Below, piece by piece: positions 1 to 64,000 of a DNA stretch of 64,000 bases. The DNA is from Agelas oroides (taxonomy: Eukaryota > Porifera > Demospongiae > Agelasida > Agelasidae): NCBI GenBank assembly GCA_949130485.1, contig OX422198.1:3707262-3771261 (forward strand), written 5' to 3'. Under the pieces are notes generated by a model, which was not told the DNA's origin, searched no databases, and saw only the letters and a program-made list of their open reading frames with translations. A program made the position numbers and the translations under genes. Within the stretch, counting starts at the first letter, position 1; each line of letters starts with the position of its first letter.

Positions 1-1551
1 ACAAATTTGGTTGCTGCACACTTACACCTTTGTATGGTGCATTTTCAATGGATATGTATAAGTAGAGTTGGCAGCATGTATCCGATATAAAATTAAAGTG
101 CACAACTTTCTATGACCCATTTGAAATGAGGATTTAGTGCTACATTAATTACATTGTGGTGCTCATACGTACGCTTCAGAACAGCACCCTGAGGTGTTGC
201 AACAGTTTGCCATGGAAATAAATTCTACAAAAAACTTAATTGGCCTCTGTTGCAGTGTACCAAGTGATTGATAGTCTTCATATTATGCTAACATTATGGC
301 AGATCCATTTGCATGAAAATCCTTTTTTTTTACCCCACGGTTTCCGTGGCAACTACTGCAAATCCCTAGGCCTAACTCTAACAGTGAACATGTATGGCCC
401 AACAGGAAGTAAGAAATTTCCAAACTACTTTTTGTGATATGACCTTATGTAGTGGATACCTGCAAGTGGGGAGTGGTAACATACCCTGCAAATTGTGGCA
501 GCTGCATGCATGTAAATGCCATGTGGCTAGATATATGTATACATTCTTGCACATGCCAGTAGCTCAATACTGATGTAAGGTAACCAGGTCTAAACCCTGC
601 TGTTCAAATCGATTTATAACTACTATAATCTGGTACTGAACACAATGAAATTGAGTGCATCTGATCTGTTAATGATTTTATCAAAAAGCATGGAAAAGTG
701 ATGCTATACATTGTAAAATTTATAGGTGGAGTCAACCTCCACATCTGCTTCACTTTGATTCGTGTATCTTATGGTCAACATTTCTTCAAAGCAGTAATTT
801 CATTTTGGGCATGCAGTGAGTGTGATGCCTGCCTTAAGTCGATACTACCTTGTACAAAATTCAGAAACCAAGAATATCCCATGTGGGGTACACCTAACAG
901 CAGACCTAGAAGAAGGGTGGCACTCTGCCTTTCTTATTGCATAACTATATGCATGTAATAATATTCACAAATAGTACAAAGTTAAATCTGCATAAGCATG
1001 CAGTATCATACTTTTGCTTTGTAATGTAACCTTGAGCAGACAAGGGATTAACCTATCGCATAGTTACTATGACTATGCAACCTACAGGTTACAAAAGCAG
1101 CCCATAGACTATAGTAGATGTTTTTGTTTTGTTGTAGTATTTCATTTGTTTATTTATTCGTTTATTGATTTATGTTTGCATTGTGCAAGTAGAACGTGTC
1201 GCTAGGTGGCAATGTACAGTGTAGATGAAAGTGTTAGACACTGGATAAGGTCTATTAGGTGTAATTCTAAACTTTACTCACACAACAAAAGGTGATAGGT
1301 GCACCAAAACATGCGCAACTAAGGAAACTCAAGTTAGGTTAAATCACTGTGTAAGGTTGTTCACATATGGATGACACTGCACCTTTTGCCCAGCATAAGC
1401 TATGTGAGTCACTGTAAGTCTTCACTGTTTGGTGCAGGTTAATTATTGTAAAAAGAGATGTAATATACACAAGAAAAAAAAAAACTAAATTGTACTACGA
1501 AATTATGTGTTGCAGTATTGGAGAATATATACACTCAATAAACTCTTCAGA
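1..1551. other. Intergenic, no gene recognised
   Basis: AT-rich sequence with only short open frames that lack recognisable protein features. A T-rich run lies near 1140-1170. On the minus strand its TTTATT motifs read AATAAA and could serve the GTPase gene ending at 1552, but they lie about 400 bases past its stop, so this is only a possibility. Confidence 0.5.
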
Positions 1552-3129
1552 TCACTGCGATCTACACTGCGGTTCTGGAGATATCTTCGACCTTTTGTAT
1601 GTGTGTTCCGACTGCACTGAGACCGCGAGGTGTTTAACAGGAACTGGAATTTTGCATTCTTTCACCAAGTTTCTGATGGTGTTCTCGTCCTCAGCGATTA
1701 GCTTCTCCATGGCTTGTTTCACCCCTATGTGAGCAAATAGTGAAGTGTCCGGAAAACCAACTGCGTATATTCCCTTTCCCATAAAGGCTGCTAAACGTGC
1801 GCAGCGATCGTCAGCCCTAAACTGGGAAATAATGTCTTGCCGCTCTTCGGCCTTAATTCCATCGCAGTGCGTAATGACAAGAGCGCTGATTAGCGTCGCC
1901 CGATGGTGTAGGTTCTTCACAACGTGCAATAACGATCCATGGCTTTCATCAGTGTAGCGACCGTTGGCAATCACAAAGATAATCAAATCGATGTTCTGAA
2001 AATGCTCCACGATGTACGGGAGAGGGTTGCTGTAGCCAGTTCGCAAACTTTCTGTGTCGCAGGTCAAAATGCGATAGATCGTGTCTCGCTCCTTGAACTC
2101 TCCAACGAACATACCGACGTCCCTAGTTACACTAGCCATTCTACTCGTGGTTGTTTTATTCTGGAGTATCACTTTATCCGCGATATGATTTCCCAATGTT
2201 TTCTTCCCTGATCCTACCTTTCCCAGTATTATCACCGATTTTGAGCTTGGGCATAGAGTTGATGGCGTGTTTATTGTTGAATCATCTTCATCTAGGTCAA
2301 TCAAGTTGCCCACTTGACATACTGGCATCATTGGCTCTGAATCTCGTCCAAAGCAAGGTGAAGACTGTAACTGTAGAGGCTGTGAGAACATACTCACCTC
2401 CTTACTACGTTCACCAGCAGTGACCTCCCTATATTTACCAGTAGTTTTCAATTGTATGGCTGCAGTAGCAGAAGACCTCTGGAATGGTTGCTTGCTGGCT
2501 TGCCTTACGAGATCTTCTACTCTAAGAAAATTGTAGCAGTTCTCCACTAGTCGCGTGATTTTAGTGGCGTCGACAGCAATTTCGTGCTCCAGGACTGCTT
2601 TTACGCTAGGAGGCAAGGTGGAAGTGTCGGGAAAGCCAACTGCGCATGTTCCCTTCTCCATGAAGTTTACAACTTGCGAACTACGAGCGTTATTACGAAA
2701 TTCGGCGGTGATACTTCTCCTCTGCACGTCTGTCATTCCTTCACAGTGAGTGATGACAAGAGCGCTGACCGACCTTGCTTGTTTGTTCAGACTTTCGACA
2801 GCATGCAGAAGCGAGGCGTGACTTTCGTCAGTGTAGCGACCGTGGGCAATAACAAAGATGATCAAGTGGACAGTTGTAAACGTTTTCCCTATGTGTGGAA
2901 TAGGGTCGTTGTACCCGGTCTGCAAACTTTCCGTGTCGACGATTTGAATGCGATAGAGTGTGTCTCCTTTCGTAAGCTCTCCATAGTGAGCACCGACATT
3001 CCTAGCACCCAAGACACCATGTTCATGACGAAATATATTTGCACCACAAATGTAGTTTCCCAAGGTCTTCTTCCCGGATCCCACCTTGCCCAGTATCACC
3101 ACGTTTCGTTCCTTTACAGCAATATCCAT
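1552..3129 (-). CDS. Tandem double AIG1/GIMAP-like GTPase with altered G motifs
   Basis: Single-exon frame of 525 residues starting at an ATG 46 bases downstream of a TATA box. It contains two AIG1/IMAP-type G domains, residues about 8-205 and 296-495, joined by a low-complexity linker. P-loops are at 14-22 and 303-311, both GKVGSGKKT, so the usual Ser/Thr after the invariant Lys is Lys. The G3 motif is DTES at 65-68 and 358-361, lacking the DxxG glycine. G4-like THCE and THCD are at 127-130 and 420-423. Family members bind GTP and often oligomerise on membranes in immune or stress settings. Here the same substitutions in both domains suggest weak hydrolysis or a pseudo-GTPase scaffold (inference). 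The linker has LIDLD at 276-280, which fits the clathrin-box consensus. No membrane segment or CaaX box is seen. It is divergent from the neighbouring single-domain paralogue. Confidence 0.85.
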   Translation of the reverse strand: MDIAVKERNVVILGKVGSGKKTLGNYICGANIFRHEHGVLGARNVGAHYGELTKGDTLYRIQIVDTESLQTGYNDPIPHIGKTFTTVHLIIFVIAHGRYTDESHASLLHAVESLNKQARSVSALVITHCEGMTDVQRRSITAEFRNNARSSQVVNFMEKGTCAVGFPDTSTLPPSVKAVLEHEIAVDATKITRLVENCYNFLRVEDLVRQASKQPFQRSSATAAIQLKTTGKYREVTAGERSKEVSMFSQPLQLQSSPCFGRDSEPMMPVCQVGNLIDLDEDDSTINTPSTLCPSSKSVIILGKVGSGKKTLGNHIADKVILQNKTTTSRMASVTRDVGMFVGEFKERDTIYRILTCDTESLRTGYSNPLPYIVEHFQNIDLIIFVIANGRYTDESHGSLLHVVKNLHHRATLISALVITHCDGIKAEERQDIISQFRADDRCARLAAFMGKGIYAVGFPDTSLFAHIGVKQAMEKLIAEDENTIRNLVKECKIPVPVKHLAVSVQSEHTYKRSKISPEPQCRSQ

Positions 3130-3407
3130 GATCGTGCAGTCAGTTCTGAATCGCAGTATACTCTAACGTCGACGCTTTTATAATCACGGAAATAGATCAG
3201 TGCATGGCATTGATGACGATACCGGTATGTCGTTCTTTTAGATACAAGGGTGTATAGTTTAAGCGTGCGCACGCGCACATGCTTTGAATTATGCTGATTG
3301 TAATGACACTCTATGTGTGCACTATTATAAAAGGAGCTCAACTTCGGCTTATGTGCACCTTCAGTTGTTCCACTTTTCCACTTTGGATTTGCAGTGTAAC
3401 GCGCAAA
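3130..3407. promoter_or_regulatory. Shared bidirectional TATA promoter of the two GTPase genes
   Basis: The 278-base gap between the divergent start codons holds one TATAAAAG on each strand: plus 3326-3333 and minus 3182-3175. Each is followed about 33-35 bases later by an initiator-like TCAG: plus TCAGTTGTT from 3361 and minus TCAGAACTG from 3149. The symmetrical TATA-to-initiator spacing supports two back-to-back core promoters, and the regulatory DNA between them would be about 140 bases. No transcript data are available here. Confidence 0.6.
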
Positions 3408-4160
3408 ATGTCCGGTCAAATTGTTCGAAAGAGATGCGTAGTACTAATGGGCAAGAGTGGTGCTGGAAAGTCCACAGTTGCCAACCAGTTGGTTGGACAC
3501 GACGCAATGTCGCACCACAAGCCGCCGTTCGGAGTTTCGCAGCAAGTTCTGCAAAGTGTAACGCGCGAAGTCAAGCATGAAGTAGTGAAGTTCATGGAGG
3601 GAAACATTTTGTACGAAATGACAGTCATCGATACGGTTGGTTTATTCGACACCGAGATAAAAGGTCAAGATCCCATTTTTGACAAGATCGAAGCGTACTT
3701 GAAAGACTACGTCGATGGAATCAACGTTATCCTTTTTGTTTTTAAAAAAGGACGCCTAACAGCTGAGGAACAGGAAGTTTTTTCCTTCATCAGGGGTAGG
3801 TTTGATGAAGAAATCTCGCCTATTTCTGCTCTTGCTGTCACAGGATGCGAAAACGATTCCGCTGACGCACAAAGGTCATTAGTTGAAGAGTTTCAGGTAA
3901 ACGACGCTACACGTCAAATCGCATCTCAAATGAAAAAGGGAATATACCCTGTTGGTTTCCCTCCCGTGAAAAACATGATCCCAGCACTCCAGCATGCATA
4001 CAGTCAACAAATGCTGGTAGATCGAGGCACCTTACGGAGTCTGGTTATTCAATCCGACAAGTTGCATTTGACGAGGAAGCTGTTCTTGGAAAAGGTAAAA
4101 CCAGTGATAAGGTACATTGAAGTGGAGCGGAGGTCGAGTGGAGGATGTACTATACTCTGA
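3408..4160 (+). CDS. AIG1/GIMAP-like GTPase with C-terminal CaaX box
   Basis: Single-exon gene of 250 residues. I chose the ATG at 3408 because it follows the TATA/initiator pair and gives the usual short N terminus; the frame opens further upstream at 3291 without family similarity. Motifs: P-loop GKSGAGKST at residues 15-23, G3 DTVG at 75-78, and a G4-like TGCE at 145-148. All are canonical, unlike those of the divergent neighbour. The protein ends in CTIL, a CaaX box whose final Leu favours geranylgeranylation, preceded by a basic stretch (ERRSSGG). This suggests membrane anchoring by lipid rather than by a transmembrane helix, which many vertebrate GIMAPs use. The pair probably arose by duplication, and the right-hand gene keeps the ancestral catalytic motifs. 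Biological role is not known; an immune or stress function is inferred from the family. Confidence 0.87.
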   Translation: MSGQIVRKRCVVLMGKSGAGKSTVANQLVGHDAMSHHKPPFGVSQQVLQSVTREVKHEVVKFMEGNILYEMTVIDTVGLFDTEIKGQDPIFDKIEAYLKDYVDGINVILFVFKKGRLTAEEQEVFSFIRGRFDEEISPISALAVTGCENDSADAQRSLVEEFQVNDATRQIASQMKKGIYPVGFPPVKNMIPALQHAYSQQMLVDRGTLRSLVIQSDKLHLTRKLFLEKVKPVIRYIEVERRSSGGCTIL

Positions 4161-6560
4161 CTATGACGAGCATGTAACTGTCATTGTGCATAGTAAATAC
4201 ACAGACAAAAATTTATATTTCAGGCTGCAATAGATTCTATGTTACAGAACATTCGTAGAGGCTAGGATTATGTACTTCAGTCATCTCATCTGATTTGTTT
4301 TTAATGGAGAGTTTTATTTGCTTACAACTAGTCATGCACATCATGTGATTTAACATTGTCAGAACGTTTTGCTCTTTTTTGTGATAGCACAGCGTGGAGC
4401 TGGAATTCATTTTGACTTATCTGCTATAATTATAGCACTTTTGATAGAGTAAAATGGATTGAAATTGCTGTTAGATATTTTCCTCCAAAATTGCACTTCA
4501 GTAGGAAAGCTGTCCATTAAAAAGATAGGGTAGCCAACATGCATTCCGCAAGTATTGTTTGGATGGTTTTGCACAATAAAAACCCAAGAGTGCCAGGGAA
4601 AGAAAATGGGTATAAAACTTGGCCTGTTTCACCAACTGTGAAAAAAAAAAGAACAAACAAACGAACAAAAAATAAAATGATGATTGGCCAGCTATTTTTT
4701 TTTACACAATTTATGTTTCCACATCTTTATGGATAGCTACCTAAACTGTTTTTCGTTTGTCTGTTTGGGTGTTTGTTTGTTTTCCAAGCAGTACAACAAC
4801 ACACCATTGGCAAGTGGAAAGAACGGAATGCAGTTGGACCACCATTAACTATTAAAGCAGAGCCACTATATGATAATTTACTTTGAGGTGGTGATGTGAG
4901 TAAGCAGCAAGAGCACAAACTTTGCAAACATAGATATGAAGAGGGTGGCAGGCAAAGATGGAGGGGCTCACAAAAGGCAAGGGTGTAATAATACAGACAT
5001 AACAGTACCTACCGGCACTTAACTATCTGCTATAATACTATATACTAGCTACCTCTACTAGCACTTTGCCATGTTTTATTACCTGTTAAATACTAACGAT
5101 TTACAGCTGCTACACATGAAGCTTAATATCATAGGTTGGATACTGCATAGAAATTTGATTAGGTGGTGGGTAATTGATTTCACAATGAATTATAAATTAA
5201 TCACAAATTCATATATACTAGTAGCTAAGAGTTAACACCAATCACATCCCACAAGAAACTTGGTGTTCACTGATTACGTAGCAAAGTGCAGTGAGCCACA
5301 CCCTCCATAGAGTTGCAAGGTGCTTCATGCTGTGCAAATACTTCCCCATCAAACTTTTTTTTGATGTAACCCTGCTGCACATGACAAACACTACGCATAA
5401 CAACTAGAGTCATTATCTTATGCTAAATTGGATTAGCATAAATATTAAAATTAAGACTCCAGCTTACGTACAATGATAAATTCCTGGAATTGAATTTCGC
5501 ATGTTAAATTAGATCATACATAGTATTAGAATGAATACGGTGTGTACACCAGCATGTCGACAAAGAAGTTCAGTCAATATTTCAGGAATTTATAATGAAT
5601 CCAATCTAACGTAAGTTCACAACATAATTATTTTTTAAACTTACATAGTATTGGAATAATTACGGTATATTCACATGAGAGATGACAAGGATTAAGGTCA
5701 AATGAGGGATAACAGGGATTCTATACAGATGAATGACAACAAGAATTAAGTCTGACAAGGGATAACATGGATTAATCAAACAGTCGCACAACAGGTAAAT
5801 GTTCTGGATCTGGGGAAAGAAAAGGGAGACAGAGGACTCATATCTGTACTGGTAACTGACAGCTAACTGGCGTAACTTAGCATCATTACCAGGCCTTCTC
5901 TGGCTCCAGTTTTTGACTGCTAAGGGCCTGAAAATGAGGCTAGGTGTAACATATAACTTGATGCATGGATGTTGCTATAAAAATGAGCATATACATGTAA
6001 TATGTAGTTAGCACCTGGTAAACAGCTGATAGTAAAAAACAATCCTGATCACAGCCAGTGCTATGACAAAGAGCAGGATGTAGCCAAGGGCGGCCACACA
6101 GTGTGCTCCTGCTGTTGATTGCCCTCAATAGTGCAAAATGACCTTTGTACTGTAATGATATAGGCAGAACATCGAGCTAAATATGTGTGAACATGAACTT
6201 ACATGACCTGCTTCGCAGGTGTGGCTTGTGACGACTACTGCACCATCTGAGTGGTGTGGGTCAAAGGTCAATGCCTACACTTAGATATTGCTTTTTCAAT
6301 TGTAATAGAGAGTAACGACAGAAAATTGTTCAAGTGAGTGTTAACTGTATGTACACATTGTAAATCACTAATGCAAAGAGCCCCTTTAATAATTGTTAGC
6401 CTCAACAGCTCCTCCTTCTTGTATAATTTCTGTTGCTACATGGTTCTTCACCATCACTGTCTAGTACTATGGCCCTTAACCATCTTAATCTGCATGGCCA
6501 TAACACTGCTTAAGTTGTTGTATTTCCTACACACTCGCTCTAAAGGCTGCCGCTAAACCG
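4161..6560. other. Intergenic, no gene recognised
   Basis: AT-rich sequence without convincing open frames. An AATAAA near 4575 could be a polyadenylation signal for the upstream GTPase. Around 5460-5800 there are short, imperfect repeats of motifs such as catagtattagaat and gggataaca, with no clear element boundaries. Confidence 0.4.
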
Positions 6561-6916
6561 CAGCCGACATTCTGTGTCTAAGTCGGAAGTGGGCCCAAAA
6601 AAGAAATTGGTTAGTTTCGTTGCATGTTTGCTAGCTCTGCCTTGTTGTCGTGAAGCCATAACTGTTGTGCTGGATTGCAGTCTGGCGCAGCCCGACTATC
6701 CACGCTCCATGCAGCCGTATGTGTGTGTAGTGGCTTTCCCGGCTACCAGTCTCATGCCAAACAGGTATACTATCTTCGTAGTTCGGTGAGGTCTCTTCAC
6801 AATTCCAGGAAATAAAAACCCAGCTATACACTTATCTAGCTACACTTGGTGCAAACTTCATCGGTCGCAGATTTCGACGGGGTATGCACGCAATTCGAGG
6901 TGTATGGTCTAAGTAT

Positions 6917-7240
6917 GCTTTTCTACGTTCCCAATCCATGTATCCTGGGAACCAGACCAGTCTTACACGTAAAAATGGCTCCTGCTGTAAGCTTGAGTTG
7001 GTAGAAACAAAGAGGGTGTTTGTCTTACGGTACAGTTGCAATAAGTCTGCCGTTGGTTACTCACAGGTGGAACTGTCATACCAGTAAGTTTGATAGCTGT
7101 TGTGTCTACCGTTCTGGAGGAATCCGTTTTTACAGATATCTCACTGCTGCATCTGTTTCCGGCCTTGGGCTACCGACACAGTCTGCTCACTGTTGTTTAG
7201 TAACAGCTGGAGCTTCATGTCGGCCTGTCTAATTGTGATC
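6917..7240 (+). repeat. Dispersed repeat R1, copy 1
   Basis: This segment, starting near CTACGTTCCCAATCCATG, reappears in the same orientation at about 9793-10110 with small indels. Both copies include a shared run around the words cttgagttggt and tttgatagc. Neither has a convincing protein frame. It is probably part of a decayed mobile element. Confidence 0.65.
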
Positions 7241-7274
7241 CCGTAGACCATTCTTGAGTTTTTAGGCCAACTTC

Positions 7275-7450
7275 CGGTGTCAAGTGAATAGAGGCATCCC
7301 CAAAAATATGGATCCCGGGTGCCCGTATTCACGTGAATATAGGCATCCCGGTGCCTATATTTACGTGAATACTGGCACCCGGGTGCCCATTTTCACAGTA
7401 AATATGGGCATCCCACTGTGAAAATAGGCACCCCATGCAAACAGTGAAAT
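7275..7450. repeat. Irregular tandem repeat of GTGAATATAGGCATCCC-type units
   Basis: Units of roughly 30-40 bases alternate phrases such as cgtgaatataggcatcc and gtgcccatttt in both orientations. The array resumes at 8576-8660 on the far side of the foldback element at 7465-8573, so that element probably landed inside it. Related phrases occur at 9625-9680 and 21955-22025. Confidence 0.6.
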
Positions 7451-7464
7451 TTTGCCTGTGAGTA

Positions 7465-8573
7465 GTAGAGTAGAGGAAACGATCAATATTCGGACACCAG
7501 CCATAATCGGACGCTCGTACACGGAGACTAAGCCACGCAGATACTCTGTTATGCCACGGAAAGGAAGGCGGAGTCCACCGTATCCGGCGACTGAAAAATG
7601 GAGCTCGAGCGTCAATCCCCGCTAGCGCTAGGGGGATTAGCGTAACAGTCCGAAAATTTTGATAATCGGCAAAAAAAAAGTATTTTCGGACGCCGCTTCC
7701 TGTTCCCTCCCTGAAGCAACTCTCGGCAAGATTTCTGCACTGTTGGAAAGCTACAAGACCCTGCTGCTTCACGCCTGATCTTCGTCACCGTAACTGCCTT
7801 GGGCGCTGAGGGGAGCTGCCGAAGATTGAGTAGGTTGCTCCATCAATGATCGGACAGTGGATTTACGTATTTTTTCGCCGTGGAAACACCCAACTACGAA
7901 ATAGGCCAACAATACTGGTATCATTGGAATCTACAGGTCTTTACCAACGTAACGGTGCAAGTTTCGTCTTTATAGGTTGTGTGGTTCTCGAGATACAATT
8001 GTTTCCCGCCTTCATACGGGCCTAGTTACAGGAAACTAAATTTCTGAAGTACATGAATCAAGAACAATTGTATCTCGAGAACCACACAACGTATAAAGAC
8101 AAGACTTGCACCGTTGGTCTCGTACCTAGGCTGGGGAGGTGCCTACATGAGTACGAGGCTAACTGCTGCATGAATTCTGCTCACGTGTGTCCGAACATTG
8201 ATCAGACGATAGCCTGCGAATGACGTCTTGCTATTACATCGGCAAAGAGCAGCAGAACCCAAATTTGGAGCTTTGTGAGGGGAAGAATAGGAGTACTTGC
8301 TTACCGAATTTGGCAGCTCTACGCTGCTCTCCAGCTTCTATTTAAGCAAAGTCCGAAAATTAATCGTATCGTCCGAAATCTGCAGTTTTCGGACGCTAAT
8401 TTCGTTAGCCTGTAGTACCGCAAAGCAATACCGCAGCAAGTTCATCTTTGGATTGCAAATAGTACGTAAGTAGGTCTACAAACTGGCGCAAGATCGAAAT
8501 GCAGAAAACCTTTCGTTTGCCTGAAACAAGCGTCCGAATATTAGTCCATCCGACAATTGGTCACTTACTCTAC
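7465..8573. mobile_element. Foldback element A (TA-flanked, CGGAC-rich)
   Basis: It is bounded by TA (7463-7464 and 8574-8575) and by inverted ends reading GTAGAGTA on each strand. It carries many copies of a TTTTCGGAC/GTCCGAAAA motif. Its centre has inverted arms of about 60 bases (about 7940-8000 against 8060-8115) around CTCGAGATACAATTG. A short TAGCCTCGTACC-type palindrome, degenerate, sits at about 8116-8164 in the right half. No transposase is visible, so it is probably non-autonomous. A partial inverted copy is at 10287-12278. Confidence 0.65.
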
Positions 8574-8684
8574 TATGTGAAAATAGGCATCTTATGTATT
8601 TGGTAAATGTAGACATCTGGGTACCTCTATATACTTACATGAAAGTAGGCTTCCTAGCTAACTACACAAACCCTGCTACTAACT

Positions 8685-9110
8685 TTATGAACAGCACTGA
8701 AGTGCAGAACCCTCGGCGCAAGCTAGATGATAAGTGTCTATGCTTATCATAATTGGTTTAGGTGATTGAGGATAGTTTATAGAGTTGCACAAGTAGGCTC
8801 CATTTCTTAGGCATATCAAGTACTTTTCCCATCTAAGCTGAGGTTGCAACTGAGGATCAGATACACTGCTTATGTACTCTTCCACATACAGTAAGGCTTT
8901 TCTACGTTTCATTGCGTTCTCAGGCTCCCCAACAGCAGTACACCGTGCTTTCCTTTTCTCAGCGATGCGAAGGCATCTCGGGACACAGTGACGAACTGAC
9001 CTCTTCACGTGCACTACGGTATTACACTGTGGGCATACCTTTCTCAGACGCCTAGACCTATTGCACTCCGCACTACGGTATTACACTGTGGGCATACCTG
9101 TCTGAACCTC
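8685..9110 (-). pseudogene. Possible zinc-ribbon protein fragment
   Basis: A minus-strand frame with no ATG near its 5' end reads, just upstream of residue 1 of the open stretch, a CPQC motif. About 15 and 19 residues later come further cysteines (RHC, PRC), then Lys/Arg-rich sequence, resembling a zinc ribbon. A tandem duplication of about 59 bases around 9020-9090 repeats the CPQC-coding segment and, not being a multiple of three, breaks the frame upstream. I do not recognise the family with confidence; it may be an exon of a mobile-element gene. Confidence 0.3.
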
Positions 9111-9401
9111 TCGTAAAAGACAGTCACAAACGTCTAAGTTTGACGGAAAAACCACAATACCGCGTGCTGCAAGTCACGTGATCACACATTACCGTTACGT
9201 ACGTGTTACGGAGAAGTATACGGAAACATTGCACGTGAAGAAATGGCTGACTTAGTCGCCGTAAGTTTATAACGCTTCTAACTTTTGAACTAAGCAGTTT
9301 TAGAGAAAACGGCTTGTTAGTTTTACTGCATTTTCCGCGCTGTAGCCGCTGATACCTCTCGTTGGACGCCTAAAAGCGCGAGAAGGCAGAATAGAGAAAA
9401 C

Positions 9402-9403
<2 letters not shown>

Positions 9404-9459
<56 letters not shown>

Positions 9460-9467
9460 ACACACTG
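9404..9467. repeat. (CA)n microsatellite
   Basis: Uninterrupted CA dinucleotides with one GA break near the end. The long Cys-Val run in an overlapping reverse frame is a by-product of this repeat and not a protein. Confidence 0.95.
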
Positions 9468-9792
9468 GACAACTACTGTAACCCTCACGCATGCGCGCCG
9501 AGGGTTAAATATACTGGAATATACATGACTGTATCCGCCAGCGTCGTACGCGTCACCATAACTTTTCCGCCGTTTGTATGCTGATGGGGTTCGTATAATC
9601 ACGACAGGGTCCCTAAAATCACGTCAAAATGGGAACCCCGGGATGCCCATATTTACGGGGTGTGCATATTTTCATGACACCGGTTGACGAAGACGACGAC
9701 GACGACAAATCTCAAGTATAGCCTCGCTTCGCTCGGAATATGTGCAAATGTCCTCGCTTCGCAAACGTCCGCATTTGCCCCCAAACCAACTT

Positions 9793-10110
9793 TTCTACGT
9801 TCCCAATCCATGTATCCTGGGAACCAGACCAGTCTTACCATGTAAAAATGGCTCCTGTTGTATGTTGTATGCTTGAGTTGGTGGGAACAAAGAGCGTGTT
9901 TACCTTACGGTACAGTGTCTGCCGTTGGTTGTTCGCAGGTGTAACTGTCGTACCAGTAAGTTTGATAGCATTTGTGCCTACCGTTCTGGAGAAATCCGTG
10001 TTTTACGGATATCTCACTGCTGCATCGTATCTGTTCCCCTTGGGCTACCGACACAGTTTCTTCACTGCTGTTTAGTAAAAGCTAGAGCTTTCATGGCTGC
10101 CAGTCTGATA
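9793..10110 (+). repeat. Dispersed repeat R1, copy 2
   Basis: Same orientation as the copy at 6917-7240, flanked on both sides by GAC/GACGAC trinucleotide runs (about 9686-9708 and 10157-10181). The flanking runs may mark an element boundary. Confidence 0.6.
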
Positions 10111-10518
10111 GTGATCCTGTGGGACGATATTGAATTATTTAGACCAACTTCCGGTTGACGACGCCGACGACGACGACGACGAGAAGTCTCAATTGGATAA
10201 TTTATACGGTAAGTTTGTGTTGGACTGGAATGGGAAAATATCTACTTTTAGAGGGACTAATTGATGCTTGGACACTTTAGAAACGTTTGCGCTCAGGCGT
10301 GAAGCAGCAGGGTCTTGCAGCTTTCCAACAGTGCAGAAATCTTGCCGAGAGTTGCTTCAGGGAGGGAACAGGAAGCGGCGTCCGAAAATACATTTTTTTT
10401 GCCGATTATCAAAATTTTCGGACTGTTACGCTAATCCCCCTAGCGGTAGCGGGGATTGACGCTTTTCAGTCGCCGGATACGGTGGACTCCGCCTTCCTTT
10501 CCGTGGCATAACAGAGTA

Positions 10519-12211
10519 GGGTAGATGCTGGTATTATGAGTCAGAGGGTATTATGGGTTCACATGTAACTTTTACTCCAAAAATTTCCAAACTCGACGTC
10601 CATTTAGAGTACATACGGGTGCCATTATACAGCAACTTTCCCATCAAAATGTGTTTACTCTGTAGTATTTTTCAAGGTTTGATGATTTTAGGGATCCCAA
10701 ACTATGAACCCTGAACAGTGTATGTTAACATTAATACCATGTTAGAATGAAGGCGCTCTAGTGAAGAAAAATTACTATCAGCACAAAGAGAGGTTATTAA
10801 ATGCTAGGATACAGTTTGAACTCCAACTGAAAATGTTTCAATCAACAAAGCACCAGGTGACTCATAATACCAGCAGTCGACTCATAATACATGCAAGAGT
10901 GATTTTCATAGGCTCTTACTTTTAGAACCACTGCCTAGGAGGAAAAATACAAACTTTATTTTATAGAGTAAGTTAGCAATCATCGGACGACAGGTATATT
11001 CGGACACTCAAACGCGGAGGGAAAACTGCGTAAACATTCGGCGATACCACAAGACTGTAGATGAGGTACGTGGTACCTGGTGTACCAAAAATGACGCCCG
11101 CGCATTGTTTCCTGTTGGCGCTAGAAGCGATAAAATGTCCGTCCGAAAAACATCAATATTCGGGAAAATGTATGTATTTTCAGACACTGTTGTTCGTGCC
11201 TTCTCTGAAGCTGCTTTTGGAGAGATTTTAGCATCGATACGATGCTCCAAGACCTCCCCAATTCGCAATATATTTTGGTAGCGGTAGCTGCTTTGAACAC
11301 TCAGGGGCGCAGCTGAACATGGACCAGTCCGATTCGATCGATATCGGACGGTGAAATTTGTCATTTCTTGCTGTGTTGTCTCCAAACAAGTTGAAGTCTC
11401 CACCATATTAGCATCAGTAGAATCTACAGGCTCTTGGCTACATGCTGGTACTTGTCCGGAGTTTGTGCGTTGAGTAGTTCTCGAGATATAAATATATTTA
11501 ATGTTTCTTTCCATAAACTACGCTGGTTGATTTATGTGCAGCATAAATAGGTGAGTTCAAATGATATCGTGCAATATCTCGAGAACTACTCAACGCACAA
11601 ACACCGGACAAATACCAGCATGTAGCCAAGAGCCTGTAGATTCTACTGACGCTAATATGGTGGAGACTTCAACTTGTTTGGAGACAACACAGCAAGAAAT
11701 GACAAATTTCACCGTCCGATATCGATCGAATCGGACTGGTCCATGTTCAGCTGCGCCCCTGAGTGTTCAAAGCAGCTACCGCTACCAAAATATATTGCGA
11801 ATTGGGGAGGTCTTGGGGCATCGTATCGATGCTAAAATCTCTCCAAAAGCAGCTTCAGAGAAGGCACAAACAACAGTGTCTGAAAATACATACACTTTTC
11901 CGAATATTGATGTTTTTCGGACGGACATTTTATCGCTTCTAGCGCCAACAGGAAACAATGCGCGGGCGTCATTTTTGGTACACCAGGTACCACGTACCTC
12001 AGCTACAGTCTTGTGGTATCGCCGAATGTTTACGCAGTTTTCCCTCCGCGTTTGAGTGTCCGAATATACCTGTCGTCCGATGATTGCTAACTTACTCTAA
12101 GTGGTACATTCTCAGGAGAAATGTTTCAAACCTTTAGATGGAACTGAAAAAATACATTACACTAATGACTAGTCATTCTGTTTAGCTGTCTCATAATACC
12201 AGCATCTACCC
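10519..12211. mobile_element. Element B: TIR element with TA target duplication
   Basis: Terminal inverted repeats of 22 identical bases start with GGGTAGATGCTGGTATTATG, flanked by TA at 10517-10518 and 12212-12213. Subterminal copies of ctcataatac occur near 10545 and 10858-10890. Without its own nested insert it is about 560 bases. It has no protein gene. TA duplication and short TIRs fit a Tc1/mariner-type non-autonomous element (inference). Confidence 0.85.
10966..12097. mobile_element. Element C: giant palindromic foldback nested in element B
   Basis: Two nearly identical inverted arms of about 525 bases (10966-11490 and 11574-12097) are separated by about 83 bases. TA flanks both ends (10964-10965 and 12098-12099). 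The ends read GAGTAAGTTAGC and the inner arm tips read CTCGAGATA, as in element A. Each arm is open for about 165 codons in mirror-image frames, but neither predicted product resembles a known protein. It shares with element A the TTTTCGGAC motif and some reading-frame-level similarity, so A and C look like one family. Confidence 0.8.
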
Positions 12212-12689
12212 TATCTGCGTGGCTTAGTCTCCGTGTACGAGCGTCCGATTATGGCTGGTGTCCGAATATTGATCGTTTCCTCTATCCTCGGAAAAAAGAT
12301 TCTATTAGTGGACAAGTGTGATAATCATGTATTATATCGCGTGGCTAGCCAATTTTGGCAATTGCTGCAGCATGGTATGGGCTCGTAGGCATAGGCCAAT
12401 GAGACTTTGGTAGCTATTCCTTTTCGGAGTAGGCGGCGAAAAGTTACGCGTTGTTTTACAATGTATTTTCGGACGTGATTTTCTATCCCCGCTATTACAA
12501 AAGTTTCAGGTATCGAAAACTATCCCAGCGCCAGTATGTCTTGTTGCTCTGATGATCTGGCACAGTTGCTACCGTGCTTAGACCTTTGAAGTCTGTGGTT
12601 CGAAAATATATCAGTCCGAGAATAAACTGTTACCTAACCTTATTCAAACCTAAGAGACCAAAACTATACCTCAGATAAGACTGTATATT

Positions 12690-12772
12690 CCCACTTTGTC
12701 AATTCCCACTTTATCAACATTGACCAAATCAGAATTGACAAAGTGGGAAGTTGACAAAGTGGGAATTGATGA
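12690..12772. repeat. Palindromic array of GACAAAGTGGGAATT units, copy 1
   Basis: The left part reads cccactttgtcaattcccac, the right part its reverse complement, in units of about 15 bases around an imperfect centre at about 12727. A larger version is at 13765-13952. The two arrays bracket the 13097-13725 element and may be the ends of an older element. Confidence 0.75.
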
Positions 12773-13096
12773 TATGTACCCTGCAAGAAAAATTGGTGGG
12801 TTTAAGTGTCAATAGAGGTGAATACACATCCATATAGCTACACTGTACAGGTGAAAGTTATTATACAAAGCCAGATAAGTTGTATGCAAATCAGTCAATA
12901 GTCAATCGCTTCTCGTGTTTGAGGCATGCAATATTGAGAACCTCTGAAGCCGGCTGTGATAGAGGGATGACTTAAGGCTTTGAAATGAAGGCAACTTGAC
13001 GGCTGTTTCATCACATTCAGGGGCACCATACAGTTCTGTTTCCATCCTGCTCAAAGACACTCCACATTGCAAGATTAAACTGTTCATCATTCAACC

Positions 13097-13725
13097 TAGC
13101 CTCGTACCCAGGCTCTCGGTGGGCGGGGGAAAGAGAGCCTGGTATCCACTGTTTGCGCATGCGCTTAATTTCCCAGAAATCTGGGGAAATTGGAAACTAT
13201 CGTGTTATATCCGTAAAACTGTGACCTCATAACGTATACTTACCGCCACATCGTCCGCAAAATTTTCTGACCAACAATGGAAGTCTTTCGGTCGTTCGTT
13301 CTTCTTCGCCCTCCAGCTCCCTCCGACGGATAGGTACTTCTGATATGAGTCTCAAGAAAGTACAGGTAGCTTCCAGTTTGGACGTTTGCTAGGGGAAAGA
13401 CATGTTTATACGGCTACTGCCTGGTAAGTCTGCGTGATACGAAGTGTTGCCGTTTGTCATAGACTGTTAGTTAGCAAGAACTTATAGCGAGTCAGGGCGG
13501 TGTAGCGCTAGTTGTAGTGTAGTTGTTTTGCTCTTCGCTACGCTACTATACAAGTATACTTGCTAAATTATACGTCACACTATAAATCACATGGATATGT
13601 ATTACGCGTTCCCCTCCCACTATTGCCTGAACACGTGCTCAGCAGGGGATAATTACGCGCATGCGCGAACAGTGGATACCAGGCTCTTTTTCTCCCCGCC
13701 TACCAAGAGCCTGGGTACGAGGCTA
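13097..13725. mobile_element. TIR element of 629 bases with 9-bp target duplication
   Basis: The ends are inverted and read TAGCCTCGTACCCAGGCTC; similarity between ends extends about 70 bases, through a GCGCATGCGC palindrome. It is flanked by CATTCAACC at 13088-13096 and 13726-13734. There is no open frame of note. A 9-bp duplication suggests a Mutator-like or related transposase supplied in trans (inference). Minimal relatives occur at 25650-25694 and 43109-43135. Confidence 0.88.
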
Positions 13726-13764
13726 CATTCAACCAGGTGTTCTCAAGTAGAAGTATATTAAATG

Positions 13765-13952
13765 GCAAATCTTCCCACTTTTTCAACTTCACACTTTTTC
13801 AACTTCACACTTTTTAAACTTCCAATTACTCAATTCCCACTTTGTCAATTCCCATTTGGTCAATGTTGACCAAGTGGGAATTGATGAAGTGGGAATTGAC
13901 AAAGTAGGAATTGACAAAGTAGGAATTGACAAAGTAGAAATTGACGAGGTTG
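13765..13952. repeat. Palindromic array of GACAAAGTGGGAATT units, copy 2
   Basis: About twelve units of 13-17 bases change orientation at a perfect inner palindrome GGTCAATGTTGACC near 13857-13871. Some units are aacttcacactttttc variants. Hairpin formation is expected. Confidence 0.8.
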
Positions 13953-15600
13953 GAATAAGCTGATAAGACCTTTAAAAGTTAAGTTATCAATCAACTCCAC
14001 TCTATCTGTACATTCAGAATATCAAATTGGTTTGTAACTCTGGTACACTTGTGTTGGACTGGAATGGGGAAATCTAGTTTTAGACCCCACCGAACAATAA
14101 TCTAAGGTTGGCACTAAGTAGAAGCCTTTCCAAGCCAGAAGATTTTATACACCGCCCAGCTATACATTTTCAGTGCCCTACCGCTTGTAAGTGGCCCACT
14201 AGCTTCGTTGCCATTGAGAATCACAGCCAAGAGTTCACCAGTTGTCCTTCTAGTGATTCACCGCCAACAATGAAGCGGCAGCTGAACAGGCTGGAGCCTT
14301 CTTTCTGAAAACGCAGGGAAGTGTATGTATATGTTGGTAGTCTATATAGACATCTTGCTGTCGTATAAGCTTAATTGATGCTCTTCTGACATATTTTCAG
14401 TATTCTTTGCATACTATTTCACCATCCGTCACCACACCTGCTGTTCTTCCAGCCATAGTACTTTCTTTTGTGGAAATTTGATGTCAGCTGGCTTAGCAAA
14501 TGCATTTATGGACAGCCAAAAATTGGATGCAATACTCTGCATGGGAGCCATGTAGCTACTACGGCTCTGCTTCTGTCCCAAAATGGCTTCAGAAGCAATC
14601 TCAGAGCATCTAATTTCTAAAAAATTTCCTGGGGGAGCATGCCCCCAGACCTCCCTAGTCTGGCATGCTTATGCATCCATACATACACATCAGACACCCA
14701 CGTAACCCCCCTTCTGAAAATTCTGGCTACGGGCCTGAAAATCCATGCGGATGCAACAATGTATTGGAAGACACGCAAGGTATTAATGATTATACGTAAA
14801 TTAATAATGGATCTTAGCATAGCTATACTACGGTATGCTAGCTGTTAATGACTCCTGAGAACTGAGCAAGTCTTTGCACAAGTTTAATAACACTCCTAGA
14901 GACAGTTCACAAAGAAAGCTGTGACTTCACAAGATGTTGTTGGAGCTGACATAGTGCTGTGATTTCTCAGTCAACCCAGGAGGGAATCACTGGACTCTCA
15001 TGGTACGTCCCACACACTCTGCATGTACGAGGAAGTCATGCAGAGCATCACAATGTTTGCCACATGCACACTTTTATGTTAGGAAATTGGCCGAAAGAGG
15101 ATGGAGTATTATGACTCCTTTCTACCAGAGACTCGTCCTTACTTCACATCACCAACCATAAGGTGGCTAGATTTATCATATACTTATGTTTGCATGGTGG
15201 CAGAGGCAAAAGTGAGGAAACATAAAACTGGGAGATGCTTGGACCAGGGTCTTGAGCCGCAAGCCATCATTATATGGCACAAGTTCAGTGTTTTTCCCAG
15301 AAAAGTTATTAGGAGATTCATAGCATTCCAACATGACCATAAATTGACTAGAGAAGATCGTGTTGCTTATGTCTAGCTAGTCGAGTGGTTCCTAAAGTGA
15401 CCAACTGGGCAAAGGGCACAATTTGCCATGTTGTGAAAATTTCCTTCTCAAAACTAAGTAAAAACTAGATCCCATAGGGGATTGTGCCCAATAAAAAACA
15501 CATAGAGAACATGTAGCTAATCTCGTAGATACTCATTGCTACGTGTATAGTAATAACTTGGAGAGTTTATTGAGCTTGTTGTAGCAGAGTGACAACAATT
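13953..15600. other. Intergenic, no gene recognised
   Basis: Mixed unique and repeat-like sequence. 14041-14075 resembles 10208-10245. The stretch near 14620-14720 (gggggagcatgcccccagacc) looks like a common dispersed repeat. The longest frame, 15101-15376, has an ATG and 91 codons but no family I know. Confidence 0.35.
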
Positions 15601-15645
15601 GTTACAGAATGTTTCGGTCCGTGGACCTTCATCACCTGTAATGAC
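15601..15645 (-). other. Hammerhead-ribozyme-like motif, degenerate
   Basis: On the minus strand the order is TTACAG, GTGATGA, a GGTCC/GGACC stem with a two-base loop, GAAAC, then CTGTAA pairing with the first segment. This mirrors the hammerhead core (CUGAUGA-stem II-GAAAC) known from Penelope-like retroelements. The first core base is G instead of C, so it is probably inactive. No Penelope protein is visible nearby. Confidence 0.3.
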
Positions 15646-16936
15646 TTATAGCACAGATACACAGCAGCTAGAATACTCCAAAGAATATTTGTTCTTGCTT
15701 TAAGTTTAACAAAGTAGTTAATTACTATGCATAGGAACTTCTGTGATGCTTAGACAGAGATGCTAGATAGCTACACTATAGCTACTTCAACTGGAATGAG
15801 TGGACATTTCACATTCATGTTGGTATGTGCATAAGTCATTAAGAATCTACATTACCAGTCAGTGCATACTTTCTTCCCACAGTATGCATACAGTGTGTTC
15901 CTTAAAACTGCAGTGGTGTTCAACCAAGTATTGCAACATAATTCTGCATTCTATTTATTATGGTAAATCATTGGTGTTACATTTTCAGTGAGGCAAATAA
16001 ACATGATCACTTTATTCTGAGCCTTCTCATCGCCTCCAGTCACATCACACGTCCAGCACTCTGTGCAGCAACAGCAACAAACATCACTTTCAAGACCTGA
16101 AAATACACTCACACCATGTGCATTTATTTCTCTAGCATCTGTTTTTTTTGGAGATAATCATGTTCCTTAGCAGACACTTACACATCACATGTGCATGTGT
16201 GTTCTAGCTTTTTGATGACTCTAGCTACATAGCCACAGCCCTGAACCTAGTGGCAAACCAAAATGATTCAAACTGTCTCAGGAGCAGTACCATGGAACAA
16301 GCTATGTGTTGGTTGATACATCACAAGCGCCAAATTTCAAACACCTCAGGACAGTTTGATATAAGCAAATACCAAGAAGCAGTAGCCACACTGAACTCAG
16401 GTGAGTATACAGCTGAACCTACATGTGCACAGGCTAGCGCTACATGCTTATAGCCATGTATGGGGAATTGATTATAAGCCATGCAATACTTTTAAAAAGT
16501 ACAAATAAATAAAATTAAAAGCATAAAAACAAGCAAACTACATAGGGCTCATGCATGGTTGCTACACCATGCAGCACCATCTGCTGCTGTTCTAGTATGT
16601 GGTACAAACATCTTTGGCTTGCTGTCAGTGTGGCCATTCAAACTCATGCAACAGTTTCATGACTGCTAAAGGTGGGACAGATTCAGTTTCTCCTGTAACT
16701 GTCATCACTTTCTTGATTGTGCTTATGTATGTATGTATGAAAGTTCAAACTGAGCTGAGGTTATACAAAAATGTTTCCTATTTATGTGCAGCATACTGGC
16801 AAATCTTGTATGGCAATAATACACAACATGAATTCACTAGCTGAGATCCGCCCACTACCATATAAATATTGTAACGGCTTAAACAAGATTTTGGGTAATG
16901 TATACATTTAAGCTTTTATGGACATGGTATCCTCAT

Positions 16937-17080
16937 ACACATGACTTGATTCTAAAGCGTTCCATCCAAATGTCACCCTGAAAATCAAACCATGTGTCAA
17001 AATTCATATCTCATGCAGGCTGCCTGATCATTACAGAGGGTGACATTTGGATGGAGCGCTTTTGGCATTAAGTCATGTGT
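16937..17080. mobile_element. Palindromic MITE-like insertion
   Basis: Inverted arms of about 44 bases begin ACACATGACTT and run to atccaaatgtcaccc, around a centre of about 55 bases. It sits in the intron-like part of the duplicated pseudogene. No clear target duplication. Confidence 0.6.
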
Positions 17081-17207
17081 TAAAGAGAATACCTCATCCA
17101 TGTAAATATATTAGAACCACGTAAATGATTTCTTTCACACACAAAACTAACTCAACATAATTATGGTAGGTGGTTTCATACAGAGTGCAGTGTACACCAC
17201 GTGGCAA

Positions 17208-17228
17208 CCCCCCCCCCCCCCCCCCCCC
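17208..17228. repeat. Poly-C tract
   Basis: About twenty C residues in a row. Similar runs occur at 21920-21935 and inside both HIRAN elements. Confidence 0.95.
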
Positions 17229-17599
17229 AGCAAACAATAGACTCTTACATAAATACTCCTACATGTATGTAATGGTTAACTCACTAGCTGATGGTCCATG
17301 TGCATATTTTAGGCTAAGTATGAGCTACAAGAGTTATTGTTTAAAGCTACCCTACAGAACAAATGCAGATGTAAGTTTTGGACCAGATCGCAACCGAGTG
17401 AGTGTTACATTATTTGGTAACAATGGAAATGTGGTTTTAGCTGGTTCTGGACATTTTGTCTGTAATTAGCTAACCACCCAGAACCATCACATGGAGGTAC
17501 AAGAGAATAGCACCTGACTTTGACAGCTGTTTAGGCTTTCACGAAACTCACACATGCCCTAGGAAAGCTTCAATTTCTGGCCTCAGACTGTAGTTGAGT

Positions 17600-18320
17600 A
17601 TTCTAGTAAATTGCCTCTTTTCTAGCGTTTGCATTGTGCAGGCAGTTGGGAGAGTTATACTGGCTTGTTAGTTCAATTATGGCAGTCTCCTTAGATCTTA
17701 TAACAATATCTGGGTGAGCAGGAGCATTCAGGATTTTTTTACGGAATGGTAGTGGTGGACTGTCAGTCGCTCTTAGTCCAGGTAGGTCAGCATAGAGCTT
17801 TTCTCCTGGTTGGAGCTCCTTCATTAGACCATTGACCAAAGTCTTCAAGGCCTATGTTGCCAGGTGTATCTTTCCTGAGAGAGGGCTACTGCATAGCTGT
17901 TTAATATGTGTTGAATGGTAGGCCATGGGTTAACGCAGAAGGGGCATTTGGAATCTGTCTCCAGTTTTCAGCATCGAAGATTCAGTGGGGTGGGAAGAGT
18001 ATCAGATCCTGCTCTCAGTAAAAATTATAGTTGACCAGTGGGTAGTCCATTCTGGATGCATTTCCAGACATGGATCTGAGACTCCAGTTCAGTGATGGCT
18101 GAGAACTTGCACTGAATCGTGAGTTCATTGAGCTTATTGTTCCACCGTTTTATGCAATTGTCCTGGTGGATTCGCATGCAATGCTGTGCCAGGATTTTGG
18201 TGGTGATAGAAGATATGGAGTTCCTTGCCAGAGCCAGTAGTTGATTCGCTTCAGATGGTATGTGTTGACTTTTATTGAACTCCTGCTGTAACATTAAATC
18301 AGATAGTTCAGCGATCATGG
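17600..18320 (-). pseudogene. Retroelement-type protein relic
   Basis: Two minus-strand frames, 18318-18025 and 17848-17603, lie in order. The first reads helical sequence ending in a WKCIQNGLPTGQL phrase, and the next frame continues SDTLPTPLNL-like sequence. The second contains DLPGL, HPDIVI and a KETAIIELTSQY phrase followed by NARKEAIY. Such phrases are familiar from the C-terminal part of reverse-transcriptase-linked ORFs of invertebrates. Frame changes between them show it is dead. Assignment rests on motif memory, not a search. Confidence 0.5.
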
Positions 18321-18720
18321 GTCCATAACAAAAATAATAGGCTTATTTAGGGTCAAAATAAGGCTTATTCAGGGCCGGAATAAGACTAACAAAACTTAGA
18401 AACAAACCAACATGAAAAAAAAGAAAAAAAAAAGAAAGGAAGAACTGTATTCCCTGGCCCTAGCCTTAACCCTAACCCTAGCACTAACCCTAAACCACTC
18501 TTCCACTAGCCACTTCGAAGGACCGGTACACTATACTGTCTAATATGCCTCCGATACAAATAAGTCTTATTCTGGCCCTAAATAAGCCCTATTCTGGCCC
18601 TAAATAAATCAGTCTTATCCTGGCCCTAAATAAGCCTATTACGTATGGCATGCCGTCCGTAACAAAAATAATAGGGCCAGGATAAGGCTTATTCAGGGCC
18701 GGAATAAGACTGATTTGTTT
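18321..18720. repeat. Foldback of AATAAGGCTTATT/GGGCC modules with telomere-like core
   Basis: The left arm (18328-18395) and right arm (18545-18640) are inverted copies, and 18658-18715 repeats the left arm directly. The modules alternate AATAAG and GGCCCT. Between the arms, 18466-18500 carries four interrupted CCCTAA repeats. It ends about 80 bases upstream of the VWA gene start codon. Confidence 0.75.
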
Positions 18721-18739
18721 ACGCTCCTAAAGTGCTGAT

Positions 18740-18801
18740 GGGCGTGGCTCAATTCAATTCATTTTTGGGCGGGGCTCGATAAGAACGCTCCAGCATCAAG
18801 G
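18740..18801 (+). promoter_or_regulatory. GC-box promoter region of the VWA gene
   Basis: GGGCGGGGC at 18767-18775 fits an Sp1/KLF-type GC box, and GGGCGTGGC at about 18740 is a variant. Both lie within 65 bases of the ATG at 18802. No TATA box is evident. Confidence 0.4.
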
Positions 18802-21331
18802 ATGGCGGTCAAAGAAGCGGTGATAGTAATTCTGTATTTCGTCTGTTGCTTGTACGTAGGAGTATACGCACAAGCCCGCGATCTCACTCTCGAGCCCGAC
18901 ACGTCAGGGTCGGACGTCGTTCGTGCTGCAGTAGCCAAAGTTCTAACGGCGTCGAGGAATCAGACACGGATATTTGGAAATCGGTTGAACTACTGGCTGC
19001 TGCGCAGGATTGCGTACGTGGAAACCGAAGATGGCACTGCAGAAAACACCTATAGCAACGCCAATTATCATGGCGGTATATGGCGGGTGAGCGAGGAAGT
19101 TTTCAACGGTATAGCTACAGATTCGAGAATACAAGATTATAGAGCAGCTGTTGAAACCGCATTTGGTATAAGGTGGGATGAAACCTTCTCCTGGAGAGAA
19201 CTCCGCAGACCCCTTTACTCAGCTCTAGCTACATCTCTAAACCTAGTGGCAGTAACCGATAAAAACTGCCTCAGCAGCACTACCGTGGAACAAGCTAGGT
19301 GTTGGGTGACACATCACAAGAGAGAGAACACATTACAAGGGCAAGATGATATAACAAGGTACAGAGCAGCAGTGGACACCCTGGAATCAGGTGAGTGTAG
19401 CTAAGTTGTTTACATCTTTGTCTAGGAATTATTTATCATTCAATAAGCAGGAAATGAATGTGCAAGTATTTAATGAATGTATACAATTATGCAATAATGC
19501 TATACCCAATATAACATGAATAATTTCTTCATGGTTAGTCTGCATTGGTACATCAAAAATGCTATGTAACCACAAACTGCTGAAACAGCTCTGTTTTCTA
19601 TGTGATCCAATCATCATTATTCTTATGTGTAGCAGGTGGTATAGTGGCATGCAATTTTACAACACATGCAGTTAGAATGCAACATAATTACTTTGCTAAT
19701 GATTTTTTGACACTTATGTAGCTAATGTTTTATGAGTTTCTACACTATAGCTATCCTCATTTCCAGATCTTTTTCGCCTCCAGTTTTTGATTGGTCCCAA
19801 ATGCTCTATGCTTGCTGGAAGTATCAAATACTGGAGGCAGTGAAGGCCTGGGAATAAGGCTAGTAACTCTTGCAAGGTATATGTGTACTTGATTGAATAG
19901 TGGTATATATACATTGTGTTCCATGGACCATACAGGATGCAGAACAAATGCAGATGTAAGTTTTGTTTTGGACTCATCAGGAAGTATTGGAGGTGATAAC
20001 TACCAAACGGTGAAGGAATTTGTGTACAATTTCACTGAAGAGCTTGAGATTGGACCAGATCGCAACCGAGTGAGTGTTACCATATTTGGTAGCAATGGAA
20101 ATGTGGTGTTTGGTTTTGATCAATACAACAACAAAACAGCCCTTCTGGAGGCAATTGAAAATATACCATACCTTAATCAAGGGACAAACACAGCAGATGG
20201 ACTGTGTAAAGCTTTGAATGATGTACTTCGAGGCAGCAGACGATTGATGTCACTATCAGTGTTTAAATTTGTGATGGTTATGACTGACGGCCATTCAAAT
20301 CGGGTAAGTAATGAGTGTGGAACCACCATTCAAGCAGCAGATGCTTTGACTCGGTTTGCAGAGGATAATTCCGTTCTGGTATATGCTGTTGCTGTCACCA
20401 ACAATGTGAATCTGGAAGAACTTGAGCTGATAGCAACTTCTCCAGAATTTATTACACACTTGGATTCCTTTGACAGTACCGATTTAGACAGCACTCAACA
20501 GTTGCAAGCCTATGAATTATGCTTTACAGGTAAGACAAGTGTAATTATGTAATCTTTTGTACCAAAATGGCAACTGTGTCAAATGCATATACACCCTTCT
20601 AGCCTCTCCAAGTAGACGTGTTGGAGGAATTTCTAATGCAGTAGTTGGTAATGGTGAGAGAATACGCATAAATTTTCCTCTACCAGTGGAAGGCGTTACG
20701 ATAAGACTGTGTGTTAGTCATGGAAAAATAGTGTTTTATGCATCAGTCAGTTCAACTTCTCCAAACTCTGCTGTATATGACTGGATGTCTGAGATCGGTA
20801 TTGGCTGTGATGATATTTTCATAGACCCCAGAAATGTTGGGAATGCCAACATTGGCTCGAACGACAACTCTAACCGAGTTGATACCAATAATGGTCGCCG
20901 CAAACGTCAAACATTGAATTCCACAATGGATGAGTATGTTGATCTCACACTTTATGTGTCGATTGAAGGAGCTGAAGAAACTAACTCATTTGTGTTTCAA
21001 ACAACAACTGGTGACACATCTACACCAGGTAACCAGAACAAATGTTCATAGCTGTATGTTAAATGTCTTGTCTTTATACATGTGTCTGTACCGTATGATA
21101 ACTCAGACAGTATCACTTTGTGTACCACTACGAAATTGTTATCACATTCTGGCTACAGATCAGCTACCTATGGACACTTCTGGGGTCATTATTGGATGTG
21201 CAGTGGGTGGAGGAATGGTGGCCTTGCTGGTGGTGGTCTTTGCTATAGCCTGGCTTATATGGACTGTAAGAAAATCTGTTAGCCAGAACGGGCCTGAGAT
21301 TGAGACTACAAAAGAACCTGTTAAAGTTTAG
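18802..21331 (+). CDS. Type I membrane protein: lysozyme-like domain, VWA domain, TM helix
   Basis: Four exons, 18802-19390, 19936-20529, 20603-21028 and 21159-21331, have GT-AG borders and agreeing phases, giving 593 residues. Residues 1-24 are a signal peptide. Residues about 60-196 resemble a lysozyme/transglycosylase-fold domain seen beside VWA domains in invertebrates, with a possible catalytic Glu at 74 (AYVETEDG) and GGIW at 91-94. The VWA domain, about 198-390, has the MIDAS motif DSSGS at 209-213, a downstream TNTADG and an MTDG, so metal-dependent ligand binding is likely. Residues 395-530 form a beta-rich region ending in RRKR (493-496), a furin-type site. A helix at about 546-569 is followed by a 24-residue tail ending VKV, a possible class II PDZ ligand. 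A cell-surface adhesion or microbe-recognition role is inferred. A broken duplicate lies upstream. Confidence 0.87.
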
Positions 21332-23046
21332 TAGTTTGCTGCATACTTAGCTTAGTATTGTTAGTAGCTACTGTACATAATGTATTGTTGCCTAGTACCG
21401 GTATCAGTTAGCACTTTACTGATTGTGTTCTCTCATATCAGTTAGTAGTAGATCTGCCTGAATTAGCTAGCATCTATAGTTATACAGTTGTAGTGGCAGG
21501 CACTGACAGAATTGATAGAATGTAGGCATGGGTTTGAGTATAGCTACCAACCACATTGGTTGAAACATTGTGTACATTAAAATTTTGAAACTTTGCCATC
21601 TGATATCTGCAGCACGCTTGCACCACTATTTATCCACAACCTTGGTGGCACGAGAGTCACATATTTAGCTACAACCACCGACTTGGTGGCATGACAGCCA
21701 CTATCACTCTGCTGGCACTGATAGTCTTTTCGATTCCCAAAGTCTCGTTCTCAGGACATCTATATAGGTCCTAGGTTTTGGGTGACTCTTAATGGCACTG
21801 ACTATTCGGTGGCAGCAACCACTCCGACTGAAATGATTATTGATACCACCGGTATAACTATAGCCTCAAACCGAGACTTTCTGTTCTGGATTTTTCTCCA
21901 AAGCTGTAAGACAACCCTTCCCCCCCCCCCCCCCCAACTTCCCCTCTTCCCCGTAAGTATGGGGTCCCCCGTCCTTAATTCTACGTGAGATTGGGGACCT
22001 CTCGCGAAAATATGGACACCCACGTATGTCAATAATCTAGTGTAGCCAGACTCTCGCTGGCGAGCTACATCTGTTGGTGATGCTGTTGGTATCACGTGCA
22101 CTGAACACAATCATTCACCAGATCAGGCATCAAATAAGGCTGAGAAGCTGGCACCCTCTGTGAGGAAGTGGGCTCGAGAGGAGACAGTATCAACTCATAA
22201 TCCACGAGAGTGTTGCAGGTATCATCAGAGATGAAGCTTGAGCAGCTCTAGCCTTGTTCCCAGGCCCGTTTGAAAAATGAGCAGCTCAAACTGGGTGGCA
22301 GAGCACCTCTCAAGAATTATTGAGAAGGACAAGTGGATTTCAGCACTGTTTGAACGATTCAATACAACCTTAGTGATTTTCTAGATGCCATAGAATATCA
22401 AACTGGACTTTAGGTTAAGTACACATGTCTATGTGGTGTTTATTTCATCAACATATAAAAAGCGATAAAAAGTGAGCTGAGCTTGTGGCAAATTGAACTC
22501 GTGAGAGTTGATCTCATGGCAGGTTGATTTCATGGCAGCAAGTTGATCTTATGAGAGTTGATCTGGTGGCAATCGATCTCGTGACAACAACGAGTCCTCC
22601 TGCTACTCTGAGGTACTAGGTACACGAATAAATCCGCTCACTCAGGTGTGGCAAAGCCTGAGGGTGTGGCACATGATAGAATTCATTCTGTCTAGGGGAA
22701 TTCCCACATGTAATTTATGACGTAAGCACACGAACCACACGAACCGCAATATGGCCACTCGGACTGAGAGAGAAAACAGATCGTCTGCTTCACACTTCGG
22801 CAACACCAAATTCATAGTGGAAGCAGGTAAAACTGATTAAGTTGTAGACTGGAGTGGATGACCCTCCTGATTGGCTGAAATAATGCAGCAATTTGTTGCT
22901 TTTTATCACTTTCAGGAGGGTCATACGTTGTAAGCATTCCAACTCACTGCATGCTAGGGAGTGCATAGCGCAGTACTAGTCAACATTCAGTGAAATTGTA
23001 TGCACTGAGCTCACAGTACCCACTGGCAGTGGCAAGCCAGCATATA
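21332..23046. other. Intergenic with repeat fragments
   Basis: No gene recognised. 21920-21935 is a poly-C run. 21955-22025 resembles the 7275-7450 repeat. 22480-22585 has irregular repeats of gttgatctcatggca. 22745-22836 matches, on the minus strand, the membrane-helix exon also present near 51060-51190 and 63838-63975. 22858-22927 contains an inverted gaccctcctga pair. Confidence 0.45.
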
Positions 23047-24121
23047 AAGTCACAAAAAAGTTTTCTCAATGAAAACAAGCACATGTAGGGATGGAACCCT
23101 CAAAAACCAACCAAACAAGATAGGAACAACACCACAATACTTTTACACCATCCCTACATCTTGTGCCATTTTGCCGACTATGCATTGTGTTTGTTACTTG
23201 TGTGCACAGAAGGGTTGTCTTGGGCATGGAAGCCTGTGGAACGAGCAGTACTGGGTGTGTAGTGCACGTTGTTGTGTATGGAGAGTGCGTTGTGTTGTGG
23301 GTGGCTGTAACTTTGTTACGGTTGAGTGTGGCAGGCATGGTTAGCTAGTTTAATATGTACAAGCTGTGGGGTGCAAGATCAGTGCTGAGTCTGTGTGGCA
23401 TGTTGGAGTGGGTTGCGTATGTTGTGGGCTTTTGTAGCTGCTGGGCATGGCAGGTAAGGGTTGTCTTGTAAGTGAAGGCTGTGGTGTGAGCAGTACTGGG
23501 TCGGTCCATAGTTAACGACATGGTGGTGTGTTTGAAGGGTTTGTGTGGTAGGTAGCTATAGTTGTAGGGAGAAAGGTTGTTTGTTGGTTTGTGGGTGTAG
23601 CTGGTGTGCAGTGTTGTTTTAGTTAACTATAACTTTAACTAAATATATTTTAGTATGGCCTTTTTAAAATTTAGTTAACCAAAAGTGCAAGTTAAATTTC
23701 TTGCTAACTTGGGGGCTGTAACTAAAACGTCCAAGGGCGTACAAGAAGAAACCATAACTGTACTAAAACAGAATACAGCCTGTTTTCAACAATAAGTGTA
23801 ACTAAATACCTTTTAGTAAGGGGTTTTAGAGTTTCAGTGGTTGAAACTATAACTAACTAAAAATTTTGTAAAACCGGGAAACTAGAACTAAACTAAACCA
23901 AAAGTATTTTCTAAATAAAAACTAACTATAACTAAACTAAAAGCACAAACCCTAAAAACTTAAATTTGAAGGGTTTTGTGGTGTACGTGGTTGGCAAAAT
24001 GGCACAAGATGTAGGGATGGTGTAAAAGTATTGTGGTGTTGTTCCTATCTTGTTTGGTTGGTTTTTGAGGGTTCCATCCCTACATGTGCTTGTTTTCATT
24101 GAGAAAACTTTTTTGTGACTT
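23047..24121. mobile_element. TIR element with 127-base inverted ends
   Basis: Inverted ends of about 127 bases, 23047-23174 and 23992-24121, start AAGTCACAAAAAAG and are nearly identical. The interior has a G/T-rich section and, from 23620 to 23940, an array of taactaaa-type words. No protein gene and no clear target duplication. Confidence 0.75.
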
Positions 24122-24840
24122 GTTTGCTTTGTTTTTTTTTTTTGGTTTAGGAATGGTAAGAGAGAAGTGACATGGGAGGGTAGGCCGAGGGGAAGATGCA
24201 TGGTGTGTACAGTATGATAGTAGAAAGAGCTAAGAATTGTCATAAATTCAAACGTTTTGAAGTGAAATCGTCAATCCAAACATCAAACTTCGGGGGGTTT
24301 AGAAGTACAGTCCAAGCAAAGCCTCATAAAAACCAAGTGAAAAGCAGATGAGTTTAATAAGGCTTTGCATGCAAGCTTATAAATCCTGTGCTCATTTCAC
24401 GTGGACTACTAATGGGTTCACCGAAAAACTCTCCATAGACTGTCACCAGAGTATTGAGTCGTAAGACCCCATTACAGAACTGTTTGATGGTGAGTAGCTA
24501 TAGTCTAAATGGGTTTGAAACGAACGCATAGGGGTCTGTGGAGCTGAACAACCGCCAGTTCTGTGGCCACCTCTAGTGCAGAAGTTTGGAATGAAGCCAT
24601 GCACTGTTGACTCGGTGCTACTAGAGTTTGAGTATACCAAGCTACCAATAGGCTGCCACTTGCTTCGTTGGAGGAATATGAAGACTCAGGCACAACACAA
24701 AAGAAAGATGTTAAGAAGACACCAGCCAAAGTGCTACCATCAACTCGCAGTAAACATTGTATGTGTACTATATGCATGTAAATGACTATAACAAGCAAAT
24801 GTGAAAGATGACAATAAAACTTGAAATTGAATATCAGTGG
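24122..24840. other. Intergenic, no gene recognised
   Basis: Short frames only. The last part (24785-24905) resembles 29685-29800 and so belongs to a dispersed repeat that runs into the next ORF. Confidence 0.35.
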
Positions 24841-24881
24841 CTAGTGTTCTAAGTCATATGAAGTACTTGATGGTTAAAACA

Positions 24882-25427
24882 CTAGCTGGCATAGTACCGT
24901 CTATACCACTTGAGCTTGGCTTTTGCAGCCTTCAAATTAGTCATACGAGCTGCTGCCCTTTTTTTGTCAGGGTTCCTCCAATAACTACTATGGGAGGATA
25001 CGCGGGAAGCTGCCCTTCCATTCTCAGGGTCCTCCCAATAGCGGGTATGGGAGGATACGCGGGAAGCTGCCCTTCCTTTCTCAGGGTCCTCCCAATAACG
25101 GGTATGGGAGGATGCCCTGGAAGATGCCCTTTTGGTCTCAGGGTCCTCCCAATAACGGGTATGGGAGGACGCCCTTTTCGTCTCAGGGTCCTTCCAATAA
25201 CAGGCATGGGAGGACACCCTTTTCGTCTCAGGGTCCTTCCAATAACAGGCATGGGAGGACACCCTTTTCGTCTTAGGGTCCTTCCAATAACAGGCATGGG
25301 AGGACGCCCAGGAAGATGCCCTGTGTTTCTCCGGATCCTTCCAGTAATTATTACGGGAGGCTTGCCTTTTTACCCCCTTTGTTTCGCAGGTAGTTCTGCT
25401 TGTACTGCGCTCGTTTCTTGCGGACAT
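24882..25427 (-). CDS. YWxDPE-repeat protein, mobile-element-type
   Basis: Open for 181 residues from an ATG at 25427; the frame extends slightly further upstream from a non-ATG codon. Most of it is eight to nine repeats of YWKDPETKRASSHAC type, 15 or 19 residues each, matching 45- or 57-base DNA repeats between about 24950 and 25360. It is strongly basic and ends KAKLKWYRRYY. Similar short basic repeat proteins are common in sponge genomes near mobile-element genes, but I know no function. It lies downstream of, and on the same strand as, the PHD/DUF6570-type ORF, so the two could come from one element. The opposite strand is also open because of the repeats; I prefer the minus strand for its regular repeat. 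Confidence 0.5.
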   Translation of the reverse strand: MSARNERSTSRTTCETKGVKRQASRNNYWKDPEKHRASSWASSHACYWKDPKTKRVSSHACYWKDPETKRVSSHACYWKDPETKRASSHTRYWEDPETKRASSRASSHTRYWEDPEKGRAASRVSSHTRYWEDPENGRAASRVSSHSSYWRNPDKKRAAARMTNLKAAKAKLKWYRRYYAS

Positions 25428-25649
25428 TACGCATATTGCGTTCGATGTAAAGTGCAGCACAACTACGTCAACTGATCCACGAAATCAGATTTGCAAACTG
25501 CAACGCTCAATTCTCACCTTCTCTACGAAGTACTGAACCACGTGCTCAGTTGAACCCTGGTGACGTAACTAGGGTGACACTTGGTGTCAATCCTCGCTCA
25601 GCTTGATCTTGTGCTCCGAAGTGACGTGTCATTGATTGAAATTCATTGC

Positions 25650-25694
25650 TAGCCTCGTACCAAGGCTCCTGGGAGGAGCCTGGGTACGAGGCTA
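25650..25694. mobile_element. 45-base micro-element with 9-bp target duplication
   Basis: A palindrome starting TAGCCTCGTACC and ending in its inverse is flanked by ATTCATTGC on both sides (25641-25649 and 25695-25703). Its ends match the 629-base element at 13097, so it is an internally deleted copy reduced to its terminal repeats. Confidence 0.9.
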
Positions 25695-25729
25695 ATTCAT
25701 TGCTTGAGTAATTTTGAAATTCAGTGAGC

Positions 25730-26095
25730 GAGTTATCAGATGCACCATGCAGATGAACTCAGGGGGTGAGATTGGACATGCTATTCAGCCTTGCACACAC
25801 ACATGCACCAATTGAGTGATAAGATAAAAGAAAATAAGTGATCATAATGTACAGTGAGTTATCAGACTGTACCATGTAGATGAACTCAGGGAGTGAGATT
25901 GGACATGATTCCGATATACACCAATTGAGTGGTAAGATAAATGAAAATAAGTGATCATAATGTATAGTGAGTTATCAGACTGCACCATGCAGATAAACTC
26001 AGGGAGTGAGGTTGGACATGATTCAGGCTTGCACACACACATGCAACAATTGAGTGGTGAGATAAAACAAAATAAGTGGTCATAATGTATACTGT
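25730..26095. repeat. Three tandem copies of a ~120-base unit
   Basis: The phrase gtgagttatcagact(g) recurs near 25730, 25855 and 25976, followed each time by actcagggagtgag and, later, aataagtgatcataatg. Copies 1 and 3 share a cacacacac stretch absent from copy 2. Confidence 0.85.
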
Positions 26096-26288
26096 ATGAG
26101 AAGTCTAAGTTCTTAGTCATTAGTGGTCCACCGGGCATCGTGCTAATCACCACCTCCACCTGGAATAGGGTTGCCTCCACCTGGAGCAGGATCGCCTCTA
26201 CTCTCAGCAGATTGCAGGTGAGAAACGCTAGTGACCACATGGTACATGTTGTATGTGCAATCAAAAGGTTTAGTGGTCATCAGGTTCC

Positions 26289-27521
26289 TCATGGTGAGTG
26301 GTTTGTCCCCGATGATTGCATCAAGCAACCTGTTGTAAGCGACCAGGGTGGTTGCCTCAAGAGATGGTGTTGTGAGTACAAGCTTGGCAAATCGAGTTGC
26401 TGTACACCGTTTAGTTTGAACGTAGGCAGAACATTTAGAGCAGGTGCCAAAGTGGTGGTCATAGCAGTGGTGTTTTCCGCACCAACACGCTTAATAATTA
26501 GGATCGGCAGGGAAGCTATTGGAGCTGGTAATTTTTTAAGGAACTGTTGAATGTTTTGAGGTAAATTGAGGACATGGCCCTGGTATCCTCTTTGTCCCCC
26601 ATGCTTGCGGTAAACTGTCATAATTGGGCACGCCCGTGCTATTAGCATTTCTTCTATTTGGGTCATGCCTTCTAAACAAGATGGAACAGATCCAGGGTCC
26701 ATATCATTGTGTGCAGAGAACATCTTAGGGGACCTTTTGTCTCTACTACAACGAAGACAAATGTAGGAGTCTAAATCAGTGTTTGATTTTCGAACAGGCC
26801 ACTGTTCAGCACAAACTGAACATTTAGCATGCTGCCATTGTTCTTGCTTGTCTTGAAATTTAGATAGTGAACTCTCTAGATTGCTCCTTAGTTGCCGTCT
26901 ACTGGCAAGCCTGTCTTCCCTTTTCTCTTCTGTCTCCTCTCTCCTTCTCTGCCGTCTACTGGCAAGCCTGTCTTCCCTTTCCTCTCCTGTCTCCTCTCTC
27001 CTTCTCTGCCGTCTACTGGCAAGCCTGTCTTCCCTTTCCTCTTCTGTCTCCTCTCTCCTTCTCTGCCGTCTACTGGCAAGCCTGTCTTCCCTTTCCTCTT
27101 CTGTTTCCTCTCTAGTTCGTTGGCGCTTTCTTGCTAAACGGGCCTGTCTATGTTCGCTAGACTCACATTCATATTGATATGTATCGCCACTACAAATTGA
27201 GCAAAACCATTGATCCTCATTTGAATCATCACAGAGTCTTTCATACTCTGTTTTTGGAATGCCTGCACACAAGATGTGTACCCACTGATCACACCCTTCA
27301 CAACATAAAGCACGGTGTGTTTTTGCTACAGGTTTCCGACACAATTTGCACGGGTACCTTGTTGGTCCAGGATTAGTTTCAATGTCTCCACACAGCAAAA
27401 GCAAAAGCATACAAAGCACGCACACCACAGTGACACGATCCAGAGTTAAATTAATGATCAAGAAATGGTCAATATAGTAAATCTCACTGTGATATAAGTA
27501 GTGAAGGCTATTCATTGCCAT
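26289..27521 (-). CDS. 2A-like peptide + PHD finger + repeat + DUF6570-like protein
   Basis: About 410 residues from an ATG at 27521. A hydrophobic leader of about 44 residues runs into GDIETNPGP (about 45-53), which matches the 2A ribosome-skipping consensus. A PHD-type zinc finger follows (about 57-110; Cys pairs, CCEGCDQWVH, final FCSIC). Then come four 20-residue repeats of REETEEEREDRLASRRQ type, encoded by 60-base DNA repeats at about 26890-27125. A CSVCAEQWP/CLRC zinc-binding pair leads into FSAHNDMDPGSVP, EEMLIARACPIM and GHVLNLPQNI. These phrases are typical of DUF6570, found at the N terminus of Helitron-type proteins. Similarity stops near residue 345 and a different frame becomes Cys/His-rich (about 26143-26490), so the C-terminal end is probably frameshifted or fused. 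No helicase or Rep domain is in the window. Confidence 0.7.
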   Translation of the reverse strand: MAMNSLHYLYHSEIYYIDHFLIINLTLDRVTVVCVLCMLLLLLCGDIETNPGPTRYPCKLCRKPVAKTHRALCCEGCDQWVHILCAGIPKTEYERLCDDSNEDQWFCSICSGDTYQYECESSEHRQARLARKRQRTREETEEEREDRLASRRQRRREETEEEREDRLASRRQRRREETGEEREDRLASRRQRRREETEEKREDRLASRRQLRSNLESSLSKFQDKQEQWQHAKCSVCAEQWPVRKSNTDLDSYICLRCSRDKRSPKMFSAHNDMDPGSVPSCLEGMTQIEEMLIARACPIMTVYRKHGGQRGYQGHVLNLPQNIQQFLKKLPAPIASLPILIIKRVGAENTTAMTTTLAPALNVLPTFKLNGVQQLDLPSLYSQHHLLRQPPWSLTTGCLMQSSGTNHSP

Positions 27522-27859
27522 TATTGCCAATATTGGTTCAGGATTCCAAGCAGTTGAGTGATCACAGAGCCAGCCTACCGTGAAGACAGATACAGATGTA
27601 GAGTTATTTACATTTACCAGTGAAATGGTATTAAATCTTACCGTGAAATAAGGTAGTGAAGGCTTTTCTTTATTGCTTGGCTACTCAATTCCATACCTTG
27701 TTGCATGCATGAAGCTGCCAGCTGCGCTGCGATGACACGTCGTGTGCACGTGCTATGGGATGGGCAACCATGGCAAGTACATGTAGATCTAGGCCTATTA
27801 TAGTCTACGAGCACTTGAAAAATAACACCTACTGAGCTGTAGCACTGAGCCAAAGCAGA

Positions 27860-28118
27860 GCTAAAGTATTTACCTACCCTACTAGCACGTACCAAGAGTT
27901 TGAAGCCAAACCGTTGCAGTACAGAGCCACTAGAGCCACTAGTCCAAAAGTGTCCATGGACCACCACCAAAATCTCAATTGAACGAGCTAAAGTATTTTA
28001 GCTACCCTACTAGCACGTACCAAGAGTTTGAAGCCAAACCGTTGCACTATAGAGCCACTACAGCCACTAGTCCAAAAGTGTCCGCCATTACCACCACCAC
28101 CAAAATCTCAATTGAACC
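27860..28118. repeat. Tandem duplication of ~125 bases
   Basis: Two copies start gctaaagtattt and run through ccaagagtttgaagccaaacc to caaaatctcaattgaac (about 27860-27983 and 27986-28118). They differ at a few sites. No gene assigned. Confidence 0.85.
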
Positions 28119-28642
28119 CGATTAGAACCTCACTTCGCTCGGAATTATGAGTAATATTTAATTCGAGCAAAATGGCGTGTAGCAGCTAGCGTAAGTGTGA
28201 GATTACCTGAGAATCGCCGACAAGTTTGAGTTCTTTCTTTTAGACCGATAAGTGGCAGGTGCAATACCTAGTGATTTATCCTGTTGTTTTGCGTTTGAAT
28301 CGTTGTAAAAGCTCCAGCCGTTATCGTGCTATCGCGGTGGAAGGCAGAAGAAGAAGAAAGAAAGTCAGAAGATAGACGATTTGTCCGTTTTGGCGACTTG
28401 CCGGTCTGGTGCTTAGCGATACTTTCCAGCAAACTTAACAGTCTTTTTGCTCATGAAAACACTCGATAATGCCTGATATGGCTCATACAGGCCTTTGACT
28501 AATCTAATGAAGACATTTCGAGCGTGTTATTTGTGCACTTTTAATGTGGCGGCCATTTTTTTTCGGGGTCATCCCTACATATGGCGTACTACCGTACGCC
28601 ATGATACATATACCACCTGGATAAGGCCACGATTTGTTATTA
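28119..28642. other. Gene-poor stretch, possible promoter of the cyclin-Q gene
   Basis: No protein frame recognised. The sequence is less AT-rich and has more CpG than its surroundings around 28140-28420. It lies upstream of the cyclin-Q exons, so it could contain the promoter and first exon, but I could not identify either. Confidence 0.25.
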
Positions 28643-28924
28643 GTTTCTCATCAAGAACTTTCTCTGAAATTTATGTCGGTGGGCAGTTATTACACTTACC
28701 CTAAACCACGAAAAGAGGCCACACTCCCTGTAAAAGAAACAGAAACGGTAGCGTCTGGGGCGTAAGTACTCCGATGTTTTAGGGAAGGATAAATCTTTTG
28801 CAGTATGCTGAGTAGTTCCAAATCAACATGTAGATCAGCAGTATCGATTTAGAGCACAAGATGGCAATAATGAATGAATGAAGTGGGTCCCCCCCAAAAA
28901 GCGTATGAGCCAGAGATGAGAAAC
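28643..28924. mobile_element. TA-flanked MITE, copy 1
   Basis: Inverted ends GTTTCTCATC/GATGAGAAAC are flanked by TA at 28641-28642 and 28925-28926. It is related to the 287-base copy at 40823-41109, sharing the first 50 bases and length. No coding capacity. Confidence 0.7.
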
Positions 28925-29330
28925 TAATATGCAACAAATAGTGTCCCAAATGCTCACTGACAAAGGCCCCTGTGGATTATGTTTGCCAACAACAATAACA
29001 GTAGATGGATCTGCTTGGTGGCACTAGTCCATTCCAATTTGTAAGGCCTCTTGCACTCCTTGCAAGGCAGTGTTTACACATCATGACTACATGCAGTAGC
29101 TTGGCAAGCAGTACCTTTTACCCTGACATTGGTATTCTGAACTCACACCATGGTGCTACATGTAGCTACCTACCTTTCAGATTTGCTTGGGTGCAAAACT
29201 ACACGTGCTGTTTTATTAACCTTAAAATAGCAGTTATGCGTGCAGCTATTCCAGTCAGTAACTAAAGTGAAGGGAAAAACAGATAATGAACCAGCCCCAA
29301 GAATGTGACTAAATTCTTGAATGACTTTAT

Positions 29331-30235
29331 ACTAGTCCAGTAATCCAGTCTAGTAATCCAGTCCAACAGTCTAGTCCTGTTGCCTAGTCCACAATCCTGT
29401 CCAGTGATTAGACATGACCTTGAGTGAACATAGACTTTTGTCTATAGCTAGTGTATGTTGTTTCTTCCTGACTGGTGTCAGGGGAAAAATTTAGTATGAA
29501 GCTGTCACACCAAACGTGATCCACCAGTTTGACTGTCAAAAATTGTTTCCCAGACCACTTTTGGCTGTCAAGAAATGCCCTCACCATTCCTACCGAAAGT
29601 GGCTACCCCTGCCTAAGCATGCATGTCACAAATGCATGGTTTGGTTACAGACTCACGACTGTGCCTTAATGACTAGCTAGCTCTAACAAGCAAATTTGAA
29701 ATGTGAAAAATACAAAATTGAATATCAGTGGCTAGTGCTCTAAGTCACATAATCAACCTAGATACGAAGTACTTGATGGTTAAAACACTAGCTGGCAAGT
29801 ACCAGGTAGTGTTTTAACCATCAAGTATACCTCGTATCTAGGTGGGTTATATGACTCTATAGCAACTGACTAGATTACAAATTGACTTCGGTCATGTACT
29901 AGTCCAGTAATCCAGTCTAGTAATCCAGTCCAACAGTCTAGTCCTGTTGCCTAGTCCACAATCCTGTCCAGTGATTAGACACGACTTTGAGTGAACATAG
30001 ATTTTTGTCTATAGCTAGTGTATGTTGTTTCTTCCTGACTGGTGTCAGGGGAAAAATTTAGTATGAAGCTGTCACACCAAACGTGATCCACCAGTTTGAC
30101 TGTCAAAAATTGTTTCCCAGACCACTTTTGGCTGTCAAGAAATGCCCTCACCCTTCCTACCGAAAGTGGCTACCCCTGCCCAAGCATGCATGTCACAAAT
30201 GCATGGTTTGGTTACAGACTCACGACTGTGCAGCC
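29331..30235 (+). repeat. Direct duplication of a ~340-base segment
   Basis: 29331-29670 and 29896-30235 are about 98% alike by eye, starting actagtccagtaatccag and ending near actcacgactgtgc. The end phrase recurs at 30785-30830. The spacer contains a palindrome at 29756-29842. Confidence 0.85.
29756..29842. mobile_element. 87-base palindromic insertion
   Basis: Arms of about 33 bases carry acttgatggttaaaacact and its inverse around a short loop. One arm is also found at 24860-24890, so this is likely the terminal repeat of an element family. Confidence 0.55.
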
Positions 30236-30279
30236 AATGGGTGACTGCCTCCAGGCGATGAGGGAGGCCAGTTTCTGAG

Positions 30280-31537
30280 ATCTCAGACTCCAATAAATGT
30301 GTACGCATGATGCTATGGTGACTCGAATCAACCATGCATGTTCTATGTTCCTGATGTTCTCATGACAATGATGCAGATGTAAGGTTGTTATGGTTCCTTG
30401 CTGAAAATCTTCACCAGTGGTTCAATCAGTTACAGGATTGCTCCTGAGGTACTAGCAAATAAGTTAACAGTCACCGTAATCTCAGAATGAGACCAAAACA
30501 AGACTACACTCACTGTGTCATACTAAACTGATGAACAGGCTACTTAGTGCAGCTGCCATCACAAACTTGGCAAGCCAGCATCAGTCAACATGTCCTAGAC
30601 AGGCTAGACTGGTTACAAAAAGCTTTAATCATACAACAATATGCAGGATACAATGGACGACAAACTTGGCTTACATGCACCACTGGATACAAGTAATTTT
30701 ATACTGAAATAAGCTCACTCTTTCCCATTCCTAAGGAGCCACTTGACTCCAACACTACAGTAATTTGTTTATCGGCCTTACTGATTCATGACTGTGCCTT
30801 GCAGCCAATGGGTGACTGCCTCTAAGTGATGTGAGGGTTCGGAGATCTCGGGCTCCAGCAAGTACGCACACTCATGGAACCTGACCAGTCATGTTATGCT
30901 ACTTGCCGCTTGCCTGTAATCTTTCTTGGAGATGCAATTTCTACTAAGCTAAATTGGTAGTTGGGTGCATGATGATAACCTGTAAAAGAAAGTTTCTCCA
31001 ACAAGGAGAATGGTCTTATTGCAGGATATGATATTTAGGGAGCTTAACGATAAGCTAAAATGCTGCAAGTGCAGTAGACACTTGCTAACATCCCCCCTTT
31101 CAGTTTCACCCCTTTCATGTACTTACATAGCACGTTAGAATTTAGTCACCCTGAGTTGGGTGCCTTCTATAGAATATCACAACTGCACATGCTCTGCACA
31201 CAGCAGTGTTGTGGCTTTTTGCTATAGACCATAACCAATCTCAGAGCAGCTTGTAGGGAGCCATGTACTAAGACAACTGTAGGAGGGCTAGTGGCAATCA
31301 TGGGAAGTTTTAGGCCCTGATTTATGTACACAAAACACCTCATGTTCACACAAGTGTATGGATATCTTGAACTACCATTTCATGGTCCATGTAGTTTTCT
31401 GTACGCTCTGGAGAGCATACCATCTGCATGCTGCTAACATTCTATTTCACTTTAGTATAACAGCTAATAGTCAAGGTCAATGTAAATTGTGGTAGATTCT
31501 TTGACAGATTGACAGGTCTGTAACTATCATTATGTAG
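30280..31537. other. Intergenic or intronic sequence
   Basis: No exon recognised. The first coding exon of the cyclin-Q gene should lie here or further upstream, but I found no matching sequence ending in a suitable donor. Confidence 0.3.
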
Positions 31538-34500
31538 GTACCAAGCTAAAGTTCAGTGAAGAGGCTATTGCTACTGCACAGGTGTTCTACCATACCTTTT
31601 ATTCTGTGATGGATCAAGATGACTATGAAGCAACTGTAAGTCCACCAAGTACATTAGGCTCATTTGCAGCTGATTGCTGTAGGGATTATGGGATGAACAA
31701 ACATTGTTACCATAACGATGGGGCAGTGATCAATGGTGCAAAGTTGGACACTATAAATCAGTAGACTGGAGACTGAGCTCTCGTTTGTTTCAAATGAAAC
31801 ACACTTAGCAGGTATGGTGAGTTTTAATTGGGTAGCTATGGTAGTTGGTATGATTATGTCCTTCGTGTAGCTACTAACCAATGCGTAGGCTACCTTATGT
31901 ACCACGTACAGTGCTCCAAATCAAGAAAGCAAAATTTTTAAAGTACTTCAACTTTCAAGTTAGTTCAACAGTCATGATTCACTATCAACATTTGAAGAAG
32001 AGAAGGAAGAGGAAGCAAGTTGGGGTGTCAGGTGGTGGAGCGCCAACACTGCTACGCACATCGTAGCTCCCATCTGTTAAGGCAAGGCTTGCATAATTAT
32101 GTAACCTGCGCCTTCTCCTAATGCGTGGGGATCATTGAGGGAGAGGGGAGGTGATGGCCACTTGTTCTGGATTGTGCTACTTGTGGGGGTGGGGGTGAAT
32201 AGTTCAGGGGATCCGGGTAAGGATTCTTCGTGCTGGGAGAAAATGAACTGTATCTCATAACTTTCTCCAAAGATGTAATGGCTTGCGAACAGCACATTTG
32301 ATGACATGCACATACTCCAAAAAGCTTCACCAAGCAGTTTCTTTACGTCATCATTAGCATTGAATTGTGTATTGTGTATTGTGTTAAGCAAATAGCATCA
32401 CAACAAAATCTTGTAAGTACCGTAGTGTCCTGTTAATACGCCCCCCCCATTTTGTACACTACATCCCGCCTAAGTTGGGGGGGGGGGGCTTATATTCGAG
32501 GATGCAATTAGTCTCGACTATAAGCCCCCCCCCCCAAAATATTTTACGCAAGTGCTATGTACGCAATTAGGACACTTCCAACTAACTATGGCGACGACTT
32601 TCAGGATCGAGAGTACTGTTCGCGGACATCACGTTTACAAAGCTGCGTGGTCTCCCTACATCGGAGAAGAGCTGCCAGTTCAACGCGAGGTCAATAACAT
32701 TCACGACGACTTCGCTGTAGCTGTCCTCAAGAACGGCAACACTGTCGGTCATGTACCACAGGAAATTTCCAGAGTCTGCTGGTATTTCTTGCACAAGAGT
32801 GGCAGCGAGATGACTTGCATCGTCAATGGTGACAGAAGACGTTCTGAAGTTGATGGGAAAGGACTCGTGGTTCCGTGCGTGTACATCTTCAGAGGGAAAC
32901 AAAAACACCTTGACAGACTGATAAACCTGTTTGCTAAACTAGCAGCTTAACATCTAACCGGCTTTTCTAAAAGCCACAAAACTTACAAAAGATTCACCGA
33001 CTACTATAGTCTTACTGAACGCACTTGCAACGTATAGTAAGCACGTGTAGTTTTGATGTTCCAGAAGACGCTCACCGGGGGGCGTTATAACGAGTCAAAC
33101 TACCCTGTGCAGGAACTTTGGCGGAAAAGAGGGGGGGGGCGTATTTTCGAAGGGGGCGTATTAGCGGGACACTACGGTAGATACTACTACATATGGGGTT
33201 CTAGTTGGAGCTGTTGCTGATATAGAAGAGCAGCATGCTAGTGTATGTGTGCTTGTGTCAATCTTTGCTGCTTTGTAGTTCTACAAGACTATAGGATAGT
33301 GCTTACTCCTGCTGCAGGACGTGACTTCCTTGTGGGCCATTTTCCAATCACTTTAGGTTGGACTTCATGCACAAGCACATGTTCAACTTCCGAACAGCTT
33401 CTTCATTAAATTCTCTGCAATCCTCTCATGCAACAACAATCTGCTCATACAAGAAAGCCACCATATTCCACACCATATTGGGTCTGCACCTAATAGTAGC
33501 TATCTATGTAGCATCCTTTCCCCTGTCATATGCTTGCATGGGAAAGGGTCCTACATATACAAAAGTGGCCAGATTAATACATGAGGGTACATTGTTAATT
33601 TAAGTGTGCTGACATGTCTCTGTATCAATGTAACTGTCCCCCATCTCTTTCTAAATCTGCATGGTTTCGTTGCTCTTCTCTCCCTAGTTAGTTGTTATGG
33701 CTGCTCTCAGTCTTGCTTCTAAGGTGCAAGAAGTGTCCACTGTCAAACTGGGGGATGTTGTGAATACTTGCCACAGGTACCATTTATATACCTGATACAT
33801 GTGCGCAACATGTGCATTCTTGCTGGAGATCAATAATTTAACTCATGATGGTGGTACATGAACAGTGTGATTCTGTTATGGCTAATACCATAAGAACTCT
33901 ATAATTAGGCATCACTCAGATTAAATGCCTATGAAAGTTCCTTATCAGCAAGGCGAGGTGAACAAGGTTTGCAGCTTACAGTTTAAAAGTGATTAAAAAT
34001 AATAAACTGTAGGCATTTTCTTTGAGTAGCTTAGTAGAGTAGTTCGAATCAACTCTTATTATTTTTAGTAAAAATACAAGTGGCGAACTACTTTTCTAAG
34101 CTATACTGAAGGGTGCTTATTGTAGAAACCTAGCTGAAGAGTGGCTCAGGAACCTTAGATCACCCCAGACACAGCAAAATAGTTGGGACTATTGCTGCAG
34201 TTATCATTTCTCACCATTGTTGATGTCTCTGCCATATCAGCTGTATCATGAATTTGACTGACAGGCAATGATAATCATCCAGCTGTATGCACTTATTTTA
34301 GCCATGTGATGCAACAATACATGGGAAATAAGTTTTCAAATAGTGATGCATCATTGAAATCTACCACCAGTTTGAGACTTTGCATTTTCAATCAAAAGAT
34401 TGCATTGGTATATATGTATTTCCATGGATGACAGGAGTTATGAGAGCCCTGTGTTTAAACGTTTGCTGATCAGTGGGTGTGGGTATAGGGTCATGGGTCT

Positions 34501-35785
34501 GCGCTGAGTGACTTGGATGAAGTTTCAAGCACTAGATCTCATCAGAAGTTGAAATGAGGTGCATCCCATGTGACTCATAGGCTATAAAAATGACCTTAGG
34601 AAGAAAAATATCAGTGGTTAATCAGTATTGACACTGTGGGCATCTTGTAACAATTTGCAGTTGAATAGGCAAACTATCATACAGTTATACAGTTATGAGT
34701 AGCTATGACTAACTCAAAAAAAAAGTGAAAAACCTGGGAATTGAACTCAGTGCTTTAGTGGACTAGTGATTGCCTGGGTGGCCATAGCTCAGTGATGAGA
34801 GCATGGCTTCTATTGTCATACAGTTTCAATTTCCTCATATTAGCCTCAAAGTCTGTTTGTTAGCAATAATATCACATGACTGACCAATAGGCTTGCATGT
34901 ACTAGCAGTATTGAACAGCAGGAACATGCTATATTGGATATGGTTGTCAACATACCACAGGTGTCTACACAAGTCTAGTCCTCCTCTGGAGGTTGGGGAT
35001 CTCTACTGGCAGCTGAAGGGTAGTGTAGCAAGATATGAACTTCTGCTGCTGAGAGCACTGAAATTCCACATTCAAGTGCAGTTACCCCATCCAGTAAGTT
35101 TCAGTGTTCATGGTCATGTGTGTCATGTGCACAACCATCTGGACCATCTGATAACAGACACTATCACCAAACACTGAACTGAATCAATTAGGGTGATTAT
35201 AAAGAGTGAGGTAGAGTGTAGATAGAAATATGTTGTGCTGTGACTACTACTTCATGGCCTTGTGCTCAAGTGATTAGATGTCTTAGGCAAACACAGCAGA
35301 GCTTGGGCATATTAAATGGTTAAAATTGTGTTGATTTCAAGGAACTACAGGCATCCTTTTTGTATTGTCAGTCATTCTTTTGTGCTCTTTGGTAGTTGGT
35401 TAGTGTCATTAAATCATATTAAGCATTCCCTTGTCTCCCCACCTATGCCCTATGATGCCAGTTCCTATTGCACTACTTGCTGGCCCTCTCCAGATGGGTC
35501 AATGAAGGGGTGTGGCAGAGGAGTCATGTCACTGTGGTTGCCTGGGCCCTCCTCCAGGACAGCTTCCATACAACCCTCTCCCTCCACCACCCTCCACACA
35601 CAATCGCTACTGCAGCGTTGTACTTATCATTGCACTGCTGCAAGCTGGAAGTTCCTGGTGGTAGGTTTGCACAGAGACAGTGGTGGGAAGTGTTCAGCCC
35701 TGGAACTTCAGAACAAACACTCCAGGACATAGCCTGCAAGATTATGTCTGTTTCAAACAAGTCTCAAGACTCAGGGAGCAACTAA
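31538..35785 (+). CDS. CCNQ: Cyclin-Q (FAM58-type) homologue, first exon not found
   Basis: Exons 31538-31635, 33688-33776, 34961-35093 and 35462-35785 have AG/GT borders and consistent phases, giving about 214 residues to the stop. They follow the CCNQ order: GTKLKF and YHTF from the first cyclin-box helices, then MAALSLASKVQE, then LYWQLKGSVARYELLLLRALKF, then HYLLALSRW, VTVVAWALLQDSF, ALYLSL and WWEVF. In animals CCNQ activates CDK10, which phosphorylates ETS2 and regulates ciliogenesis and growth signals. The missing N-terminal exon must supply one base of the codon at 31538. The intron 31636-33687 holds a HIRAN-carrying element in the same orientation. Fragments of the exon at 34961 occur again near 56.4-56.7 kb. 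The family assignment is by motif recognition and is strong in the last two exons. Confidence 0.85.
32420..33177 (+). mobile_element. HIRAN-carrying TIR element, copy 1
   Basis: 758 bases with inverted ends starting CCGTAGTGTCC, flanked by TA (32418-32419 and 33178-33179). Similarity between ends runs about 26 bases, through TAATACGCCCCC. Several TAATACG, TATAAG and TATAACG words each run into 6-11 C residues. A palindrome at about 32480-32530 (TTATATTCGAG ... CTCGACTATAAG bounded by G and C runs) precedes the gene. It sits in a cyclin-Q intron. It is nearly identical to the inverted copy at 58249-58997. Confidence 0.85.
32588..32950 (+). CDS. HIRAN-domain protein, copy 1
   Basis: 120 residues from an ATG about 170 bases inside the element. 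Nearly the whole protein is a HIRAN domain. Residues 10-20 read VRGHHVYKAAW, then EELPVQREVNNIHDDFAVAV, then GHVPQEIS, a WYFLHKSG helix region, and a late VPCVYIF strand. HIRAN domains in HLTF and related proteins bind 3' DNA ends or act in DNA repair and remodelling. A stand-alone copy has no catalytic partner here. It could recognise DNA ends of its carrier or act on host repair (inference). The strand opposite is also open for 108 codons, which I treat as a shadow. It differs from copy 2 by two bases that I can see (Gln/Arg at GHVP[Q/R]E, and one silent). Confidence 0.85.
   Translation: MATTFRIESTVRGHHVYKAAWSPYIGEELPVQREVNNIHDDFAVAVLKNGNTVGHVPQEISRVCWYFLHKSGSEMTCIVNGDRRRSEVDGKGLVVPCVYIFRGKQKHLDRLINLFAKLAA
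34781..34850 (+). other. tRNA-like A-box, possible SINE relic
   Basis: TAGCTCAGTGATGAGAGCA (about 34785-34803) fits a pol III A box in tRNA context. A B box would be expected about 35-45 bases later; the sequence there (cagtttcaatttcc) is only a partial match. It lies in a cyclin-Q intron. Confidence 0.3.
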
Positions 35786-36289
35786 TCATTCTGCTATATA
35801 CAGTTATCACAAAGCATTAAGAGGTGGGGAAAATGGAGTTCTGAAGCTGCCTCAGAAAAGTAGCAACAGCTACTACTCTCATGTCAGTATTGAACTACAG
35901 ACATGCATGCATGTAAGTAGGCATCACCTTCCAATCATAAATTACAATTTCAAGTGTGAAACCCACACATAAATTGTGCTGGTACAGTTTATTAATTGCT
36001 CCTTGGTGTCAGCATTTTGTAGCTATGTCTAATATGAAGTGAACATAATTCTGGCTATGTTCATGGTTTTTCTTGATGATCAGTACTGTGTGGGAGGGGA
36101 TGTTGCTACAAGGTAGACAAGCACTCTCAGATGACTCTAACTACTTTTACTGGACTATAATAATACTTTATTCCTCTATGGCTCCACATGCTGGGCTCTA
36201 CTTGACTCTGTCTTGCTCTATACAATGTCTTGGTAGGAAGGGAAGGGATAGATCACACAAAGTACAGTACAAACATGCAAGTATAGAGC

Positions 36290-37480
36290 CATGGTAGAGT
36301 GAAGTAGAGCTATGTAGAGTCCAGCAGAGTCAAGTTGAGCCATGGTAGAATGTGATAGATTCAAGACTCAAGTAGAGTCCAGTAGAACTAGGAAAAACTA
36401 GGATATAGTCAACTACAGTTTAGTAAACCATATAGAGCCAGGGGTAGAATATAGTAGAGTGAAGTCAAGTCCAATAGCACCGGGTATACCATGGTAAAGT
36501 GGGGTAGGTAAAGGCCAGTACAGTCCTGTAGAACCATGCACGTAGAGCCCTGGTAGAGTAGGTTATAGAGTCAAGGAATATGTGATATGTACGCCATGCT
36601 AAAGTGTGGTAGACTCAAGTAGAGTTGAGCAGAACTAGATTGAGCGATGGTAGAGTGGTGTAGATTCAAATGCAGTTCTATTGAACCAGGCAGAACCTTG
36701 TAGCGTAGAGAAAAGTCACAGAGGTACAGTACAACTATTTAGAGCAATGGTATGTAGAGTGTGGTCAGGTCAAATATAGAGTCCAATAGGACCAGGCAGT
36801 TTCATGGTAGGGTGAGAAAGAGTCAAGAAGAGTCCAGTAGAGGAAGGTGGAGCCATGGTATAGAGCTGGGTACAGTCAAGCAGATCAGGAAGAAGAACAA
36901 AGTAAAGCTATGGGGGTTGAATCATGTTCATTTCAAAGAATCACTGTAGAATGGGGTAGAGTCACATACAGAGTTCAGTAGAACCATGAGTGTGGTAGTG
37001 TTGAGTAGAGTCTGGTAGAGAGTAGGTAGATCTATGGTAGAGTGTAGAATCAAGTAGAGTCCATGCAGTATCTAGAGCTAGGTAGAGTCCATGCAGTATA
37101 GTGGTATAGTTGATAGAGTCATGCAATGTCTAAGTAGAACCAGGCAGAGCCATGGTAGAGTGGGGTAGAGTCAAGTACAGTCCAGCAAAACAAGGTAGAG
37201 CCATGGTAGAGTGAGGTAGAGTGAAGTTGAGTGCAATAGAACCAGGTGGAGCTATGTTTGAATGAGGTAAAGTCAAGTAGAGCCATGGTAGAGTGAGGTA
37301 GAGTAAAGGTGAGTTGCATAGAGCTAGGCAGCTGGAGGACTGAGTGAGGCAGAGTTAATTAGAACCCAGTAAGATCAGATAGAGCATGGTAGAGAGGAGT
37401 AAAGCCGAGCAGGGTTTAGTAGATTCTTGCACGAGGTATCGAGTCAAGTAGAGTCCAGTAGAACCAGATAGAGCCGCGGT
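36290..37480. repeat. Minisatellite of GTAGAGTCCAGTAGAACCAGG-like units
   Basis: About 1.2 kb of degenerate units of roughly 50 bases, each built from approximately 10-base words such as gtagagtcca, gtagaaccag and agccatggta. The unit is clearest at 37140-37310. No protein frame. Confidence 0.9.
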
Positions 37481-38062
37481 ACAAGCCATTAGACTGTTAC
37501 GTAATAGCACACACATTTAGAGTAAAACTGGCATACAGAAACACAATTGCACAAATTAAGACCATTTTTTTGTAGAAAATGCAGCAGCCACCATATGGAC
37601 GCTTTGTAGCAAAGTATTGATTTTCATTCTGCGAATAGGCACAGTATGTAAGTCATTGATGTCCAAAAATAAGCCAGTGCTCTTGTATTAGATAAGAAGT
37701 CAAGATTATTTGAGTCCCTTCATAGTTGTGTACCGTTGTTTCAGTCAATGCAATTATATGTCACCAGATGAAACCCCTCACCAGATAGCTATATGGCTCT
37801 ATGAGAAGATGCACGCTACCAGTGGTAACTGTAAGGTCATCACTGTACTTGTGCACATAATATACTCTATCACAATAACCTGTTTATTCCCCTAACCTCT
37901 CAGTCATTGGGCCAGCGGTCCAGATCATTGGATTTTAACTTTAGTACCGGAAGTCTACGGAGTGTGGAATTTGGCTACTAATTAACAAGGCGCTTATTTC
38001 CTGTCTTTTCTACAGACCAGCTCTCTCCTGCAGGCACCGATTCAAGCCGGACTTGCGCCAGA

Positions 38063-38332
38063 TTGTGTAGAAGAGACTTTGTACTTCACAAATATCTACT
38101 TTTCATAAGCGATATACGCGAACGACTGGCGTACGAGCGGCATCTGTCGACCTACCCGCCGAGCGATCGCGATAGGCGGTATACTCTAAGTGGTTACAAT
38201 TTGTTTCGCCCCATGCAACCAGGCCGACCTATATATCGCCGGATAGCCCGCAGAAAATGCTACAAAATATGCAAAAACGAGCCGTTTCTACCGGGTAGTT
38301 TTTGCGCTATGGACGCTTTTATTTGTAGGTAA
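38063..38332 (+). pseudogene. Basic small ORF in the inverted duplication, left arm
   Basis: About 89 residues, rich in Arg, Tyr and Cys, starting from a non-ATG codon. The same frame is found inverted at 39572-39916, where it continues for 25 more residues. Phrases include SDIRERLAYERHLSTYPPSDRD-like polar helix and YRRIARRKCYKICK. I do not recognise it. Conservation of the frame in both arms is expected from their high DNA identity and is weak evidence of coding. Confidence 0.35.
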
Positions 38333-39571
38333 TTGCCACCTGTTTTAGCCACGCGGGAGCTCAGATCAATGGAAATTTCGAGGCAAACAGAGACAGAGCA
38401 GCCCGTGTTGCGACTTGTGAACCAGCAAACTTCTGTCTAAGCATGTACCAACTGCTGGATGACTCAGAGAGCCTGCAGACAGGTTTGACTACTGAGTGTA
38501 CACCATGTTTTGCATCATTGGCATGCAACACAGCTATCCTGAGAGGCATATATCATTTACTTATGGATAACAAACTGTCTCAGCAGTTACAAGCCATGCA
38601 AGTTTTTGCAAGCTTGGATTACTTCATTCCAGTTTGCACTGTAGAGGCACACGCCATGAACGTTTGGACTGAACAGCCACCATATTGGAGTAACTTCTAT
38701 GGTCGAAAGAGATGCTTCTAGTTATTGAATCGGACAAGCTCCCACTGCTAAAACCTGCCATGTCAATCAATACCACATATCGACCATAAACCATAATACT
38801 TTCAGCTCGAAGTTTGGTATATGAGAATTAGGTGAAAGTACTGCATAGTGCTTCTTGAAAGTACCTCACACTTGAAAGGCACACCATTGGCTTAGTGTCT
38901 CAATCCTATACCACAAAGATGATCAATATAGATGCGACCAATGGAATCCAAACCCGGCCTATTGATAGCAGCTATTCTTCATTTTGCCTGTGTACACACT
39001 TGTGTCTTCCTAAACTGTCTCAAGTCTACTAAAATCCAAGTGCAACTTGCATTTTACGTATACAGTGCAGAACAATGAGTGGCTTGCTGGGCTAAGCTGA
39101 CTGGATATCACTCTGACATCCAAATTGTAGACGGCTAAACAGCTATGCAAATTGTTGTTTGCGTGGGCTCTTTATGCGACTGACGTAGCATACATCACCG
39201 GTTTTTTCATGTGTGTTGACACGCCCTAGCCCAAAAGTGCTGACAATGTCTCACAAGTCTTGGCCCCAGCATATCACAGAGTTGCTGCTTCTGTGATGCT
39301 CAGAAACTGTATCCAACAAGTTTATATACCCTAACTAGTATGGCATTCAGAAACTGGCTGTTCTGATGGTCGTGCTGAAGTCAAATCTGCTGAAGCAATG
39401 TTTCATTACCACACTCATGCACAGACTATCCCAATTTAGTGCCTCTCAAGATAGCATGCCAAATATGCAAGTACACTCAGAAAGTCAAACCTGTCTGCAG
39501 GCTCTCTGAGCCATCCAGCAGTTGGCACATGCTTAGACAGAAGTTTGCTGGTTCACAAGTCGCAACACGGG

Positions 39572-39916
39572 CTACTCTGTCTCTGTTTGCCTCGAAATTT
39601 CCATTGATCTCATTCTGAGCTCCCGCGTGGCTAAAACAGGTGGCAATTGCCTACAAATAAAAGCGTCCATAGCGCAAAAACTACCCGGTAGAAAGGGCTC
39701 GTTTTTGCATATTTTGTAGCATTTTCCGCGGGATATCCGGCGATATATAGGTCGGCCAGGTTGCATGGGGCGAAACAAATTGTAACCACTTAGAGTATAC
39801 CGCCTGTCGCGATCACTCGGCGGGTAGGTCGACAGATGCCGCTCGTACGCCAGTCGTTCGCGTATATCGCTTATGAAAAGTAGATATTTGTGAAGTACAA
39901 AGTCTCTTCTACACAA
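39572..39916 (-). pseudogene. Basic small ORF in the inverted duplication, right arm
   Basis: Mirror copy of the left-arm frame; open for 114 codons. It differs at a few residues, for example RRISRGK in place of RRIARRK. The function is unknown. It could be the DNA-binding end of a decayed transposase. Confidence 0.35.
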
Positions 39917-40822
39917 TCTGGCGCAAGTCCGGCTTGAATCGGTGCCTGCAGGAGAGAGCTGGCCTGTAGAAAAGACAGGAAGTAAGCGCCTTGCTAATTA
40001 TTAGCCAAATTCCACACTCCGTAGACTTCCGGTACTAAAATTAAAAGGGTCGCGTAAGGTGCCGGGTGAAAGCCGCATCCGGTGGGTGGAGCTAAGGGCG
40101 TGACCTATATCGTGTGACATATGAAGGATACACGTGCACCTGTTTGACATCTTGACATGACTGTTGTACTTTGACCTCGACTGCTGACTTGCTTGCTTGG
40201 CAAGGGCCAAGGCACACAGCCAACTGTTCTACAGCACTTCCTAAGGTATCCAGTAGAGATTTATATGTGTACCAATGCATCAGACCTCATAAAAACTCAG
40301 CAGGAGTCCAGCGGGTTGCATAAATCATGATCATGGCCTACTCTAGTACTAGGATTAACTAGTTCACTTAGTACTTCCAATTTCCAGAGATGATAACAAA
40401 ACGTGCATGTATTCCTGGTCAAGGGAGTAAATAGTCTCATGTCAAGCCATCTAGGCTCCCCAATGAAGAATAGCAGGTGCTTTGACTCAAATTCCTTGTC
40501 AAGAACGTATATGTCCAGCAAATTAAGAATGGAGCACTGATACAGTTCACTCTTTGTCACTATTGATTATACACTCCTTGATTTTGTTGGCCATCCGATA
40601 TTCCAAGCATCCTATTGACAAGAATATTGAATTAAACCACCAGACTCAGAGATTGTGGATAAGCGTAATCTGGGGACTGACATCACTACTTGTAGCCACT
40701 TTGATTGATGCTCAAGCCTTGTGCTATCAGTGACAGCTATAAATCATACCCATTTCTCTGTACTACTCCTAAGAAACGTGTAGTCACATGGTTGTTGGAT
40801 GCAAACAGTTCGTTGATTTTTA

Positions 40823-41109
40823 GTTTCTCATCAAGTGTTTTATCTGCACCCAATGCGGGTGGGCAGCTTATTCTTAGCCGACAGATATTTCTCACCGAAG
40901 AACTCAACAAAAATGATGTCAGGAGGATCAATGCTCATTATACGCTGTTGTAGAAGAGCTCTTTCGATGCTGTGGAGTAGAGAGACACGTTTGTTGGCAT
41001 TGTGTTCATTGCTACGCTTATCCAGTACGTCGTTAGTATCTTATATGAAAAAAGAAATAACGGTGATATATTCTATCTCAGAAAACCATGCAGGTGGCTG
41101 ATGAGAAAC
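40823..41109. mobile_element. TA-flanked MITE, copy 2
   Basis: 287 bases with ends GTTTCTCATC/GATGAGAAAC, flanked by TA at 40821-40822 and 41110-41111. Similar in ends and length to the element at 28643. It is nested in the 4.4-kb element. Confidence 0.7.
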
Positions 41110-41808
41110 TAATAATCTTACATGGCCATAAAAAGCAGTCAGGCAGGTCAGGTTAGGCCTAAGCAATTTTATGCAGACCAAACATGCACATGAGCACTTT
41201 GATATAAACTAGTAAGAATGACAATTTCTCCATTATTTGACACAAAACTATTTACTTCCTTGATCAGGAATACATGTTGTCTCACAAGCCACACCCTTCG
41301 CAAAGAGAGGAAGGGTCTGGTCACGATACAAGCATTGAGTTGTCAGCGAGGAACGCAATTATCGAATGCATGCAGCAGTTAAATAATAAGATGCTGACAT
41401 CTGCTTAGCTAGGAGGAGGCTACTGCTTAACATGCGACATAATTGTGCTCCATGACAATGGATGCGACCTACAAAGAGTGCAGATCTGATTGGTCACATC
41501 AAGTTTCTGCCATGGCAACAACTCTATGGTTGCAGTGTGACCAGACCCTTCCTCTCTGTGAAGGGTGTGGCTTGCGAGACTAGAAGACATGCACGTTTTT
41601 ATTTTTATTGTCTCTGAGAAGGTGGAAGTACTTAGTGAATTAGTTAATCCTATCAATATCACCAACCAATAAAACACAGGCCTGTCGCCCCAGGATGGAG
41701 AGCCTCAAGAACTTCAGTAGCTATGTGTACATGTACCAGAGTAGGTCATTATTACTTAATGCAATTCAAATAGACTCCTGCTGAGTTTTATGTCAACTTA
41801 TGAATTCT

Positions 41809-42094
41809 GATGCATTGGTATACTTGTATTAAAATCTCTACTGAATACCTTAGCCTGGCTTAAGAAGAGCTGCAGAACAGTTGGCTGTGGGCCTTGCCAA
41901 GCAAGGAGCAGTCGATGTCAAAGTACAACAGTCATGCAAAGCCAGTACGAAGTGTTATTCTGATGCATTGGTACACTTGTAAATCTCTACTGAATACCTT
42001 AGCCCGGCTTAAGAAGAGCTGCAGAACAGTTAGCTGTAGGCCTTGCCAAGCAAGCAGCAGTCGATGTCAAAGTACAACAGTCATGCAAAGCCAG
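41809..42094 (+). repeat. Tandem duplication of ~145 bases, with a third inverted copy
   Basis: Copies at 41809-41945 and 41961-42094 start tgatgcattggta and end tcatgcaaagccag. An inverted, more divergent copy is at about 40145-40285. Confidence 0.85.
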
Positions 42095-42131
42095 TAGTCT
42101 CGCGTAGCCAGAGTCTGGCTACGCGAGACTA
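42095..42131. mobile_element. 37-base perfect palindrome with 9-bp target duplication
   Basis: Starts TAGTCTCGCGTAGCC and ends in its exact inverse around a single central base. CAAAGCCAG flanks both sides (42086-42094 and 42132-42140). The neighbouring tandem copy (41961 onward corresponds to 41809) lacks it, so the insertion postdates that duplication or was lost there. Confidence 0.85.
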
Positions 42132-42405
42132 CAAAGCCAGCGCAATGACACGATGTAACAGCTTAGTCAGCTACAGCCCTTCGCTTCACATATCATCATG
42201 ACGTAATCTAGGTCGCGCCCTTAGCTCCACCCACCGGATGCGGCTTTCACCCGGCACCTTACGCGACCCAAATTAAAATGGACCGCTGGCCCAACGACTG
42301 CTCTGAAACTAGCTCTACAATGAAAGATTAACAGATGTTTTTGTTTTTGACTCATAACAACAATATTACAATAATGGACTGAACCCTTGTCTGGGAGTAG
42401 TATTG

Positions 42406-42452
42406 TGCAAGGCAGTCGTATTTTCCAGCCACCGGAAAATATGACTGCCTTG
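42406..42452. repeat. 47-base hairpin
   Basis: GCAAGGCAGTCGTATTTTCC and its inverse (one or two mismatches) are separated by a few bases. No target duplication is clear. It may be another micro-element. Confidence 0.55.
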
Positions 42453-43007
42453 CAAGACTAGTCTGGTGGGTTTACAGTCATATGTATCATCTGATGTGAC
42501 CAATGTTCATAAATCATGCATATGGGTGTAGCTACCATTGAGGCACAGGAGCCAGCTGCCTCCTTGTTTTTACTGTGTACTGACATATGCCCCTGACCAT
42601 TAATATATCGCACATGCATGCTTTGCTTGATGGCTGTGCAAAGACAAGGGACACCACCAGTATTGAAGGTCACTGCCCACAAAGTAGAGTTAATGCTTGG
42701 GTTAAAATGTATGAGAAAGTGTGAAATAATACGTAACTCCCAAATTTTGCTGTGCACTTCATGGGCACATCTCATTGCCTCTTCATTCTGAAAATCCTAG
42801 CTATAGACGCTCCTACATGCTGAATAGTGAGCCTCATTTGTGAGCTCTTACCATGAAGCATCATGTGACACTGCACATTGGGCACATGAGTGGAGGGTAT
42901 TATTGTTGCTCCTTAGTAAACATGTAGACCCTCTCTGTTTATTGGCTTGCTAAATATAACCTTAAATATTCTCATGCTACCTAGAGCATTTTCTTAATCC
43001 CACTACT

Positions 43008-43560
43008 CAGTGGCGTAGGAACCGTAGCGGCCGTAGCGGCTTTGGCCGCTACACTTTTTAGGCCGTAAATTAATATTCATAACCTGCATGCTATAAGTTA
43101 GCTCAAGCTAGCCTCGTACTCTGGGAGCGAGGCTAAGGTCAAGCAGCCTCTTTGTTGCATCAGTCTCATATGCAATTACATGCGTGCATTTCCGCTATTA
43201 GGTGATCGAAATCTTGGCAGTGAGGTGACTCGGTACGAAGCTAATGCAGATTTTCAAAGAGTTGCGTGGCTCAAAGCGACGAAAGCTAGCCAGGCGGTCT
43301 CCTGGGAACGACGACGACAAAGTCAGTATAATCTGTTTTCCTGAATGTTGTACTGGAGGGTTGCTAAGGTCTGAGAACAAGGCTAGAATATTATACACCG
43401 TTGAAAAAGGCTTTATTTTGCAGTCTAAAGGTGCACACTTTTAAAAAATTCGCCGCCGCGCATAGCGCGGCAAAGTTACTTTCCATTTTTTTTAACAGTG
43501 CTTCACGTGGCACAGCATGGCCTCTACACTTCAAATTTAGTTCCTACACCTATGCTACTG
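43008..43560. mobile_element. hAT-like element of ~550 bases
   Basis: The left end CAGTGGCGTAGGAACC and the right end, read inverted, CAGTAGCATAGGTGTAGGAAC resemble hAT-type CAGTGGCG termini. An 8-bp target duplication is not evident. A micro-element (43109-43135) lies inside. The interior has a frame of 66 codons with no recognised family. Confidence 0.45.
43109..43135. mobile_element. 27-base micro-element, same family as the 629-base element
   Basis: TAGCCTCG, a short centre and CGAGGCTA, flanked by agctcaagc and aggtcaagc (8 of 9 identical). This is the shortest of three members in the window that share these ends. Confidence 0.75.
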
Positions 43561-44310
43561 TAAGTATTCTTTCATGAGAGCACACCTTACTCATCTAACT
43601 CAGACCAGTATATAGTATCTCTTTCTCTTGGTGCATGTTCATAACATTTAGCCTGATCATTTTGTGGGGGTTTAAGCTTAAAAGTAAACAATTTAGATAT
43701 TGTAAAGTTCCCTTTGAGCAACAATTATTGAGAGGCCCCACATCAAAATGTTGCTGCTTGCATCTTCAGGAACCATTTCAGAATCCCACCTCAAAGATCC
43801 CAAGTGCTTACTGAATGTACAAGTGGTGGCCTCTTATGCTACTCAGACATTTTTGTAACCCCCACTACCATAAGTGTAGCAACCAGTATATACATCTCAC
43901 ACAGAGAGAAGTTAGTTTAGAATGAGTAAGGGTGTTATGATGCTTGTTCAGAGCTACTTACACTAAAGGGAATGTTGTTGTGGTAGGTTGTTGATGTCAG
44001 TCTCGATGTGTATAGACCATCACAAAGCAAGATAAAGTTAAAATTGGTTGCAGTGAACTTATTATTTTGACAAGATCTGGATCATACTTTTATCACATAT
44101 TTCACATATCAGGAGAAATGTTGTTTTTTTTTGTGTGCATGAATCAGTAAAGAGTACAAAATATGCCTTTAGCTATACACATTACGTATTTAGTGGATAC
44201 ATTTTTTTTTGTCTGAAACATAGTATCTAGCTATATCAAATAAATCAAGGATAACTGTAGTGTACAATATCAAAAGCAACAAATGATGATTTAAATTTGC
44301 TTGCAGAGCT

Positions 44311-46212
44311 CTACATTGAACCATAGGGCACCAGGCTATTTACACCAGCCTGTGGTTGGCAGTCACTTTGAGAATCCCCTTCTCCACCACTTGAACTGTT
44401 TGTTGCTGGAAGAAGTGGTTGGTACATGTCAGGATTTACAATCCTGTCAGGGAGATCTTCATTGTCACCTCTCTGAATGTGCTGGTACTGGTTTTCATTT
44501 CTTGCTAGGAGGATTTTTTTAATCCTGCTGCAACAAGCACGAAACAGTGCCACTTGAGAGAGGATTTTGTACAAAATAAACGATGTAAAATACAAGAAAG
44601 GGGTTAACAGAATCACATATAGCAATGGAATATAATAATGTACATTTGTTGTGTGGGTATACATCATCAAGAAGGTTGTTAAAGCCACTAAAGCAAATGC
44701 TAAAGAGTCTATAACGTTAAAATAGTTGTTCTTGTATGGACGAAATAGAGCAAATAATAAGGATATGACAACAGGAACTGGTATTGTTATCAGCCACCTA
44801 ATAACTCTAGGCTGTGCAATGAATCCTACCAATAGTACAACTCGAAACAATAAGTACAGTCCAGCAAAGTAGCGATAGTCACGAGTACCATTTGTGCCAT
44901 TCTTGTAACATCCCTGGAAGGCATCAGCAAATGTATGCAGAAATTGCCACCTTATTCTAGTGCAGTAGCCAAGACATCTCTGGAATGATCTCATGGGGTA
45001 CAAGAGGAGAAGTAACAGTGGAAATACAACAAACACCAGCAGGACACTTATTGCAGGCAGAGCGAAGGGAAGGTGTTGCCGGCTGAAGTATTCAATTGAA
45101 GCATCATAGTAGAGTACATCTGGACCAAATGTTTTGCCTGTGTTATTGTATAGTGTGCTAGTGTCCAGTAGTTTGTAGGATACCGTCAGAAGCTTTGAAT
45201 AGGACAGCAGTAGGAAAGTAGCAAAAGTATTGATTACAGAACCCTTGGGATTCCACCTCCTTCTGAATTGAGCAAAGCACACATGGAATGGCCTCCACAC
45301 ACAAACTACCACCCTAACTCCACTGTCATACATCTCAACACAAACATAAATCACTAATGTCAGCAAAAGTGGGTAAACAGCAACAATATACTCCAGTGCT
45401 AGCATGTAAAGTGTACTCATGTCACTGCTGATACAAAACAAAGGAATAGAGTATTGAAAGAAATCTAAATTCCAGATCCCGTAAAAAGTCAGTAATGCAA
45501 GTTCAAAGAACTGTATTGCTGTTAGATGAGTGGCAGAGTAAACATATGTATAGGCATAAGGGCTTAAGAGTGTGCTTGCACATGTTATGTACTGACAGAG
45601 AAACACAAAAGCATTCATTTCAGCAGAGGTTACATGAAACTGGAAAACCATCACCAAGAAACACAAAATGGTTGCAGGAAACAAGGTAGCTGAAATATAC
45701 ACCAGCCACCCATATCGTTTATCAAAGCACTCTACACACTGCCATTTGTAGGAGAGAACAGCAGGTCCCAAACCTTTTTGACATCGGCTGCACAACAGAC
45801 CAGTTCGGTTCAAACCACTGCACATGAAGCTGTTTAGTTCAGAAGTGTCATTTGGGAGAGTGACAAAGAAAATCTGAGCTCCAGCATGGTGGTTGCTGAA
45901 TGGACATCCTCCTGCAACTGTTTCTTTGGTTGTGTCATTGTAACTCATACAGTAGCCAGCAGAAATTAGAATCTCTTGGGTAGTGTAATTACACACTATA
46001 CTATCATCTAATGTAGCACCACACACACACCTGGTCACTCCATTGTACTTTGTCTCCCGGTACCAAGTTGGACAAGACTGCTCCTGTACAATACTTGATC
46101 TCCCTCTCTGACTACCATCTAGTGTCTTAGCATCCTTAGTTGCTGGGTGTAGCTCACTACCCCAACACGAGCTGATCATGAACACAATCACTATGCACTC
46201 ATACGTTGCCAT
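44311..46212 (-). CDS. Cys-rich multipass membrane protein, intact copy
   Basis: 633 residues in one exon from an ATG followed by a signal peptide (about 1-19). The extracellular part to about 165 has paired cysteines and several N-glycosylation sites, ending in a GLLCSRCQKGLGP motif (138-150). About ten hydrophobic segments follow between 168 and 548. Conserved blocks are NPKGSVINTFATFLLLSYSKLL (321-342), FADAFQGCYKNGT (428-440), then RDYRYFAGLYLLFR, and FRPYKNNYFNVID (490-502). These blocks mark a large family in sponges, cnidarians and choanoflagellates, in which a GLCxxC extracellular motif precedes a multi-helix, channel- or receptor-like core. Its function is unknown. The cytoplasmic tail (about 556-633) has acidic and Ser-rich stretches and ends YGSM. 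Two broken paralogues lie at 52714 and 59122. Confidence 0.8.
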   Translation of the reverse strand: MATYECIVIVFMISSCWGSELHPATKDAKTLDGSQRGRSSIVQEQSCPTWYRETKYNGVTRCVCGATLDDSIVCNYTTQEILISAGYCMSYNDTTKETVAGGCPFSNHHAGAQIFFVTLPNDTSELNSFMCSGLNRTGLLCSRCQKGLGPAVLSYKWQCVECFDKRYGWLVYISATLFPATILCFLVMVFQFHVTSAEMNAFVFLCQYITCASTLLSPYAYTYVYSATHLTAIQFFELALLTFYGIWNLDFFQYSIPLFCISSDMSTLYMLALEYIVAVYPLLLTLVIYVCVEMYDSGVRVVVCVWRPFHVCFAQFRRRWNPKGSVINTFATFLLLSYSKLLTVSYKLLDTSTLYNNTGKTFGPDVLYYDASIEYFSRQHLPFALPAISVLLVFVVFPLLLLLLYPMRSFQRCLGYCTRIRWQFLHTFADAFQGCYKNGTNGTRDYRYFAGLYLLFRVVLLVGFIAQPRVIRWLITIPVPVVISLLFALFRPYKNNYFNVIDSLAFALVALTTFLMMYTHTTNVHYYIPLLYVILLTPFLYFTSFILYKILSQVALFRACCSRIKKILLARNENQYQHIQRGDNEDLPDRIVNPDMYQPLLPATNSSSGGEGDSQSDCQPQAGVNSLVPYGSM

Positions 46213-46519
46213 CTTTATTCTTCAACAGGTGCACATGTACAGCTGCTGCACACAGGATTAACAATGAAATGTATACTGCTGTAAGGTTCACTGTATGTGT
46301 GCACAAACCACTAACAACAATATAAGGTTAGCTATACTATTGACCAAGCAATGAATTTCCCCCGAACTCTAAAACTACAATGGTAGCAACAAAAAGATAA
46401 ACAGATGGGGATGTTATTCTAATCCTTAAATGGTAATTGGATTTATACCTGGATATAGCTAGCAAACCCACTTACAGATGATTGGAAACTCCCTGGAAGA
46501 GCAGTGTTTTTGAGCGTAC

Positions 46520-46562
46520 CAAAAAACAACAACAAAAAACAACAACAACAACAACAAAAATA
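46520..46562. repeat. (AAC)n microsatellite
   Basis: Interrupted AAC repeats upstream of the intact membrane gene; repeated at 54925-54960 in unit B and absent from unit C near 61255, where the sequence has a deletion. Confidence 0.9.
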
Positions 46563-48011
46563 CCAGTAACTCATCTAGCTGTAACTGCCCCATCCATTAG
46601 CTACTAATGCCCCACTCACTTAATCTTAACTACCCCAGACCCAGTGAGTTAATAACCTCACTGTTTTCAGCTCCACACTCAATTTGTGTGCAGAAAACCC
46701 CACACCTAAAGGAGTAATGATGTGTCAGCTGGTGATGGTGCCCCCCCACTCAACACAACAACTTCGATATTCTTTACTTGCCATACCACTGAAAGTGATG
46801 AAAATTGTGGGTGCACTACTGCAATGTGAGAGCCTGGATACAAAACATGTGGACAAACATAGGTTGAGTGTGGTGCACGTCAACATAGCTTATACTTTCA
46901 GTACAGGCAAGATGCATCACAGTGATTGCATGAGCTTCAATGTGTTGCATAAACGTGTCATAAGGCATTTGATGTGGATGTAGTAGCTATTGTTATTTGG
47001 TTCCTCTATTAGGTGAGGCTGGAGGATGACATGCAACAACGTATGCAACTAGAACGATTTAGCTATGCACACCTACACACATAGTTTCGACAGCATAGGA
47101 CAAAATACATAATACTAATTTATAGCTGCACACACTTTAGCAGCATAAAAGTTATTGCATAAGTATTATTAAGTTTTCACGTGCAAGGTTTGATCTGTGA
47201 TAATGCCAAAATCTGTATCTTGTACTAAAGATAGCTGAAGCAAGACCGTGGAGGTTTCGTGGACAAACACTCACATTAGGACCATTACCTGAATGGTACT
47301 GACAAAGACTATCTGCCAATCTGTTTGGTCTAATTATTCTGGATTTGTATACCATTACAAATATGGCAGCATGCAGTGTGGCTGTCAGGAGCTGCCTCCT
47401 TTCCTACAGCATGCATCATTTGTAAATTTTCGCTTGCAGTGACTACGATCATTATTACATTATTGATGACCTTAATTGTTTTCTTCCTTGCATGCTATTC
47501 CATTCTTTAAAACGAACTTTTGTTTAGGGCAAGACACACACAGGGCAAAGAAGGCATGAGGATGATTCTCCTTGTGATGATCATCACAGTGTTGACACTG
47601 CATGCTGCCATATTTGTAATGGTGATAAGTATACTTAATAAATCCAGAATAGTGTTGATCCATCAATTGTACAGATGATTGACTGGACAGCAGTTCATAC
47701 AAAAGCCTACCACGATTACAGTCTGTTGGCTAGGATCATAAAACACTGCATCACCCTCTATAATCTATCGTCACACCCCACACCTCATTACGTCATTATG
47801 TTGTTTGTTTGTTTGTTTTTAATTGTGTAGGAATGCTCCTTCAGCCTGTAATGGCCGGTCTCCAGGAGGTCCTCAAACAGATAAAGAGAAAAACAACAAC
47901 AACAACAGCAAAAAAACAAGCAAACAAAAAACAAAACAAAGTACAAACACGCATAAGAGTGTGCAGAAGAACAATGACACAATACTGAATAAAATCAGCA
48001 AAGGATTGTAA

Positions 48012-49302
48012 TTGGGGCGAGCCTGAGCGAGCCCCACACTAGCGTGACTGCATTGCGCACGCGTGTGTGTAACTAACTATCTATGCTTGTTTGGGCCGTC
48101 CACTTACCGGAAATTTTAAAGAAATTTTAAATCTGCGGACTTACGAAAATTGTACGTGCACGTGCACATTTCAAATTCAGATTTGAGTGCTGATATGATC
48201 ATGGTATCAGAGTGCAGCGTCAGGAACCCTGAGGAAGACGACTGAAGTTGAAGGACGCGTACAAATTTTAATATGGACGGTGGTTGACGGATCGCTTCAG
48301 GTGAGCGGGCCATGGATAAACGGCACTCAGAAATGCCAGAAATTAGCTCAGTCCATGCATGTGTAGCCACGTTAGCTGCCCTGGCAGGTCGGTTTCAGGT
48401 CAGGGCCATGCATATTATTATTAAAACGGCACTCATAAACGCCATGAAATCCAGCTCATGATTTCAGTGCAAAGCTTAGTCCACGCATGTGTAGCCCAGG
48501 CTGGAGAAATTGTTGCAACTTGTTGGCGTATGTGATACCTAGCTATAGGGCTTATTATATACTTGTGCGTCATCAGGTTTGGCTTATTACGCTCATGTAG
48601 CAGTAGACAGTGACAAATCCTGCTGTGTGCCATGACAAGTTAACATTTGACATTTGAAGCAAAGCAAAAACCCTTTTAAAGCCCCCTGTGAATGGTAAAT
48701 GGATGTGCATGTAGGAGGATAATTGTGTTACATCACTCATCAGTGACATAATATCCTGTATCAGCTTGCTCAGGGTCGCCCCCACAATGTTCTACATTTT
48801 CTAGTTATGTACTATGCAATATACACAGTAGTTGGGGCGAGCCTGAGCGAGCCCCACACTAGCGGGACTGCATTGCGCAGATGTGTGTGTATACGACCAT
48901 ACGTGCTTGTTTGCTTGCGGCCATATACCGTAAATTTTAAATGCGCGTTTAAATATTTCCCGAAAATTGAACGTCCTCGTGCACTTGGTAGGGCAACGCT
49001 GGGCCTACTGCCACAGTGCAGCGTTGGCAACTGTAGCGGAGACGGCTCAAGTTTAAGCACGCACTGCACCTTACTTCTTCTTTGTCACAGCAGCTACGAA
49101 ACGACCATCAACGGCAGGCTGCTTGCTGACCGTACAAAATTATAAACGCCGGTTTGAGATCGCTTCAGGTAAGGATCGTGCATAAACGACACTCATAAAC
49201 GCTAGCGATTCAGCTCATCATTTCAGCGTTAAAGTCTATTCATGTGCATGGAGCGGCTTGCTCAGGCTCGCCCCAACAATGTTCTACATTTTCTAGTACT
49301 AT
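48012..49302. mobile_element. Two adjacent GGGGCGAGCC-ended elements
   Basis: Copies at about 48012-48803 and 48831-49302 start TTGGGGCGAGCCTGAGCGAG and end with the inverse, CTCAGGCTCGCCCCAAC (slightly altered in the first). Both continue to the same tail acaatgttctacattttctag. The shorter copy lacks interior sequence. A third fragment starts at 49388. No protein gene. Confidence 0.65.
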
Positions 49303-49342
49303 AAAAAGTCACAACACTGTGTATGCACGTACTGCCCTTTTA

Positions 49343-49919
49343 AGGTAGGACAACCTTGAATCGCGCCGATTCCGCTCATGAATAATTGGGGCGAGCCCCA
49401 CGCTTGCTTGCTTGCTTGCTTGCTTGCATGCATGCATGCAATGACAGGGAGTAGGTTTGTGGGCATTATACTCCCTGGCCTGGAGGTGAGCGGGAAAAAG
49501 CGTACATAGTTTTGTAGGGGGTGAGTTTACCTTTCTGTAACTGGGCTCAGTTTTGGTTGGTTTGAGTGGAGCTGTGTCGAATTTTGCTTCAAAGCCAGCA
49601 CAGCCAAAATTACTGTTTTTGAGGTCAAATGTGTGTTTTGGCCTGTAGACTGGGATTGAAGTGGTCTCAGGACAAATCCATACGTAAACTTTCTACTTGT
49701 TTTGTGTGTGTGTTGATGATGTGGTCAGACTGGGGGTGGAGCCTTGGAGAGGGTGCAAATTTTTATTTTAGCTGAGGGACTAAAAATTGAGTTTTTTGGC
49801 ATTATCAGGTAGAGAAAGCACTTTGGTACAAACTTTTTGTGAATCTTGAGTACACTTAGACATTACCCATCCATCCGTCCACATGACTCGGAGATTTGTG
49901 ATTCAAGGTTGTCCTACCT
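49343..49919. mobile_element. TA-flanked TIR element
   Basis: Ends AGGTAGGACAACCTTGAATC (right end inverted), flanked by TA at 49341-49342 and 49920-49921. 577 bases. It contains a GGGGCGAGCCCC fragment and (GCTT)n/(GCAT)n runs. No transposase seen. Confidence 0.8.
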
Positions 49920-49929
49920 TACAAGCAGC

Positions 49930-50810
49930 TGAGTTAGTTAGTTCTGATGGAAGCCGGTTCCATGATAGAGCAGCTTGAAATTCAAACGAATTTCAATAAA
50001 AGTTTGTACAGGGCCTCCTCAAGTGGATGTTATTTTGGCCTCGAGTTCTTGCATATTGCATTTCCCTATTCAATGTGAACTTTGAGTGAAGGTACTTGGG
50101 AGCCCCACTGTGTATGCACCTGTGGACAAGTGATAGCTGGAACACCTCTTGTCGTTGTGACAGTGTCATCCAGTGTAACTTACTTCTCAGTGTTTCACTA
50201 GGTGTGTATCTACAAGAGGAAGTGATAATCCTCATCCCGTAGTTCTGTATCTGTTCCACGTTTTGAGTGAGGACAGATCCACATGAATGCCACAACACAC
50301 AGCAGTAGTCTAAGTGAGGTAATACAAGTGCATTGTATATCTTCACTCAAGTGGGAGTGGGGAGAAAGTAGCTGACTCTTCGCAACTTGTACAGACTTAT
50401 GAAGCATTTTTGCCTTACATGCTGAATGTGTTCCTTCCATTTGAGTTGGCTGTCCACTGTGACCCCGAGGTACCGAATACTCCCCTTACGACCACTCCTC
50501 TATGACTAATTATGAGGTTGTCGCACACATTTCTCTTCCTATTCCTACAGAGAACCATAAGCTGCGTCTTCCCAATGTTCATTTTCAAGTTATTGGCATC
50601 AATCCAAAACACTACTGCCTCCAAGTCAGCTTTCCAATGCATACTTCACCTCCTGAGGATCCCTGCAGCAGCAATAGAGAGTAGTGTCATCAGCGTAGAG
50701 ATTGACTGTGCACTGTTTCTCAACTGTTTGCAGGTCAGACACTGTAAATAGAAGCAGACCCAGGATTGATCCTAGCAGGACACATCTCCATGGTAGCTTG
50801 CTCCTTACGC
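49930..50810 (-). pseudogene. Non-LTR retrotransposon reverse transcriptase relic
   Basis: Minus-strand pieces in order encode, with frame changes: a YADD catalytic box (50697-50686) in an LYADDTTLY context; LEAVVFWIDANNLKMN and IGKTQLMVL; a block with the sense of YLGVTVDSQLKW in another frame; and KIYNALVLPHLDYCCVLW with the finger-like LHWMTLSQRQEVFQLSLVHR block and SFEFQAALSWNRLP at the end. This is the thumb and C-terminal region of a Jockey/CR1-type reverse transcriptase. It is 5'-truncated, with stop codons and frameshifts. Confidence 0.8.
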
Positions 50811-51190
50811 ATCACATCGATGATCTCAAAAATATTGGGATGAAATTTTCACACTATTTTTTTCAGTCGTGAATTCCAGCCTTCCACATGATTGTTGGTC
50901 CTTGGCCCATGGCAGTCATAGTAGTTACACTGACTAATTCTGTATTGACCATTGACCCAAGTGTGTTCTCCTCTGCAAGACTGCACAGTGGTCTCATGAG
51001 TAGTCACTTTTGCTGGACATCTCCAATACATGTGATCCTTGCCATCATGAATCTTGAGGTACTTATAGCCAGCTGCCAGGAACATTAACAACACACCAAC
51101 ACTGCCTCCCACCACACATGCAGCCACTCCGACCATGAAAGAAAACAGATCATCTGCCTCACACTTCAACAACTCCAATTTATAGTGAAA
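50780..51190 (-). pseudogene. Chimeric membrane-helix exon joined to FLYWCH/MULE fragment
   Basis: On the minus strand an exon-like frame reads LLKCEADDLFSF followed by a Gly/Val-rich helix (VGVAACVVGGSVGVLLMFLAA). It runs straight into YWRC, SCRGEH and GPRTNNHVEGWNSRLKK. The last phrase is typical of the region after MULE transposase domains in FLYWCH-type proteins. One in-frame stop is followed by KFHPNIFEIIDVMRKEQ in the same frame. The helix exon occurs alone near 63838-63975, where it ends in a GTGAG donor; the chimeric joint is exactly at that donor. Confidence 0.55.
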
Positions 51191-51429
51191 GCAGGTAAAT
51201 TCTCTGTTTCATTAAGTTGTATACTGAATTGCTCGACTGTTGGCTGTTGATACATAGCACATGATTTCTATGCTGGCGCTCATGATCATTTGTGTGTACT
51301 TGCATACAAATCACAGTGATAAAGTTGTGCAACCAACATGTTAACACAAGATATACATCGTTACCTACATGCCTATCAGTGTCTCCACGACTGAAATACG
51401 ACATAACAATCAATATCAATCATTTCTGT

Positions 51430-54400
51430 AACATCTGAAAACGTAAATCTTGTTATCAAACATGTAAAGGACGATGTATATCTTGTTCCAGTGTAATACC
51501 CCATCTTCCAACAAGAGATTTTTTAACTAGAGCACACCTTACTCATCTAACTCAGACCAGTATATAGTATCTCTTTCTCTTGGGGCATGTTCATAACATT
51601 TAGCCCGATGATTTTGTGGGGTTTTAAGCATAAAAGTAAACAATTTAGATATTGTAAAGTTTCCTTTGAGCAACAATTATTGAGAGGCCCCACATCAAAA
51701 TGTTGCTGCTTGCATCTTCAGGAACCATTTCAGAATCCCACCTCAAAGATCCCAAGTGCTTACTGAATGTACAAGTGGTGGCCTCTTATGCCACTCAGAC
51801 ATTTTTGTTACCCCCACTACCATAAGTGTAGCTACCAGTATATACATCTCACACAGAGAGAAGTTAGTTTAGAATGAGTAAGGGTGTTATGATGCTTGTG
51901 CTGTACATACACCAAGTTTATGCTGTGCTAGATTCATTACAAATTAATGCTAAATTCTGCTTAATTGTTGTAATGACTGAATGCTTACAAGAGAACATCA
52001 ACACTAGTGTAATGTATAAACAATTTTTGGCAGTAGCACGAGTAAAGAGCTGAGTCTAGAGTGATATACAAACATGTTGTCATGAGGTAACTTGAAGCTA
52101 CAAATATAATGGACAATTTGCATTGCATTTCAAAGGTTGCTACACTTAATCGGTAAAACAGTATGCTTGCAATGTTCAATAGGCTATCACACTATGTACA
52201 GCACCTTATGTTTAGCGATCATTTTCAGGAATTTTCCTCTCTACCACTTGAACTCTTTGTTACTGCAAGAAGTGATTGATGCATGTTAGGATTCACAACC
52301 TTGTCAGGAAGATCTTGATTGTCACTTCTCTGAATGGGCAGCTGTCTTGTTGGAAGATCACGCCCACGTCAACTATATAGCTAACTAAACCAACAGCTAG
52401 TGTGCAGGAGTGAGTGAAAGCAAAGGTGCGCAGCACACACACACACACAATGTGCATCAATGGTGGTTGGGATATGCTGTCAAGATCTGGATCATACCTT
52501 CATTATGTATTTCACATATCAGGAGAAATGGGGTGCATGAATCAGTAAAGAGAGTACAAAATATGCCTTTATTGTACAATTAGTAGGTAGACGCAATTTT
52601 GTTGTCTGAAACATAGTAAAATATATCTAGCTATATCACATAAATCAAGGGTAACTGTAGTATATGGTATCAAAAGCTACACACACTGATTTGAATAACG
52701 TGCTTGCAGAGCTCTACATTGAACCATAGGGCACCAGGCTATTTACACCAGCCTGTGGTTGACGGTCACTTTGAGAATTTCCCTCACAAACACTTGAATG
52801 GTTTGTTGCTGGAAGAAGTGGTTGGTACATGTTAGGATTGACAATCCTGTCAGGAAGATCTTCATTGTCACCTCTCTGAATGTGCTGGTGCTGGTTTTCA
52901 TTTCTTGCTAGGAGGATTCTTTTAAGCCTGCTGCAACAAGCACGAAACAGTGCCACTTGAGAGAGGATCTTGTACAAAATAAAGGATATAAAATACAAGA
53001 AGGGAATTAACAGAATCACATACAGTAATGGAATATAATAATGTACATGTGTTGTATAGGTATACCTTATCAAGAAGGTTGAGAAAGCCACTAAAGCAAA
53101 TCCTAAACAGTCTATAACGTTAAAATAGTTATTCTTGTACGGACGAAATAGAGCAAATAATAAAGAGATGACAACAGGAACTGGTATTATTATCAGCCAC
53201 ATAAAAGCACCTGGCTGTGCAATGAATCCTACCAACAAAACAACTCGAAACAATAAGTACAGTCCAGCAAAGTAGCGATAGTCACGAGTACCATTTGTGC
53301 CATTCTTGTAACATCCCTGGAAGGCATCAGCAAATGTATGCAGAAATTGCCACCTTATTCTAGTGCAGTAGCCAAGACATCTCTGGAATGATCTCATGCA
53401 TGGGGTACAAGAGGAGAAGAAACAGTGGGAAAACAACAAACACTAGCAGGATACATATTGCAAGCAGAGCAAAGGGAAGGTGTTGCCGGCTGAAGTATTC
53501 AATTGAAGCATCATAGTAGAGTACATCTGGACCAAATGTTTGGCCTGTGTTATTGTATAGTGTATTAGTGTCCAGTAGTTTGTAGGATACCGTCAGAAGC
53601 TTTGAATAGGACAGCAGCAGGAAAGTAGCGAAAGTATTGATTACAGAACCCTTGGGATTCCACCTCCTTCTGAATCGAGCAAAACACATGTGGAATGGCC
53701 TCCACACACAAACCACCACCCTAACTCCACTGTCGTACATCTCAACACAAACATAAATCACTAATGTCAGCAAAAGTGGATAAACAGCAACAATATACTC
53801 CAGTGCTAGCATGTAAAGTGTACTCATGTCATTGCTGATACAAAATGAAGGAATAAAATATTGAAAGAAATCTAAATTCCAGATCCCATAGAAAGTCAGT
53901 AATGCAAATTCAAAGAACTGTATTGCTGTTAAACGAGAGGCAGCATAAACATATGCATAGGTATAAGGGCTTACGAGTGTGGTTGCACATGTTATGAACT
54001 GACAGAGAAACACAAAAGCATTCATTTCAGCAGAGGTTACATGAAACTGGAAAACCATCACCAAGAAACACAAAATGGTTGCAGGAAACAAGGTAGCTGA
54101 AATATACACCAGCCACCCATATCGTTTATCAAAGCATTCTACACACTGCCATTTGTAAGGGAGAACAGCAGGTCCTAAACCATTTTTACACTGGCTGCAC
54201 AACAGACCAGTTCGGTTCAAACCACTGCACATGAAACTGTTTAGTTCAGAAGTGTCATTTGGAAGAGTGACATAGAAAATCTGAGCACCAACATGGTGGT
54301 TGCTGAATGGACATTCTCCTGCAACTGTTTCTTTGGTTGTGTCATTGTAACTCATACAGTAGCCAGCAAAAATGAGAGTCTCTTGGGTAGTGTAATTACA

Positions 54401-56340
54401 CACTATATTATCATCTAATGTAGCACCACACACACACCTGGTCACTCCATTGTACTTTGTCTCCCGGTACCAAGTTGGACAAGGCTGCTCCTGTACAACA
54501 ATTGATCTCCCTCTCTGACTGTCATCTAGTGTCTTAGCATCCTTAGTTGCTGGGTGTAGTTCACTACCCCAACACGAGCTGATCATGAACACAATCACTA
54601 TGCACTCATACGTTGCCATCTTTATTCTTCAGCAAGTGCACAGCTGCTGCACACAGGATTAACAATGAAATGTATACTGCTGTAAGGTTCACTGTATCTG
54701 TGCACAAACCACTAATAACAATATAAGGTTAGCATACTATTGACCAAGCAATGAATTTCCCTGAACTCTAAAACCACAATGGTAGCAACAAAAAGATAAA
54801 CAGACGGGGGATGTTATTCTAATCCTTAAATGGTAATTGGATTTATACCTGGATATAGCTAGCAAACCCACTTACAGATGATTGGAAACTCCCTGAAAGA
54901 GCAGTGTTTTTGAGCGTACCAAAAAACAACAACAAAAAAACAACAACAACAACAACAAAAATACCAGTAACTCATCTAGCTGTAACTGCCCCATCCATTA
55001 GCTACTAATGTCCCACTCACTTAATCTTAACTACCCTAGACCCACACTCAATTTGTGTGCAGAAAACCCCACACCTAAAGGAGTAATGATGTGTCAGCTG
55101 GTGATGGTGCCCCCTCCCCCCCCCCCCACTCAACACAACAACTTCGATATTCTTTACTTGCCATACCACTGAAAGTGATGAAAATTGTGGGTGCACTACT
55201 GCAATGTGAGAGCCTGGATGCAAAACATGTGGACAAACATAGGTTGAGTGTGGTGCACGTCAATCCTCTACAATGCCTCAATGATTTTCCCTACCATGCA
55301 TACCTCAGATAACATAGCTGTAGTTTGCTTATACTTTCAGTACAGGCAAGATGCATCACAGTGATTGCATGAGCTTCAATGTGTTGCATAAACGTGTCAT
55401 AAGGCATTTGATGTGGATGTAGTAGCTATTGCTATTTGGTTCCTCTATCAGGTGAGGCTGGAGGATGACATGCAACAACGTATGCAACTAGAACGATTTA
55501 GCTATGCACACCTACACACATAGTTTCGATAGCATAGGACTAAATACATATACTAATTTATAGCTGCACACACTTTAGCAGCATAAAAGGTATTGCATAA
55601 GTATTATTAAGTTTTCACGTGCAAGGTTTGATCTGTGATAATGTGGTTATGCCAAAATCTGTATCTTGTACCAAAGATAGCTGAAGCAAGACCGTGGAGG
55701 TTTCGTGGACAAACACTCACATTAGGACCATTACCTGAATGGTACTGACAAAGACTGTCTGTCAATCTGCTTGATGTAATTATTCTTGATTTGTATACCA
55801 TTACAAATATAGCAGCATGCAGTGTGGCTGTCAGGAGCTACCTCCTTTCCTACAGCATGCATCATTTCTATTACTGGAGCTTCTCTTTCTAAATTTTCGC
55901 TTGCAGTGACTACGATCACTCTGCATTATTATTACATTATTGATGACCTTAATTGTTTTCTTCTTTGCATGCTATTCCGTTCTTTAAAACGAACTTTGTT
56001 TAGGGCAAGACACACACAGGGCAAAGAAGGCAATGAGGATGATTGTCCTTGTGATGATCACAGTGTCGACACTGCATGCTGCCATATTTGTAATGGTGAT
56101 AAGCATACTTAATAAATCCAGAATGGTGTTGATCCATCAATTGTACAGACAGTAGTTCATACAAAAGCCTACCACGATTACAGTCTGTTGGCTAGCATCA
56201 TAAAACACTGCATCATCCTCTATAATGGAGTGTCACACCCCCACACCTTGTGACTTCATTATGCTCCCCTCTCTGATCATTCACGTAGTACAATCAGTCA
56301 TCTCATACATAACTTTGCTCCCCATATGTAGCTAGACAGT
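51430..56340. repeat. Tandem segmental duplication, unit B
   Basis: Matches unit A over its gene and flanks. It has extra sequence at about 51900-52490 also present in unit C and absent from A. It keeps the empty site (TA at 52581-52582) for the HIRAN element that interrupts unit C. Confidence 0.85.
52714..54619 (-). pseudogene. Multipass membrane protein paralogue, frameshifted
   Basis: Same structure as the intact copy (signal peptide, Cys-rich part, about ten helices). CATG is duplicated (CATGCATG, 53395-53402, against CATG in the other copies), a +4 change that shifts the frame at residue about 407, after LLLLYPM. The upstream part is open from 54619 to 53360 and the rest is open in another frame from about 53439 to 52714. 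Either it is a young pseudogene or there is a sequencing error; all other codons look intact. The 4-bp direct duplication would fit slippage or a transposon footprint. Confidence 0.85.
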
Positions 56341-56371
56341 ACTACACACAAGGACAAACAGTCTGAAGTTT

Positions 56372-56700
56372 TGTTGCTACACTACCCTTCAGCTGCCAGT
56401 AGAGATTCCCAACCTCCATAGGAGGACTAGACTTGTGTAGACACCTGTGGTATGTTGACAATAGATGACATGTTTGCAATAGATAACAACAATCAGATTC
56501 TGATACTTTGAATTAAGGATAAATGTTCGATATTTAATGTTCGATAGCTACCACACTGTCATCTGATCACGGTTATTTAATAACAAGTCCAGTTCTTCTC
56601 AGGAGGTTGAAGATCTAGTGCAGCAAAACTCAATAACTTGGAAACAACTGAAATTCACTTTAAAGTCCAAGTTCCCCACTTAGTCTAGTCCTGTGTTTAT
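56372..56700. pseudogene. Two fragments of a cyclin-Q exon
   Basis: 56372-56465 (minus) and 56583-56760 (plus) resemble the third recognised cyclin-Q exon (34961-35093) and its flanks. Shared words are acaccacaggtgtctacac, aagtctagtcctc and gtgtcatgtgcaca (the last from the intron). Because intron sequence is included, this is a genomic duplication and not a retrocopy. The two are in opposite orientation and do not keep an open frame. Confidence 0.75.
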
Positions 56701-58248
56701 TCATGTTGACATGTATGGTTTGACTGGCTTGTTTGGTGGTGGGTGTCATGTGCACAGCCATCTGCATGCATGGTAACAGATACTAGAGTACTATTTGTAC
56801 TATTGCACAATTACACTTGGCAAGGTTGAGGCTATTTAGAATCCAAGGTCAAACAAAAACAATTGCATTCTTCATTGTCCAAATCTCATTGTTGTGTCCT
56901 GCAGTGTCAGATTTGTTGAGTTACCTAAACTTGTAGGAATGTAGGAATCAGCATGGTGCAAAAAGCAGCTCAGAACATCTGAAACATAATTCTTGTCATC
57001 AAACATGTAAAGGAGACTATTCCAGTGTGAGCCAAGTCTGAGATAATACCCTATCTTCCAACAACAGATTTTTTAACTAGAGTACACCTTACTCATCTAA
57101 CTCAGACCAGTATATATAGTATCTCTTTCTCTTGGGGCATGTTCATAACATTTAGCCCGATGATTTTGTGGGGTTTTAAGCTTAAAAGTAAACAGTTTAG
57201 ATATTGTAAAGTTTCCTTTGAGCAACAATTATTGAGAGGCCCCACATCAAAATGTTGCTGCTTGCATCTTCAGGAACCATTTCAGAATCCCACCTCAAAG
57301 ATCCCAAGTGCTTACTGAATGTACAAGTGCTGGCCTCTTATGCAACTCAGACATTTTTGTAACCCCCACTACCATAAGTGTAGCTACATCTCACACAGAG
57401 AGAAGTTAGTTTAGAATGAGTAAGGGTGTTATGATGCTTGTTCAGAGCAACTTACACTAAAGGGAATATCGTTGTGGTAGGTTGTTGATGTTAGTCTCGA
57501 TGTGTAGACCATCACAAAGCAAGATAAAGTTTGAAGTAACTTGAAGCTTGCATGGTTGCAGTGAACTTCTTATTATTTTGACAAAACTGCCATACACCAA
57601 GTTTATGCTGTGCTAGATTCATTACAAATTAATGCTAAATTCTGCTTAATTGTTGTCATGACTACATGCTTACAAGAGAACATCAACACTAGTGTAATGT
57701 ATAAACAATTTTTGGCAGTAGCACGAGTAGAGCTGAGTCAAATGTGATATACAAACATGTTGTCATGAGGTAACTTGAAGCTACAAATATAATGGACAAT
57801 TTGCATAGCATTTCAGAGGTTGCTACACTTAATTGGTAAAACAGTATGCTTGCAATGTTCAATAGGCTATCACACTATGTACAGCAGCTTATGTTTAGCG
57901 ATCATTTTCGGGACTTTTCCTCTCTACACTTAAAGTCTTTGTTACTGCAAGAAGTGATTGGTGCATGCTAGGATTCACAACCTTGTCAGGAAGATCTTGA
58001 TTGTCACTTCTCTGAATGGGCAGCTGTCTTGTTGGAAGATCATGCCCACGTCAACTATAGCTAACTAAACCAACAGCTAGTGTGCAGGAGTGAGTGAAAG
58101 CAAAGGTGCACAGCACACACACACACAATGTGCATCAATGGTGGGATATGCTGTCAAGATCTAGATCATACCTTCATTATGTATTTCACATATCAGGAGA
58201 AATGGGGTGCATGAATCAGTAAAGAGAGTACAAAATATTGTGCAATTA

Positions 58249-58997
58249 CCGTAGTGTCCCGCTAATACGCCCCCCCCCCCCTCTTTTCCGCCAAAGTTCC
58301 TGCACAGGGTAGTTTGACTCGTTATAACGCCCCCCCGGTGAGCGTCTTCTGGAACATCAAAACTACACGTGCTTACTATACGTTGCAAGTGCGTTCAGTA
58401 AGACTATAGTAGTCGGTGAATCTTTTGTAAGTTTTGTGGCTTTTAGAAAAGGCGGTTAGATGTTCCAAGTTTTAAGCTGCTAGTTTAGCAAACAGGTTTA
58501 TCAGTCTATCAAGGTGTTTTTGTTTCCCTCTGAAGATGTACACGCACGGAACCACGAGTCCTTTCCCATCAACTTCAGAACGTCTTCTGTCACCATTGAC
58601 GATGCAAGTCATCTCGCTGCCACTCTTGTGCAAGAAATACCAGCAGACTCTGGAAATTTCCCGTGGTACATGACCGACAGTGTTGCCGTTCTTGAGGACA
58701 GCTACAGCGAAGTCGTCGTGAATGTTATTGACCTCGCGTTGAACTGGCAGCTCTTCTCCGATGTAGGGAGACCACGCAGCTTTGTAAACGTGATGTCCGC
58801 GAACAGTACTCTCGATCCTGAAAGTCGTCGCCATAGTTAGTTGATAGTGAAAGGCATTGATTTCATAGGGGGGGGGGGGGGGGGGGGGCTTATAGTCGAG
58901 ACTAATTGCATCCTCGAATATAAGCCCCCCCCCCCCCCCCCACTTTAGGCGGGATGTAGTGTACAAAATGGGGGGGCGTATTAACGGGACACTACGG
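58249..58997 (-). mobile_element. HIRAN-carrying TIR element, copy 2
   Basis: 749 bases, inverted relative to copy 1, with ends CCGTAGTGTCC and TA at 58247-58248 and 58998-58999. Unit B shows the same site with a single TA (52581-52582). Its poly-G/poly-C tracts are longer than in copy 1. The stretch between the C-run palindrome and the ATG differs from copy 1, while the rest is almost the same. Confidence 0.9.
58472..58834 (-). CDS. HIRAN-domain protein, copy 2
   Basis: 120 residues, identical to copy 1 except Arg for Gln in GHVP[Q/R]E. The upstream frame is also open but starts with proline and glycine runs from the poly-C tract, so I take the ATG shared with copy 1. It is intact, with the same HIRAN motifs. 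It lies downstream of the third membrane-gene copy on the same strand. Confidence 0.85.
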   Translation of the reverse strand: MATTFRIESTVRGHHVYKAAWSPYIGEELPVQREVNNIHDDFAVAVLKNGNTVGHVPREISRVCWYFLHKSGSEMTCIVNGDRRRSEVDGKGLVVPCVYIFRGKQKHLDRLINLFAKLAA

Positions 58998-59121
58998 TAG
59001 TAGGTAGACGCAATTTTTTTTGTCTGAAACATAGTAAAATATATCAAATAAATCAAGGATAACTGTAGTGTACGATATCAAAAGCAACAAAGGATGATTT
59101 AAATAATGTGCTCGCAGAGCT

Positions 59122-61034
59122 CTACATTGAACCATAGGGCACCAGGCTATTTACACCAGCCTGTGGTTGACAGTCACTTTGAGAATCCCCTTCACCACTT
59201 GAATTATTTGTTGCTGGAAGAAGTGGTTGGTACATGTCAGGATTTACAATCCTGTCAGGAAGATCGTCATTGTCACCTCTCTGAATGTGCTGGTACTGGT
59301 TTTCAGTTCTTGCTTGAAGGATTTTTTTAAGCCTTCTGCAACAAGCTCGAAACAGTGCCACTTGAGAGAGGATTTTGTACAAAATAAATGATATAAAGTA
59401 CAAGAAGGGAATCAACAGTATCACATACACTAACTGAATATATAAATGTACATGTGTTGTATGTGTATACATTATCAAGAAGGTTGATAAAGCCACTAAA
59501 GCAAATGCTAAACAGTCTATAATGTTGAAATAGTTATTCTTGTACGGACGAAAGAGAGCAAATAATAAAGAGATGACAACAGGAACTGGTACTGTTATCA
59601 GCCACCTAAAAGCACTTGGCTGTGCAATGAATCCTACCAATAGTACAACTCGAAACAATAAGTATAGTCCAGCAAAGTAGCGATAGTCACAAGTACCGTT
59701 TGTGCCATTCTTGTAACATCCCTGGAAGGCATCAGCAAATGTGTGCATAAATTGCCACCTTATTCTAGTGCAGTAGCCAAGACATCTCTGGAATGATCTC
59801 ATGGGGTACAAGAGGAGAAGTAACAGTGGAAATACAACAAACACTAGCAGGACACATAGTGCAAGCACAGCAAATGGAAGGTGTTGTTGGCTGAAGTATT
59901 CAATTGAAGCATCATAGTAGAGTACATCCGGACCAAATGTTTGGCCTGTGTTAGTGTATAGTGTACTAGTGTCCAGTAGTTTGTAAGATACTGTCAGAAG
60001 CTTTGAATAGGACAGCAGCAGGAAAGTAGCGAAAGTGTTGATTACAGAACCCTTGGGATTCCACCTCCTTCTGAATCGAGTGAAGCAAACATGGAATGGC
60101 CTCCACACACAAACCACCACCCTAACTCCACTGTCATACATCTCAACACAAACATAAATCACTAATGTCAGCAACAGTGGATAAACAGCAACAATATATT
60201 CCAGTGCTAGCACATGAAGTGTAGTCATGTCACTGCTGATACAAAACAAAGGAATAAAGTATTGAAAAAAATCTAAATTCCAGATCCCATAGAAAGTCAG
60301 TAATGCAAATTCAAAAAATTGAATTGCTGTTAAACGAGTGGCAGAGTAAACATATGTATAGGTATGAGGGCTTAAGAGTGTGCTTGCACATGTTATGAAC
60401 TGACAGAGAAACACAAAAGCATTCATTTCAGCAGAGGTCACATGAAGCTGGAAAATTATTACTAAGAAACATAAAATGGTTGCAGGAAACAAGGTAGCTG
60501 AAATATACACGAGCCACCCATATCGTTTGTCAAAGCACTCTACACACTGCCATTTGTAGGAGAGAACAGCAGGTCCTAAACCTTTTTGACATTGGCTGCA
60601 CAACAAACCAGTTCGGTTCAACCCGCTGCACATGAAGCTGTTTAGTTCAGAAGTGTCATTTGGGAGAGTGACAAAAAAAGTCTGAGCACCAACATGGTGG
60701 TTGCTGAATGGACATCCTCCTGCAACTGTTTCTTTGGTTGTGTCATTGTAACTTATACAGTAGCCAGCAAAAATGAGAGTCTCTTGGGTAGTGTAATTAC
60801 ACACTATATTATCATCTAATGTAGCACCACACACACACCTGGTCACTCTATTGTACTTTGTCTCCCGGTACCAAGTTGGACAAGGCTGCTCCTGTACAAT
60901 ACTTGATCTCCCTCTCTGACTGTCATCTAGCATTTTAGGCTTTTATTTTTAGCAGCCTTAGTTGCTGGGTGTAGCTCACTACCCCAACACGAGCTGATCA
61001 TGAACACAATCACTATGCACTCATACATTGCCAT
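59122..61034 (-). pseudogene. Multipass membrane protein paralogue with disrupted leader
   Basis: From 60933 to 59122 it is open and carries the same blocks as the intact copy: GLLCSQCQKGLGP, NPKGSVINTFATFLLLSYSKLL and FADAFQGCYKNGTNGT. The signal peptide start at 61034 is present (MAMYECIVIVFM...), but about 14 extra bases near 60931-60950 (a T-rich stretch on the plus strand) shift the frame and give a stop after about 32 codons. Translation from the internal Met at 60933 would lack a signal peptide. Likely a pseudogene unless splicing removes the insert. Confidence 0.8.
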
Positions 61035-62059
61035 CTTTATTCTTCAGCAAGTGCACAGCTGCTGCACACAGGATTAACAATGAAATGTATACTGCTTTAA
61101 GGTTCACTGTATCTGTGCACAAACCACTAATAACAATATAAGGTTGGCACACTATTGACCAAGCAATGAATTCCCCCAAAGTCTAAAACTACAATGAAAT
61201 TTATCTAGCAACAGAAAGATAAACAGACGGGGGTGGTTATTGTAATCCTTAAACGGTAATACCAGTAACTCTTCTAGCTGTAACTGCCCCATCCATTAGC
61301 TACTAATGGCCCACTCACTTAATGTTAACTACCCTAAACCCAGTGAGTTAATAATCTCACTGTTTTCAGCTCCACACTCAATTTGGGAAAACCCCACACC
61401 TAAAGGAGTAACGATGTGCTAGCCAGTGTTGGTGCTCCCCCATTTGACACAACAACTTCTTTACTCGCCATAGCACTGAAAGTGATGAAAATTGTGGATG
61501 CATGCACTGCTGCAAGCACTGAAAGATGAGAATGTGAGAGCCTGGATACAAAACTTGTGGACAGATTGGTTGGATGTGGGCATGTCAATCATTTAGAACA
61601 TCTGAATGATTTTCCCTACCATGCATACCTCAGATAACATAGCTGTAGTTTGCTTTCAGTACAGGCAAGATGCATCACAGTGATTGCATGAGCTTCAATG
61701 TGTTGCATAAACGTGTCATAAGGCATTTGATGTGGGTGTAGTAGCTATTGTTATTTGGTTCCTCTATCAGGTGAGGCTGGAGGATGACATGCAACAGGGC
61801 ATACAACTAGAACGATTTAGCTATGCACACCTACACACATAGTTTCGATAGTACAGGACAAAACACACATACTAATATATAGCTGCACACACTTTATTAG
61901 TGTAAAGTTATTGCATGAGCATTATTAATTTTAAAACTTCTGTTTTCACATGTGCAAGGTTTTTATCTGTGATAATGTGGTTATGCCAAAATCTGACCAT
62001 GCATGCTACGGCCATGGTATACAAGTAACAGCACAAGTATACTATGAACAAACCACCTT

Positions 62060-62925
62060 CTCTGGCTAGGGAGTTGGAAGAAGCATTTTTTTAGTATATG
62101 TATAGAGCAAGTTAATAGGTGGATGCATGATTGTACACAAGTCCATAGAATCGAGGATCGTGTAAACACTACAGTCACTATTAGTAACAGCATAGTTTTG
62201 AATGTGATTTGGGATTAATGGCACAAGTGAATGCCTGTTAATTGCATGAGGTGAAATGTACTTAAAGCAAGACCATTAGATTCTTTTTGCATGGGCATAT
62301 TATGAAGTCAGTTAGAGGAAATGTTCAAAATTGTGTTGTCAACAGTGTCGTTGTTGTGGACTAGCCCGTCAAACACGGCCCCACCAGACCTGTGTGAGCC
62401 CAGGCCACAAGTGAGTTTGCAGTTATTACCATCATAAAATGATATAGCTAATAGACTTTGTGCAATATCAGAGGAGTTTTTCTGGAAAATACCGGTAAAT
62501 TGGCATGCATAAATACTATAGTAGATTCTGGCCAGGAAGTTGATAGAAGCATTTTTTTCGGTATATGTATGGGGCAAATTGAAGTTAGAACATTTACTAG
62601 ACTTGTACTCATGCAGGTTGTCTATACTGAGAGAAGAAAGCTGGGCACTGAGTATGAGCTATAGACCTTCGCTAACATTTTGCTGAAACTATGATTAATG
62701 CATGCAATCTTGCAGAACATTGAAGACACAACATATTTCAAATGGCGATGTTCTTTCATTAATGGCTTGTCTGAGATTAATTGGAATCATGTATACAAGT
62801 TCATAGAATGAGGATCATGTAAACGCTTCTGTCACTATTAGTAACAGCATAGTTTTGAGTGTGATTTGAGATTAATGGCGCAAGTGAATACTTGTGAGTT
62901 GGTGGTTAATTAATGAGGTGAAATT
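62060..62925. repeat. Local duplication of ~130-bp and ~60-bp segments
   Basis: 62127-62260 and 62780-62925 share cactattagtaacagcatag and further sequence. 62080-62115 and 62540-62580 share gaagcatttttttcggtat-type words. No gene. Confidence 0.7.
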
Positions 62926-63291
62926 ATGCCATTCACAAATCTCCAGTTGTAAGAGAAGACATACTGTTCCTTGACAACTTCTGAGAAGATTCACTAAACA
63001 TGTTCAATTACTGAGCAAAAGGCTCCAGCTGGGGAGCCACAAGTTTGTAGATAATGTATGCAATCGCAGAGCAACTGGTGAAGGTTTCCCTGGTGTCTTC
63101 TTTCCACAGCAGAGAAACTTGGAGCCACACTTTTGCTTTTTTTTTTCCAAACACCTGGAAACAAAGGAGTGAGTTGAATATGGCAAGGATGAACTGGAAG
63201 GAGTGGAGGTTTCGTGGACTATGGGGATTCCAAACACTCACATTAGTCCAAAGAGGAACATTACCTGAATGGTATTGACAAAGACTGTCTG

Positions 63292-63600
63292 TTGATTTGC
63301 TTAGTCTGCATAGCTAAAATTATTCTGGATTTATTAAGCATATGTACTTATCACCTTCACAAATATGGCAGCATTAAAGAATGGAATAGCATGCAAATAC
63401 GAGTCCCAGGAAGAAAACAAGGCTCATCAATAAAAGTATCACACCAAGGTGGTAATATAGTCACTGCAAGCAAAGACATACAAAGAAAAGCTCCAGTAAT
63501 AGAAATGATGCATGCTGTAGGAAAGGAGGCAGCTCCTGACAGCCATCCATCAATTGTACAGATGTCTAACAATTGTGACATTGTATTGACTGGACAGTAG
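63292..63600 (+). other. Weakly conserved coding-like segment
   Basis: A plus frame contains NIVTASKDIQRKAPVIEMM and HAVGKEAAPDSH. The same words occur on the opposite strand in unit B near 55822-55919 (VVTASENLEREAPVIEMM, HAVGKEVAPDSH) and in shorter form in unit A near 47385-47440. Substitutions keep the reading frame, so an exon of an unknown gene may have been copied with the units. The frame starts from a non-ATG codon. Confidence 0.35.
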
Positions 63601-63837
63601 TTCATACAAAAGCCTACCATGATTATAGTCTGTTGGCTAGCATCATAAAACACTGCATCACCCTCTATAATCTAGCGTCACACCCCCACACCTCGTCACG
63701 TCATTATGCTCCCCTCTCTGAAGAACAAACATTTACGTAGTACAATCAGTCATCTCATACATAACTTTGCTCCCCATATGAAGCTAGACACAAGGATAAA
63801 CTGTGCTTTTCATCATTCATGAGTTGTACTTTTTTGT

Positions 63838-63975
63838 TTTTCAACTCACCAGCTGCCAGGAACATACATTAACAACACACAAAAACTGTCTCCCACCACA
63901 CATGCAGCCACTCCAACCATGAAAGAAAACAGATCATCTGCCTCACACTTTAACAGCACCAAATTTATAGTGAAA
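63838..63975 (-). pseudogene. Membrane-helix exon at the start of a further unit
   Basis: The minus strand encodes LLKCEADDLFSFMVGVAACVVGG-like sequence ending in a GTGAGTTG donor at about 63850. It is the same exon as the first part of 51060-51190 and 22745-22836. The window ends before its upstream partner exons can be seen. Confidence 0.5.
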
Positions 63976-64000
63976 GCAGGTACATTTTCTGTTTCATTAA

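Follow-up and report, generated by a model that had tools for sequence, protein, structure and literature searches.

The window, by which we mean the whole 64-kb stretch of DNA analyzed here, contains a 749-bp element (copy C, 58249..58997) with a HIRAN gene inside, and the best reading of this element is a recently mobile, non-autonomous terminal inverted repeat (TIR) transposon with a TA target. Inverted ends, a duplicated TA, an empty site, two independent insertions and an intact HIRAN open reading frame (ORF) in both copies of the element were all observed, and on each of these points the results support the initial annotation of this DNA, which had proposed a mobile element carrying a HIRAN gene.

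Copy C, for which we use the strand of its HIRAN gene (minus), has CCGTAGTGTCC at its start and the reverse complement of CCGTAGTGTCC at its finish, with TA on either side (58247..58248 and 58998..58999). Its left TIR (58249..58276, plus strand) is 28 nt long and differs by one mismatch from the right one (58970..58997, minus strand), in agreement with the earlier description of a 749-base element with inverted ends between two TAs; with the TAs included, the inverted arms measure 30 nt at 97%. When the CCGTAGTGTCC 11-mer was searched for in the window with up to one mismatch, four occurrences were found, all four of them exact, and they mark both ends of each copy of the element. The mean in shuffled sequence was 0.41, and none of 100 shuffles reached four. 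The 26-base TIR consensus likewise has exactly four perfect places in the 64 kb, the next best place having eight mismatches. The end motif TAATACG/TATAACG/TATAAG-CCCCC recurs inside the element, one of the inner repeats (TATAACGCCCCCCC; 58315..58336, plus strand) being 77% identical, across 22 nt, to the sequence of the ends, and these repeats could be extra transposase-binding sites. We also considered a CENP-B-box-like motif in the TIR, which was rejected because it misses the consensus by one base of spacing. A little upstream of the HIRAN start lies a palindrome with arms of 26-29 nt, a 12-nt spacer and long runs of G and C. In copy C (58872..58941), its arms are 29 nt long and 97% complementary around a 12-nt spacer, and in the second copy of the element (32475..32538) they are 26 nt long and 92% complementary.

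Copy C lies in a region (44068-61260) made up of three repeated units, A, B and C, of a membrane-protein-like gene, which are paralogues on the same strand with a mutual identity of ~92%. No Pfam family matched the unit-B ORF, and six-frame scans of the region gave HIRAN alone. The same flank with a single TA and no insert had been reported in unit B (52581..52582). When we compared the 300-bp flanks of copy C with unit B, bases 1-290 of the left flank matched 52267-52564 at 95.6% and bases 1-300 of the right flank matched 52581-52892 at 87.9%. The two flanks, rejoined, align across that one TA of unit B, confirming the empty site apart from 8 extra bases that unit B has ~11 bases ahead of the TA; the left BLAST match ends at these extra bases, which are unrelated to the insertion. 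The place in unit A that matches the insertion (44160-44200) is too diverged to show whether it is an empty site or bears the footprint of an excision, and unit A was for this reason dropped as a second empty site.

The second copy of 758 bases is present as first described, on the plus strand at 32420..33177 (copy I), with TA to its left (32418..32419) and right (33178..33179), and is thus opposite in orientation to copy C. It had been placed in a cyclin-Q intron. Cyclin-like exons do surround copy I, on weak matches: Cyclin_N at ~33.7 kb (E 0.055) and CycT2-like_C at ~35.5 kb (E 0.011) both fall below the Pfam cut-off, and a further cyclin-like exon at ~31.5 kb was recognized by eye. The placement in an intron is tentative, and for the host gene "cyclin-like" is as far as the evidence goes. 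Similarity between the two copies spans exactly TA to TA (32418-33179 vs. 58247-58999), and a comparison of the 300-bp flanks of copies I and C gave no similarity. Since the similarity ends at the TAs and the flanks are unrelated, one element was inserted twice, independently, and the copies do not sit within a larger duplication, a situation that the initial annotation had named as damaging to its own reading.

These boundaries also bear on the reading of the element as a product of assembly or segmental duplication. Large near-perfect inverted repeats, a possible type of assembly artefact, are present elsewhere in the window (10964-12099 and 37933-40046), but the copies resemble each other precisely as far as the TIR and TA at either end and no further, and at its TA the empty site of unit B is clean. 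We regard an artefact as highly improbable. The repeat at 10964-12099 is a near-perfect palindrome with 526-nt arms, 98% complementary, an 84-nt spacer and mirrored ORFs; the ORF of one arm was without a Pfam family, and the structure is either a fold-back element or an artefact of assembly. At 37933-40046, inverted repeats (433 nt at 97% and 128 nt at 98%) surround ~1 kb, and the part that was scanned (37982-38718) gave no Pfam match. The separate insertions bear also on the idea that two end sequences came by chance to lie around a host HIRAN gene, which was then moved once or twice, leaving few copies and a local curiosity. Just two copies are visible in the 64 kb searched, as such a history would predict, but the two TA insertions have unrelated flanks and opposite orientation and lie within 26 kb of each other, which suggests a dispersed family and leaves chance flanking a slim prospect. 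A stretch of 64 kb is too small for counting the copies of a family.

Aligned to each other, copies I and C have 709 identical, 11 substituted and 67 gapped columns. The substitutions include one in an end, two at the G run and five just before the HIRAN start, with two more in the 363-base ORF and one after it. From the C/G run to the start of HIRAN, the two copies hold unrelated tracts (58844-58867 in copy C and 32536-32578 in copy I), 24 bases long in one and 43 in the other; elsewhere the copies are near-identical apart from gaps and run lengths. When the upstream tracts were compared with the rest of either element, nothing rose above shuffled sequence, 135 to 186 of 200 shuffles scoring as high or higher. 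The differing tracts may have arisen when repair switched templates at the C run.

Both copies encode the same intronless protein of 120 residues plus stop, at 58472..58834 (minus strand) in copy C and 32588..32950 (plus strand) in copy I, with R58Q as the sole residue difference and a single silent change besides. With just two changes in a 363-base ORF and two near-identical copies, dN/dS or any other test of selection is not usable here. The protein from copy C matched HIRAN (PF08797) at profile positions 21-82 of 96 with an E value of 9e-8 and 32.3 bits, against a gathering cut-off of 24.7; HIRAN in copy I, scanned only within a long frame, scored 24.0 bits, just below that cut-off. HIRAN is the only Pfam-recognized gene in either element, and the full 120-codon ORF in both copies, with nothing else recognized by Pfam, matches the earlier statement that an intact HIRAN gene is the only one inside. 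The proposal that HIRAN genes here travel as cargo implied that they should have these ends, and within the 64-kb window two of two do.

Among relatives of solved structure at E ≤10, all five distinct sequences were HIRAN chains of HLTF. The best HLTF HIRAN alignment (E 0.0021) covers 66 residues, 10-75, of the protein. By our own mapping from the printed alignment, N90 and N91 of HLTF are conserved as N36 and N37. HLTF residues Y72 and Y93 stack on DNA bases, and out of eight HLTF single and double mutants only the 90/91 double mutant fully impaired function (PMC4666394). By the same mapping, the position of Y72 is A20, with W21 adjacent, and that of Y93 is H39; neither is a tyrosine, and the DNA pocket is thus only partly conserved. 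The protein also differs from HLTF in being a stand-alone 120-residue HIRAN, lacking SNF2 and RING. A single-sequence AlphaFold model had a mean pLDDT of 34.1, too poor for use. The HIRAN domain of HLTF binds the 3'-OH at a single-stranded DNA end, and the HLTF fragment 1-180 is dominant negative on the processing of Cas9 breaks in vitro (PMC11237066). From these two observations on HLTF, a free HIRAN protein could plausibly shield DNA ends. The initial annotation had conjectured that the cargo might guard ends or recruit repair, a role that stays hypothetical given two near-identical copies and a DNA pocket conserved only in part.

The main competing explanation is that the transposon family inherits HIRAN as an accessory gene. 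An autonomous relative would then encode transposase plus HIRAN, the copies seen here would be deletion derivatives in which HIRAN was retained, and the protein would aid transposition, for instance by securing 3' ends once the element is excised or by steering gap repair. The intact ORF in both copies argues for this explanation, as do the retention of the asparagine pair needed for HLTF HIRAN function and the 3'-OH binding of HLTF HIRAN (PMC11237066). Precedents also exist among eukaryotic transposons that encode a DNA-binding or nuclease protein as a second product, namely ISL2EU with YqaJ and NuwaI with Myb/SANT (PMC4482050) and TBE with a zinc-finger protein (PMC7325037). The full ORF and two-gene transposons such as ISL2EU with YqaJ keep an accessory role alive. 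However, no transposase was found in the window and no related loci were found in viral or prokaryote contigs, and the two stacking tyrosines of HLTF are replaced here. On balance, we consider an inherited accessory gene possible but somewhat doubtful. The more ambitious version of this idea, an animal TA-target transposon family whose stand-alone HIRAN accessory factor grips 3' ends as the element is excised or inserted or as gaps are repaired, and stays intact because transposition then succeeds more often, appears unlikely.

Six-frame Pfam scans of the whole window (E ≤0.01, relaxed to E ≤10 for 28-36 kb) revealed no transposase in the element or anywhere in the window and detected HIRAN in these two copies only. 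Scanning long frames weakened HIRAN from E 9e-8 to 1.5e-5, and such scans, being less sensitive, could let a decayed transposase escape. Around the elements, HIRAN was the only Pfam match besides the weak cyclin matches; elsewhere in the window, the matches were to AIG1-type and other P-loop families, a VWA domain, PHD and DUF6570. An ORF on the minus strand at 26292-27680 combines GDIETNPGP, which we take to be a 2A-like motif, with a PHD finger and DUF6570, and is perhaps part of another mobile element. A candidate HIRAN remnant at 16912-16956 (E 0.32) was rejected as a chance match, being short and running through a stop.

Searches for relatives outside the window covered viral, prokaryote and phage collections, which are an unlikely home for an animal transposon, the host being taken for an animal on its gene content; the reach of the single-sequence pattern scans among these searches is restricted to close relatives. 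The TIR pattern had no match in viral contigs or in prokaryote genome contigs. For the HIRAN protein, one pattern match in viral contigs and 103 in prokaryote contigs yielded no confirmed relative, and tblastn against phages gave nothing. A degenerate RGHHVYK pattern retrieved a single locus from viral contigs, on a GC-rich IMG/VR contig, which we attribute to chance, with just 10 residues aligning (E 0.005). The HIRAN protein matched no NCBIfam family and had five weak partial matches in PHROGs (best E 0.0012), all of unknown function. The TIR sequence was matched to no named transposon family. Among the literature matches listed, none appeared to describe a stand-alone HIRAN gene inside a TIR element of a eukaryote; because the search covered open-licence literature only, this is weak evidence of absence.

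The explanation that we favor, and to which we assign an even chance, has a HIRAN gene captured from the host riding as a Pack-TYPE-like passenger in a non-autonomous DNA transposon that targets TA and has inverted ends of 26-28 nt. A complete intronless HIRAN gene would have been taken up from a host gene and placed between ends that a transposase made elsewhere would bind in trans, and the element would then have been excised and reinserted at TA by cut-and-paste. The enzyme supplied in trans would probably be of the Tc1/mariner or pogo type; as no transposase with these ends was seen, the superfamily is suggested by the TA and the TIR length only. The ORF may have stayed intact mainly through the youth of the copies. 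That the ORF is complete, from its start codon to its stop codon, speaks against a captured passenger, since Pack-TYPE elements are described as carriers of coding-gene fragments (PMC8903248).

If the HIRAN protein helps the element, this would be a transposon with its own DNA-end-binding factor, linking replication-fork repair proteins to animal mobile DNA. Should there prove to be a whole family with such an accessory factor, the stand-alone HIRAN genes of such animals would be largely transposon-derived. Even as a passenger, a whole gene for a repair-type domain would be copied around the genome by a short TIR element, and transposition of HIRAN is one possible route for multiplying stand-alone HIRAN genes.

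Several known kinds of element invite comparison. MITEs are short (under about 800 bp), have TIRs and lack a transposase. At 749 and 758 bp, with TIRs and no transposase found, the two copies resemble them, but both contain an intact HIRAN ORF, whereas MITEs have no coding capacity. The TA duplication at both copies and the TIR of 26-28 nt are shared with pogo/Tigger and Tc1/mariner transposons and their MITEs (PMC7386202, PMC7325037), a comparison that also takes in the inner repeats of the end motif. Families of pogo use TA target sites and usually have TIRs of ≤40 bp, and Tigger has been reported from Porifera and Cnidaria, among others (PMC7386202). The element differs from pogo/Tigger and Tc1/mariner in that a gene is carried, the TIR was matched to no named family, and no transposase was found; the DDE transposase by which IS630-Tc1-mariner/pogo membership is judged was absent from scans of the element and the window. 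With ISL2EU and other two-ORF transposons, the element shares the carriage of a protein of DNA-binding or DNA-cutting type, but ISL2EU has an AT duplication, YqaJ and a transposase in place of the TA, HIRAN and lack of a detected transposase seen here (PMC4482050). Six-frame Pfam scans of the window gave no YqaJ.

HIRAN itself has been associated with mobile DNA before. In bacteria, HIRAN genes are found beside mobile DNA in HipA/diDNase clusters (PMC11706625), and HIRAN domains are known in phages (PMC7785012). It has been suggested that the HIRAN domain of eukaryotes derives from restriction-modification systems or from similar mobile elements of bacteria (PMC2292703). The nearest kind to the element described here are the Pack-TYPE elements, including the Pack-Mariner elements that exist in rice (PMC8903248), which like it are non-autonomous, have TIRs and a target-site duplication, and hold coding DNA between their ends without a transposase; the element differs from the Pack-Mariner elements of rice in carrying a complete ORF and in having what is apparently an animal host.
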